46,355 nucleotides of DNA, taken from positions 1 to 46,355 of the forward strand of contig JAHDSB010000040.1 in NCBI GenBank assembly GCA_018433015.1. Direction: 5' to 3'. The stretch is from Clostridia bacterium (lineage in GTDB: Bacteria; Bacillota; Peptococcia; DRI-13; SV3-B141). Below, piece after piece: positions 1 through 46,355 of this stretch; positions within the stretch are counted from its first letter, which is position 1, and each line of letters starts with the position of its first letter. Under the pieces are notes generated by a model. The model had not been told where the DNA came from. It was given only the letters and a program-made list of their open reading frames with translations, and did not search any database. The position numbers were made by a program, and so were the translations under genes.

Positions 1-3000
1 AGTATTAACAATACAGTATTTAGTGGTAATACGGAGGGCGCAATATATCTTCATCCCCAAGCAGCAGGAACAGCGGTTACCAATTGTACTCTGACAAAGG
101 GAGCAATTGAAATAGGTGGAGGTTATATAAATAGAGATACCATATTAAATAGCAAAAGCACCTATTATATGGAAAACAATGTAGATATTAAGAATAACTT
201 AAAGATAGCGGAAGGGACCATAGTTAAGCTCAGATCTGGGGGGAATTTCACTGCTGCTACTGATGGACATTTGATTATAGAGGGCAGTGAAGATAAGAAA
301 GTTATCCTTACCTCATGGCTAGATACCTCCGTGGGAGAAGATATTGGTGACGGGCAAGCTCCAACCAGGGGAAATTGGCGTGGAGTTATTATACAAAACG
401 GTGGTCAAGCAGACATAAACTATACAGATATAAAATATGGCGGATATAGAAACTTATCTTCGCAATGGTGGTATGGGGATTGCATAGTAAAGCATGATGG
501 AGGAATATTGACCATAAATAATTCTTCCGTTATTGATAGTGCCAGAAACGGTATTACATTAAAGGGCATTGGTGACACTGTAATTAACAATATTCAGGTG
601 AGTAATTCAGAGTTAAGTGGAATTAATATTGAAAATGCAAGTCCTACCATTGCCAAATGCATAATAAATGGAAATAGTACGGGTATTAACATTGTTGGAA
701 CATCCAATCCTGTCATTGGAGGAATTGAGAATAATAGAAATGACATCTATTCAAACAGTTATTTTGGCATCAATAATACATCAGAAACAATAATAAATGC
801 TAAATATAACTGGTGGGGTCATGATTCAGGGCCTTATCATGCTACGACTAATCCATCTGGGCAAGGCAACAGAGTAAGTGATCGTGTAGATTTTGACAAT
901 TATGTAGGCATGGGTACTAACCATGCACCCACAGTAAAAACAGGAGAGGGTACACAAAGCGGAACGGCAACTCCGGCCTCCCATGATGGCACCATAGCAG
1001 CAGTAAAATATAGTGCCAATGTGGCATATTGGTTCGAAGACGAGGATGAGGGAGATACCTTGACTTATGCGTTAGTATCAGCCACGGATGCTGATAGCCA
1101 GGATGTAAGTGGAGACGTAACCTTAAATGCCAGCACGGGAGCTCTGGAATATACTCCATCAGCGGCCCAGGCTGAAAAAGAAGTAACTATCGTAGTAAAA
1201 GCCCATGATGGAGAGCTGGATAGTACAGCCAATGTAAGCATCACAGTAACGGTGGGAGCAGTTCCGGCAGATGAGCCTCCACCGCCTCCCGTTAACAGCG
1301 CACCCATAATAAAAACAGGAGAGGGCACACAAAATGGAACGGCAAGCCCAGCCTCCTATGATGGCACCACAGCAGCAGTAAAATATAGTGCCAATGTGGC
1401 AGATTGGTTCGAAGACGAGGATGCTGGAGATACCTTGACCTACGCTATAGTATCAGCCACGGATGCTGATAGCCAGGATGTAAGGGGAACCGTAACCTTA
1501 AATGCCAGCACGGGTGCCCTGGAATATACTCCATCAGCGGCCCAGGCCGAAAAAGAAGTAACTATCGTAGTAAAAGCCCATGATGGAGAGCTGGATAGTA
1601 CAGCCAATGTAAGCATCACAGTAACGGTGGGAGCAGTTCCGGTAGATGAGACTCCACCACCTCCCGTTAACAGCGCACCCACAGTTAAAGCAGGAGAGGG
1701 CACACAAAGGGGAAGCGCAACCCCCTCATCCCATGATGGCACCACAGCAGCAGTAAAATATGTTGCAGATGCATCAACATGGTTTACAGATGAGGATGCT
1801 GGAGATACCTTAACTTATGCGTTAGTATCAGCCACGGATGCTGATAGCCAGGATATAAGGGGAGCCGTAACCTTAAATGCTAGCACGGGAGCCCTGGGAT
1901 ATACTCCATTAGCGGCCCAGGCCGAAAAAGAAGTAACTATCGTAGTAAAAGCCAATGATGGTGAGTTAGACAGCACCTCAAATGTAAGCATAAAAGTGAC
2001 GGTAGGAGCAGTTCCGGCAGATGAGCCTCCACCGCCTCCCGTTAACCATGCACCCACAGTAAAAACAGGGGAGGGCACACAAAACGGAATGGCAACTCCG
2101 GCCTCCCATGATGGCGCCACAGCAGCAGTAAAATATAGTGCCAATGTGGCAGATTGGTTCGAAGACGAGGATGCGGGAGATACCTTGACCTACGCTATAG
2201 TATCAGCCACGGATGCTGATAGCCAGGATGTAAGGGGAACCGTAACCTTAAATGCCAGCACGGGAGCTCTGGAATATACTCCATCAGCGGCCCAGGCTGA
2301 AAAAGAAGTAACTATCGTAGTAAAAGCCCATGATGGTGATTTAAACAGCACGTCAAACGTAAGTATAACGGTGATAGTAGGAGCAGTTCCGGCAGATGCT
2401 AGAAAAAGTAGTAGTAAACCATCATCTCGCAATGATAAAAACACAGGTGCAGATATTGATGTTAATGGTAAGACAGTCAAAGCTGGAGATGTTAAAGTTG
2501 AAGTGAAAAATGGTAAAACAACAACCATAATAACGGTTAACCATAAGAAAATAGAAGATAAACTGCAAAAACAGGGAACTAAAAGTACAGTAACACTACC
2601 ATTCAATAATGATTCAGCTGCAGTTATTGGAAGCTTAACTGGAAGAACCGTTAAAACTATGGAATTAAATAATGCTATCTTAGAAATAAAAACGCCAAAA
2701 GTCAGGTACATTGTTCCAGCTGAACAGATTAATATTGATAAGGTTTCTGAAGAAATTGGTGAAAAAGTAGAGCTACAAGATATCCAAGTAGAAATTGAGA
2801 TTAGTCAGTCTTCCCAACAGGAGCTAAAGATCATTGAAAACACTGCTGAAAAAGGAAAGTATCAGATTGTTGTACCGCCTGTTAATTTTGATATTAAGTG
2901 CAGTTACAAGAATAAAACAGTGGAAGTTTCAAAATTTAATAATTACGTGGAACGGTTAATAGCGCTTCCGGAGGGTATAGATTCTGAAAGGATAACTACT

Positions 3001-3696
3001 GCAGTTGTACTTAATAAGGATGGCAGTTTTGTACATGTTCCAACATCAATCACAGTTATTGACGGCAAATATTATGCCAGAATAAATAGTTTATCAAATA
3101 GTACTTATTTAGTTATCTGGAATAAAAAGTGTTTTAGTGATGTAAAGCACCACTGGGCTAGGGAAGCTATAAATAATATGGGTTCTCGATTAATAATTAA
3201 TGGTGTTAATGAGGATTTGTTTGAACCTGAGAGAGATATCACAAGAGCTGAATTTGCAACAATTATTGTGAAAGGATTGGGGCTAAATAGTACGGAAGAA
3301 AATAGTTTTACTGATGTAGCTGAAGAAAACTGGTATTACGCTTCCGTTAATACCGCCTATGAGTACAAGATTGTATCTGGTTATGAAGATAACACATTTA
3401 AACCCATGCAGAATATATCAAGGGAAGAAGCTGCGGTGATGGTAATGCGGGCAATGAAGCTAGTGGGCAGGGATGCTAGTTTAAATAACAGTGACAGTGA
3501 TATTAATGATAAGCTTAGTATATACAAAGATAGTAATGAGATTTCTGAGTGGGCAAAAATAGCTGTTACAGAATGCATTAAAAATGATATTATCAACGGA
3601 TATGAAGGTTATCTAAAGCCCCAAGAGAATATTACCAGAGCTGAAACAGCAACAATAGTACAAAGGATGCTCCAAAAGACAAATTTGATTAATTAG
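1..3696 (+). CDS. S-layer-anchored surface protein with beta-helix, cadherin-like repeats and SLH domains (5' end outside window)
   Basis: The reading frame is open from the first base of the window with no stop, so the true start lies upstream; the first ATG in frame (position 169) falls inside a continuing beta-helix-like sequence and is not the start. Numbering from the window edge (1231 residues), residues 1-305 have the short Asn/Gly-rich strands of a right-handed parallel beta-helix. Residues 308 to about 800 are four tandem 125-residue cadherin-like repeats joined by Pro-rich linkers (PPPPPVN). A Ser-rich linker and an unassigned beta-rich region of about 240 residues follow. Three SLH domains (about 1044-1096, 1102-1155 and 1175-1228, each with the ITRAE or ISREE type motif) end the protein and should bind secondary cell-wall polymer. 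It is probably an exported adhesin or S-layer-associated protein; its ligand cannot be told. A strong terminator follows directly. Confidence 0.9.
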   Translation, partial: SINNTVFSGNTEGAIYLHPQAAGTAVTNCTLTKGAIEIGGGYINRDTILNSKSTYYMENNVDIKNNLKIAEGTIVKLRSGGNFTAATDGHLIIEGSEDKKVILTSWLDTSVGEDIGDGQAPTRGNWRGVIIQNGGQADINYTDIKYGGYRNLSSQWWYGDCIVKHDGGILTINNSSVIDSARNGITLKGIGDTVINNIQVSNSELSGINIENASPTIAKCIINGNSTGINIVGTSNPVIGGIENNRNDIYSNSYFGINNTSETIINAKYNWWGHDSGPYHATTNPSGQGNRVSDRVDFDNYVGMGTNHAPTVKTGEGTQSGTATPASHDGTIAAVKYSANVAYWFEDEDEGDTLTYALVSATDADSQDVSGDVTLNASTGALEYTPSAAQAEKEVTIVVKAHDGELDSTANVSITVTVGAVPADEPPPPPVNSAPIIKTGEGTQNGTASPASYDGTTAAVKYSANVADWFEDEDAGDTLTYAIVSATDADSQDVRGTVTLNASTGALEYTPSAAQAEKEVTIVVKAHDGELDSTANVSITVTVGAVPVDETPPPPVNSAPTVKAGEGTQRGSATPSSHDGTTAAVKYVADASTWFTDEDAGDTLTYALVSATDADSQDIRGAVTLNASTGALGYTPLAAQAEKEVTIVVKANDGELDSTSNVSIKVTVGAVPADEPPPPPVNHAPTVKTGEGTQNGMATPASHDGATAAVKYSANVADWFEDEDAGDTLTYAIVSATDADSQDVRGTVTLNASTGALEYTPSAAQAEKEVTIVVKAHDGDLNSTSNVSITVIVGAVPADARKSSSKPSSRNDKNTGADIDVNGKTVKAGDVKVEVKNGKTTTIITVNHKKIEDKLQKQGTKSTVTLPFNNDSAAVIGSLTGRTVKTMELNNAILEIKTPKVRYIVPAEQINIDKVSEEIGEKVELQDIQVEIEISQSSQQELKIIENTAEKGKYQIVVPPVNFDIKCSYKNKTVEVSKFNNYVERLIALPEGIDSERITTAVVLNKDGSFVHVPTSITVIDGKYYARINSLSNSTYLVIWNKKCFSDVKHHWAREAINNMGSRLIINGVNEDLFEPERDITRAEFATIIVKGLGLNSTEENSFTDVAEENWYYASVNTAYEYKIVSGYEDNTFKPMQNISREEAAVMVMRAMKLVGRDASLNNSDSDINDKLSIYKDSNEISEWAKIAVTECIKNDIINGYEGYLKPQENITRAETATIVQRMLQKTNLIN
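922..2400 (+). repeat. Four tandem 375-bp repeats encoding cadherin-like domains
   Basis: Repeat units begin at 922, 1297, 1672 and 2047, an exact 375-bp (125-codon) period. Each starts at the H/S-A-P-T/I-V/I-K motif and contains WFEDEDAGDTLTYA and DADSQDV, as in cadherin-like/Ig-like surface repeats. Units 2 and 4 share long stretches of identical DNA, including silent positions. Unit 3 is the most divergent (it has WFTDEDAG and a different start to the domain). The last unit lacks the Pro-rich linker. Near-identity at the DNA level points to recent duplication or ongoing gene conversion. Confidence 0.93.
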
Positions 3697-3731
3697 AAAT
3701 TAGAGAGTATGGCAAAAATAATTAAGGCTTA

Positions 3732-3780
3732 AAATATACACAGACAGCACCTGTTTTTCAGGTGCTGTCTGTGTATATTT
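3732..3780. terminator. Bidirectional terminator between convergent genes
   Basis: A 22-bp perfect inverted repeat (3732-3753 with 3759-3780) surrounds a TTTTT loop. It lies between the plus-strand surface protein and the minus-strand yxeA gene. The stem ends are A/T-rich, so each strand gives a U-rich 3' side. It probably ends transcription from both directions. Confidence 0.88.
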
Positions 3781-3834
3781 ATTGCAAAAGTTACAACAGC
3801 ATTTTTAGAAAGATTTTGGGACTAAGGGGAGGCC

Positions 3835-4200
3835 TCATCTACTTAGCATCCCTTGCACCTTATCAGGTAGATCTTCATATCTTACCTCATGCCAGTACGT
3901 GACACCACGAAAGGTTGTGACATACAGCTCCAAATAAGCACCTTCGCGCAACTGTTTGCTGGCACTAAAGTTTAGTTCTTTCTCCTTACCTTTCACATCA
4001 TATGCCGTAAGGATATAATCATATCTTTTGTTAGTATCTTGTTCTACCTTATCATTGTTAACAACAGTGTAATACATAGTTTTACCGGCAGGGTTTTCCG
4101 GTGTCAATTTTTCCGGCGTAAAATAGAAAAATGTAAAGGCACCCAGGGCTATGACAAGTAAACTAAGGGACGCAATAGTTATTCTCATGGTATTTTTCAT
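3835..4200 (-). CDS. yxeA: YxeA family protein
   Basis: 121 residues. Residues about 7-27 are a hydrophobic signal anchor, followed by a small extracytoplasmic domain with the YYTVVNND, YDYILTAYD and YLELYVTTFRGVTYW segments typical of the YxeA (DUF1093) family. The ATG is preceded by AGGAGA with good spacing. It is the last gene of the LanFEG-type operon, 20 bases after the second permease. In Bacillus subtilis yxeA follows the yxdJK-yxdLM peptide-sensing two-component/ABC module, so the same association appears here with a different transporter type. Family membership is fairly secure; the biochemical role is unknown in the family. The gene ends against the bidirectional terminator. Confidence 0.8.
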   Translation of the reverse strand: MKNTMRITIASLSLLVIALGAFTFFYFTPEKLTPENPAGKTMYYTVVNNDKVEQDTNKRYDYILTAYDVKGKEKELNFSASKQLREGAYLELYVTTFRGVTYWHEVRYEDLPDKVQGMLSR

Positions 4201-4220
4201 TAAAGAATCTCTCCTTATAT

Positions 4221-4952
4221 TTAAGCTGTTATATCAGTATTTTTTAAGCGATAAATTGAAATGAATGAAAATAAAATTGTAAATAGAAGGTTCATGATAA
4301 TAAATAGTAAATTTTCGCTACCCATAATACATTTTTGCTGTAAAATCCCCATGCCAATTGTTAAAAGGGAGTAGGGAAAGAACATACCCAGTTTCAATAA
4401 ATACATTCCTAAGCCCATAAAGACAGCACAAAGACAAATACCTATAGGTGTGGCAAAGCTGCGGATACGTAAGGATAATCCTAACTGGATAGAAGCGATG
4501 GTTATACAAGCCAGCCAGCCTTTAAATATCCAGCCCAAGGTTTCTAGAGGGAAAGGTGAGGATAGTTGCAGCAGTTTCCCTGCCCCATAATATAAAAGCA
4601 GGAAGAAGATTTGTACAAAGAAGAGCAAGATCCCAAGAACGGCAAGTTTAGCCAAGAATACATGGGCAGGGGATATGGGTGCTGCCATTAAGGAGTTCCA
4701 GTTATGATTTTGGTGCTCTAATCTGCATAAATAGGAACAGCAAATAGCAATGAGTATGGGTAAGAAAAATTCCCCGTAAAACAGGCTTACCTGGGTCCAC
4801 AAACTGTACCATTCCTGGTGCAAGACTCCTTGATTTAAATAGTAATTAGCACAGCCAATCAGAATGCTTAGGCTGGGTAGTACGAAAAGGATAAGCCAGA
4901 TGCGAGAATGGCGGAGTTTTAGCCCTTCGGCAGCAATACTTCTTTTCAACAT
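4221..4952 (-). CDS. ABC-2 permease, LanG/MutG-type lantibiotic protection transporter subunit
   Basis: 243 residues from the ATG at 4952, chosen because AAAGGAG lies just upstream on the minus strand; the frame is open further, but that part overlaps the preceding gene. It has about six membrane segments, beginning with LKRSIAAEGLKLRHSRIW, and the ExEHQN-type segment (YLCRLEHQNHNWNSLM) seen in LanE/LanG permeases after the second helix. It should form, with the neighbouring permease and ATPase, a three-component exporter that removes cationic antimicrobial peptides from the membrane. No lantibiotic structural or modification genes are nearby, so it is likely a stand-alone resistance system like CprABC of Clostridioides difficile. 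The LanG rather than LanE label rests on gene order. Confidence 0.78.
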   Translation of the reverse strand: MLKRSIAAEGLKLRHSRIWLILFVLPSLSILIGCANYYLNQGVLHQEWYSLWTQVSLFYGEFFLPILIAICCSYLCRLEHQNHNWNSLMAAPISPAHVFLAKLAVLGILLFFVQIFFLLLYYGAGKLLQLSSPFPLETLGWIFKGWLACITIASIQLGLSLRIRSFATPIGICLCAVFMGLGMYLLKLGMFFPYSLLTIGMGILQQKCIMGSENLLFIIMNLLFTILFSFISIYRLKNTDITA

Positions 4953-4965
4953 AAACAAAGCTCCT

Positions 4966-5718
4966 TTACATTTCTTGTCGGGAAAGGTGGAGGTTTCCCA
5001 CAAGATAGAAGATTATTGTTACGCAGATGACAGCAGTAAGGGTACTTAAGCTTAGAGTTTGCTTAATATAGTGGGCAGAGTTATCGGTAAAGTGAAAAGT
5101 TACAGGAGATAGTTTAGTATAGTAGGACCAAATAAAGATGCGGTTTACTGCTGAGGGAAAAAGGTCTCCTGTCAGACCGAGAAATCCTCCTACCATGCCT
5201 AAAGAGAGAGCAAAGGCTTGATTTTTCAGGGATAATGATACCCATTGTTGCACTGCCAGGATAGCCATCGAGGTAACCATGGTTCCTATGATAAAAGTAG
5301 GAAACCAAGCAAAAGGCACAGGTGGGGGAAGCCCTTTAGTGATACCGTAACAAGTAATAGCAAGGGTTTGTAACAGTGCGGCATAAAGCATTAAGATACA
5401 ACTACATCCATATTTAGCAGCGTAGATCTGGTTTAGTTTTAAAGATGTTGGTAGCACCAGCTTCCAAGTATCACCTTTATGTTCCATATCACAGATGCGA
5501 GAACTGACAATAGCGGCAAGGATGGGGAGGAATAAGCTATTCATGGAGGCTACAGTGACTAGTAACGTTTCCCAGCCGTTACTGTCGGGATGGCGGGACA
5601 GTACGATACTTACCGACAGGGAAGCCCATAAAAATTCTACCCCTATAAAGAGGGTGATCATGGTAAAAATCCAGCTACGACGCAGTTTGAAGAATTCTAA
5701 CGTTAAAGCTTTTAACAT
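4966..5718 (-). CDS. ABC-2 permease, LanE/MutE-type lantibiotic protection transporter subunit
   Basis: 250 residues with six predicted membrane segments. The N-terminus LKALTLEFFKLRRSWIF and the segment SSRICDMEHKGDTWKLVLP are characteristic of the EpiE/MutE permease family. Its ATG overlaps the last 7 bases of the ATPase gene, implying translational coupling. Its stop is 13 bases before the next permease start. It is expected to pair with that permease as a heterodimeric membrane channel driven by the LanF ATPase. The two permeases share the same architecture, suggesting an ancient duplication. Function in peptide immunity is inferred from family and context. Confidence 0.8.
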   Translation of the reverse strand: MLKALTLEFFKLRRSWIFTMITLFIGVEFLWASLSVSIVLSRHPDSNGWETLLVTVASMNSLFLPILAAIVSSRICDMEHKGDTWKLVLPTSLKLNQIYAAKYGCSCILMLYAALLQTLAITCYGITKGLPPPVPFAWFPTFIIGTMVTSMAILAVQQWVSLSLKNQAFALSLGMVGGFLGLTGDLFPSAVNRIFIWSYYTKLSPVTFHFTDNSAHYIKQTLSLSTLTAVICVTIIFYLVGNLHLSRQEM

Positions 5719-6626
5719 AGGTTATTCTCCTTTCTGGTTAATTCCAGAAAGATATCTTCCAGGCTCTTGTGATATTCTTCGATGCGGATTACATCAAGAT
5801 TTGCTTGTACCAGTGTCTTGTTTATTCTAGCTATTTCTTCATCTGTTAAATTTGCTAGACGCAGTTGTTCTTTATATTTAACAGGGTGATATCCTTTCTG
5901 TTGCAGAAGGTTTTGAGCCCATTCATTGTTTCCTGTTCTAAGGAAAATATAATTTTTGCTTTTCTCTTGTAGAGTGTCCTTCCTGCCCTGGAAAAGCAGC
6001 TGCCCATTGCTAATAATTCCTACGGAAGTAGCCATTTGTTCAATTTCTGCCAGGAGATGGCTGGAAAGTAACACGGTAATACCATATTGCCCAGGCAATG
6101 ATTTAATAAGTTCCCGGATTTCTTCTATCCCCCCTGGGTCCAGACCATTGGTGGGTTCATCTAATATTAGGAGTTTAGGAAAAGCCAGGAGAGCCATAGC
6201 AATTCCCAAACGTTGCTTCATGCCTAATGAATAATGAGCAACCTTTTTATGCTTCTGCTGTTCCAGACGAACTATTTTTAAGACCTCTGTGATATTTTTA
6301 TCAGGTACATCCCGCAGGCGTTGCATAATACGCAGGTTTTCCAAGCCCGTTAGGTGTCCATAATAAGAAGGGGATTCAATGAGGGAACCGGTATGTTGCA
6401 AAACATAGGTGCGGTTTTGCTGAAAATCTTTGCCGAAGATGGCTATTTTCCCGGCGCTGGGTTTAACTAACCCTAAGAGCATTTTCAGGTTTGTAGATTT
6501 ACCGGCTCCGTTAGGGCCCAGAAAGCCATAGATTTCTCCCTCATAAACCTGGAGATCCAGTTCTTTTACCCGGCAAATACCTTCATAGTGCTTCGTTAGT
6601 TTCTGGGTTGTGACAACTGCATTCAT
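5712..6626 (-). CDS. ABC transporter ATPase, LanF-type antimicrobial peptide protection
   Basis: 304 residues from the ATG at 6626 (MNAVVTTQKL); the frame extends 16 codons upstream, but this start fits family alignments. Walker A GPNGAGKST is at 37-45, signature YSLGMKQR at about 132-139, Walker B LLILDE at 152-157 and the H-loop in LLSSHLL. The Q-loop Gln is replaced by Glu (SLIESPSYYG, E84), the E-loop reported as typical of LanF proteins. The C-terminal 90 residues form the usual regulatory extension. It is the first gene of lanF-lanE-lanG-yxeA and is divergent from the response regulator/kinase pair, which probably controls it through the direct repeat at 6714-6731. Confidence 0.85.
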   Translation of the reverse strand: MNAVVTTQKLTKHYEGICRVKELDLQVYEGEIYGFLGPNGAGKSTNLKMLLGLVKPSAGKIAIFGKDFQQNRTYVLQHTGSLIESPSYYGHLTGLENLRIMQRLRDVPDKNITEVLKIVRLEQQKHKKVAHYSLGMKQRLGIAMALLAFPKLLILDEPTNGLDPGGIEEIRELIKSLPGQYGITVLLSSHLLAEIEQMATSVGIISNGQLLFQGRKDTLQEKSKNYIFLRTGNNEWAQNLLQQKGYHPVKYKEQLRLANLTDEEIARINKTLVQANLDVIRIEEYHKSLEDIFLELTRKENNLC

Positions 6627-6713
6627 TTGTTTCTTCAACTCCCATCTAAAAACTTGTGTTGTGTGTCTTTGCAACCATATGGTAACAGCTCTACCTGTAG
6701 TGCAGATTAAGGG

Positions 6714-6731
6714 AACCTTACAGCAACCTTA
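6714..6731. promoter_or_regulatory. Direct repeat, probable response-regulator binding site
   Basis: AACCTTA occurs at 6714-6720 and again at 6725-6731, exactly 11 bp apart (one helical turn); on the minus strand it reads TAAGGTT N4 TAAGGTT. Tandem half-sites with this period are typical of OmpR/PhoB-family regulators. It sits in the divergent region between the LanF operon and the regulator gene, roughly where a regulator would contact a minus-strand promoter. Assignment to the adjacent regulator is inference. Confidence 0.6.
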
Positions 6732-6780
6732 AATCTTGCAGAACAAGGTAGAAATAAATAAAAACATTATCAATGTCAGG

Positions 6781-6804
6781 TATAATCTAAATGGGTGATT
6801 TGTG
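6781..6804 (+). promoter_or_regulatory. Possible -10 element and ribosome binding site for the response regulator
   Basis: TATAAT at 6781-6786 is a consensus -10 but has no good -35 partner. GGTGAT at 6794-6799 matches the anti-Shine-Dalgarno sequence and fits a start at ATG 6805 better than the GTG at 6802. If this -10 is used, the leader would be only about a dozen bases. Confidence 0.35.
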
Positions 6805-7512
6805 ATGAATATTAGGGATAAAAAAATACTCATCATAGATGATGAGTTGGAAATTAGAAAAATGATCGATAGTTTTTTGCGAAAAGAGGGGTTTTACCGT
6901 ATATATCATGCGGAAAACTGTGAGGAAGCTCTAACCAATCTGCGGGAAAATAAGCCTAATCTTGCTATTTTAGATGTAATGTTGCCGGATGGCGATGGAT
7001 TTAGTTTATTAACAGCTATGCGCCAGGTTTCTTCCCTTCCGGTTCTTTTTCTTTCAGCCCGGGGTGAAGCTGAGGATCGCCTATTGGGGTTGGGCTTGGG
7101 GGCTGATGATTACATTGTAAAGCCTTTTTTACCCCGAGAGCTTATTTTACGAGTAACAGCTATCCTTAAACGTGTTTATACTACCGTTAAGCCGGAAGTC
7201 TTACCCACGTTTAAACTAGAGGATTGTATCGTTGATTTGGAAGGGGCAGTGGTTTCTAATGAGCAGGGAGAACAGCTCTTAACTGCCAAAGAGCATGGTA
7301 TTTTGGTGAAGTTATATGAAAACCGAGGGCGTATTGTGACCAGTGATGCTTTGTGCCGCGCAGTTTGGGGTGATGACTTATATGGTTATGAGAATACCTT
7401 GATGGTTCATATCAGACGTCTGCGGGAGAAAATTGAAACAGATCCTTCTAATCCTCAGAGTCTTCTTACGGTACGAGGCTTAGGTTATAAGCTGATAGTG
7501 AAAGAGGAGTAA
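6805..7512 (+). CDS. OmpR-family response regulator
   Basis: 235 residues. The receiver domain has the acidic pair IIDDE (about 11-14), phosphoacceptor D57 in LAILDVMLPDGDG and conserved K107 in VKPFLPREL. A C-terminal winged helix (about 130-235) ends with VRGLGYKL, diagnostic of OmpR/PhoB regulators. The start is ATG 6805 rather than the in-frame GTG at 6802 because of the Shine-Dalgarno position. The kinase starts two bases after its stop. With the divergent LanFEG-type transporter it forms a peptide-sensing module comparable to CprRK or SpaRK; the cognate target is probably the transporter operon. Confidence 0.9.
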   Translation: MNIRDKKILIIDDELEIRKMIDSFLRKEGFYRIYHAENCEEALTNLRENKPNLAILDVMLPDGDGFSLLTAMRQVSSLPVLFLSARGEAEDRLLGLGLGADDYIVKPFLPRELILRVTAILKRVYTTVKPEVLPTFKLEDCIVDLEGAVVSNEQGEQLLTAKEHGILVKLYENRGRIVTSDALCRAVWGDDLYGYENTLMVHIRRLREKIETDPSNPQSLLTVRGLGYKLIVKEE

Positions 7513-7514
7513 AA

Positions 7515-8915
7515 ATGAAAAGCGTTATACGGATTTTAAGAAGTTTTGTAGTGACCACAATCATAATAGCTATCTTCCTGCTGGTTCTTAATTTTGTTTT
7601 GCTGGGTAACTTTTTATTTAAGGGTATGGAGGGACATGCTCCCAAAAATGTAGTACAAAAAGTAGCCACAGAGCTTGAGGGGACCCCTGGCAATTATGGG
7701 CTGGATAATTCTGTAAAAAAGCTGCTAACCCAGAATAAGGCTTGGGCTATGCTTATAGATAATAAAGGTCAGGTAAGTTGGGACTATGAATTACCGGAAG
7801 AAATACCCCTTAACTATACTCTGCGTGATATTGCTAAGCTATCTCGTTTTTATTTAAAAGATTATCCTGTCTTTGTGTGGGAGCACGATGATGGTCTAGT
7901 AGTTGTGGGCTATCCCCAAACAAGCTATGCTAAATATCAATTGTATTTTCCTGTCAGTTGGATCAGTTCTTTGCCTGTGCGATCACTTGCTTTATTAATT
8001 GGCAATATTGCCTTAGCTTTGCTTTTATCAGTTCTAATCGGTACACGCCTGATTAGATCTTTAAAACCTTTGCTAGGTGGGGTCCATGATTTGGCTCAGG
8101 AAAAGCCTGTACAGCTTGAAACCAAGGGTATCTTTCAGGATCTTGCTAAAAGTATTAACCAGACCTCGAAGATACTACAAAAGAAAAATAAGGCCCTAAA
8201 AAAACGGGATGAAGCACGTTATAATTGGATTGCCGGTATATCCCACGATATTCGAACCCCTCTTTCCATGGTGCTTGGTTATGCCGGTGAATTAGAAGAA
8301 AACAAGGTTTTACCTGAAGAACAGCGGGAACAGGCAGGTATCATTAGACAGCAGGGCGAAAAGCTACGTGTCCTTATCCAGGATTTGAACCTTGTATCTA
8401 TGCTAGAATATGAAATGCAGCCCTTAAATATAAAAACTCTGTTTTTGTCTGCTCTGGCACGGCAAGTTGCTGCCGACTTTGTTAATAATGGCTTAGACGA
8501 AAAGTATGTCATCAATTTAGAGCTAGCCCAGGAAGATATCAAGGTAAAGGGCGATGAAAAATTATTACTGCGGGCCTTGACAAATTTAGTACAAAATAGC
8601 ATTACTCATAATCCCCAAGGGTGTGAAATCCTCTTAAAAACTTGCATTTCTTTGGACAGTGAGACTTGTAGTTTTATTGTCGCTGATCGGGGAAAGGGTA
8701 TTTCCCAGGATAAACTTTCAGACTTGCTAGAACTCCCCTATTCAGCTCAAAGAAAGCATGCTGTAGCCAAGGGACACGGCCTAGGTTTACCTATGGTCTC
8801 CAAGATCGCCCAGGCCCATAAAGGAAAACTTATCCTCAAAAGCCGGCCTGGAGAAGGGCTGGAGGCAATTATTAACTTGCCGGTGGTTTTTTCCCCTGAG
8901 CAGAAACAGGTATAG
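7515..8915 (+). CDS. Sensor histidine kinase of the peptide-resistance module
   Basis: 466 residues. Membrane helices lie at about 10-31 and 156-178 and enclose an extracytoplasmic sensor domain of about 120 residues. The linker leads to a HisKA domain with H244 (GISHDIRTPLS). The HATPase domain has the N box NLVQNSITHN (N361), G1 DRGKGIS (391-397) and G2 GHGLGLP (420-426). GAGGAG lies just upstream of the ATG. A medium-sized extracellular domain rather than an intramembrane-only sensor argues for SpaK/CprK-like direct peptide sensing rather than the BceS type. It is co-transcribed with the response regulator. Confidence 0.88.
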   Translation: MKSVIRILRSFVVTTIIIAIFLLVLNFVLLGNFLFKGMEGHAPKNVVQKVATELEGTPGNYGLDNSVKKLLTQNKAWAMLIDNKGQVSWDYELPEEIPLNYTLRDIAKLSRFYLKDYPVFVWEHDDGLVVVGYPQTSYAKYQLYFPVSWISSLPVRSLALLIGNIALALLLSVLIGTRLIRSLKPLLGGVHDLAQEKPVQLETKGIFQDLAKSINQTSKILQKKNKALKKRDEARYNWIAGISHDIRTPLSMVLGYAGELEENKVLPEEQREQAGIIRQQGEKLRVLIQDLNLVSMLEYEMQPLNIKTLFLSALARQVAADFVNNGLDEKYVINLELAQEDIKVKGDEKLLLRALTNLVQNSITHNPQGCEILLKTCISLDSETCSFIVADRGKGISQDKLSDLLELPYSAQRKHAVAKGHGLGLPMVSKIAQAHKGKLILKSRPGEGLEAIINLPVVFSPEQKQV

Positions 8916-8975
8916 TTAGTTAGCTATTGGGGATATATAAAATAATTAAAGCTTAAAAAGTAAGGGAGAGCTGGA

Positions 8976-9317
8976 GTGGATAAACATTTTATTAAGAATA
9001 TTGATTTTGCCAAAGTAATGGAATTCGCTTCCTTAGTAGAATATCAGGAGGGTAGGGTAGTTAGCAGGACATTAGCCCAGGGAAAACCCTTGAGTGTGAC
9101 TTTATTTGCCTTTGCTAAAGGAGAAGAGATTAGTTCCCATGCGGCAAGTGGAGATGCCTTAGTTTACATCTTTGATGGTGAAGCCCAGATTACCATAGGT
9201 GAGGAAGTATTTACTGTTAATAAGGGAGAAACCATTGTTATGCCTGCTAATATTCCCCATGCTCTGTTAGCAACAGAAAGATTTAAGATGCTCTTAATTG
9301 TGATATTTGACTTATAA
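8976..9317 (+). CDS. Cupin-domain protein
   Basis: 113 residues from GTG 8976, preceded by AAGGGAGAG. A single small cupin barrel is visible: GEEISSHAASGDALVYIFDGEAQITIGEE (motif 1 with one His) and NKGETIVMPANIPHALLA (motif 2, PxxxPHA). Motif 1 has only one of the usual two His, so metal binding may be altered. It lies 60 bases after the kinase and could be read from that operon. Its 3' end contains the promoter for the downstream riboswitch. The substrate is not predictable; it may be a small sensor or isomerase-like protein. Confidence 0.75.
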   Translation: MDKHFIKNIDFAKVMEFASLVEYQEGRVVSRTLAQGKPLSVTLFAFAKGEEISSHAASGDALVYIFDGEAQITIGEEVFTVNKGETIVMPANIPHALLATERFKMLLIVIFDL

Positions 9318-9335
9318 AGAAAAGAGAACTATAAT
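9307..9335 (+). promoter_or_regulatory. Sigma-A-type promoter for the TPP riboswitch and ykoFEDC
   Basis: TTGACT at 9307-9312 and TATAAT at 9330-9335 are separated by exactly 17 bp. The -35 overlaps the last codons of the cupin gene. Transcription would start near 9342, about 30 bases before the riboswitch aptamer. Confidence 0.8.
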
Positions 9336-9371
9336 ACAGTAGTTGTGAAAAGTAAATATTGTTAAGTTTAT

Positions 9372-9466
9372 TAAGGGGAGCTGCTGTTAGTATGCTGAGA
9401 GGGGACTGTAAGTCCTAGACCCTATGAACCTGATGTAGGTAATTCTACCGTAGGGATTATAGACCA
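9372..9466 (+). promoter_or_regulatory. TPP riboswitch (THI-box)
   Basis: The conserved THI-box elements occur in order: GGGGAGC at 9375-9381, GCTGAGAGG at about 9394, a GGACT/AGTCC variable hairpin, ACCCTATGAACCTGAT at 9419-9434, then GTAGGTAATTCTACC and GTAGGGA closing the aptamer. A terminator follows at 9501-9530, so thiamine pyrophosphate binding should cause premature termination. This fits the thiamine-precursor transporter genes downstream. Confidence 0.95.
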
Positions 9467-9500
9467 TTTGAAAACATTATTTTTTATTGTTTATGAGAGT

Positions 9501-9530
9501 CATAAGCCGTATTGGTTTATGGCTTTTTTT
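9501..9530 (+). terminator. Riboswitch-controlled intrinsic terminator
   Basis: Stem CATAAGCC (9501-9508) pairs with GGTTTATG (9514-9521) through one G-U pair, with a 5-base loop, followed by GCTTTTTTT. It lies between the TPP aptamer and the ykoF ribosome binding site, the expected position of an expression platform. Confidence 0.85.
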
Positions 9531-9586
9531 CGTCTATAAAGGCCAGCGGTGTTTTACATAACAAACCATGCAAAGGAGTTGTCGAA

Positions 9587-10183
9587 ATGAATTGTAATTG
9601 TCACAAGGATGTAGTTGGAGCCAGATTATGTATTTATCCTATGCAGGATGATTTCGTTGATGTAATCCTGGGAGCAGTCAGGGATGTGGATAGAACAGGG
9701 TTGGCTGTGATTACCAATGACCTGGGAACTACTGTACAAGGAAAGCGAGAAAGAGTATTCAGTTATGTAAAAGAAGTATTTGTGAAAGCGGCAGTTTTAG
9801 GAGGACATGTTGTAGCTAATGTAACATTTTCAGGAGGTTGTCCGGGAGATGTGCCTGAGGATTTTGATTTTGCTGTTGAAGTAGAGCAGAAAGAATTGCA
9901 AGAAGAGAATATCCCCGTGGCTTGTGCATGGTCCCTTTATCCTATGGGGAATGAAAAATATATGGAAGTTATTGAAAGTGAAGTTACTAAAATCATTAAG
10001 GCCCAAGAGGTAGAGGTAGATCGATATCATTATTGTACTCGCTTAGATGGTACGGTAAAGGCAGTCTTTGCTGTCTTGGAGAATTCCTTTGCCGCTGTGC
10101 GGAAAAGTATTAATCATACAATTATTCACGCTACTATTTCCAAAGGAAGTCCCTCAAAACCCAAAGAAAAAATACAATTATAA
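9587..10183 (+). CDS. ykoF: YkoF-family thiamine/hydroxymethylpyrimidine-binding protein
   Basis: 198 residues from ATG 9587, preceded by AAAGGAG. The frame is open upstream to 9512, but that part covers the riboswitch terminator, so the internal start is right. Two ACT-like halves are visible (GARLCIYPMQDDFVDVIL near the start and ACAWSLYPMGNEKYMEVI in the second half), as in the duplicated YkoF fold that binds thiamine or its pyrimidine moiety. It is the first gene of ykoFEDC, all under the TPP riboswitch. It probably delivers or buffers hydroxymethylpyrimidine for salvage. No secretion signal is seen, so it is cytoplasmic. Confidence 0.87.
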   Translation: MNCNCHKDVVGARLCIYPMQDDFVDVILGAVRDVDRTGLAVITNDLGTTVQGKRERVFSYVKEVFVKAAVLGGHVVANVTFSGGCPGDVPEDFDFAVEVEQKELQEENIPVACAWSLYPMGNEKYMEVIESEVTKIIKAQEVEVDRYHYCTRLDGTVKAVFAVLENSFAAVRKSINHTIIHATISKGSPSKPKEKIQL

Positions 10184-10212
10184 AAACTAATAGTACATAG
10201 GAGGAATTTAAG

Positions 10213-10803
10213 ATGACAGAAAAATGGGGTTGGACCTTAAAGGATATAATAGTTACCTGCGTTTTAGCCGTAGCATTTGGAGCTTTATATATGGGGTGGG
10301 TCAGTGTATGGGCCCTGGCAAATGGTGTTTTTGGACCTATTGGTTTGGATATGGTATATGGAGTATGGTTTATGGCTTCCATTACGGCGGCCTATATTAT
10401 CCGTAAGCCCGGTATTGCTTTTGGGGCTGAAATGCTGGCTGCTTTAGCAGAAGTATTGCTGGGGACACCCGCCGGGGTATCAGTTTTTCTGGGAGCAGGA
10501 ATTCAAGGAATAGGATGTGAATTAATTTTTGCTGCCACCAGGTGGAAAAATTATTCCACACCTGTGTTGATGCTGGCAGGAATGGGAGCTAGTGTGACCA
10601 GCTTTATTTATAATTTAGTTATGTTTGGTTATACCAAATTCCCTCTTAGCATGTTGCTTTTGATGCTTGCTATTAGACTCATCTCAGGGGCCGTTTTTGC
10701 TGGATTATGTGGAAAACTTATTGGTGATGGCTTAGCAGCTACCGGTGCCTTAGCCTCATTCCCCTTAGGACGAGAAAGGGCCGAGAAAAAGGTTGAGGTT
10801 TAA
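10213..10803 (+). CDS. ykoE: ECF transporter S component for thiamine precursor
   Basis: 196 residues with about five or six hydrophobic segments, preceded by AGGAGG. The N-terminus WGWTLKDIIVTCVLAVAFGALYMGWV and the central GAEMLAALAEVLLGTPAGVSVFLGAG match YkoE substrate-capture proteins. Position between ykoF and the energising ATPase, and control by a TPP riboswitch, indicate uptake of hydroxymethylpyrimidine or thiamine. Its stop overlaps the ATG of the next gene in TAATG. Confidence 0.88.
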   Translation: MTEKWGWTLKDIIVTCVLAVAFGALYMGWVSVWALANGVFGPIGLDMVYGVWFMASITAAYIIRKPGIAFGAEMLAALAEVLLGTPAGVSVFLGAGIQGIGCELIFAATRWKNYSTPVLMLAGMGASVTSFIYNLVMFGYTKFPLSMLLLMLAIRLISGAVFAGLCGKLIGDGLAATGALASFPLGRERAEKKVEV

Positions 10804-12494
10804 TGACACAGATAAGAGTTGAAAACTTGAGTGTAAGGTTTATTTCTCAAGCTAAATATGTACTTGATAATGTGAGCTTATCCTTTAATACCAACGAACG
10901 AATTTTAATCTTAGGGGAAAGTGGCTCGGGCAAATCTACTCTACTATTAGCGGTGCTGGGCTTACTCCAGAGATGTGAAAATGCTGAGGTAACGGGGGAC
11001 GTATTTATAGGGGATAAAGCTGTGGGCCAGATGAAACCTAGGGAAGTCTGTCAAAAGGTGGGCTTAGTATTTCAAAATCCCGAAAGTCAATTTTGTATGC
11101 TTTATCCCGAAGATGAGGTGGCCTTTGGGTTAGAAAATCTTGCATTGAAGTCTGAGTTGATGCAGAAAATAATCAATAAATCCTGCGAAGATGTGGGTTT
11201 TAATAGCAGGCTCTATGCTCAGCAAATTAATAATCTTTCAGGAGGAGAACAGCAGAGATTAGCCCTGGCCTCCATATTTGCCCAGGGAGCGGAAATGTTT
11301 TTACTGGATGAGCCTACAGCTAATCTCGATCCGCAAGGGAGAAGACAGGTTGCAGATTCCACCCAAGCCGCTGTAGATAAAGGAAAAGGGTTGCTGGTGG
11401 TGGAGCATAATCTAGAGCCCTGGTTTCCCCTACTGGAGAGACTGGTAATCATTAAGGACGGTCAAATATTAGATGATGGAGAGCCCCGAGCTATCTTCAA
11501 AAAATGGGGAGCCAAGTTAGGGAAACTGGGGATTTGGCGACCTTATGCCGTAAGGGTCTACGAGGAACTAATTAAGCTGGGATATAACTTAAAGGAGATT
11601 CCTTTAAACACACAGGAGTTAGCCGATATGGTCCTAGCTGAGAAAATACCTGAAACTATTGTAGCTGAGGTCTTTGCTAGAACACCAGAAAATGGTGGGA
11701 TAAAGAGTAACAATTCCTTGAATAATAAGACCTTAATGGAGCTTAAAGCTTTATCCGTTGGATATAGGAAAGATGAAGAAATTCTAAAGGATGTGGATCT
11801 TAAGTTAGTAGAAGGAGATTTCTTTGCTTTAGTGGGCGCTAATGGTAGTGGAAAATCAACCTTGGCCAAAACCTTGATTCAAATGGTCCAGCCTATAAGT
11901 GGCAGTATTACCCTCTTAGATACAGATTTACGAGATATGAACCTGAGAGATATTTGCAGCATAATTGGTTATGTATTTCAGAATCCGGAACATCAATTTG
12001 TAGAGGATTCCGTATGGTCAGAGCTTGCTTATAGTGTAGATCAGCTTGATATTAGAGAAGATAAGAAGAAGGATATGATAACATCCTTACTTAAGGAATT
12101 TGATCTGGAAAATGTGGCCAAAAGCAACCCTTTCAGTCTGTCGGGGGGACAGAAAAGAAGATTGTCCGTAGCAACTATGCTGGTAGGCCAGCAGAAGATA
12201 CTGATCTTAGATGAACCTACTTTTGGGCAAGACGAAAAAAGTGCCTATAAGCTGATGAATAAGCTAGGGGAGCTCAATAAGAATGGTGTTACGATTTTTA
12301 TGATTACTCACGATCTTGATTTAGTTGAGGAATATGCTAATAAGGTTGCAGTTATGGTTAAGCAAAGTATAGCCTTTTGTGGGGAAACTAGGGAATTATG
12401 GAAGCAACACGGACTCATTAAGGAAAGTGGTTTGGAATTACCTTGTAAAATTAAAGTAAGGACAAGGATTGAAAAAAATGATAAAGCTGAATAG
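10803..12494 (+). CDS. ykoD: Duplicated ECF/ABC ATPase (YkoD)
   Basis: 563 residues with two complete ATPase halves. Half 1: Walker A GESGSGKST (38-46), signature LSGGEQQRLALA, Walker B MFLLDEPTANLDP. Half 2: Walker A GANGSGKST (345-353), signature SLSGGQKRRLSVA, Walker B ILILDEPTFGQDE. The fused arrangement corresponds to EcfA1-EcfA2 in one chain, as in B. subtilis YkoD. It starts at the TAATG overlap with ykoE and overlaps the start of ykoC. It energises uptake through the S and T components of this cluster. Both halves look catalytically intact. Confidence 0.93.
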   Translation: MTQIRVENLSVRFISQAKYVLDNVSLSFNTNERILILGESGSGKSTLLLAVLGLLQRCENAEVTGDVFIGDKAVGQMKPREVCQKVGLVFQNPESQFCMLYPEDEVAFGLENLALKSELMQKIINKSCEDVGFNSRLYAQQINNLSGGEQQRLALASIFAQGAEMFLLDEPTANLDPQGRRQVADSTQAAVDKGKGLLVVEHNLEPWFPLLERLVIIKDGQILDDGEPRAIFKKWGAKLGKLGIWRPYAVRVYEELIKLGYNLKEIPLNTQELADMVLAEKIPETIVAEVFARTPENGGIKSNNSLNNKTLMELKALSVGYRKDEEILKDVDLKLVEGDFFALVGANGSGKSTLAKTLIQMVQPISGSITLLDTDLRDMNLRDICSIIGYVFQNPEHQFVEDSVWSELAYSVDQLDIREDKKKDMITSLLKEFDLENVAKSNPFSLSGGQKRRLSVATMLVGQQKILILDEPTFGQDEKSAYKLMNKLGELNKNGVTIFMITHDLDLVEEYANKVAVMVKQSIAFCGETRELWKQHGLIKESGLELPCKIKVRTRIEKNDKAE

Positions 12495-13257
12495 ATTTAA
12501 TCCCACGGCCAAGTTAATAGCAAATGTTATTATCCTAATTACTTGTGTAGTAATATTTGATCACAAGACTATGTTAGCCCTATTATGCGCTAGTATTTTA
12601 TTTGGCCTTACCACGAACTCCTTTACTAAGAAGAACTTAAAAGCGTTAATACCTTTTCTACTCTTCGCTTTGGCCATGTTGTGGATGAATGCCCTGTGGG
12701 CGAGAGTAGAAAATGCACAGGTGATTGGTTCCTTGGGACCTTTGGAGTTTACTGATAAAGGTTTAATAGTTGGGCTTTCTTTATGTTTCAGAGTCCTTAC
12801 CATCGGGATAACATCGACTATTTTCACCACAAATACAGATCCCACAGAGCTAATGCTTAGCCTAATTAAACAGTGTCGCCTCAATCCGGGAATTGCTTAC
12901 GGTATTTTAACGGCTTTTAGATTTTTGCCTACTATGGAGACGGATTTGGCTACAATAAAAGGAGCCCACAGAGTTCGCAATGTCAAGAAGCACAAATGGT
13001 ACATGGAGAAGGGACGTTGGTATAAGTATGCAATTCCTCTCCTGGCAACTAACATAAGAAAGGCGGAAAGGGTAGCTTTGGCTATGGAAGCTAGGGGATT
13101 TGAAAATAATCAAAAGAGGACTTACTATAAAACGGTCTATTGGAAAAAAAGAGATACTATCTTTGTCTTGTGTACCCTAGTCATGGTAAGTCTGGTTGTT
13201 TCCTTTTCCGCATATAAGGGGTGGCTAGTAGGGTTTAAAAGGTGGCAGGGGTTTTAG
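12478..13257 (+). CDS. ykoC: ECF transporter T component (YkoC)
   Basis: 259 residues from ATG 12478. AAGGA at 12464-12468 fits this start, while the in-frame TTG at 12469 abuts the Shine-Dalgarno. It has several membrane helices and the EcfT cytoplasmic coupling motifs: RAHRVRN and AMEARGF, the Ala-Arg-Gly type motifs that contact the ATPases. It overlaps the 3' end of ykoD by 17 bases. It is the last gene of the TPP-regulated operon and is followed by a terminator shared with the convergent ger operon. Confidence 0.9.
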   Translation: MIKLNRFNPTAKLIANVIILITCVVIFDHKTMLALLCASILFGLTTNSFTKKNLKALIPFLLFALAMLWMNALWARVENAQVIGSLGPLEFTDKGLIVGLSLCFRVLTIGITSTIFTTNTDPTELMLSLIKQCRLNPGIAYGILTAFRFLPTMETDLATIKGAHRVRNVKKHKWYMEKGRWYKYAIPLLATNIRKAERVALAMEARGFENNQKRTYYKTVYWKKRDTIFVLCTLVMVSLVVSFSAYKGWLVGFKRWQGF

Positions 13258-13273
13258 TAGATATTACGTATAG

Positions 13274-13309
13274 AAAAAACTCAAGGGCTAAGAAACCCTT
13301 GAGTTTTTT
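13274..13309. terminator. Bidirectional terminator between ykoC and gerC
   Basis: AAAAAACTCAAGGG (13274-13287) pairs perfectly with CCCTTGAGTTTTTT (13296-13309) across an 8-base loop. U-tracts form on both strands. A close copy of this hairpin lies at 17255-17285, on the other side of gerABC. Confidence 0.93.
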
Positions 13310-13323
13310 ACTTTCCTCACTTG

Positions 13324-14451
13324 CTAAGTCAGTTCTCCAATATCCTTTAAGTTTACTTCCACATCTACAAGTATATTAACATTTTCAATAAAATCTTCTT
13401 GAACATGATCTGTTAATTCTCTTCTCCATTTAGCCAGGGCATATTTGGTAATATCGATACAATCTGTTTTATATTCTTCTTGCATTTTTTTTATAAAGTC
13501 GGTGCAGTCTTGTTCTATATCCATTTTTATTGCTTTTTCTATATCAGTGAGTTTAATGGGGTTTTTTCCGTCTATAATGAATTGGGGTGAAAAGTGTTCC
13601 AGCAATCCGCCTTGGAGTTTTATTTTTATAAAGAAGGTAAACTCATCGTCCTTACGGTAAACCTGGACCTTTCTAGAACGGTTTACAATTACTGTGCCTT
13701 CATCTAAAATTTCTCCATCTTTTTCTAGTATAAAAGGAATTCTTCCTTCACCTTTAAGACCGCGCAGTAAGACTAGGGTTTGAGTATCTTCTAAGTTTGT
13801 TTTGGCAAGTAATCTATCATTTTTAAAGATACCGGCACCGGAAATTTCTATCTGAGATTTATCTTTTATTTTGATAAGAGGAAGAACAGGGTTTTTGCCT
13901 GTTGTTACAACCTGAGTCATAAATTGGTGTAAGGTAGTAGTGGGAAGAAAACTGTTTTTCTGAGCAGTTTTTAACAAACCCATCAAAAAAACACCTGGAT
14001 TGGGGTAGTCTACCATTTTTAACTTGGTGAAATCTTGAGAATGACCTTCCAGTACAGCTAAGTATATGGCGTTACTTGTGGTGGGGGATCTAAATAAAGC
14101 ATTGGTGGCTTTATTTAAGCCTTGGTGGGCCAGGTTTTCTCCATAAATTGCGATTTGTACTATACCTTCAAAATATTGTTCGGGTGATTTGCTACTCCTT
14201 TTTTCCCGTGTTTTTCCTATCGTTGAGGCACTAATAAATTCAATCATATATTTTTTTTCTGTTTCAGGATATAATACGGGAGCAATCGCAGCCACGTTAA
14301 TATTTGTTTCCTTTTTGTCTGATGATGGGATTGTATCGTATATCCCCACAATAGGGATGTTCAGTTCATCAAGGTCTTTATAATCCCAGCACCCAGAAGT
14401 AAAGATTATAGGTATACAACTGATAATAATGATAATAAGCATTTTAAGCAT
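13324..14451 (-). CDS. gerC: Spore germination receptor lipoprotein, Ger(x)C family
   Basis: 375 residues. The signal peptide ends with lipobox FTSGC and C21 is followed by WD, the hallmark of GerAC lipoproteins. The domain contains the family segments VAAIAPV, ISASTIGKTREK and IAIYGENLAHQGL. It starts two bases after the gerB stop. GerC subunits sit lipid-anchored on the outer face of the inner spore membrane and are needed for nutrient response. Length is normal for the family. It is the last gene of the operon. Confidence 0.92.
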   Translation of the reverse strand: MLKMLIIIIISCIPIIFTSGCWDYKDLDELNIPIVGIYDTIPSSDKKETNINVAAIAPVLYPETEKKYMIEFISASTIGKTREKRSSKSPEQYFEGIVQIAIYGENLAHQGLNKATNALFRSPTTSNAIYLAVLEGHSQDFTKLKMVDYPNPGVFLMGLLKTAQKNSFLPTTTLHQFMTQVVTTGKNPVLPLIKIKDKSQIEISGAGIFKNDRLLAKTNLEDTQTLVLLRGLKGEGRIPFILEKDGEILDEGTVIVNRSRKVQVYRKDDEFTFFIKIKLQGGLLEHFSPQFIIDGKNPIKLTDIEKAIKMDIEQDCTDFIKKMQEEYKTDCIDITKYALAKWRRELTDHVQEDFIENVNILVDVEVNLKDIGELT

Positions 14452-14453
14452 AA

Positions 14454-15548
14454 TTAATTCACTTTTCCCTTCTGCAAAGAAGCTGCAATGTTAAGTAGTA
14501 AGGGATAACCCAGGCCAATTATAAGGAAGGAATAGCCCCCATAGGTGGCAAATTTGGCTACTTCTACTATATTTTTAGGGATTAAGGCTACTACATAAAT
14601 AGCTAGCCCCACTATAATGACCATTAAAGGATAATATTTATTTAAATCTAGCTTTAATACTTGAGTAAGGGAAAAGGAGCCGGCAAAACACAAGTTTATA
14701 AAGGGCCTAGGAATCATCAACAACCATAAAGCTAAGAAGAAAAATTCCAGTCGATCTATTACTGGAAAATGAACTGTTTTTAGTAGAGTTAAAGAGGGCC
14801 AGATTAAATGCTGAATCATTTCGGAGCCAAAGACAAGCAGACATACCACCGTAATAAGTACGTATATACATGTAATTATACTCAGAGCAACTACTCCTGC
14901 CTTAAGGACTTCATCTTTGCGCGTAACCATGGGATAGATAACAAGGAGTATTTCAATTCCTCCATAGGAGAAGGAGGTTTTTAGAGATTCTTGAGCTATT
15001 TGTAAAAACCCAGCTTCCCCAAGGGGAAGAATGTTAGTATAGTCAACTCCTTTTAGAGTGGGTAATAGAAGAAGTAGATCTAATAGCAGTATATAAAATA
15101 GGATTTCGTTGAGCCTACCTATTACTTTGGCGCCTTTTCTGGCAACGTAGATTGCAGCAATAATAATCATAAGAGCAATTACGCTTGTAGGAGTCTTAGG
15201 TAATATATAGACTGAGGTAAACTCAGTGCCAACGCGAAGAGGTATAGATTCAAAGAAAACAATATGAGCTATAAACCCAATGTTGATAAAGAAACCAAAA
15301 AATTTACCTAAGAGCAGATAAGAAATTTCTATTAAAGTTTTATCGGGGAAGAGGCGTCCCAGGCGTACTATCATCAAGAGGGATAGAAGCGGAACAAGAG
15401 AACCAAGTAATACAGCTAGCCATCCATCGGGGCCTACATTAGTGCTAGCAGTGCGAGGTAAGCTAAGGACTCCGGTAGCTATAGTACTGCCAATAATTAT
15501 AAAAATTAATTGTTTACTGGTAATTGTAAAACGAGGATTAGTTTTCAT
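14454..15548 (-). CDS. gerB: Spore germination receptor permease subunit, GerAB/APC family
   Basis: 364 residues with about ten membrane helices. The N-terminus ITSKQLIFIIIGSTIATGVLSLPR is the conserved GerAB opening, in the region corresponding to helix 1 of amino-acid permeases. It overlaps the gerA stop by 11 bases, which suggests coupled translation. GerAB subunits bind the germinant, often an amino acid; the ligand cannot be predicted here. Length matches the family. Confidence 0.93.
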   Translation of the reverse strand: MKTNPRFTITSKQLIFIIIGSTIATGVLSLPRTASTNVGPDGWLAVLLGSLVPLLSLLMIVRLGRLFPDKTLIEISYLLLGKFFGFFINIGFIAHIVFFESIPLRVGTEFTSVYILPKTPTSVIALMIIIAAIYVARKGAKVIGRLNEILFYILLLDLLLLLPTLKGVDYTNILPLGEAGFLQIAQESLKTSFSYGGIEILLVIYPMVTRKDEVLKAGVVALSIITCIYVLITVVCLLVFGSEMIQHLIWPSLTLLKTVHFPVIDRLEFFFLALWLLMIPRPFINLCFAGSFSLTQVLKLDLNKYYPLMVIIVGLAIYVVALIPKNIVEVAKFATYGGYSFLIIGLGYPLLLNIAASLQKGKVN

Positions 15549-17121
15549 TTTGATTATCCTTTTTCTTAAAAGTACCCTGTCGCTTCTTGTTTGTGCTGGG
15601 AATAGATACAGGGCGCTTTTTCATTTTCCAGAGGAAAGTTCGGTAAAATGAGTCTTTTAAATCAGCAAAACGAAAGGGGGCAAAAGGTGAAAAATAGGGA
15701 ATACCTAAACTTTCCAGAGAAGAGAGGTGCCCCAAAATTATTAACCAGCCAAAAGTAACACCGAAGATGCCAAAAGATGAAGCAAGAAGTAACATCGGCA
15801 ATCTAAGAACTCTAGTAGATAGAGCCATACCGGGAGTAGACATAGCAAAAGTACAGATTGTCGTAACTGCAGTAATAATTACGATAGCAGGACTAGCTAA
15901 GCGAGCACTAATTGCAGCCTGTCCCAGAATAATACCTCCGACAACTCCGACTGTTTGTCCAAAAGAGGTGGGGAGACGCAGTCCCGTTTCCATAACTAAT
16001 TGAATGATTATTTCTAGCACTAGGGCCTCAACAGCTACTGGAAAAGGTACTTCTTTACGGCTTTCGGCCAGGGATACAATTAGATCGAAGGGAATAAGCT
16101 GTTGTTGGTAACTGAGTAAAGCAACATAAATTGCCGGCAGGGATATGGCTAGAAAGAAAGCTAGATAACGAAGCATTCTGGTAAATGAACCAATAAAGGT
16201 ACGTTCATAATAGTCTTCAGGGGCCTGTAAAAATTGTACAAAGAGGCTGGGAACTATTAATGCTGAGGGGATTCCATTTGCCATGAGGAGTACTTTACCT
16301 TCCAGGAGATGGGCTATTGTTTTATCAGGTCTTTCTGTACTCTTAAACTGAGGGAAAAATGAAAAGGGATTATCCTCAATTAGCTGTTCAATATATCCAG
16401 TATCTAGTACACCATCAATATCGATATTAGAAAGTTTTTCTTTTATATTAGAAACAATGTCAGAACTAGCAATATCCTGAATATAAATGATAGCTACATC
16501 AGTGCGAGTTCTTTTTCCAATAATTGTTTTTTCTACAGTTAGGTTGGGATCTCTAAGTTTTCTGCGGATAAGGGCAATATTTACAATCAAACTCTCCACA
16601 AAGCCTTCTCGTGGACCACGAAGTGTCTTTTCGGTATCCGGTTCTGTTATGCCTCGTATTTCGCCACCACGGATATCTAATGCTAGAACCTCACTGAATC
16701 CGTCAAATATTAAGATAGTTAAACCATCAAAAATATTTTGTATTAAATCAGAAAATGTATTAAGTTTTTTGATTTGTCCTATGTTCAGAGACGTTTGGTA
16801 TATGCGGTCTATCAGATGTTTAGGACCTTCATTTTCTATTTGTTCGCGGTTGGAATATAGCAACAAGGGATTTAGAACATCACGATTAAGAATGGCAGTA
16901 TCGATAATGCCTTCCAAATATATAACAACAGCATTAAGATTTTCGGCACCTTCTATTACAAAGGAACGAGAAACAATGTCTTGATTCTTTGTAAGATAAG
17001 GTTTGAGTAATTTTACTTTTGCTGTTAAATCTTCAGGAAGAATAATTTCCTCAGAAGTGTTATCTTTTATTGTAGAATGTGGAGAGGGCTTTTTTTTAAT
17101 TAAACTTTTAACAGAACGCAT
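15538..17121 (-). CDS. gerA: Spore germination receptor subunit, GerAA family
   Basis: 527 residues from ATG 17121, chosen for the GGAGG five bases upstream; an open frame continues 23 codons further without a better site. The N-terminal cytoplasmic domain contains DVAIIYIQDIASSDIV and the AVVIYLEGIID segment, followed by the conserved EGKVLLMANGIPSALIVPSLF and the membrane domain with EVPFPVAVEALVLEI and TPGMALSTRVLRLP. All are standard GerA/SpoVAF features. First gene of gerA-gerB-gerC. Normally expressed in the forespore under sigma G; I did not find a convincing sigma-G promoter in the 130 bases upstream. Confidence 0.93.
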   Translation of the reverse strand: MRSVKSLIKKKPSPHSTIKDNTSEEIILPEDLTAKVKLLKPYLTKNQDIVSRSFVIEGAENLNAVVIYLEGIIDTAILNRDVLNPLLLYSNREQIENEGPKHLIDRIYQTSLNIGQIKKLNTFSDLIQNIFDGLTILIFDGFSEVLALDIRGGEIRGITEPDTEKTLRGPREGFVESLIVNIALIRRKLRDPNLTVEKTIIGKRTRTDVAIIYIQDIASSDIVSNIKEKLSNIDIDGVLDTGYIEQLIEDNPFSFFPQFKSTERPDKTIAHLLEGKVLLMANGIPSALIVPSLFVQFLQAPEDYYERTFIGSFTRMLRYLAFFLAISLPAIYVALLSYQQQLIPFDLIVSLAESRKEVPFPVAVEALVLEIIIQLVMETGLRLPTSFGQTVGVVGGIILGQAAISARLASPAIVIITAVTTICTFAMSTPGMALSTRVLRLPMLLLASSFGIFGVTFGWLIILGHLSSLESLGIPYFSPFAPFRFADLKDSFYRTFLWKMKKRPVSIPSTNKKRQGTFKKKDNQNEN

Positions 17122-17254
17122 TGCTACCTCCAATATCTTGTATATAGTAGCTTTTTCCCTAGTCCAATAACTTATACTAAAATAAAACATAGTGTTCCAC
17201 TAACTATCGAATATGTTGGGTTTGATAGCTTGTTCAAAGGGTAAATAGCAGAAA

Positions 17255-17285
17255 AAACTCAAGGGTTTAAGAAACTCTTGAGTTT
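17255..17285 (-). terminator. Terminator overlapping the 3' end of the tail-anchored protein gene
   Basis: AAACTCAAGGG (17255-17265) pairs with CTCTTGAGTTT (17275-17285) with one G-U and a 9-base loop; on the minus strand a TTTTTT run follows. The last codons and stop of the minus-strand gene lie inside the stem. It separates that gene from gerA and closely resembles the hairpin at 13274-13309. Confidence 0.75.
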
Positions 17286-17953
17286 CCTTCTTCATTTTCC
17301 TCACTAGTATCTCTTAGGCCTGGATAAGTATTTCTCTTGAAGAGTAGCAGCACGACTATCAAGATTACGATAAAGATAAGTAATATTTTTAAGTTAGGTG
17401 GAACATTATAGTTAGTGCTTTCTGAGAGGGGCTCATTATATGGAGATGTTTCCTCAGGAAATGATGGTATACCCGTATTTATATCAGGAGTAGGTTTTTC
17501 TTCTTCGGGTAGATGATCAGTAGTTGGGATAGGCTCCATTGATGTTATATCTTGATAAACATTTATTTCGGTACCAGGTGTTTCCTCTTTTTTTGCAGGG
17601 ATTTCTGAGCCTGGCTGACTAAGATCATCACAAACTGACTCAATACTATCATCTTTACTATCAGCAACGATTCCATCATTATTATTATTGGTGCTATGGT
17701 TATCTGTGGTTTCAGTTTCATTATCTTGATTATTTGACATGAGAGCAGAGGGGCTTTTTTCCAATTTTATTATAGTAGGACTGGGCTGTGGTTCTTGGGA
17801 TGAGTCTGAGGTTTTAGTAAAATGATAGGCAGGAATATTAGCTCCATGCATACGAGGATTAGTATAACGATACATGAATACATTAATTTCGTCCTGAGGT
17901 GATTGAGTATAACGATATGTAAATATTTCTTTCACCTTATTTTTATTAACCAT
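17267..17953 (-). CDS. Hypothetical acidic tail-anchored membrane protein
   Basis: 228 residues, not recognised as a known family. The first 40 residues repeat a Y-R-Y-T motif (FTYRYTQ and FMYRYTN, then AYHFTK). Residues about 50-185 are a low-complexity, Glu/Asp/Pro/Ser/Thr/Asn-rich stretch likely to be disordered. One hydrophobic helix (LLIFIVILIVVLLLF, about 191-205) is followed by a short charged tail, giving a single-span topology close to the C-terminus. AGGAGG lies just upstream of the ATG. It is in the same direction as, but separated by a terminator from, gerABC. A spore-envelope or surface role is only a guess from the neighbour. Confidence 0.7.
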   Translation of the reverse strand: MVNKNKVKEIFTYRYTQSPQDEINVFMYRYTNPRMHGANIPAYHFTKTSDSSQEPQPSPTIIKLEKSPSALMSNNQDNETETTDNHSTNNNNDGIVADSKDDSIESVCDDLSQPGSEIPAKKEETPGTEINVYQDITSMEPIPTTDHLPEEEKPTPDINTGIPSFPEETSPYNEPLSESTNYNVPPNLKILLIFIVILIVVLLLFKRNTYPGLRDTSEENEEGNSRVS

Positions 17954-17981
17954 ATATTATTCCTCCTTACATGATTAGTAT

Positions 17982-18011
17982 AAAAAGGACCAAGCTAAGT
18001 TAGCATGGTCC
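17982..18011 (-). terminator. Minus-strand intrinsic terminator upstream of the tail-anchored protein gene
   Basis: On the minus strand GGACCA and TGGTCC flank GCTA/TAGC with one mismatch, followed directly by TTTTTA. It ends a transcript coming from further right, or attenuates the gene at 17953. No established gene lies upstream on this strand, only the small ORF at 18062-18154. Confidence 0.65.
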
Positions 18012-18061
18012 GATTAAAATAGTTCTTAATCATCGTCCTTCTTTATTTCATACAATCGCAT

Positions 18062-18154
18062 CTATTTAATAAGTACAGGACTAACTTTTGCAAGAGTACC
18101 TGTTATGTAACTACCATCTGCAATATTATTTTGTAAATACGATGTGCCATCCAT
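18062..18154 (-). CDS. Doubtful small ORF (30 residues)
   Basis: An ATG at 18154 opens a 30-residue frame beginning MDGTSYLQNNIADGSY and ending PVLIK, with a weak AGAGAG six bases upstream. It is not hydrophobic and is not recognised. The composition looks protein-like rather than random AT-rich sequence, and a minus-strand terminator lies about 50 bases downstream, which would fit a tiny transcription unit. It could equally be the tail of a decayed gene. The evidence is thin. Confidence 0.25.
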   Translation of the reverse strand: MDGTSYLQNNIADGSYITGTLAKVSPVLIK

Positions 18155-18610
18155 TCCATACTCTCTGCTTATTAATTTATATACACAACAAATTTTTGGT
18201 TTGTTTATTCTTGCTTTATAGTATGAAAGGATTATAAATATTGTTACAAGGGATAAAAAGCTCCGTAAAATCTTTTTGGTAAAATCCGCGTTATTCCTTG
18301 TTTAGCACAAAAATTCGCAATATATTTTTATTTAATAGGAAATTATATTTTACCAAATTTTAATTTCCCTGATATCTAAGTAAAAGTCAACCAATTTTAC
18401 TTTACAACCATAGAAGGAAAAAGGAGATTTTATAAGACTTAAGGATTATTGTAGTCTTAAAATTAAACATTAGGTCCGATGTAAAATAAAGAAAATAAGG
18501 TTAAACTTGATATAACAGATAAAAGTGAACAGCCATAAATAAAGGTTTATTCAACCTTTAATGTTGGTTGTTACACAAGAATTAATAGTACAGGTATGGG
18601 GGGAGAGAGT
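18155..18610. other. AT-rich intergenic region without recognised genes
   Basis: About 450 bases with no credible ORF. One small inverted repeat (AAGTAAAA at 18378-18385, TTTTACTT at 18395-18402) is present. No convincing promoter for the following gene was found. Confidence 0.6.
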
Positions 18611-19147
18611 GTGGAACAACGGGAGAGATTAATTAATAAGATAATAGATATTGAGTGGGATATGCTTTCTAAAGTGCATGCTGCCAATTCCGGAAGTTGT
18701 CAGGAGAGACCCCACGCTTTTCGTTTAATGCGTTGGATGAGTCACTCTGTGTTATCGGAAAAAGTTTTAGAATCTTATTTAGATGACTTACAACAAGGGG
18801 TAAAAAATGGGCGCAACTTTATGATAGAAAAATATGCCAGGATGGAAGACAAGTTACCGGTTTTAAATGATAATCCCATCATTGATGAGATAGTACAAAT
18901 CGAAAAAAATTGGAAGAGAGAATTATCCCATAAATATCCTGAGCATTTTCCTGAGAGTACGGAAGGGTTTGAAAATTATTTTTCCTGTGAATTAGAAACA
19001 TATTCTGATCGTACTATTGAACTATATTTTGAAGTAGTGAGAAAGGCCAGGGCAGAAGGTAGAAATTTGGTAGAGGAAAGGTACAATAATCTATTTAAAA
19101 AATTAGGTTATGATTCCATAGAAGATAGATTTGGTATAGCTAAATAA
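18611..19147 (+). CDS. DUF4125 family protein
   Basis: 178 residues from GTG 18611, chosen because GGGGGAGAG lies five bases before it; an in-frame ATG at 18596 lacks a ribosome binding site. Soluble, mostly helical, with IIDIEWDMLSKVHAANSGSCQERPHAFRLMRWMS, the W-x-M ... SCQ ... F-x-x-MR pattern of DUF4125. The C-terminal half contains a second helical segment ending in LVEERYNNLFKKLGY. No enzymatic function is established. It stands alone between a long intergenic region and a terminator. Confidence 0.75.
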   Translation: MEQRERLINKIIDIEWDMLSKVHAANSGSCQERPHAFRLMRWMSHSVLSEKVLESYLDDLQQGVKNGRNFMIEKYARMEDKLPVLNDNPIIDEIVQIEKNWKRELSHKYPEHFPESTEGFENYFSCELETYSDRTIELYFEVVRKARAEGRNLVEERYNNLFKKLGYDSIEDRFGIAK

Positions 19148-19161
19148 TACTGAGCAATATG

Positions 19162-19192
19162 AAACCCCTTCACAAGTGCTGTGAAGGGGTTT
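19162..19192. terminator. Bidirectional terminator
   Basis: AAACCCCTTCACA (19162-19174) pairs perfectly with TGTGAAGGGGTTT (19180-19192) across a 5-base loop. It lies between the convergent DUF4125 gene and the sigma-factor operon. Confidence 0.9.
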
Positions 19193-19202
19193 GCTTTATG
19201 AG

Positions 19203-20258
19203 TTAGTTAAGGGTAGGGAGTAAAGGAGAGTTAATCTTGTAATAGTTGCTATTGAAATAGAGGGTAGCGGTTTGTTTATCGTAAACCATAAAGTTTTCTG
19301 TAGCTCTGGTTGCTCCGGAGCCTTCGCTAAGTTCAATAGCATAGATATCAGTTTCGGTTTGAGGTATAAATTCTTTAGTTGTGAGAAATTTAAATCTTGC
19401 TAAGATGTGGGGAGTAGGTTCGATTTTATGTTCCGGTTTAACATTACTGAGGAAGTCTGATAACTGTTGATCTGTCAAATGAATTTGCTTTTCCTTATTT
19501 TTGATGCTTTGGGAATTTACGATTTTGGCGTGAGTATAGAGGCTAAGATCGTTAGATGCGATAACAAGTTCTTCAATAAGTTGTGCTAATTCAGGACTTT
19601 GATAGATAGCTTTTTTTCCATTACTGACATGTTCGGAAAAGTAGTTGGTATGATAAGTGAGAATCTTGGAGTACCATTTCCCTTTTATCTCATAATCTAT
19701 CCAGAATGTAGCCAGAGTTTCATCTTCTGTGCTAGGTGGTTGTTGAGCGGTGGTTTGTAGTTGCATAGTACGAATTAATTTACCAAATTGTGCTAAGCTT
19801 TCTTCAGGAACAATTATATTCTTTCTAAACCCCGTTGCGGAATTTTTACTAACCTCAAACATTATTTCGTTAGCTGGAGTATCTAATCGTATACTAATTT
19901 CCGTAGGTGTAGTTTTTTCTGCCCCTTGGACATAGCTTACGGCATGGAATCTAAAGACACCTCCAATAATAAGGGGGCTAAAGAGCAAGAGGGCCAAAGT
20001 AATAAGATATTCTTTATGATGGAATTTAAAGGGCTTTTTCTCCAGAAATTTAAGGAATATTAGGTTTGCAAGGAAGATAGTCAGCAAAGCTCCTAGCAGG
20101 CCAGGATATAAATCGGGTAAGTGGCGATCATTGATAGGGGGGAGAAACAGTTTGAGGTATTGCCAAACAACATGGCGAAAAATTGAAATTGATAGATAGT
20201 AGCCCAGCAAAGCGCTGGCTAACAGTCCAATTATTTTATCTTTTTTAAGTGTAGTCAT
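19203..20258 (-). CDS. Hypothetical membrane protein in an ECF sigma factor operon
   Basis: 351 residues, family not recognised. Three hydrophobic segments in the first 110 residues (about 8-28, 50-70 and 85-103) are followed by a mainly beta extracytoplasmic domain of about 240 residues. Its ATG overlaps the anti-sigma stop (ATGA). As third gene after a sigma factor and a zinc-finger anti-sigma, it may be a sensor partner of the anti-sigma factor or a regulon member. A bidirectional terminator follows. Confidence 0.72.
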   Translation of the reverse strand: MTTLKKDKIIGLLASALLGYYLSISIFRHVVWQYLKLFLPPINDRHLPDLYPGLLGALLTIFLANLIFLKFLEKKPFKFHHKEYLITLALLLFSPLIIGGVFRFHAVSYVQGAEKTTPTEISIRLDTPANEIMFEVSKNSATGFRKNIIVPEESLAQFGKLIRTMQLQTTAQQPPSTEDETLATFWIDYEIKGKWYSKILTYHTNYFSEHVSNGKKAIYQSPELAQLIEELVIASNDLSLYTHAKIVNSQSIKNKEKQIHLTDQQLSDFLSNVKPEHKIEPTPHILARFKFLTTKEFIPQTETDIYAIELSEGSGATRATENFMVYDKQTATLYFNSNYYKINSPLLPTLN

Positions 20259-21217
20259 TGTACTTGTGACCTCCTAACCAGGGTTTCTAATTGTTCTCTT
20301 GCTGGGGTGGGGAGTTTATAACATTTGCCATTCATCAAGTGCATATTACCGCTTTCCAGATCTACAAAGCCGGTTATTCTACCGCCTAGAGGCAATTTAA
20401 GTATTAGTTCCACATTAGTTTTTTCAGGAGAATAGGGTTCCTTTGTTGTGGGGGAGCTAGAGATACTTTGTAGTAAATTTCTATATTTGGGTTCTGACAT
20501 GGCTTCTTCATCAAGATCTATCAGCCAAGCGGAACTGTCTTTATCTACACTATAGATGGTTATTTCCTTTATATTTTGGAGATTTTCAATGTTTGATAAA
20601 GTGTAAGCATATCCACCATAAAGAACTCCTATCCAGATGAGAAAAATCAGGAAACCAGCTGCCAGGAAGTTGATGATTTTTTTACGGCGAAAAACCCGCT
20701 TATCGCTGAGTAAGTACCCTACAGTGATGGCCATAAAGGATGCTATGATAGCAGGGGTAATTATTCCTGCTAAATAGTCTAGTGGCGGATTGAAGGGAAA
20801 TATTTCTGGCCCACCTATAATAAAGGTGTGGTAATGCCAGGGGGATATTTTATTACCGGCAAAGAAAACATTTAAGGCAAATTCCCCCAGCTTATAAGGC
20901 AGGGCCATGATGGCCTTGGTCAGCAAGAAATCATCCCGTGTGTAGCAATGAGAAAATATTCCCAGTAAAAAGCCCAGTATTCCATAAAAGGTTATGCGGA
21001 TTATACCTTTTCTGCGAGCTTTGATTTTAGCAATTAAAACTTCATCTTCAATATCCTCTGTATTTTTAGGAAGGGGCAGAGGATCTTTTAGTAACTTATC
21101 TAATTCCTGTTGACAGCTGGAGCACTCTTCAATATGGTTTTCAATTATTTGCATTTCCTGAGGGGAAAGGTTTTCTTCCAGAAAATCTTTTAATTTCTCT
21201 TTATGAATACAGGACAA
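20255..21217 (-). CDS. Anti-sigma factor with zinc-finger domain
   Basis: 320 residues from a TTG at 21217, supported by GGAGG nine bases upstream. The N-terminal 40 residues form a zinc-associated anti-sigma domain with H28, C32 and C35 (HIEECSSC). Hydrophobic segments follow at about 74-92 and in the central region (AGIITPAIIASFMAITVGYLL and INFLAAGFLIFLIWIGVLYGG), then an extracytoplasmic domain of about 110 residues with a glycine-rich GRITGFVDLESGNMHLM segment. It begins one base after the sigma gene's stop. The usual role is to hold the cognate ECF sigma factor at the membrane until a signal arrives. Confidence 0.82.
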   Translation of the reverse strand: MSCIHKEKLKDFLEENLSPQEMQIIENHIEECSSCQQELDKLLKDPLPLPKNTEDIEDEVLIAKIKARRKGIIRITFYGILGFLLGIFSHCYTRDDFLLTKAIMALPYKLGEFALNVFFAGNKISPWHYHTFIIGGPEIFPFNPPLDYLAGIITPAIIASFMAITVGYLLSDKRVFRRKKIINFLAAGFLIFLIWIGVLYGGYAYTLSNIENLQNIKEITIYSVDKDSSAWLIDLDEEAMSEPKYRNLLQSISSSPTTKEPYSPEKTNVELILKLPLGGRITGFVDLESGNMHLMNGKCYKLPTPAREQLETLVRRSQVQ

Positions 21218-21218
21218 T

Positions 21219-21725
21219 TTATTTATCCTCCCATCTTTGATATATTCGACGAAATTCTCGGCGAGCTCGATAAATACTTACTTTTATGGTATTAAGGTTG
21301 GTATTTGTGATATCACTAATCTCTTGGTAAGATAGCTGCTGAATATCTCGTAGAATGATTAGTGTGCGATATTTATCAGGCAAAGTATTTAAAGTTTCTT
21401 GAATTAGGATTTTAGTTTCTTTATTAAGGGTGTATTCTTCAGGGCCCATTTTTGTATCGGTGAAATTTTCCGAAAGGGTAGCATGTTCATGCAGCTTTAT
21501 TTTATTCTTACTTTTGATGCTATCTATGTAAGCATTGCGCGCAATTTTGTAAATCCAGGTTTTGAAGCTTGACCTACCTTCAAATTTAGTAATATTGAGA
21601 TAAACTTTAAGAAACACATCTTGGCAAATTTCTTCCGCCAAGGAGCGATCCCCGGAGAGATAGCAGAGATAAGAGAATATGTTTTGTTTATATTTTTTAT
21701 AAAGGGTAGTGAAGTCTGCATTCAA
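21219..21725 (-). CDS. ECF-type RNA polymerase sigma factor
   Basis: 168 residues from TTG 21725, with AAGGAAG upstream; no ATG is available in this frame near the N-terminus. Region 2 has LAEEICQDVFLKVYLNITKFEGRSSFKTWIYKIARN (the ECF signature). Region 4 has LPDKYRTLIILRDIQQLSYQEISDITNTNLNTIKVSIYRAR. It is followed by its anti-sigma factor and an unknown membrane protein. An ECF-like promoter at 21771-21800 suggests autoregulation. The envelope signal sensed is unknown. Confidence 0.92.
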   Translation of the reverse strand: MNADFTTLYKKYKQNIFSYLCYLSGDRSLAEEICQDVFLKVYLNITKFEGRSSFKTWIYKIARNAYIDSIKSKNKIKLHEHATLSENFTDTKMGPEEYTLNKETKILIQETLNTLPDKYRTLIILRDIQQLSYQEISDITNTNLNTIKVSIYRARREFRRIYQRWEDK

Positions 21726-21745
21726 AAAAATCTTCCTTTCTTGCT

Positions 21746-21757
21746 GTTACCGGTAAC
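21746..21757. promoter_or_regulatory. 12-bp palindrome in the sigma-factor leader
   Basis: GTTACCGGTAAC is a perfect palindrome between the ECF-like promoter and the sigma-factor start. It could be an operator for an additional regulator; no protein can be assigned. Confidence 0.35.
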
Positions 21758-21770
21758 GTTCTTTCATGCT

Positions 21771-21800
21771 ATTAGACCGACAAAAGATCAAAATGTTACA
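21771..21800 (-). promoter_or_regulatory. ECF-type promoter of the sigma/anti-sigma operon
   Basis: On the minus strand TGTAACATTT (-35-like, similar to the GAAC/TGAAAC core) lies 15 bp before CGGTCTA (-10-like, similar to CGTC). This is the pattern expected for autoregulation by the encoded ECF sigma factor. It is a visual match only. Confidence 0.5.
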
Positions 21801-21933
21801 ATAATATCTTAAATTATTTTGTAGATGGATTCAGTATTAAATAAGGAAAAAGTTAAGAAACAAAAGGATTATTGCAAATATTAAAGAAATATGTAGAAAA
21901 GATTAGATAAGGTTTTAAATAGTGGAGGTCATA

Positions 21934-23052
21934 ATGAAGAACAATTATATTATAAAGCGGGTTTGCTTTGTTCTAATCTGTTCATTGTTAGCCATACCAA
22001 GTTTTACTAATATAACGTTAGCAACAGAATCGTCGGAGCTTATAACAAAGAGTACTTCAGGGGCTAGTACAATAGAATCCTCTAAGGCAAAGCTTACCTA
22101 TCTTAAGACCCTAGTTGTAGGATCACTTCCTAAGGGTATGGAATTTACGAGAGATGGAAAATATCTTTTTATTGCTCTTTTAGGTGAACCGGCAGTAGTA
22201 TTGCTTGATGGTGAAAAAATGGAAATGATTAAAAAAATACAACCCCAGGATAAGCAATATCTAAAGGGGGAGTTTGTTGAAGTAGGAGTATCTCCCCTGG
22301 AGGATGCTGTTTTGGTCAGTCAAATGAGTACCGCCAGTGTTCACAAGATTCCTCTTATAGGGGATAGAGCTTTTGAAATAACAGAATCTATCTCGGCTCA
22401 AGGTACCTGGTCTAAAGTAATTTCCTTTTCCAGTGATAGTAAGTTGTTTGCCGTTTCCAATTGGACTTCCCACGATGTTACTTTGTTTACTTATCCTGAA
22501 ATGATTTATGTTAAGAAAATAGCAATCCCTGGTATACCTAGGGGCTTGGCCTTTGCAGATGAAGATAAATCCCTCTATGTATCTAATTTCTCTAATGGAG
22601 CTCTGCATCGCATTGATGTCGAACAAGGGAAGGTAGTAGAAACTATACCAACTATAGGAAGAAATGCTGCTCTCAGGCATCTGGTTATTGATCAGGAGAG
22701 AAGCCTTCTCTATGCCTCAGATATGGGGCTAGAATGTATCAATATTTACGATCTTATGAAAAAAAAGCTTATTAAACAAATACCAGTGGACTACAATCCC
22801 AATACCATCGCCCTTTCTCCCGATAACAAATACCTCTTTGTTTCTTGCAGGGGACCTAATGCCAAGACTACTTATCTTAACCGTAGCCCCCGCTCTGGTC
22901 ATCTGTATATGATAGATTGTGAGCAGCAAGAAGTAGTTGCTACAAGAAAATTGGGCAATCAGCCCACGGCGTTAGCGGTACATCCCTCAGGGGAGTATGT
23001 TGTGGTGTCTAATTTCAGAGATAAAAATATTGAGATTTTTAAAATTAACTAA
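21934..23052 (+). CDS. Secreted YVTN-type beta-propeller protein
   Basis: 372 residues from ATG 21934, with GGAGGT seven bases upstream. A signal peptide (about 1-32) is followed by repeated blades containing TRDGKYLFIALLG, SSDSKLFAVSNW, DEDKSLYVSNFSNG, DQERSLLYASD, SPDNKYLFVSCRG and HPSGEYVVVSNF. The pattern is the cell-surface YVTN/YncE-like seven-bladed propeller. The sequence-level function is unknown; such proteins often mediate binding. It is divergent from the ECF sigma operon. No cell-wall anchor or SLH domain is present, so it is probably secreted or loosely surface-bound. Confidence 0.85.
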   Translation: MKNNYIIKRVCFVLICSLLAIPSFTNITLATESSELITKSTSGASTIESSKAKLTYLKTLVVGSLPKGMEFTRDGKYLFIALLGEPAVVLLDGEKMEMIKKIQPQDKQYLKGEFVEVGVSPLEDAVLVSQMSTASVHKIPLIGDRAFEITESISAQGTWSKVISFSSDSKLFAVSNWTSHDVTLFTYPEMIYVKKIAIPGIPRGLAFADEDKSLYVSNFSNGALHRIDVEQGKVVETIPTIGRNAALRHLVIDQERSLLYASDMGLECINIYDLMKKKLIKQIPVDYNPNTIALSPDNKYLFVSCRGPNAKTTYLNRSPRSGHLYMIDCEQQEVVATRKLGNQPTALAVHPSGEYVVVSNFRDKNIEIFKIN

Positions 23053-23171
23053 CTATAAAAGTAAGCTACATTATTATAGTTTGAAAGTCTAGCATTAATA
23101 GGTAAAATAATGAATATATCAATAGAAGGATTATGTGGGTTATTCTTGAGAGAAGTAGGGGGGAGAGCTTG

Positions 23172-23756
23172 GTGAGGTTTGTCAAGAATATTGCTATTGG
23201 TTTTTTAATGCTGTTATTATTAACAGGCTGTGATGCTGAGGATAGTAGTAAGCAAAAGGAAGCTGATCAACAGCTAGCAGAAAAAAATGGGGAAGTAAAG
23301 CCGTTAGAAGAAGCGGAAGTAATACAGCTTATAATAGCAGCTAAAGATATCAATTGGTATGTAGCTTCAGGGGGAGAGGTCTCAGACCCGGAGACCTTTG
23401 AATATCAAGGTATAAATTATCGCTATTTAGATGAAACTTTAGCTACTAGAGAAAAATTAGAACAATATTTACAACAAGTTTTTACGGAAAATGCAGCAAA
23501 AGCATTGCTAGAAGAGTTGGGTATTATTGAATATCAGGGACGCATGGCTCAGCCTGATAGTGGTGGTGGCAGCATTCTCCAGTGGGAGAAGGCAAAAGCT
23601 AGTTTATTAAAAGAAGATGCTACTAGCAAAGATTTTGAAATTAAGGTGCCTTATGGTGAAGAAGATGATAGCATTGATTATGATGTGTTTACAGTAGTAT
23701 TAAAATATATTCCGGAAAAGGGTTGGCGTATTGATACACCACTCTTAGCTTTATAG
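23172..23756 (+). CDS. Lipoprotein of the IseA (DL-endopeptidase inhibitor) family
   Basis: 194 residues from GTG 23172, preceded by AGGGGGGAG; the open frame starts 13 codons earlier without a ribosome binding site. Lipobox LLTGC with Cys20. The mature region has INWYVASGGEVSD, YQGINYRYLDETLATREKLEQYL, IIEYQGRMAQPDSGGGS and YIPEKGWRIDTPLL, which I recognise as the pattern of IseA-like proteins that inhibit peptidoglycan DL-endopeptidases. Here it would be membrane-tethered, unlike secreted IseA of B. subtilis. Assignment is from remembered family pattern, so moderate confidence. Confidence 0.6.
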   Translation: MRFVKNIAIGFLMLLLLTGCDAEDSSKQKEADQQLAEKNGEVKPLEEAEVIQLIIAAKDINWYVASGGEVSDPETFEYQGINYRYLDETLATREKLEQYLQQVFTENAAKALLEELGIIEYQGRMAQPDSGGGSILQWEKAKASLLKEDATSKDFEIKVPYGEEDDSIDYDVFTVVLKYIPEKGWRIDTPLLAL

Positions 23757-23772
23757 AACTTTTAGCAATATA

Positions 23773-23802
23773 ACCATCAGTGGAAATTAATTCACTGATG
23801 GT
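23773..23802 (+). terminator. Terminator after the IseA-like gene
   Basis: ACCATCAGTG pairs perfectly with CACTGATGGT across a 10-base loop, followed by GATTTCCTTTT. It lies 16 bases after the stop of the lipoprotein gene. Confidence 0.75.
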
Positions 23803-23814
23803 GATTTCCTTTTG

Positions 23815-23838
23815 TCATCAAACTCTGATGATATTTTT
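23815..23838 (+). terminator. Short hairpin with T-run directly before buk
   Basis: TCATCA (23815-23820) and TGATGA (23826-23831) enclose AACTC and are followed by TATTTTTTT. There is no room for a promoter between it and the buk ribosome binding site. It is therefore either a second terminator that is read through or an attenuator in the buk leader. Confidence 0.5.
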
Positions 23839-23870
23839 TTGTATTGAGGATTACAGGAGGAGACGAGATC

Positions 23871-24932
23871 ATGAAAATATTAGTCATAAATCCGGGAGCT
23901 ACTTCTACTAAATTTGCTATATATGCAGGGGAAAAACCCAGCTTGAAAAAAGTTATTGACCATTCTGGACGGGATTTGCAACGATTTAAGAGAGTGTTTG
24001 ATCAATACCAATATCGTTTAGAATTAATTAAAGGAACTTTAAACGAAGCAGGGGTAAATTTACAAGAACTAACAGCTGTAATTGCCAGGGGAGGCTTATT
24101 AAAACCTATTGAAAGCGGGACATACAGCGTTAATAAAAAAATGCTTAAAGATTTAGAAAAAGCGGAGAGGGGCGAGCATGCCTCCAATCTAGGAGCAGTG
24201 TTAGCATATAATATCGGGCAAGAGTTAGGAATTCCTGCTTTTATTGCAGATCCTGTGGCAGTAGATGAATTGGAACCCATAGCAAGAATTTCCGGTTTAG
24301 CCGATATAGAAAGAGTAAGTCTCTTTCATGCTCTAAATCATAAAGCAGTAGCCCGTAAAGTGGCGCAAAAGCTTGGTAAACAATATGAAGATATGAATTT
24401 CATTGTAGCTCACCTTGGCAGTGGTATTTCTATAGGAACCCATAAAAAGGGCAGGGTAGTAGATGTAAATGATGCTAAAGATGAAGGCCCTTTTTCACCG
24501 GACCGCTGTGGGGGAGTACCGGCGTACCAATTAGTTAAGCTCTGTTATTCAGGAAAGTATAATTTTCAGCAAATGAAAGAAAAAATTATGCCCCAAGGTG
24601 GTATGTTTTCTTATCTGGGGACTAAAGATTTGCGAGAAATAGAAAATATAGCCAAAGGTGGGGATGATAAGGCCCGGCTCTTGTTAGAGGCCCTGGCATA
24701 TCAGATAGCCAAAGATATTGGAGCCCATGCAACAGTTTTATGTGGTAAAGTAGATGGCATAGTGCTAACAGGAGGGATAGCTTATTCCCAATTTATTGTA
24801 GATAAGATTATAGAACGCGTTAAATTTATAGCTCCAGTGGAAGTAGTTTCCGGGGAAGAGGAATTAGAGTCCTTAGCCTTGGCCGCATTAAGGGTGCTTA
24901 CAGGGGAATGTGAAGCTAAAATATATGAATAA
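23871..24932 (+). CDS. buk: Butyrate kinase (or branched-chain acyl kinase)
   Basis: 353 residues from ATG 23871, preceded by AGGAGG. It begins KILVINPGATSTKFA, the acetate/butyrate kinase phosphate-1 motif. HALNHKAVARKVA, NFIVAHLGSGISIG and IVLTGGIAYS are the other family motifs; the HALNH form and length mark butyrate rather than acetate kinase. It converts butyryl phosphate plus ADP to butyrate plus ATP. The gene precedes ptb, the reverse of the usual ptb-buk order. In Firmicutes these enzymes also serve isobutyrate, isovalerate and 2-methylbutyrate, which fits the 2-oxoacid genes downstream. Confidence 0.93.
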   Translation: MKILVINPGATSTKFAIYAGEKPSLKKVIDHSGRDLQRFKRVFDQYQYRLELIKGTLNEAGVNLQELTAVIARGGLLKPIESGTYSVNKKMLKDLEKAERGEHASNLGAVLAYNIGQELGIPAFIADPVAVDELEPIARISGLADIERVSLFHALNHKAVARKVAQKLGKQYEDMNFIVAHLGSGISIGTHKKGRVVDVNDAKDEGPFSPDRCGGVPAYQLVKLCYSGKYNFQQMKEKIMPQGGMFSYLGTKDLREIENIAKGGDDKARLLLEALAYQIAKDIGAHATVLCGKVDGIVLTGGIAYSQFIVDKIIERVKFIAPVEVVSGEEELESLALAALRVLTGECEAKIYE

Positions 24933-24956
24933 TATTGCTAGTTTCAGGAGGAAACC

Positions 24957-25850
24957 ATGTATAAGAATTATAGTGACATTATTGAAAAAGTTAAAGAACG
25001 GGGAGTTGTTACTGTTAGTGTGGCGGCTGCCCAAGATAGAGATGTATTAGAAGCAGTAAAAATGGCACATGAGCTAGGGATAGCAAAGGCAATATTAGTA
25101 GGAGATGAGAAAAAAATAAAACCCTTGGCTAAAGAGATAGGGTTAGGAAAAGAGATTTCCATTATAGATGTGCCTAAGAAAAAAGAAGCTGCCCTAAAAG
25201 CTGTTTCGTTAGTTAGAGAGGGACAAGCCCAGGTGCTGATGAAGGGGATAATTAATAGTAGCGACTTTTTGCAAGCTGTTCTCAATCCTGAAGTAAGTTT
25301 AAAAAAAGAAAGGCTACTTAGCCATTTGGCAGCCTTTGAAATACCTCAAGAGAAGAAGATAATATTCCACACAGATGGGGGCATGGTAATATCTCCAAAT
25401 TTAGAGGAGAAAAAAGAAATTTTGTTTAATGCTATTGAAGCGCTGCAAAAGATGGGTATTGATAATCCTAAAATTGCTGTTCTGACAGCTAATGAAAAGG
25501 TAAATCCTAAAATGCCTGCCACCTTAGATGCTAAAGCCCTGGTGGAAATGAGGAAAAAAGAAGAAATACCTACAGGGATTATTGAAGGACCTATTACCAT
25601 GGATGTAGCAGTAAATCCTGCAGCTGCTAAACATAAGGGCATCGAGAGTAAAATTACAGGAGAGGCGGATCTGTTCTTGGTACCTGATATAGAGGCAGGT
25701 AATCTGATAGGTAAAACTTTAATCTATTATGGGCATGCAAAGATGGCAGGTATAATTCTGGGGGCAACTCACCCTATTGTTATGACTTCCAGAGCAGAGA
25801 CTGCTGAAGGAAAACTGAATTCATTGGCCCTGGCTTGCTTAGTTTCTTAA
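24957..25850 (+). CDS. ptb: Phosphate butyryltransferase
   Basis: 297 residues, preceded by CAGGAGG. Typical of the phosphate acetyl/butyryltransferase fold: VLMKGIINSSDFLQAVLN, FHTDGGMVISPN, EGPITMDVAVNPAAA and DLFLVPDIEAGNLIGKTL. It exchanges CoA of acyl-CoA for phosphate and supplies butyrate kinase. It lies 24 bases after buk in one operon. Length and motifs are intact. Directly after it lies the debris of a permease gene. Confidence 0.92.
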   Translation: MYKNYSDIIEKVKERGVVTVSVAAAQDRDVLEAVKMAHELGIAKAILVGDEKKIKPLAKEIGLGKEISIIDVPKKKEAALKAVSLVREGQAQVLMKGIINSSDFLQAVLNPEVSLKKERLLSHLAAFEIPQEKKIIFHTDGGMVISPNLEEKKEILFNAIEALQKMGIDNPKIAVLTANEKVNPKMPATLDAKALVEMRKKEEIPTGIIEGPITMDVAVNPAAAKHKGIESKITGEADLFLVPDIEAGNLIGKTLIYYGHAKMAGIILGATHPIVMTSRAETAEGKLNSLALACLVS

Positions 25851-25892
25851 TTAATAAGCTTATTTTGCTATATATAAAGTTTTTAAAAATAT

Positions 25893-26176
25893 TTAACCAT
25901 ATATCCACAAGGATCGGGAACGGTAGCCACGATAACAGGCAGATCTATAATGGCACCAATGCTGCCTGTCCTGGGCTTAAATCCGTTAATAGCAGCTTTA
26001 GCTCTTTGTTCAATGTCTATTTTATATCCTATCCAAATGATAGTAATTTTTGGGTAGTAACTCGCTTCTCCGGAATGGATGTGGAAACTATTTTGAAGAC
26101 TTGGAGTGTAGGAATGGCAATTATACCTGTATGTGCCTCCCTAATATTAATCATCGTTAATACTCTTTTCTTTTAA
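25893..26176 (+). pseudogene. Remnant of a GntP-family permease (C-terminal end, frameshifted)
   Basis: Frame 3 from about 25893 to 26057 reads QGSGTVATITGRSIMAPMLP followed by LGLNPLIAALALCSMSILYP. It then runs into a stop, while frame 2 continues with NDSNFWVVTRFSGMDVETIL and a final hydrophobic helix to the TAA at 26174-26176. Joined near 26025-26043 these match the C-terminus of gluconate:H+ symporter (GntP) family permeases, where AQGSATVA, GLNP and NDSGFW are conserved. About three quarters of the gene is missing and no ribosome binding site precedes it. A 113-codon frame beginning at 25835 overlaps ptb and is an artefact of this remnant. Confidence 0.8.
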
Positions 26177-26206
26177 GTTATTAGTTTGCTAGGTATAAAC
26201 ATTAGG

Positions 26207-26269
26207 AACCATCCGAGCATACCTTTATGATTTTAAATTATTCATAAAGGTATGCTCGGATGGTTTTTT
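26207..26269 (+). terminator. Long-stem terminator
   Basis: A 24-bp perfect stem (26207-26230 with 26242-26265), an 11-base AT-rich loop and a TTTTTT run. It ends the buk-ptb/GntP-remnant transcript. The stem is longer than usual for an intrinsic terminator. Confidence 0.85.
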
Positions 26270-26538
26270 GCTTAACATTTGAAAGATACTTAAGGACTGG
26301 CAAAACAGCTTTTTCGATGTTTGTAATAAATTTATTGACAAAAGAGCTTTATTTGTAAAGAAAATTATTAGAAAAATGACAATAATCTGTACATATATTT
26401 TAAACAGCTTGTTAATAGTAACAGATGTTAAGAGGGAAGCGAGAATAAATTAACGAAAATAATAAACAACAGCTTAAAAATTAAAAAATGTAAACTAATA
26501 TTTGCTTTAACACATTAATTGAAAATGAAGGTGAAGCT
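26270..26538. other. AT-rich leader region upstream of the Lrp-family gene
   Basis: No ORF seen. TTGACA occurs at 26335-26340, with only weak -10 candidates (TAAAGA at 26356-26361), so a promoter is possible but not certain. Confidence 0.4.
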
Positions 26539-26991
26539 ATGGATTTTGAGTTGGATAAAATTGACCGCCAGATTATAAAGTTATTAATGAAGGACAGTCG
26601 GATGCCTTATGCCGAAATGGCACGGCGCCTACACTTATCCAGGGTAGCAGTAAGAGAGCGAGTTAATAGCTTGTTAAAAAGAGGTGTTATAGAAGAATTT
26701 ACAATAGTTGTTAATTCCCAGGCCTTTGGTTATTACTTGAATGTCTTTTTAGAAATACAAGTTAAACCCCATATGCTTCATGAAGTAGCTGAAAAGCTAG
26801 CTAAGGATGAAAAGGTGTTTGTAGTATATCAAATGACAGGAGCAACAACGTTACATGTTCATGCTTTTGTAGAAGGTACGGAACAATTAGACCAGTTTAT
26901 GAAAGAAAGGGTATATTCTATTCCTGGCATTGTACAAGTCCACAGCCATATTCTTATTGCCAGATATAAATCGGATTTGCGTGTAAGATGA
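26539..26991 (+). CDS. Lrp/AsnC-family transcriptional regulator
   Basis: 150 residues with GAAGGTGA upstream of the ATG. The N-terminal helix-turn-helix (LDKIDRQIIKLLMKDSRMPYAEMARRLHLSRVAVRERVNSL) is followed by the alpha/beta RAM ligand-binding domain (about 65-145) with VYQMTGATTLHVHAFVEG. It precedes the transport and 2-oxoacid oxidoreductase operon and is the likely local regulator. Lrp-type proteins usually respond to amino acids, fitting an amino-acid-derived 2-oxoacid pathway. A palindrome 95 bases after its stop may be the operator. Confidence 0.9.
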   Translation: MDFELDKIDRQIIKLLMKDSRMPYAEMARRLHLSRVAVRERVNSLLKRGVIEEFTIVVNSQAFGYYLNVFLEIQVKPHMLHEVAEKLAKDEKVFVVYQMTGATTLHVHAFVEGTEQLDQFMKERVYSIPGIVQVHSHILIARYKSDLRVR

Positions 26992-27085
26992 AGTTCACTT
27001 GCTGAGAAGAAAAATACTTTAGTATTAGCCTGGGAATTTTAATAGTCGAATTTACAAATTTAAATAATTAATTATATAAAATTGT

Positions 27086-27105
27086 TTTAAAACGGCCGTT
27101 TTAAA
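27086..27105. promoter_or_regulatory. 20-bp perfect palindrome upstream of the symporter/oxidoreductase operon
   Basis: TTTAAAACGGCCGTTTTAAA is perfectly self-complementary and its GC core stands out from AT-rich surroundings. It lies 45 bases before the start of the 31-residue peptide gene. It is probably an operator; the Lrp-type regulator next door is the first candidate. It has no loop or T-run suited to a terminator. Confidence 0.55.
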
Positions 27106-27150
27106 TAGTTACACATCTTTAACAAATTAATAGCAAAAGGAGGAGATTGT

Positions 27151-27246
27151 ATGTTCGGGTTTCCTTGGGACACATCCCTGTTTTTATGGATTATCCCCCT
27201 GGGTTTGGCCATTGCTCAATTGATTTATGTATTATTAAAGAATTAA
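27151..27246 (+). CDS. 31-residue single-span membrane peptide before the symporter
   Basis: AAAGGAGGAG lies seven bases before ATG 27151, one of the best ribosome binding sites in the window. The peptide starts MFGFPWDTSLFLW, has one hydrophobic helix (about residues 10-29) and ends LLKN. It stops 20 bases before the symporter start. Small membrane proteins encoded just upstream of sodium:solute symporters are known (for example YhdT with PanF, and short symporter accessory peptides), so a role as a symporter subunit is plausible. The exact family was not confirmed. Confidence 0.7.
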   Translation: MFGFPWDTSLFLWIIPLGLAIAQLIYVLLKN

Positions 27247-27266
27247 TGTGAAGAGGAGGAGTGGTT

Positions 27267-28765
27267 GTGAATATTGCGGGTATTCTCGTATTTGGAACTT
27301 TTCTTATATTAATGATTGTGGTGGGAATTTTAGCTGCTAAATATCAAAAATCAACAAGTGAATTTTGGGTAGGTAATAGAGGGTTTGGAACAGCAGTTTT
27401 ATCCATTGCTATTGTAGCTTCCATTATGCACGGAGGAACGTTATTAGGCGGAACGGGAGTAATGGCAGCTCAAGGTCCAACAACTTTAAATAATTTGAGC
27501 TTTGCCTTAGGTTTTTTAGTTGTGCTGGCTTTTATGGCTGGGAAGTTAAGGCGTTTTGGCGGTTATACATTACCTGATCTTATGGGGAGTAGATTTGAAA
27601 GCCACAAATTTCAGGCTTTTAGCGCCGTGGTAGTACTAGTAGCGGCTGTAGCCTCCTTGATTGCCCAGACTAAAACTATGGGAATAGTAGTTTCTCAGTT
27701 GACAGGAGTACCTTTAAGTGTGGCTTTAACTATATCCACTATAATATTTGTTTTCTATACAACTGTAGGCGGTATGCGAGCAGCTATTTGGACGGACATC
27801 ATTCAATGGGCCTTTATGATGATAGGAGTAATTGCCCTAGGTGCTTTCTTATGGAAGCCAATGGGGGGGATCAGTGGAATGGCTGTTAAAGTTGAAACCG
27901 TTGCTCCGGGATGGACGTCTTTAACAGGTATTGGTTGGGCTCCTATGGCCTTTATTTCCTGGCACGTAGTGTGGTTTATCGCTTATTTTACGAGGATCGA
28001 ATTTATTACCAAGATGTATACAGCTAAAGACGAAAAGACAGCACGCAAGTCTGTGGCTGTAGCGTTGATCCTTTTATTACTTTTCATTAATGTCACTGTA
28101 TTCTTTGCAGGTGCCGCAAGGGTTATGGTTTGGGATGCTGTAAAGAGTCCTGACCAAGCGTTGCCCTTCTTAGTTGATAAAGTAATGACACCATTTTGGG
28201 CTGCTGTAACTTTATCGGGAATTGCGGCTGCTGCAATGTCAACAGTTTCTTCCCTCCTACTGATGTCGGGGGCTTCCATCGCCCATGATTTGATCAGAAA
28301 ATCTTATCACGAACCGCGGGGAATCGAAAAGTCTGAAGAATATTATTTAAGAATTTCCCAGATTACTGTTGCTTTGGTAGGTGTAGTTGCTTTAATCGGT
28401 GCTTTTTATACCCCACGTTAGTTCTTATTTTAGTGTCTTATGCTGTAGCTGTTACGGGGGCCTCCTTTGCTATGCCGATGTTACTGGGCTTAAGTTGGAA
28501 AAGGGTTACTTCTGCGGCTGCTTTTTCTTCGTCGGTTTTAGGATTCATCGGTTCTGTAATTTGGTCCTTTGCCTCTGAAATGCAATATTCCTGGGCTCAA
28601 GCTGTACATCCGATAATACCGGGGTTTTTACTTTCATTAATAGCAATAATGGTGATTACATTCTTTACCAAGCCTGTTTCCCAGGCTACCCTTAATAAAT
28701 TCTTTAAAGCAGAAAACGATCAAGCAGAAATCAAGGGGAGTGTGAATTTAAATGAAGGAGTTTAA
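27267..28765 (+). pseudogene. Sodium:solute symporter family protein, interrupted by a one-base frameshift
   Basis: The start is GTG 27267, seven bases after AGGAGG; a GTG at 27261 abuts the Shine-Dalgarno. The first frame runs to a TAG at 28419-28421 after ALIGAFYTPR. The next frame carries on as TLVLILVSYAVAVTGASFAM and ends at 28765. Restoring one C in the run at 28411-28414 gives YTPTLVLILVSY and a 499-residue, 12-13 helix protein of normal SSS length. TIIFVFYTTVGGMRAAIWTDIIQW and SGIAAAAMSTVSSLLLM are SSS-family signatures. It may be a true pseudogene, a phase-variable gene or a homopolymer sequencing error. It probably imports an organic acid or amino acid used by the operon. Confidence 0.85.
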
Positions 28766-29306
28766 ATTTTATGGCAGAGGAGGTCAAGGGATAGTTACTG
28801 CTTCCAAGATGATGGTTGCTGCCGTAGTAAAAGAAGAACGCTACGCTCAAGCTGTTCCCAGTTTTGGACAGGAACGAAAGGGTGCTCCAGTCTTTACTTT
28901 TGCTCGTGTAAGTAATAATCCTATTGATCTTAAATCCTTTGTCTATAAACCGAATGGAATTATTGTTTTTGATTTATTTGTACGAGAATTAGGGATTAAC
29001 CTTAAAGAAGGACTTAAATCAGATGCTGTTTTAGTAGCCAATACTCCTCTTTCTCCAGAAGAAATGGAATTAACAGAAGATTTTATTAAAATAGGTTGTC
29101 TCGATGCCTTTGATATAACGGAAAATTTAATAGGGACCGTACCCCCTAATGCCGTGATGTTAGGAGCTATGTGCAGAACTATGGAGCTTTTCGAGCTAGC
29201 AACTATTTGTAATGTTATTCGTGAATTTATGCCGGGAAAAAGGGGTGAATTAAATGTTGAAGCCTGTAAATGCGGATACAATTCTGTCCAAGTATGGGAA
29301 AGATAA
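28752..29306 (+). CDS. 2-oxoacid:ferredoxin oxidoreductase, gamma subunit
   Basis: 184 residues; starts inside the symporter 3' end (14-base overlap), with AAGGGGAG upstream. FYGRGGQGIVTASKMM is the gamma-subunit glycine-rich motif and SFGQERKGAPVFTFARVS the second conserved block. Gamma subunits contribute to the CoA-binding and interface region of POR/VOR-type enzymes. It is the first of four subunit genes. Which oxoacid is used (pyruvate, 2-oxoisovalerate or another) cannot be told from this subunit. Confidence 0.9.
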   Translation: MKEFKFYGRGGQGIVTASKMMVAAVVKEERYAQAVPSFGQERKGAPVFTFARVSNNPIDLKSFVYKPNGIIVFDLFVRELGINLKEGLKSDAVLVANTPLSPEEMELTEDFIKIGCLDAFDITENLIGTVPPNAVMLGAMCRTMELFELATICNVIREFMPGKRGELNVEACKCGYNSVQVWER

Positions 29307-29562
29307 GTTAGGTCCCGTTGCATATCTTCCGGCCAATGCCAAGACCGGCACGTGGAGATTACATCGTCCTGTCCCGGATAATGCTAAGTGCAGCCGGTGC
29401 CATATTTGTGAAAAATATTGTCCTTGTGCGGTAATTGTTGTAGCAGAAGAAGGTTGTCACATTGATTATACCTATTGTAAAGGCTGTGGCATATGTGTAG
29501 AAGTTTGTCCTAAAAAGATTATCCAGATGATACCGGAAAATTCCCAGAAGGAGGTGCTATGA
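29254..29562 (+). CDS. 2-oxoacid:ferredoxin oxidoreductase, delta (ferredoxin) subunit
   Basis: 102 residues. Two [4Fe-4S] cluster motifs are visible: CSRCHICEKYCP and CKGCGICVEVCP. The segment TGTWRLHRPV before the first cluster is typical of PorD/VorD. The ATG at 29254 has GGGGTGA upstream and overlaps the gamma gene by 53 bases, an unusually long overlap. However, the N-terminal 30 residues match the usual PorD length, so the start is probably right. An extra Cys follows the first cluster (CPCA). It passes electrons from the TPP subunit to free ferredoxin. Confidence 0.9.
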   Translation: MLKPVNADTILSKYGKDKLGPVAYLPANAKTGTWRLHRPVPDNAKCSRCHICEKYCPCAVIVVAEEGCHIDYTYCKGCGICVEVCPKKIIQMIPENSQKEVL

Positions 29563-30768
29563 ATGGCAAAACGTAAAGCTATGGATGGAAACGCTGCCGC
29601 TGCGGAAGGAGCTCGTTTAGCACGTGTACAAGTAGTTGCTGCTTATCCCATTACTCCTCAAACACCTATCGTGGAAAAACTTGCCTCATTTATTGATGAG
29701 CAGAAATTGGCTGCCCGTTACATTAATGTAGAATCAGAACATTCTGCCTTATGTGCAACTATCGGGGCATCTCTGGCGGGAACCAGAGCTTTTACAGCAA
29801 CGGCCTCCGCCGGTTTGGCTTTAATGCATGAGATAACAGGAGTAGCTGCCGGATGTAGGTTACCTATAGTTATGCCTATTGTTAATCGTGCTTTACCAAG
29901 CCCCTGGAGTCTGTGGTGCGATCATTCAGATAGTATGGGAGAAAGAGATCAGGGGTGGCTACAAATATATACGGAAAATGCTCAGGAAGCTTTAGATTTC
30001 ATAATCTTCAGTTATCGTTTAGCGGAAGATGAAAGGGTTCTGCTCCCGGTAAATGTATGTTTGGATGGTTTTTTCCTGTCTCATACCTCAGAAGCTGTAA
30101 TAGTTCCTAGCCAAGAAGAAGTAGATAATTTTTTACCACCTTATGAACCTAAGAACTTAGTACTGGATCCCCTGGATCCCATGGCAGTTAATGTGTTGAC
30201 TTCTCCGGCAATTTTTACGGAAATAAAACATCAGCATAAAGTAGCCATGGATAATAGCTTACAAGTGTTTAAGGAAGTAAGTCAGCAATTCCAAGAGAAT
30301 TTTGGGCGCCAATATGGGTTATTTGAAACTTATGCTTGTAATGATGCGGAGATAATTATTGTTTCTATGGGTACCATGTCCGGTACGGTCCGCCATCTGG
30401 TTAAAAAAATGAGAAAAGAGGGGCAAAAGGTTGGTGCTCTGAAGCTTACGATGTTTAGACCTTTCCCCGGCAGGGAATTAGCTGAAATCTTAGGTAAAGC
30501 CCAAGGGGTTGCAGTGATAGATAGAAGTGCAGGCTTGGGTTCATTAGGGCCTTTAGCTAATGAAGTGAGATCTTCTCTCTATGATACTGCAAATAGCAAT
30601 CAGGGGCCTGTGGTGTGTAATTATGTTGCCGGCTTAGGGGGACGTGATGTTACTGAGGACACAATCGCTTTAATTATTAAGGAAACAGTTCAAGCTGTAG
30701 AGGGGAATTTAAAGAAAAGTTATGAGTCTAGGTGGATAGATCTCCTGGAGGAGGCAGAGAGTATATGA
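29563..30768 (+). CDS. 2-oxoacid:ferredoxin oxidoreductase, alpha subunit
   Basis: 401 residues from ATG 29563 with GGAGGTG upstream, directly abutting the delta stop. YPITPQTPIVEKLA and ESEHSALCATIGASLAGTRAFTATASAGLALMHE are the diagnostic alpha-subunit motifs of the four-subunit POR/VOR class. The C-terminal transketolase-like domain has VKKMRKEGQKVGALKLTMFRPFP. It oxidatively decarboxylates a 2-oxoacid to acyl-CoA with the beta, gamma and delta subunits. Its stop overlaps the beta ATG. Confidence 0.93.
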   Translation: MAKRKAMDGNAAAAEGARLARVQVVAAYPITPQTPIVEKLASFIDEQKLAARYINVESEHSALCATIGASLAGTRAFTATASAGLALMHEITGVAAGCRLPIVMPIVNRALPSPWSLWCDHSDSMGERDQGWLQIYTENAQEALDFIIFSYRLAEDERVLLPVNVCLDGFFLSHTSEAVIVPSQEEVDNFLPPYEPKNLVLDPLDPMAVNVLTSPAIFTEIKHQHKVAMDNSLQVFKEVSQQFQENFGRQYGLFETYACNDAEIIIVSMGTMSGTVRHLVKKMRKEGQKVGALKLTMFRPFPGRELAEILGKAQGVAVIDRSAGLGSLGPLANEVRSSLYDTANSNQGPVVCNYVAGLGGRDVTEDTIALIIKETVQAVEGNLKKSYESRWIDLLEEAESI

Positions 30769-31643
30769 ATATTATGCAAAACCAGACAAGAGGAAAACAT
30801 CTATTTCATGGTTTAACAAGTTGTGAAGGTTGCGCCATGGAACTTGTGGCTAGAACAGTTTTAGATATTTTGGGTACTAATACTGTGGTGTTAACACCTC
30901 CCAGCTGTTCCGCCATATTAACGGGTTTTAGTAGAGAAACAGGCTGGCACGTACCATCCTTCATGGCAAACCTGGAAGCAGTAGCTTCCTACGCTTCAGG
31001 TCTGCGTACGGGCTTAGAAGTTTTAGGTAAGGATAAGGTGAATGTTGTTGGATATGCGGGAGATGGCGGGACAGTAGATATCGGATTACAGGCCCTGTCC
31101 GGAGCTATAGAGAGGGGACATCGTATCATTTATATCTGCTATGACAATGAAGCTTATATGAATACAGGGATTCAAAGAAGCGGTGCTACTTCCCTGGGAG
31201 CTTGGACTACTACTACTCCTGGAGGTAAGCCTACCCAACGTAAAGATGTGCCTCAGATGTTACTAGCTCAAGGAATTCCTTATTTAGCTACAGCTTCTAC
31301 TGCCTATATTGATGATTTGGCAAAGAAGGTGGAAAAGGCTAAGAATACAGATGGTCCCAGCTATATTCATGTTCATGCTCCCTGTGCAACAGGCTGGAGA
31401 TTTCCAGCCCATAAAACTATTGATATAGCACGGATGGCTGTACAAACAGGGCTATGGGTACTTTATGAAGCTGTAGACGGTAGATTAAAGATTACTAAGG
31501 AAATTAAGAACTTTAAGCCTGTGGAGGACTATGTAAAAATGCAAAAACGTTTCCAAAAGGCCACTCCAGAGATGATTATGGAACTACAGCGTTTTGCCAC
31601 GGAAGGTTATGAAAAATTGGCTGAAAGGGTGGAAAATGTCTAA
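30765..31643 (+). CDS. 2-oxoacid:ferredoxin oxidoreductase, beta subunit (TPP-binding)
   Basis: 292 residues from ATG 30765 in an ATGA overlap with the alpha gene, preceded by GGAGGAGGC; the frame extends 11 codons upstream into alpha without a better site. The TPP motif VVGYAGDGGTVDIGLQAL is intact, with GCAMELVARTVL and PPSCSAILTG earlier and YDNEAYMNTGIQRSGAT after. Its stop overlaps the next gene's ATG (TAATG), so transcription and translation run on into the acyl-CoA synthetase. Confidence 0.93.
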   Translation: MNIMQNQTRGKHLFHGLTSCEGCAMELVARTVLDILGTNTVVLTPPSCSAILTGFSRETGWHVPSFMANLEAVASYASGLRTGLEVLGKDKVNVVGYAGDGGTVDIGLQALSGAIERGHRIIYICYDNEAYMNTGIQRSGATSLGAWTTTTPGGKPTQRKDVPQMLLAQGIPYLATASTAYIDDLAKKVEKAKNTDGPSYIHVHAPCATGWRFPAHKTIDIARMAVQTGLWVLYEAVDGRLKITKEIKNFKPVEDYVKMQKRFQKATPEMIMELQRFATEGYEKLAERVENV

Positions 31644-33055
31644 TGAAAACAGGATTAGATTATTTCTTTTATGCAGACAGTGTCGCTATTGTTGGAGCAA
31701 CAGATAACCCTGGAAAAGCAGGTAACCAAATTGTTAAGAATTTAGTCGAAGGTGGCTATCAAGGACAGATATACCCTGTTCATCCTACGAATAAAGAAAT
31801 ATGTGGTTTAACTTGTTATCCTGATTTGTTAAGTATAGCGGGATCTATAGAATTAATAGTTATTGTGATTTCAGACTTTGGCGTTCCAGAAGTAATGCGC
31901 CAGGCTGCTAAACGTGGTGATATAAAAGGGGCAGTTATTATTGCTGCTGGGTTTAGTGAAACTAAAATTCCGGAAAGAATCGCTTTAGAAGAGGAAGTGC
32001 TAGCTCTAGCTAGAGAAGCGGGCATAAGAGTATTTGGGCCTAACTGTGTGGGTGTTATCAATACAAAAAATAATGTTGATACTACTTTTGTATCTCATAT
32101 CAATAAGGAATTTCGGGAATTCAGCTTTATTTCCCAAAGTGGAGCAACAGGTGCTTCTATAATTAAATTTGCCAGTGATCAACCTGTACCTTTTGGCTTT
32201 AATAAATGGGCCCATGTCGGAAACATGAGTGATGTGGATATTTTAGAAATTCTAGCTTATTACGAAAAGGATCCTGATACTAAAGCTATAGGCATGTATA
32301 TGGAAGGGGTGGAGAATGCTACAGAATTTCTTCAGGTTGCCAAACGGGTAACAAAAAATAAACCATTATTAATCTTAAAAGTTGGCAGAAGCGAAATGGG
32401 TTCACAGGCAGCGGCTTCCCATACAGGATCTTTAGCGGGTGCGGATAGAATTTATGAAGGTGCTTTTAAGCAAGTTGGAATTAATAGAGTAAGTACCATT
32501 GATGAACTTTTGGATGCGGCGAAAGCTTTCTCAATGCAACCCATTCCTAAAGGTAAAAAAATCTGTGTTTTAACGGAAGCGGGAGGCCCGGGAATTATAT
32601 GTATGGATGAATTGGGTTTATCAGAGAATGTGGAAATGGCAGAATTATCGGAGGGGTGTGTAAAAAAACTCCAAGAAATATTACCTCCCATGGCTATTGT
32701 TAACAGACCACAGGGCTATATAGATATGAGTGCTGCGGCCCTAGAAAAAGCCCACGCTGAAGCTTTGGAGTTAGTATTAGCAGAGGAAGGGGTAGATGGA
32801 GTTATCTTGATTAGTGTTCCGCCTACTTTTTTAGATTCAACTAAATTAGCAAAGGAAGTTGTAAAAGTAACAGCAAAACATAATAAGCCGGTTTTAACTT
32901 GCTTGATGGCAGGAGATTGGGTGAAAGATGCTCGAGTATTGTTAGAAACCAAGGCCATGCCTACCTTCGACCTGCCCCAAAGGGCGGCAAGAGCTATGAT
33001 TAATTTGGTTAAACGGAATGATTTTTTACAGAAGCTAGAGAAGGAGGGTAAGTAA
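31643..33055 (+). CDS. ADP-forming acyl-CoA synthetase, alpha subunit
   Basis: 470 residues. The CoA-binding Rossmann domain starts VAIVGATDNPGKAGNQIVKNL. The succinyl-CoA-ligase-like domain has FISQSGATGASII and the phosphohistidine region ASHTGSLAG (H260). About 460-470 residues for alpha and 230 for beta is the two-gene layout of ADP-forming acetyl-CoA synthetase in archaea such as Pyrococcus, whereas many bacteria have one fused chain. It converts acyl-CoA, ADP and phosphate to acid, CoA and ATP. Here it would consume the acyl-CoA made by the oxidoreductase. The acyl specificity is unknown. Confidence 0.9.
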   Translation: MKTGLDYFFYADSVAIVGATDNPGKAGNQIVKNLVEGGYQGQIYPVHPTNKEICGLTCYPDLLSIAGSIELIVIVISDFGVPEVMRQAAKRGDIKGAVIIAAGFSETKIPERIALEEEVLALAREAGIRVFGPNCVGVINTKNNVDTTFVSHINKEFREFSFISQSGATGASIIKFASDQPVPFGFNKWAHVGNMSDVDILEILAYYEKDPDTKAIGMYMEGVENATEFLQVAKRVTKNKPLLILKVGRSEMGSQAAASHTGSLAGADRIYEGAFKQVGINRVSTIDELLDAAKAFSMQPIPKGKKICVLTEAGGPGIICMDELGLSENVEMAELSEGCVKKLQEILPPMAIVNRPQGYIDMSAAALEKAHAEALELVLAEEGVDGVILISVPPTFLDSTKLAKEVVKVTAKHNKPVLTCLMAGDWVKDARVLLETKAMPTFDLPQRAARAMINLVKRNDFLQKLEKEGK

Positions 33056-33056
33056 T

Positions 33057-33740
33057 ATGGCACATCCCCTGATACAAAAGGCCCAGCAAGAGAGGAGAAG
33101 CTTGTTAGAACATGAGGCTATAGAATTATTAAAGGCTCATGATTTGCCGGTATCACCTGCCTTATTGGCTTCTTCGTCAGATGATGCAGTAAAAAAGGCT
33201 AAAGAAATAGGTTATCCTGTGGTTTTAAAAATAGTATCACCCCAGATTATTCATAAATCTGATGTGGGAGGAGTAAAAGTAAATTTAAAAAGTGCTGAGG
33301 AAGTAGACGTAGCTTACAGGGAAATTATCGATAATGCTTTAGTACATGATAGTGATGCAGAAATAAAAGGGGTTTTAGTAACTCCCATGGCTCAAGCAGG
33401 GACAGAGGTCATTATAGGTATGATTAGGGATCCCCAGTTTGGACCTTGTGTGATGTTTGGTTTGGGGGGCATCTTTGTAGAGGTGTTTAAGGATGTTACA
33501 TTTCGTGTAGCACCAATTTCCCCAGATGATGCTAGAGAAATGATAGAAGAAACTAAAAGTTATACCGTCTTAAAAGGAGTTAGAGGCGAGAAACCTAAAG
33601 ATGTGGAGGCTTTAGTAAATATTATTACTAAGGTATCTCAATTAGCGATACAGGAGCCCGATATTAAGGAAATAGATTTAAATCCTGTGTTGGTTTATGA
33701 AAAAGGAGTAGCTTTAGTAGATGCACGGGTCTTATTATAA
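33057..33740 (+). CDS. ADP-forming acyl-CoA synthetase, beta subunit (ATP-grasp)
   Basis: 227 residues with GGAGG before the ATG, one base after the alpha stop. ATP-grasp features are present: EIGYPVVLKIVSPQIIHKSDVGGVKVNL, EVIIGMIRDPQFGPCVMFGLGGIFVEV and EIDLNPVLV. Length matches the separate beta subunit of archaeal-type ACD enzymes. It completes the energy-conserving step of the operon and is followed by terminators. Confidence 0.92.
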   Translation: MAHPLIQKAQQERRSLLEHEAIELLKAHDLPVSPALLASSSDDAVKKAKEIGYPVVLKIVSPQIIHKSDVGGVKVNLKSAEEVDVAYREIIDNALVHDSDAEIKGVLVTPMAQAGTEVIIGMIRDPQFGPCVMFGLGGIFVEVFKDVTFRVAPISPDDAREMIEETKSYTVLKGVRGEKPKDVEALVNIITKVSQLAIQEPDIKEIDLNPVLVYEKGVALVDARVLL

Positions 33741-33751
33741 AGAATAGATTT

Positions 33752-33780
33752 AAGGCTGTTGGCTATAAGCCAACAGCCTT
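33752..33780 (+). terminator. Hairpin after the acyl-CoA synthetase operon
   Basis: AAGGCTGTTGGCT (33752-33764) pairs perfectly with AGCCAACAGCCTT (33768-33780) over a 3-base loop, but the following T-run is weak (ATGTTTCTTATTT). Confidence 0.75.
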
Positions 33781-33803
33781 ATGTTTCTTATTTATGAATT
33801 GAA

Positions 33804-33841
33804 AAACAAAAAGAGAAGTCGGTCGACTTCTCTTTTTGTTT
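33804..33841. terminator. Bidirectional terminator between the oxidoreductase and TRAP operons
   Basis: A 17-bp perfect stem (33804-33820 with 33825-33841) encloses GGTC, with A-rich and T-rich outer arms giving U-tracts on both strands. Confidence 0.9.
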
Positions 33842-33862
33842 CCTCTTGTGGCATATTATTTT

Positions 33863-35806
33863 TTAACCTTGTACGTTAGCACAACGTCTTACCTTACGTT
33901 TTTGTATTAAATAAGCAGATATTAGAACAGCTGCTCCGATTATATCGCTTTCGAAACCGGGTATTACCATAAATACACCACCGACAAAAAATAGAATACG
34001 TTCTATTGCTGACTGCTCTGTTAACAAGAAACCTGCTACACCGGACCCAACGCCTACAATGCCAATTAATGAAGTAATGGCTATTAATACTATATCAACA
34101 GCATGAACATCAATTAGCAGCATTTGGGGATTAAAGGCGAAGATGTAAGGGACAAGGAAAGCGGCTATTGCCAACTTAAAGGCATTTATTCCCGCCTTCA
34201 ACGGATTAGCTTTAGCTATACCAGACCCGGCGAAGGCTGCCAGTGCTACGGGAGGTGTAACGTCGGCAATAATCCCGAAGTAAAAAGCGAACATGTGAGC
34301 CGCTAGAATAGGGACATCCATTAGAATTAACGCAGGTGCAGCAATTGTTGAAGTGATAACATAGTTAGCTGTTGTGGGTACACCCATACCCAGAATAATA
34401 GAAGTTAACATCGTGAAAAAAAGTGTAAAAATTAATTTTCCACCGGCCAGATCCACCAGTGCGTGTCCCATCTTCAACCCTAAACCGGTTTGTGTTACTA
34501 CACCTATTACGATACCGGCACAGGCTGTTGCAGCCAATACTCCCAGGGCGTTTCGTGCACCTTGCTCCAATCCTGCAATTATTTCTTTAATCCCTATTCG
34601 GGTGTTTGCTTTTAGCATGGAGCAAATAATTGAGAGTAAGATGGCATATAGAGCTGCTTTCATTGGAGTTTTTCCTGTTACTAGTAAGTAGATTATCGCC
34701 AGTAGGGGAAGAAAAAGATGGCCTCTATCTAGGATTATATTCTTTAACTTAGGTAATTCATCGCGGTTTAGGCCTCTTAAGCCTAAACGTTTTGCTTCCA
34801 GATGTACCCCGGTCCATACTCCAAAATAATAGAGAACTGATGGGATCAGGGCTGCTGCAATGATATGGACATAATTTATTCCGGTAAATTCAGCCATAAG
34901 GAAGGCCGCTGCTCCCATAATTGGTGGCATTAACTGCCCTCCTGTTGAGGCAGTTGCTTCAACAGCTGCAGCAAATTCCGGTTTGTATCCCAGACTCTTC
35001 ATCATCGGTATGGTAAAACTACCTGTTCCCACTACATTGGCAACAGAACTACCGGAAACGGTGCCCATTAACCCACTAGATAGTACTGCTACTTTAGCTG
35101 GCCCACCGGAAGCCCAGCCAGCAATGGCATTGGCAAGGTCAATAAAAAACTGGCCCATTCCCGTTTTTTCCAGATACGCACCGAACAAAATGAATAAAAA
35201 GATGAAGGTAGAACTAACCCCGATGGGAATGCCGAAGATACCTTCTGTTGTGAAAAAGGTATGCTGTACAAAGGAAGTCAGTTGAACTCCGCGATGTCCC
35301 AAAGGACCGGGAATATAGCGACCGAATAATGCATAAGCAATAAATATACTAGCTACAGTAATCATCGGAATACCAACAACTCTGCGTGTTGCTTCAATAA
35401 CTAGTAGTACTGCTATCAAACCCACAATAAAATCTAGGGTAGTAACGGAGCCAGCTCTCAACACTAACTCCTGATAATTAATCACAATATACATTGGTGT
35501 TGCAGCACCTAAGATTGCCAAAAATAGGTCAAAAGGATGTAATTTTTTACGTGACCAACTTTTGCGTGTTGGGTACAGTAAGAAAATCAGGCAAAAACCG
35601 AAAGAAACGTGAATGGAACGCTGAATCATGGCGTCCAGTACCCCAAATATTGCAGTATACAACTGGAAAATTGAGAAGGTAATGGCAATTGCTGAAATAA
35701 TCTTAGCACTAACGCCGCTAAGTATACGGAAATCTGACTCTTTATCATACTTTCTTAATATTTCATCATTTTCTTTTGCGGATATTTCCAAGTTTTTATC
35801 TTTCAT
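33863..35806 (-). CDS. TRAP transporter permease, fused 4TM/12TM (DctQ-DctM) type
   Basis: 647 residues from ATG 35806, preceded by AGGAGG; the frame extends 18 codons upstream. An N-terminal block of about five helices (DctQ-like) leads into a DctM-like domain with SGLMGTVSGSSVANVVGTGSFTIPMMKSLGY, ASTGGQLMPPIMGAAAFLMAE and LGMGVPTTANYVITSTIAAPALI, the conserved TRAP large-subunit motifs. Fusion of the two membrane subunits is typical of TAXI-type systems. It acts with the binding protein at 36460-37428 to import an organic acid or amino acid using an ion gradient. Substrate unknown. Confidence 0.93.
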   Translation of the reverse strand: MKDKNLEISAKENDEILRKYDKESDFRILSGVSAKIISAIAITFSIFQLYTAIFGVLDAMIQRSIHVSFGFCLIFLLYPTRKSWSRKKLHPFDLFLAILGAATPMYIVINYQELVLRAGSVTTLDFIVGLIAVLLVIEATRRVVGIPMITVASIFIAYALFGRYIPGPLGHRGVQLTSFVQHTFFTTEGIFGIPIGVSSTFIFLFILFGAYLEKTGMGQFFIDLANAIAGWASGGPAKVAVLSSGLMGTVSGSSVANVVGTGSFTIPMMKSLGYKPEFAAAVEATASTGGQLMPPIMGAAAFLMAEFTGINYVHIIAAALIPSVLYYFGVWTGVHLEAKRLGLRGLNRDELPKLKNIILDRGHLFLPLLAIIYLLVTGKTPMKAALYAILLSIICSMLKANTRIGIKEIIAGLEQGARNALGVLAATACAGIVIGVVTQTGLGLKMGHALVDLAGGKLIFTLFFTMLTSIILGMGVPTTANYVITSTIAAPALILMDVPILAAHMFAFYFGIIADVTPPVALAAFAGSGIAKANPLKAGINAFKLAIAAFLVPYIFAFNPQMLLIDVHAVDIVLIAITSLIGIVGVGSGVAGFLLTEQSAIERILFFVGGVFMVIPGFESDIIGAAVLISAYLIQKRKVRRCANVQG

Positions 35807-35874
35807 TTTTAACCTCCTTTTCTTTATATATTTTTGATACTTAAAACCGTTGCACCCCACACTAGTTATGATTT

Positions 35875-36423
35875 TTATAAATCAGGGTGCGAAAATCCAG
35901 GACCTGAACAAACATTGTTTGTGGGAAAAATCCTTCTCTCGTCAGCAGTTATTATAATTCTGTCTTCGGGTTCTGCTAAATTCAATAAGGGATAGCTACA
36001 TCCATCGATAATGATGGCATGTTTGGGTATAGGGGATACTTGCAACTGTAGGGAGGTACACTTTCTATTTAGACCTGTTATTCTAAATTGTCCATCTGCA
36101 TTTTCAAAAATCCCCTCTTCTTGGGTATAAGGCATCCCTACCCCTAAGGAGTAAAAACGAGTCTCTTTTAACACCATTTGACCGGAACTAATAGTGTATA
36201 TTTCATAAACCGGTGTAAGATGGATTGAATGAATAAATTTAAGAGTAAAAGTTCCTTCTTTCACGGGAATAACTGTTTCTTTTGCGGTGTCTATATCTTT
36301 AATAATCAGAACCTGTACTTGCTCTGTCTGTGAATAGATTACTGTACTTACCACTATTAACAATAATACAAAAATAAGTAAAATTCTCTTTTTCATAAAA
36401 TCTGAGCATTGGATTTGCTCCAA
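35875..36423 (-). CDS. DUF1850 family protein of the TRAP-TAXI operon
   Basis: 182 residues if started at TTG 36423, which has AGGAGG with a 7-base spacer; the first ATG (36396) has no ribosome binding site. A signal-anchor helix (about 12-31) precedes a domain with FTLKFIHSIHLTPVYEIY, the H-S-x-x-x-x-P-V-x-E core of DUF1850. The protein regularly lies between the binding protein and the fused permease in TAXI operons, as here, so it is probably an accessory subunit, but its role is not known. The TTG lies in a 12-bp hairpin. Confidence 0.82.
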   Translation of the reverse strand: MEQIQCSDFMKKRILLIFVLLLIVVSTVIYSQTEQVQVLIIKDIDTAKETVIPVKEGTFTLKFIHSIHLTPVYEIYTISSGQMVLKETRFYSLGVGMPYTQEEGIFENADGQFRITGLNRKCTSLQLQVSPIPKHAIIIDGCSYPLLNLAEPEDRIIITADERRIFPTNNVCSGPGFSHPDL

Positions 36424-36430
36424 TGCTCAG
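36402..36430 (-). promoter_or_regulatory. 12-bp hairpin that includes the DUF1850 start codon
   Basis: CTGAGCATTGGA (36402-36413) pairs perfectly with TCCAATGCTCAG (36419-36430) over a 5-base loop. In the minus-strand mRNA the TTG start (36423-36421) is in the 5' arm, just after the AGGAGG. No T-run follows, so termination is unlikely. Sequestering the start, or stabilising the upstream binding-protein mRNA, are possible roles. Confidence 0.6.
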
Positions 36431-36459
36431 CCTCCTTTTATGATTTTTTTGGGCGATAC

Positions 36460-37428
36460 TTACTCGTTAAAGGCACGTTCTGCACCAGGATGTAATGGAA
36501 CAGACATACCTTCGTTACCAGTTTCTTTAGTGATCATATTACCAACTTTATGGGCAGCTGTAATCTGGTCTTGGTTATCATACATAGTTTTAACCATTTG
36601 ATAAGCCAATTCTTCATCCAGTTCAGAACTAACTGCTAGCATAGCTTTAACTGCTACGGCTTTACTATCTTTATCTAAATTGTTATATGTTCCAGCTGGA
36701 ATAACAATTTTTGTGTAGAAAGGATATTGTTCAATCAGTTTATCAGCCATTTCGTCATCAACTTCAACTAAAATTATATCGTGTTGGGCCGCTATGTCTT
36801 GCACAGCTGCTGTTGGGAAACCTGCCGTTACGAAAGCGGCATCCACATTACCATCTTTCAAGTTGCTGGCTGCTTCAGCAAAGGAGAGATTATGTACATC
36901 AATATCATCAAAAGTTACCCCTGCAGCTTCCATTATCTGCTTAGCATTGGCAGCTGTACCGCTTCCGGCGGCACCTACTGCAACTCTCTTACCCTTCAAA
37001 TCAGCAACAGTGTTGATTCCACTATCAGCTTTGGCAATAATTTGAATTGTTTCCGGATACAGAGTAACTAATCCTCTAATGTCTTCAAACTTATTACCTT
37101 CAAACATCTCGGTGCCATTGTAAGCATAATAAGCAATATCATTCTGAACAAAGATAACTTCTACTTCACCGTTTCTCATCATAGTAACGTTAGCAGTAGA
37201 AGCACCTGTACTTTGGGGAGTTGAATTTACATTTTCAATGTTTTTGTTCCAGATATCAGTAAATACTCCTCCCAGAGGGTAATAGGTGCCTGCTGTGCCG
37301 CCTGTAGCAAGGTTAACATACGTTGGTTCCTGTGCAGCTCCCTCATCGGATCCACCACCACATCCCCCAATGACAAACGCACACATCAAAATGAGACACA
37401 TTGATAATGCCAGTACCTTCTTGTTCAT
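36460..37428 (-). CDS. TAXI-family TRAP transporter substrate-binding lipoprotein
   Basis: 322 residues from ATG 37428, preceded by GGGAGG; the frame continues 34 codons upstream without a start signal. The lipobox VIGGC has Cys23, then a Gly/Ser linker. The mature domain begins YVNLATGGTAGTYYPLGGVF, the TAXI signature, with STGASTANVTMM and LKGKRVAVGAAGSGTAANAKQIMEAAG. TAXI proteins bind glutamate, other amino acids or dicarboxylates in characterised cases; the ligand here is unknown. First gene of the operon. Confidence 0.95.
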   Translation of the reverse strand: MNKKVLALSMCLILMCAFVIGGCGGGSDEGAAQEPTYVNLATGGTAGTYYPLGGVFTDIWNKNIENVNSTPQSTGASTANVTMMRNGEVEVIFVQNDIAYYAYNGTEMFEGNKFEDIRGLVTLYPETIQIIAKADSGINTVADLKGKRVAVGAAGSGTAANAKQIMEAAGVTFDDIDVHNLSFAEAASNLKDGNVDAAFVTAGFPTAAVQDIAAQHDIILVEVDDEMADKLIEQYPFYTKIVIPAGTYNNLDKDSKAVAVKAMLAVSSELDEELAYQMVKTMYDNQDQITAAHKVGNMITKETGNEGMSVPLHPGAERAFNE

Positions 37429-37782
37429 GAATCTACCTCCCAAAGATTTTTTTTGCTTCAATAATACATATTCGAGCCAAGTTAATATTTTCCTTTTTAT
37501 TTTACATATAATTTTATAAATTCTAAACAATGATATATTTTACTATATTGATAATATTTGCAATAATCAAAGACCGGGATTATGCAAAAACCTGGTATTA
37601 GCTAAATTTGATAAAATCAGACTGAGAGATAATCTTAGGATATTGTTGCTGGAATCCTTTTATATAGTAAAGGGTCTTCTTATTTAGGTAAAATATTCAA
37701 AATATAATGGTTGATCTTATGGTAGAATATAGTGGTGGATCAATATATTTCCACATTATGGGGGAGTAGGAGGAGTAGTGAC
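37429..37782. other. Divergent intergenic region
   Basis: About 350 AT-rich bases between the TAXI gene (minus) and the Cas6-like gene (plus). No ORF, array repeat or clear promoter was recognised. It contains no CRISPR-like repeated units. Confidence 0.5.
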
Positions 37783-38553
37783 TTGATACAAAAGGTAATA
37801 ATTAAGGTCTCATGTTTGAGAGCTGGTCAAGTCCAGAGTTATGGAGGTTTAGAGATTCATAGCTGGTTTTTCCAATGGATTAGTACTATAGAACCAAGGA
37901 TCAGTGAAAAATTACATAACTTGGAGAACAAACCTTTTAGTATGGGTTCTTTACAAGGAGGTATTAAAAAGCGGGGAGAAACTAATATTGAGGAAGGAGC
38001 GGACTGCTCCTTTACTGTTTCAGGATTAAATGAAAATATGTGTGTGCTATTAAGGATGATAGAAGAAAACTTGGTAGATAATATAATACAATTGGGAACA
38101 GCAGAATTTCGGGTGAAAAAGGTCTTACCCATAATGGGCCCAGATGGCCTTTCCTATCAGGACATTTTAGATAATGCCTGGGATACGGAAAGTTTTACCC
38201 TAGAATTTTGGTCACCCACTAGCTTTCATCATCAGGGTAAACAAGTTTTATTCCCATATCCTGAGTTAGTATTACAAAGTTTGAAAAGAAAATGGGACTC
38301 TTTTAGCAATGTGGCTTTACCTGAAATAGACTACTCCAATGTACAAGTAAGTAGCTACAATTTGGAGACACGGCTTGTTGATTTTCAAAAGTATAAAATA
38401 ACCGGTTTTATCGGCAGGTGTACGTTTGTTTTGGATAAAGGATTTACTGAATCCAATAAAAGAGTAATTAATGCCTTGGGTTATTATGCCTCTATTGCCG
38501 GAGTAGGATATAAAACATATATGGCTTTGGGTAATTGCAGGTATTATGTTTAG
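37783..38553 (+). CDS. cas6: Cas6-like CRISPR RNA endonuclease, orphan
   Basis: 256 residues from TTG 37783, with AGGAGG nine bases upstream; the frame is open to a GTG at 37732 without a ribosome binding site. The C-terminal half has TLEFWSPTSFHHQGKQVLFPYPELVLQSLKRKW, KITGFIGRCTFVLDKG and a terminal glycine-rich segment GVGYKTYMALG, the pattern of Cas6 (PF10040-type) RAMP proteins. H26 (LEIHSWFF) is in the region where the catalytic His often lies. The glycine-rich loop ends in GN rather than the usual G-x-G. Cas6 cuts pre-crRNA within the repeats. No array or other cas gene is in the window, so it works with an array elsewhere or is a relic. Confidence 0.72.
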   Translation: MIQKVIIKVSCLRAGQVQSYGGLEIHSWFFQWISTIEPRISEKLHNLENKPFSMGSLQGGIKKRGETNIEEGADCSFTVSGLNENMCVLLRMIEENLVDNIIQLGTAEFRVKKVLPIMGPDGLSYQDILDNAWDTESFTLEFWSPTSFHHQGKQVLFPYPELVLQSLKRKWDSFSNVALPEIDYSNVQVSSYNLETRLVDFQKYKITGFIGRCTFVLDKGFTESNKRVINALGYYASIAGVGYKTYMALGNCRYYV

Positions 38554-38606
38554 AACATAAGTGATGAAGGCGAAATTAATAATTAAATAATAGTTTATTA
38601 TTTAGT

Positions 38607-38636
38607 AAAAAGTGGCAACATAAAAGGCCACTTTTT
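38607..38636 (+). terminator. Terminator after the Cas6-like gene
   Basis: AAAAAGTGGC (38607-38616) pairs with GCCACTTTTT (38627-38636) across a 10-base loop, with the T-run extending one base further. Confidence 0.88.
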
Positions 38637-38774
38637 TGTTATTTCTTAATAGTTCTATCTTACTATAATAGATTTAAATATATGATATACTTAATTCGAT
38701 ATCCTCCTGCTTTTTATCTTAACCCTTTAGCTATTCTGGGAGTTACTTACAAGATCTTCTTTCGGAGGTGTTAT

Positions 38775-41612
38775 ATGGGGCGTAAGGAAAAAGTATATAA
38801 TGCATTAAAAGAACTTTGTGCCAATATTACATTAGAACATTTAAATAAAGGGTTTAGTGGTTTTGCTGCTATGGATATAGGGGAGAAAATAAGAGTAAGT
38901 AGGAGTAATGTTAGTAAGGAATTAAATCGGTTGTTGGAAGAAAAGAAGGTAATTAAACTTAAGGGTAGACCTGTATATTATCTGGATAAAACAAAAATTG
39001 AGAATATTCTTGCAAGAACTATAGAGGAAGGTTCTCTAGAATTAAATTCTATTAATGAATTATTAAAACCAGAAACAGAAACAACAACAACAACAAGTAA
39101 TAAACTAGAAGATACTTTTTATAGTCTAATAGGTTCCCAGGGCAGTCTAGAAGTAGCTATAAAACAAGCTAAGGCTGCAGTTCTTTATCCTCCTCGTGGA
39201 TTGCATACTTTAATTATAGGACCTACCGGTGTAGGGAAAACAATGTTTGCTGAGAAAATGTATCAATATGCGTTACAAACCGGTACCATTTCTGCAAATG
39301 CTCAACTTGTTATCTTCAACTGTGCCGAATATGCAGATAACCCGCAATTGTTATTATCTTATTTATTTGGTTATGTAAAAGGAGCTTTTACAGGTGCTGT
39401 AAAAGATAAAAAAGGCATTATAGAAAAAGCCAAAGAGGGAATTCTTTTATTAGATGAGATTCATCGACTTTCCCCTGAAGGTCAAGAAATGTTATTTTTA
39501 CTTATGGATAAAAATATTTACAGAAGATTAGGAGAAACAGAGGAAATAAGAGAGGCTAATGTTCTCTTGATTGGTGCTACTACAGAAGATATTAATTCCA
39601 CGCTTCTGAAAACATTTTTGCGAAGAATACCGATGATAATTAAAATACCTCAACTAAGAGAAAGGTCTCTCCAGGAAAGATTGCAATTAATTAAGGAATT
39701 CTTCAGAGGTGAAGTAAAAAATGTAAAAGTACCTATAAGAGTTTATAAAGATGTAATGAAAGCTTTCCTTTTGTATGATTGTCAGGGGAATATTGGGCAA
39801 CTAAAAGCAGACATCCAATTAACTTGTGCTCGAGGATTCTTAGAATATAAAAAAGGTAATAAGAAAATTGTAGAGATTGATACTCCTTTATTAACTGAGT
39901 ATGTTTATAAAGGTCTTTTCAATTATAAAAAATATAGAGATGAAATATTGAATTTACCCGATGTTAATAAGCAAAAATACTATGAATTTACTGAAGCTCA
40001 AAAAGAAGAACAATTGATAAGCATTGTAGATGACTATAACATCTCAGAGAGGCTTTATCAGGAAATCAGTGAGGAATATCTTGTTTATTCCCAATTAGGT
40101 TATTCCCAGGTTAAAATCAGTGAAATTCTTAATAAGTATATAGAAAAATATCTGGAAAAATTATTAAAAAAATGTATTTCTAAAAAAGAAATGCCCGATA
40201 AAGAAGAATTGTTTAAGATTGTAAGTCCCAGGGTGTATTTTTCCGTAGAAACAGCTTTAAAGGTTGCGGAACGAAAACTTAAAAAGAAATTTAGCAAAAA
40301 AATTTATATAGCCTTTTCCCTACATGTTAGTGCCTTAATGGAACGACTAATTAATAATAGAAGTGTAACAGATATTGATATTAATAAGATTGCCTTAAAT
40401 AATCCTCGAGAATTTGCTGTAGCAAAACTAATCAGACAAATACTTGAAAAAGATTTAGAAATCGCTATACCCCAAGAGGAATTAAGCTTTATCGCTATGT
40501 TTTTATATGCTGTTGATACGGAAGAACGCTGTAAACATAACAAAATCGGAATTATCGTTTTAGCCCATGGAGAGCGTACTGCTTCAAGTATTGCTGATGT
40601 AGTTAATAATTTACTAGGGACAAAAGACTGTAAGGCTATCGATATGCCCTTAGAGGTAAAGGTTGAAAATATTTTAGAGATAACTATAGAGGAAGTAAAA
40701 GAGCTGGATCAAGGTAAAGGTGTCTTACTATTGGTAGATATGGGGTCTTTGGTAGCCTTTGGTGAAATTATTACTAAGAAAACAAAAGTAAAGACCATGT
40801 CTTTAGGCATGGTCTCAACACCCATAGTCCTGGAAGCTGTCAGAAAATGTTTATTACCTGAAATGACTTTAGAACAACTGGTACAAGATTTACAGGGGGC
40901 TAATCCTTATCTAGGTAGGTTGGCAACAAATAGAGTTAAGAAACAAGTATCCATAAGTAAACCTAAAACAATTATTACTACTTGCTTAACAGGAGAAGGT
41001 TCTGCCCTTAAATTGGCAGAATTGTTAAGGAAAGCTTTGCCTGATCTAAATGAATATGGTGTTAGATTAGAACCTGTAAATGAGAAAAGTTTTCTTGATG
41101 CTAATATAAATATTAAAGGTGATATATTAGCAGTTGTGGGAAGCGTGGACTTAAATATTCCCCAGGTACCCTATATATCTGTCGATGAAGTAATTATAGG
41201 AGAGGGTATTAAAAGAATCGAAAATTTAATTTATGGAGAAAAATACCATGGTACAAATAACTCTAAAGACCAAGGTACATTACTAGATTTGCTTAAAGAT
41301 GCCCTCATCTTCTTAAACCCTGATAAAGCATATAATACAGTTAATAAGTCTTTTCACTATATCAATAACAAGATAAAAGTAGAGAACTATCGAGGAAAGG
41401 AAATCAGGTTCATCTTACATTGCTGTTGTATGGTGGAAAGATTAATACAAGGAGAAGAATTACCTTATGAGCAAATAACAGAGGTGATTAAGGGAAATAT
41501 TGAAATGTATAAAATCATAAAAGAATCTTTAGAAATAGTGGAAGAAACTTTTGGTATAGAAATACCTGACACAGAAATAGGTTATATAATAGATCTATTT
41601 GACACACTATGA
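38775..41612 (+). CDS. levR: LevR-type sigma-54-dependent PTS activator
   Basis: 945 residues from ATG 38775, preceded by GGAGGTG; the upstream 31 codons of open frame lack a ribosome binding site. Order: N-terminal helix-turn-helix (about 1-65); AAA+ domain with Walker A GPTGVGKT (149-156), the GAFTGA sigma-54 contact loop (203-208) and Walker B LLLDE (about 223-228); a first PRD (about 440-560, LHVSALMERL); a mannose-type IIA-like domain (H598 in LAHGE); a galactitol-type IIB-like domain (C737 in TTCLTGEGSA); and a second PRD (about 830-945, FILHCCCMVERL). PTS phosphorylation of PRD and EII-like domains usually sets its activity. Its target is the -24/-12 promoter directly downstream. Confidence 0.92.
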   Translation: MGRKEKVYNALKELCANITLEHLNKGFSGFAAMDIGEKIRVSRSNVSKELNRLLEEKKVIKLKGRPVYYLDKTKIENILARTIEEGSLELNSINELLKPETETTTTTSNKLEDTFYSLIGSQGSLEVAIKQAKAAVLYPPRGLHTLIIGPTGVGKTMFAEKMYQYALQTGTISANAQLVIFNCAEYADNPQLLLSYLFGYVKGAFTGAVKDKKGIIEKAKEGILLLDEIHRLSPEGQEMLFLLMDKNIYRRLGETEEIREANVLLIGATTEDINSTLLKTFLRRIPMIIKIPQLRERSLQERLQLIKEFFRGEVKNVKVPIRVYKDVMKAFLLYDCQGNIGQLKADIQLTCARGFLEYKKGNKKIVEIDTPLLTEYVYKGLFNYKKYRDEILNLPDVNKQKYYEFTEAQKEEQLISIVDDYNISERLYQEISEEYLVYSQLGYSQVKISEILNKYIEKYLEKLLKKCISKKEMPDKEELFKIVSPRVYFSVETALKVAERKLKKKFSKKIYIAFSLHVSALMERLINNRSVTDIDINKIALNNPREFAVAKLIRQILEKDLEIAIPQEELSFIAMFLYAVDTEERCKHNKIGIIVLAHGERTASSIADVVNNLLGTKDCKAIDMPLEVKVENILEITIEEVKELDQGKGVLLLVDMGSLVAFGEIITKKTKVKTMSLGMVSTPIVLEAVRKCLLPEMTLEQLVQDLQGANPYLGRLATNRVKKQVSISKPKTIITTCLTGEGSALKLAELLRKALPDLNEYGVRLEPVNEKSFLDANINIKGDILAVVGSVDLNIPQVPYISVDEVIIGEGIKRIENLIYGEKYHGTNNSKDQGTLLDLLKDALIFLNPDKAYNTVNKSFHYINNKIKVENYRGKEIRFILHCCCMVERLIQGEELPYEQITEVIKGNIEMYKIIKESLEIVEETFGIEIPDTEIGYIIDLFDTL

Positions 41613-41667
41613 CACACAAAACTTTTTAAATAAAATTTAGAAAAAATATTTATTTTTGATTATTGAG

Positions 41668-41704
41668 AAAAGGAAGCTTGTTAAAGGAAGCGCTTCCTTT
41701 TTTT
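41668..41704 (+). terminator. Terminator after levR
   Basis: AAAAGGAAGC (41668-41677) pairs with GCTTCCTTTT (41692-41701), followed by more T's. The inner part also forms the palindrome AAAGGAAGCGCTTCCTTT (41684-41701), so two alternative hairpins exist. The palindrome lies about 65 bases before the predicted sigma-54 start site and could also be an activator site. Confidence 0.72.
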
Positions 41705-41730
41705 AATTGTCGAGAAAAATAACACACAGG

Positions 41731-41748
41731 TTGGCACGTTAATTGCGA
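41731..41748 (+). promoter_or_regulatory. Sigma-54 (-24/-12) promoter of the PTS operon
   Basis: TTGGCACGTTAATTGCGA matches the consensus TGGCAC-N5-TTGC; the GG (41733-41734) and GC (41745-41746) are separated by exactly 10 bases. It lies 60 bases before the IIA gene and just downstream of a LevR-type activator. Confidence 0.95.
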
Positions 41749-41806
41749 TGTATAAAAGAGAAACAAATCAGTTGATAGCGATTTAAGGGATGGAAAGGAG
41801 AATATT

Positions 41807-42205
41807 ATGGTTGGGATAATATTAGTTACTCATGGCAAGTTTTCTCAAGAAATTCTTAAAAGTGCAGAACTTATCCTAGGGAAACAAGAAAATGTAGTTA
41901 CACTGGGTCTTAATCATGGTGATAGTATAGAGCAACTAAAAGATGATGTGCGTAAAGCAATAGATAAATTGGAAAAAGGAGCAGGAGTTTTAGTATTGAC
42001 TGATTTGTTTGGCGGAAGCCCTACAAATGTAACGGCTGCTAGTATGAAAGAAAAAAATTTCGAGTGTCTAACTGGATTAAATATGCCCATGCTTATTGAA
42101 GCTTTTTCCAGCAGATCAACTTGTTCATTAGAAGAATTAACAAAAAAATGTAGAGAAGCAGGGATTTTTGGTATAAAAAACTTAAGCAAAGAACTGCATT
42201 TGTAG
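41807..42205 (+). CDS. PTS mannose/fructose-family IIA component
   Basis: 132 residues with GGAAAGGAG upstream. IILVTHGKFSQEIL carries the phosphorylated H9 of the mannose-type IIA domain, and LTDLFGGSPTNVTA is the conserved second motif. It takes phosphate from HPr and passes it to the separate IIB protein. First gene after the sigma-54 promoter. The presence of separate IIA and IIB chains matches LevD/LevE rather than the fused ManX. Confidence 0.93.
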   Translation: MVGIILVTHGKFSQEILKSAELILGKQENVVTLGLNHGDSIEQLKDDVRKAIDKLEKGAGVLVLTDLFGGSPTNVTAASMKEKNFECLTGLNMPMLIEAFSSRSTCSLEELTKKCREAGIFGIKNLSKELHL

Positions 42206-42223
42206 AAGAGAGGAGGTGGAAGC

Positions 42224-42700
42224 ATGGCAAAAATAGTGTTAACAAGAATTGATGATAGGCTTATTCATGGACAGGTAATGACAGCGTGGCTCAATTATAC
42301 GGGAGCCAACAGAATAGTTATTGTTGATGACATAGTAGCCAAAGATGAATTTATTATTTCAATTTTAAAAATGGCGGTTCCTGCGGGCATAAAGGTAAAT
42401 ATTTATGATATTACTAAAGCAGTTACTAAATTCCAAGAAGAGAAAGAAACTAATGACAAAATAATAATACTTGTTAAGACTCCTCAGACTGTCTATTCCC
42501 TATTAGAAAAAGGTTTAGAGATTAAGAACCTCAATGTAGGTGGAATGGGTGCACAACCCGGAAGAAAAAAATTATATCGGAATATTTCTGCTTCAGATGA
42601 AGAAAAAGAAATTTTCAAAAAACTAATAGCAAAAGGTATTGAGACTACAATAAGAATTATTCCAGATAACAAAGAAGTGAAGGTAGATAAATTATTATAA
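42224..42700 (+). CDS. PTS mannose/fructose/sorbose-family IIB component
   Basis: 158 residues, AGGAGG upstream. TRIDDRLIHGQVMTAW contains the active-site H15 of the mannose-type IIB. VGGMGAQPGRKKLYRNISAS is the conserved C-terminal block. It transfers phosphate to the incoming sugar at the IIC/IID complex. Confidence 0.93.
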   Translation: MAKIVLTRIDDRLIHGQVMTAWLNYTGANRIVIVDDIVAKDEFIISILKMAVPAGIKVNIYDITKAVTKFQEEKETNDKIIILVKTPQTVYSLLEKGLEIKNLNVGGMGAQPGRKKLYRNISASDEEKEIFKKLIAKGIETTIRIIPDNKEVKVDKLL

Positions 42701-42720
42701 AAAAGAAAGGGGGATTTTTT

Positions 42721-43494
42721 ATGGAGATAAAACTGTGGCAAGCTTTTTTAGTTGGTGTCATTTACTATTTAGGGACAGTAGGTACCCCTTGGCTTACTTT
42801 ACTGGGAAGTATAAGTGTTTTATATAAACCTTTAGTGGCAGGAACATTAGTAGGTGTAGTTTTGGGAGACCCAGTCACCGGTTGTATTATAGGTGCTAGC
42901 ATAAACCTTCCATACATAGCTTTTATATCTGCCGGAGGTACAGTACCGGTTGATCCGGGATTAGCAGGTTCGCTGGGAACGGCTTTAGCTTTAGCAGCGG
43001 GTGTGGAACCTTCTGTAGCTGTTACCTTAGCCATACCTTTAGGACTTTTAGGTACATTAATATGGGTTGCTCATATGACTGTGGATGTCTTTTTCGTTCA
43101 TATGGCTGATAAAGCCGCAGAAGAAGGAGATTTAGACCGAATTTGTTTCTTACACATCGTTCCTCCGCAAATAGTTATGTTTCTTATTACAGTCATTCCC
43201 GTTACATTGGGCTCTTACTATGGTGTTGACCTTGTTAAATCAGTAGTAGATATCTTAGCAGGAAAGCCTTTACATATTTTATCTGTTATAGGTGGAATCT
43301 TACCTGCTTTAGGTATTGCTATGAACTTACGGGCTATTGGTAGAGCAGGAACAATACCTTTTTTCATTTTTGGCTTCTTATTAGCTGTTTATATGAAGTT
43401 AGATGTTATTACAATTGCTATTTTTGCTGCCATAATTGCCTATTTTTATACTAAATTGACCCAAGAGAAGGGAGTTGTAGCTGCTGATGAATAA
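42721..43494 (+). CDS. PTS mannose/fructose/sorbose-family IIC component
   Basis: 257 residues, mostly hydrophobic, AAAGGGGG upstream. GTLVGVVLGDPVTGCIIGASINLPYIAF and VDPGLAGSLGTALALAAGV are the typical ManY/LevF/AgaW motifs. It forms the membrane channel with IID. Its last 8 bases overlap the IID gene, implying coupled translation. Confidence 0.92.
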   Translation: MEIKLWQAFLVGVIYYLGTVGTPWLTLLGSISVLYKPLVAGTLVGVVLGDPVTGCIIGASINLPYIAFISAGGTVPVDPGLAGSLGTALALAAGVEPSVAVTLAIPLGLLGTLIWVAHMTVDVFFVHMADKAAEEGDLDRICFLHIVPPQIVMFLITVIPVTLGSYYGVDLVKSVVDILAGKPLHILSVIGGILPALGIAMNLRAIGRAGTIPFFIFGFLLAVYMKLDVITIAIFAAIIAYFYTKLTQEKGVVAADE

Positions 43495-44317
43495 TGACCA
43501 AGTAAAAAATAAACTGAGCAAAAAAGATGTAGTAAGAGCATTCTGGCGCTGGACTTTTTTCTCACATGCTAACTATAACTATGAGAGGCTTGAAGCTACT
43601 GGAGTAGTTCAGTCAATGGCTCCTATTTTTAAAAAGTTGTATGGAGATAATCAGGAAGAATTTAAAGCTGCCATCAAAAGACATATGCTGTTTTATAATA
43701 CTGAACCTCACTTTGGCGGTGTTATCAATGGTATGGTCATTGCTATGGAAGAAGAAAGGGCTAATGGGGCGCCTATTACTGATGAGGCTATAAATAGTGT
43801 TAAGACAGGTTTGATGGGACCCTTTGCTGGTATTGGAGATACTTTGTGGCAAGGAACGTTAACGCCTATATTGTTAGCTTTTGGTATCAGTTTAGGTATC
43901 CAAGGAAACTTGATGGGGCCAGTACTGTATACAGCCTTAATGTACGGAATCATGTTACCTTTAGCATATTTTATGTGGATGAAAGGTTATGAAGTAGGCC
44001 ATAAAGGAATCCAGAAAATACTGGGTGGCAATATCCTTAAAAGTGTTATTACGGGAGCCTCCGCTATGGGTGCTATGGTTTTAGGTGCACTTACGGCAAA
44101 TTTCGTTAAATTAGATAGTCCTCTAGTAATTACAATAGGTAAGGCATCGATAAACCTGCAGACTGATATACTTGATAAACTGCTTTTAAATTTATTACCT
44201 TTAGCTGTTACCTTAGGTACTTTATATTTATTGAAGACAAAACAGAAAAAAGCTACAGCTGTATTAGTATTTCTTATGGCTTTAGGTGCTTTGGGAGGAT
44301 TTATAGGACTATTTTAA
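43487..44317 (+). CDS. PTS mannose/fructose/sorbose-family IID component
   Basis: 276 residues. The conserved N-terminal RAFWRWTFFSHANYNYERLEATG, FYNTEPHFGGVINGMVIAMEE and VKTGLMGPFAGIGDTLWQGTLTPI blocks are all present and diagnostic of ManZ/LevG. C-terminal membrane helices follow. It completes a four-protein sugar transporter. Confidence 0.94.
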   Translation: MNNDQVKNKLSKKDVVRAFWRWTFFSHANYNYERLEATGVVQSMAPIFKKLYGDNQEEFKAAIKRHMLFYNTEPHFGGVINGMVIAMEEERANGAPITDEAINSVKTGLMGPFAGIGDTLWQGTLTPILLAFGISLGIQGNLMGPVLYTALMYGIMLPLAYFMWMKGYEVGHKGIQKILGGNILKSVITGASAMGAMVLGALTANFVKLDSPLVITIGKASINLQTDILDKLLLNLLPLAVTLGTLYLLKTKQKKATAVLVFLMALGALGGFIGLF

Positions 44318-44341
44318 TAATAAGAGGGGGAGGAACAGAAA

Positions 44342-45127
44342 ATGAAAAGAAGATGGCATAATATTTTCAAATCAGATAATCGTGCCTTGGTGTTAGCTAT
44401 GGACCATGGTATGTTTATGAATGTTGCGCAACAAGGGCTTAAAGATCCCAGAAAAGTAGTAAACAAAGCAGTTAGTGGAGGAATAGATGCAATCTTAACC
44501 ACATTCGGCACCGCTCAGCACTGTCAAAAAGAAATAGGAAATACAGGTTTGATTCTTAGAGTCGATGGTGGTACAAGCCAAATACATCCTAGTGGAAACG
44601 GCATGGATGAAGTTGTGAAGACATTTAATGTAGAAGATGCAATAAGAGTTGGAGCAGATGGAGTTATGTGTATGGGATTCGTGGGAACAGAATATGAAAA
44701 GACAGAACATTTAGCATATTTTGCATCCGAATGTAACAAATGGGGGTTAGTTTTTGCAGCTGAAATGATTCCGGGTGGGTTTAAATATCCGGACAAGACT
44801 ACTTTAGAAAATATAGCATTAGCCAATAGAATCGGTGCAGAGTACGGTGCTGACTTTGTTAAATCACCATTTGTAGGAGATGCAACAACATTTAAAGAGG
44901 TTATAGAAAGTTGTTATAAGCCAATCCTTGTATTAGGTGGGGGTAAAGTTAGAGATGATAGAGGTTTATTATCAATGGTAAAAAAAGCTATGCAAGCTGG
45001 AGCAAAAGGGGCTATAATTGGCAGAAGTATTTGGAGACATGAAAAAGTGGACAAAATTTGTGCAGCTCTAGCAAAAATTATTCATGAAGATGCTGATATA
45101 GAAACGGCTTTGAAAGAATTAGAATAG
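44342..45127 (+). CDS. Class I aldolase of the DhnA/LsrF family
   Basis: 261 residues, AGAGGGGGAGG upstream. RALVLAMDHGMFM near the start, AEMIPGGFKYPD, and the Schiff-base lysine region ADFVKSPFVGD (K174) followed by VLGGGKVRDDRG are the DhnA-type TIM-barrel aldolase pattern (archaeal-type fructose-1,6-bisphosphate aldolase, LsrF, ADH synthase). In a PTS operon it probably cleaves the phosphorylated sugar or its oxidised product to C3 units. The exact reaction cannot be told from sequence. Confidence 0.85.
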   Translation: MKRRWHNIFKSDNRALVLAMDHGMFMNVAQQGLKDPRKVVNKAVSGGIDAILTTFGTAQHCQKEIGNTGLILRVDGGTSQIHPSGNGMDEVVKTFNVEDAIRVGADGVMCMGFVGTEYEKTEHLAYFASECNKWGLVFAAEMIPGGFKYPDKTTLENIALANRIGAEYGADFVKSPFVGDATTFKEVIESCYKPILVLGGGKVRDDRGLLSMVKKAMQAGAKGAIIGRSIWRHEKVDKICAALAKIIHEDADIETALKELE

Positions 45128-45158
45128 TGTCACATTGCTGCTTAAGAGGAGGAGTAAC

Positions 45159-46208
45159 ATGTCTGAAAAAATAAAAGCAGGTGTATTTACTGATGTCGGT
45201 AATATAGAAATACTAGAATTAGAAAAGCCTAAACCAAGGGGCAATGAGATATTAGTAAAAATAAAAACCTGTGCTATTTGTACTTGGGAACAAAGAGTAT
45301 TTCAAGGTATAAACAAAGTAAAGTTTCCTTTCATTGGTGGTCATGAAACTGTGGGAGTAATAGAAGAATTGGGTGAGGACCTAAAGGATAGTAAATGGAA
45401 GGTAGGGGATAAAGTTGCACTAGGATTAATGCTAGCTTGTGGAGATTGTTATTATTGCAGAAAAGGCCAACACGGGAGTTGCGAGACCTTTAATCATGAA
45501 AATAAATTAAGAGGTTTTCCCTTCAGAGGTATGGGAGGGTTTTGTCAATATCAGCTAGTTGTGCCAGAGAATTTGTTTAAATTAAAGGAAGATCTACCCT
45601 GTGAAGTAGGAGCTTTTGCTGAACCCCTTTCTTGTGTAATTCATAGTATTGAAATGGCTAATATTGAAATAGGTAATGATGTAGCCATAATAGGGGCGGG
45701 AATGATGGGACTTCTTCATATTATATTAGCAAAAAGGCAAGGGGCTAGGGTATTGGTCTTTGAACCTAATGAAGAAAGGTTAAAGCTAGCTAAAAAATTA
45801 GGTGCAGATGCAGTAATAAATCCCAGTATAGATAATCCTGTTTCTAAAATTAAAGCATTGACTGAGGGTAGAGGTGCAGATGTAATCTTTAATACTACAG
45901 CTATTAGTAAAATTGCTGAACAAACAACAGAAATGGTCGCAAAATTAGGAAAAATCATTTTTTATAGTTCCTATCATCCTGATATTCCTATCAGTATAAG
46001 TCCTAACTGGCTACACAAAGAGTTAGTTAGCTTAATAGGAACTGCCAATTCTAATATGAAGGATTTTGAAAAATCATGTAAATTATTATCTGATAGAATT
46101 ATAGATCCTTCTCCCTTTATAAGCGATGTAGTGCCTTTTGAAGATATTGAAAAAGCTTTGAGAAGGTCTATTGAGCCTGGAACATTTAGAGTTATAATCA
46201 AGTTTTAA
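45159..46208 (+). CDS. Zinc-dependent medium-chain dehydrogenase (polyol dehydrogenase-like)
   Basis: 349 residues from ATG 45159, with GAGGAGG upstream; the frame opens 8 codons earlier. Catalytic zinc ligands C38/C41 region (TCAICTWEQ) and GGHETVGV (H62, E63), and structural zinc Cys94, 97, 100 and 108 (CGDCYYCRKGQHGSC) are visible. The Rossmann motif VAIIGAGMMGLLH binds NAD(P). Similar enzymes oxidise sugar alcohols or their phosphates. Last gene of the LevR operon, working with the aldolase on the PTS product; substrate unknown. Confidence 0.88.
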   Translation: MSEKIKAGVFTDVGNIEILELEKPKPRGNEILVKIKTCAICTWEQRVFQGINKVKFPFIGGHETVGVIEELGEDLKDSKWKVGDKVALGLMLACGDCYYCRKGQHGSCETFNHENKLRGFPFRGMGGFCQYQLVVPENLFKLKEDLPCEVGAFAEPLSCVIHSIEMANIEIGNDVAIIGAGMMGLLHIILAKRQGARVLVFEPNEERLKLAKKLGADAVINPSIDNPVSKIKALTEGRGADVIFNTTAISKIAEQTTEMVAKLGKIIFYSSYHPDIPISISPNWLHKELVSLIGTANSNMKDFEKSCKLLSDRIIDPSPFISDVVPFEDIEKALRRSIEPGTFRVIIKF

Positions 46209-46215
46209 TCAATGA

Positions 46216-46270
46216 AAAAAAGGGAGTGTTGCAAAACTACTTTTAAAGTAGTTAGCAGCCCTCCTTTTTT
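46216..46270 (+). terminator. Terminator of the PTS operon
   Basis: GGAG-T-GTTGC (46223-46232) pairs with GCAGC-C-CTCC (46255-46264) with one mismatch, flanked by an A-run and TTTTTT. Inside is a second perfect stem AACTACTT/AAGTAGTT. A strong intrinsic terminator starting about 10 bases after the dehydrogenase stop. Confidence 0.85.
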
Positions 46271-46285
46271 CTATATAAAATAAAT

Positions 46286-46326
46286 AAAACACCAGAGTAT
46301 TTAAGAAAAAACTTTTGGTGTTTTTT
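46286..46326. terminator. Second hairpin at the right end
   Basis: AAAACACCA (46286-46294) pairs with TGGTGTTTT (46316-46324), followed by TT. It could be a tandem terminator for the PTS operon or belong to a minus-strand gene outside the window. Confidence 0.65.
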
Positions 46327-46355
46327 GATTGCTGATTTTAGGCATAGTTTAATAA

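Follow-up and report, generated by a model that had tools for sequence, protein, structure and literature searches.

Gene content and organization of the locus

The window, a stretch of 46,355 nucleotides from a Clostridia bacterium, carries levR, genes for mannose-family IIA, IIB, IIC and IID proteins, a gene for a class I aldolase of the DhnA type and a zinc dehydrogenase gene, which together constitute one plus-strand operon (Table 1). A sequence-only reading had grouped an activator, PTS, aldolase and dehydrogenase of these types as one unit, and this is borne out by the open reading frames and domain profiles. From IIA to the dehydrogenase the genes are tightly packed, with intergenic gaps of at most ~31 bases and an overlap of 8 between IIC and IID. 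The contig apparently stops with the window, 147 bp past the dehydrogenase stop, so an additional downstream gene is possible, despite the terminator-like sequence there, which was recognized by eye at a place where the scan raised no flag. rpoN and HPr are encoded at other sites of the genome, outside the operon.

Table 1. Genes and regulatory features of the operon
Feature	Position	Strand	Basis or remark
LevR-type sigma-54 activator; AAA+, PRD and EIIA-man domains	38775..41612	+	domain profiles, RBS
Hairpin AAAAGGAAGC...GCTTCCTTTTTT	41667..41708	+	part of inverted repeat I3
Sigma-54 -24/-12 promoter TGGCACGTTAATTGC	41732..41746	+	ends 60 bases 5' of IIA start
PTS EIIA, mannose family	41807..42205	+	domain profiles
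PTS EIIB, mannose/sorbose family	42224..42700	+	domain profiles
PTS EIIC, mannose/sorbose family	42721..43494	+	domain profiles
PTS EIID, mannose family	43487..44317	+	domain profiles
DhnA-type (DhnA/DeoC-family) class I aldolase	44342..45127	+	domain profiles, alignment, structure comparison
Zinc medium-chain dehydrogenase, threonine/polyol dehydrogenase superfamily	45159..46208	+	profiles, start site
Imperfect inverted repeat and T run, terminator-like by eye	46216..46275		3' of dehydrogenase

The activator contains a sigma-54-interacting AAA+ domain (Sigma54_activat), two PRD stretches and an EIIA-man domain, the combination that defines LevR-type PRD/sigma-54 activators, and a GAFTGA motif is readable in its translation. 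The start proposed by the ORF caller, 38682, is probably too early, because GGAGG lies immediately 5' of the ATG at 38775. Identity with the glucosaminate regulator DagR was rejected (NF047795, 650.5 bits against an equivalog cut-off of 1400). The -24/-12 promoter, previously called near-perfect, shows no mismatch to the analyst-supplied consensus, and it is the single site with at most one mismatch in the 46 kb window, where the expected mean is 0.34 and 28 of 100 shuffles contained at least one site. Its position recurs in related operons. The hairpin between levR and the promoter, where the scan raised no flag, is probably either the levR terminator or an activator-binding region.

All four PTS proteins belong to the mannose family, with Pfam EIIA-man, PTSIIB_sorb, EII-Sor and EIID-AGA above their gathering scores. 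Identity to the E. coli Man, Sor and Aga proteins is only 27–39% (IIC 27–31%, IID 36–39%), and these systems were rejected as close homologues.

The aldolase has the fold (Z 29) and the Schiff-base lysine of DhnA-type class I enzymes, the latter in all 68 aligned rows; in the window protein it is Lys174, which aligns with K184 of MJ0400 (numbering counted from the alignment). Asp21 and Arg228 are likewise invariant and Glu141 is conserved. In FBP aldolase and ADH synthase the acid/base is a tyrosine, and the column of this catalytic tyrosine is occupied in the window aldolase by Ile143. Among the structural matches listed, DHAP-bound ADH synthase ranks first (2qji and 2qjh, Z 29), followed by LsrF, FBP and SFP aldolases; the sulfoglycolytic aldolase YihT, defined by its specificity for sulfofructose 1-phosphate, matches in fold with Z 21.7. 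Assignment as ADH synthase was rejected (TIGR01949, 192.1 bits against a curated cut-off of 299), and the score also falls below the cut-off of NF040816. The LsrF thiolase was rejected as well (PRK08227, 121.2 bits against a curated cut-off of 297), LsrK, LsrG and LsrACDB being absent from the operon.

The dehydrogenase start is best placed at ATG 45159, with AAGAGGAGGAG 5' of it. The enzymes of the threonine/polyol dehydrogenase group oxidize secondary alcohols. The top NCBIfam match is IolM, but scyllo-inosose dehydrogenase was rejected as its identity (NF041097, 171.8 bits against a cut-off of 450), and so was galactitol-1-phosphate 5-dehydrogenase, GatD (PRK10309, 122 bits against a cut-off of 550). 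Of the two E. coli enzymes compared, GatD is closer (29% identity) than SorE (21%).

Relation to characterized systems

By the tests run, the operon corresponds to none of the lev, sor, gat, lsr, dga and inositol systems. With LevR/levDEFG, the levan/fructose PTS, it has in common the LevR-type activator, the sigma-54 promoter and mannose-family IIABCD, whereas lev operons are without aldolase or dehydrogenase. The accessible part of the sigma-54 regulon table in PMC6615313 includes levDEFG-sacC in Clostridiales and lists no operon of the LevR-PTS-aldolase-dehydrogenase type. This, together with the low identity to the E. coli PTS proteins, sustains the earlier view that a levan, fructose or mannose operon is not at hand. 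That view was to be given up for a characterized sugar operon of the same gene order, and a literature search covering few subscription papers found none.

Functionally, the locus resembles E. coli gat (galactitol) in its PTS, zinc dehydrogenase and putatively DHAP-forming aldolase, but gat has a Gat PTS, the class II aldolase GatYZ and the regulator GatR, besides the distant GatD. It shares with E. coli sor (L-sorbose) a mannose-family PTS beside a dehydrogenase; sor differs in that its dehydrogenase, SorE, is accompanied by an SDR and the sugar-binding regulator SorC, with no aldolase, and the L-sorbose operon sorCDFBAME was rejected on the low SorE identity and the lack of an SDR in the window operon. 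With lsr (AI-2) it shares a homologous aldolase, LsrF, which releases DHAP (PMC8016206); lsr differs in its ABC transporter, LsrK and LsrG, and LsrF is 27% identical. The closest solved fold is that of ADH synthase MJ0400 and archaeal class I FBP aldolase, with which the Schiff-base lysine is shared and Glu141 conserved, while isoleucine stands in for tyrosine.

Conservation and the aldolase-dehydrogenase pair

The order LevR-IIA-IIB-IIC-IID-aldolase-dehydrogenase, whose IIABCD-aldolase-dehydrogenase part the sequence-only reading had proposed to seek elsewhere, is present in seven further genomes, in some with extra genes between. Each of the eight loci has a sigma-54-like site (exact in five) that starts 61–93 bp ahead of its first structural gene, and gene order and sites together uphold the idea of one LevR/sigma-54 catabolic unit. 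Some sister operons contain creatininase-like, GmhA-like or iron-ADH genes, so substrates may vary among them. Elsewhere in the genome, a paralogous operon (L140, contig C56) encodes a LevR of 57% identity, IIABCD and a zinc dehydrogenase, but differs in having a class II ketose-bisphosphate-type aldolase and its own HPr and EI; the same slot is thus served by a different aldolase.

Sampling of 398 genomes from the phylum of the window gave 70 with an aldolase relative (E <= 1e-30). The closest aldolases overall are 57–65% identical and include spirochaete enzymes with an ABC transporter; matches in a plasmid collection are all below 60%, and 30–35% among the 30 of 264 records listed. From the phylum sampling, 58 of the 59 top-ranking rows below the window's own entered the aldolase sample (G298 omitted, the short match L009 unused), lower-ranked rows lying outside it. 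A same-strand dehydrogenase homologue, defined by blastp at E <= 1e-8, which lets in distant members, lies within 300 bp of the aldolase in 47 of 67 loci. The other 20 have no homologue of the window dehydrogenase within that distance, some with an SDR or iron-type dehydrogenase instead. A phosphorylating step is available in 52 of the 67, provided by a PTS of the mannose type or by an FGGY kinase; context was labeled by tblastn with hand-picked representatives, and 'no kinase' may reflect a short contig. Aldolase and dehydrogenase distances are correlated (r = 0.90, 48 loci), a value reached in none of 2000 permutations. The two enzymes are a traveling, co-inherited pair, present in many bacteria behind differing importers.

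In a quick aldolase tree, every PTS-linked aldolase falls within one starred clade of 18 rows, and the whole tree contains five changes between PTS and non-PTS states; as some long branches are joined (L116 with L124), that clade alone is relied upon. One spirochaete locus, with an aldolase 61% and a dehydrogenase 50% identical, has Rbs-type ABC transport and an FGGY kinase but no PTS, from which PTS and kinase appear to yield equivalent phosphorylated substrates. It also encodes an SDR, so the zinc enzyme could act at another step there. In a Rhizobium relative, whose aldolase is only 30% identical, a GlpD-type glycerol-3-phosphate dehydrogenase takes the place of the zinc enzyme.

Proposed pathway and alternatives

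Gene content, layout, promoter, conservation, the catalytic lysine and the co-inheritance of the pair point, with moderate confidence, to a substrate-induced catabolic operon in which PTS phosphorylation is followed by oxidation next to the phosphorylated carbon and by retro-aldol cleavage. With its PRD and EIIA domains, LevR would sense PTS phosphorylation and activate the promoter at 41732. IIABCD would import a compound predicted to be polyol-like, either a sugar alcohol, a ketose or a sugar acid ending in CH2OH, and phosphorylate that terminal carbon; in the predicted order of reactions, the zinc dehydrogenase would then oxidize the adjoining hydroxyl, giving P-OCH2-C(=O)-CH(OH)-R, which the aldolase would cleave via a Schiff base on Lys174 to an aldehyde and dihydroxyacetone phosphate, the putative product and an intermediate of glycolysis. 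Also in favor of this pathway are the phosphorylating step in 52 loci, the kinase-served spirochaete locus, the paralogous operon with its other aldolase, the GlpD-type enzyme of the Rhizobium relative, the match to DHAP-bound ADH synthase and the DHAP release by LsrF. Of the substrates suggested earlier, a hexitol fits this chemistry, whereas a deoxy-sugar or amino-sugar finds no specific support, the amino-sugar PTS of the genome apparently being another locus with NagA/NagB-like genes (by eye). Ile143 in the tyrosine acid/base column and the 20 loci without a dehydrogenase homologue count against the pathway, as do the SDR of the spirochaete locus, the low identity of the Rhizobium aldolase and the extra genes within some sister operons.

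The same three steps could instead begin with a ketose: a PTS-derived ketose 1-phosphate (L-sorbose, D-tagatose, D-allulose or similar) would be cleaved directly and the dehydrogenase would reduce the aldehyde, disposing of NADH. A ketose is used by the mannose-family Sor PTS (PMC2831201), and the spirochaete SDR could turn a polyol into a ketose ahead of the FGGY kinase. This order is nevertheless rather unlikely, as the dehydrogenase belongs to a group of secondary-alcohol oxidizers, and the zinc enzyme of one sister operon, which also encodes a YqhD-like iron ADH of the aldehyde-reductase type, would be redundant as a reductase. Less probable still is a route like that of galactitol, in which a hexitol phosphate becomes a ketose 6-phosphate and a kinase encoded elsewhere forms the bisphosphate for the aldolase. 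E. coli gat, with its PTS, zinc dehydrogenase and bisphosphate aldolase, is the precedent, and the closeness of GatD relative to SorE and the class II aldolase of the paralogous operon argue in its favor; the PTS is, however, of another family, and neither the window operon nor the LevR-to-dehydrogenase stretch of the sister operons contains a recognizable sugar-phosphate kinase gene, although FGGY kinases lie near some.

The IolM match and two sister operons whose creatininase genes score weakly for IolN could suggest a cyclitol route, with the dehydrogenase oxidizing a cyclitol phosphate in the manner of IolM and a creatininase-like hydrolase opening the ring as IolN does. We regard this route as very unlikely, given scores below the cut-offs (172 against 450 for IolM, 68 and 84 against 245 for IolN), a window operon without hydrolase and an intact ring that is no substrate for an aldolase. 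Processing of an autoinducer-2-type compound, with a PTS replacing the Lsr ABC transporter, is scarcely credible: homology of the aldolase to LsrF, the FGGY kinase also found in lsr loci and a spirochaete regulator matching the LsrR model below its cut-off speak for it, against the LsrF identity and PRK08227 score given above, an operon without LsrG or LsrK, and lsr loci without a zinc dehydrogenase.

More tentatively, an undescribed aldolase subfamily, marked by the invariant Schiff-base lysine, Asp21 and Arg228, by a conserved Glu141 and by loss of the acid/base tyrosine, and its co-evolving zinc dehydrogenase may form a general cassette that oxidizes beside the phosphate and then releases DHAP from many polyol-tailed compounds, the window operon being its LevR/PTS version. 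Its importers would include PTS, Rbs-type or nucleoside-type ABC transporters with an FGGY kinase, ECF systems and amino-acid-type permeases. If so, a single enzyme pair would account for numerous carbohydrate loci whose function is unassigned and offer a handle on those LevR-controlled PTS operons that default annotation labels as mannose or fructose systems.

Two minor observations concern the neighborhoods of other aldolase loci. GrdB/GrdE-like genes (glycine/betaine reductase; by eye, from sequence starts) lie near L069 and L073, which could be chance, and near L073/L083 a gene judged by eye to be RibF-like had raised the thought of riboflavin.

The operon and its named relatives

The unit proposed earlier from the sequence is present in all its parts: on the + strand of the window, an exact -24/-12 site for sigma-54 lies between a LevR-type activator gene and a set of four PTS genes of the mannose family, after which come the genes of a DhnA/DeoC-family aldolase and of a zinc dehydrogenase, with tight spacing between genes. 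Sigma-54 is encoded once in the genome, and HPr four times. Named-system assignment was judged by curated NCBIfam cut-offs, in bits, which were missed by the activator for DagR (650 vs 1400), by the PTS for AgaF (106 vs 130), by the aldolase for ADH synthase (192 vs 299) and LsrF (121 vs 297), and by the dehydrogenase for IolM (172 vs 450) and GatD (122 vs 550); thus, broad family membership is clear, while substrate assignment is not. Where E. coli ManXYZ, SorFBAM and Aga match the PTS proteins, identity is 27-39%; the dehydrogenase is 29% identical to E. coli GatD and 21% to SorE, and the aldolase 27% to LsrF. The excerpted Clostridiales sigma-54 table (PMC6615313) names LevR levDEFG-sacC, GfrR gfrABCDEF, AtlR pentitol and CelR operons, and none named in that excerpt combines a DhnA-type aldolase with a zinc dehydrogenase. 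In its functions the window operon resembles gat. By the tests made, it belongs to none of the gat, lev, sor, lsr, dga and inositol systems. The operon is a PTS catabolic operon, ordinary in kind, and its substrate is most likely polyol-like.

Three EIID genes are present in this genome. One lies on contig C56 in a second LevR operon, whose LevR, IIA-IIB-IIC-IID and zinc dehydrogenase are 57%, 31-39% and 29% identical to those of the window. Its dehydrogenase is followed by a class II ketose-bisphosphate-type aldolase and then EI, so that a non-homologous aldolase fills the place of the window aldolase. Between this class II aldolase and EI lies an HPr gene, one of the four mentioned above. 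A two-mismatch sigma-54-like site 5' of its IIA is, alone, not above chance. The third PTS, on contig C74, lies beside SIS, NagA-like and NagB-like genes (read by eye).

Directly 5' of levR, a Cas6-family protein is encoded; window positions 36000-42000 showed no CRISPR-like repeat family. Elsewhere in the window, genes including an ABC ATPase lie 3' of a TPP riboswitch and likely encode a thiamine-related transporter, and GerA/GerAC-type germination genes point to a spore-forming host.

Features located in the window and in other loci
Sequence	Positions	Feature	Remark
Window	9364-9473	TPP riboswitch	Rfam RF00059, 70.6 bits
Window	10803-12494	ABC ATPase	
Window	13324-17190	GerA/GerAC-type spore germination genes	
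Window	37732-38553	Cas6-family protein	Pfam PF10040
Window	42721-44317	IIC and IID	80% identical to L006
L006	8289-9882	IIC and IID	
L069	14779-17426	GrdB/GrdE genes	by eye
L073	2577-5223	GrdB/GrdE genes	by eye
L140 (G000:C56:12000-28000)	3641-13489	paralogous operon	LevR-IIABCD-zinc dehydrogenase-class II aldolase-HPr-EI

Gene order, promoter sites and ancestry

Scanning genome contigs with the window aldolase gave six loci, four of which are close relatives at 57-64% identity (contig scan), from three spirochaete MAGs and one Anaerovorax odorimutans MAG. The Anaerovorax locus (L006) has the order LevR-IIA-IIB-IIC-IID-aldolase-dehydrogenase, identical to the window. Moreover, the aldolase has a match at E <= 1e-30 in 70 of 398 sampled genomes of the window's phylum, and IIABCD-aldolase-dehydrogenase with an upstream LevR occurs, besides the window's own genome, in six of the 70 (G374, G310, G154, G119, G251 and G174). 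The order search suggested by the sequence-only reading thereby found the same order recurring in L006 and these six genomes. Some of these operons contain additional genes: G374 has an iron ADH before IIA, G310 a GmhA-like SIS protein between aldolase and dehydrogenase, and G119 and G174 have creatininase-like genes. In G174, LevR lies several kb upstream, at the end of neighbouring stretch L073, with FGGY kinase and ABC genes between; G251 likewise has such genes between LevR and the PTS operon. HPr and EI homologues lie downstream in G154, G119, G251, G174 and L006. Two further genomes, G223 and G247, have a PTS-dehydrogenase-aldolase order with a SorC-type regulator in place of LevR.

Exact sigma-54 sites occur in the window, L065, L067, L070 and L071, and a like site with two mismatches in L006, L064 and L066; the two SorC-type operons have no such site upstream (four and three mismatches at best). 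Shuffles in this comparison were mononucleotide. Between L006 and the window, IIC and IID are far closer (Table) than LevR (43%), IIA (44%), aldolase (58%) or dehydrogenase (54%), and the window LevR is nearest, among those compared, to L065 (58%) and the C56 paralogue (57%). By these identities, the operon appears to be a mosaic in which exchange of the transport genes and of the enzyme genes took place separately.

The aldolase-dehydrogenase pair

Among 67 aldolase loci (L004-L008, L064-L125), chosen by the aldolase alone, 47 have a same-strand gene homologous to the window dehydrogenase no more than 300 bp away, and 48 have one at up to 1.5 kb. The pairwise distances of the aldolases and those of the dehydrogenases correlate over 48 loci (r = 0.90; 0 of 2000 permutations as high). 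This cassette of unassigned function is consistently conserved, and more widely distributed than the sequence-only reading suggests. A mannose-type PTS occurs in nine loci and an FGGY kinase in 43 others, giving 52 of 67 with either within the stretch covered; the 15 lacking both labels include short contigs. Every PTS-linked aldolase belongs to a single 18-row clade (SH-aLRT 99), which also contains spirochaete loci L004, L005 and L007 with an ABC transporter (FGGY kinase seen in L005 only), L072 and L074 with an ECF transporter and FGGY kinase, and L073 and L083 with an amino-acid-type permease; the enzymes after phosphorylation are therefore kept, while importer and kinase change. By identity, the L004 aldolase is the nearest to that of the window (65%).

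In L074 and L072, a single gene run comprises the ECF transporter (by eye), a URO-D/MtaA-like protein, FGGY kinase, the pair, a TRZ/ATZ-type amidohydrolase and a formyltransferase-like protein, an odd catabolic locus of unassigned substrate. Glycine/betaine-reductase-like GrdB/GrdE genes adjoin the pair in L069 and L073. A GntR regulator, nucleoside-type ABC permeases (by eye) and the pair form a recurrent operon of unassigned substrate in L075, L076, L079, L080, L085 and L095, five of the six with FGGY kinase.

Proposed pathway and aldolase residues

The substrate would be phosphorylated by the PTS or a kinase, then oxidized by the dehydrogenase, and cleaved by the aldolase in a retro-aldol reaction to DHAP and an aldehyde; as the shortest scheme using all conserved steps, this is most likely the route of the operon. 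The GatABC-GatD-GatY set offers a supporting analogy. GlpD-type enzymes act next to a phosphorylated carbon, and a GlpD-type glycerol-3-phosphate dehydrogenase beside the aldolase and FGGY kinase at a Rhizobium locus supports, by analogy, oxidation beside the phosphate. In a Klebsiella relative, FGGY kinase, an SDR and a glycerol-3-phosphate-responsive antiterminator are nearby. DHAP release by LsrF, as described in an excerpt of PMC8016206, is analogous to the proposed cleavage. Against the scheme count the 20 of 67 loci without this dehydrogenase nearby, some of which have SDR or iron-type dehydrogenases. In a ketose-first route, the zinc dehydrogenase would instead reduce the aldehyde released by the aldolase; this order appears less likely than phosphorylation, oxidation and cleavage in turn.

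The aldolase structure, predicted from five sequences (pLDDT 79, pTM 0.83), best matches M. jannaschii ADH synthase (2qji, 2qjg, 2qjh; Z 29; two with DHAP), followed by LsrF (Z 26-27), archaeal class I FBP aldolase (Z 25), sulfofructose-phosphate aldolase YihT (Z 21-22) and then tagatose-bisphosphate aldolases. Window K174 (numbering counted from the alignment) aligns with MJ0400 K184, the Schiff-base lysine. All 68 aligned aldolase rows have K174, D21 and R228, and 60 have E141; the FBP-aldolase tyrosine column (window I143) has Tyr in nine. In the E141 and I143 columns, PDB chain 1w8s has Glu and Phe, and 1ojx has Trp and Tyr. Animal-type class I aldolases use Glu as acid/base, and by analogy Glu141 would be the likely acid/base of the window aldolase.
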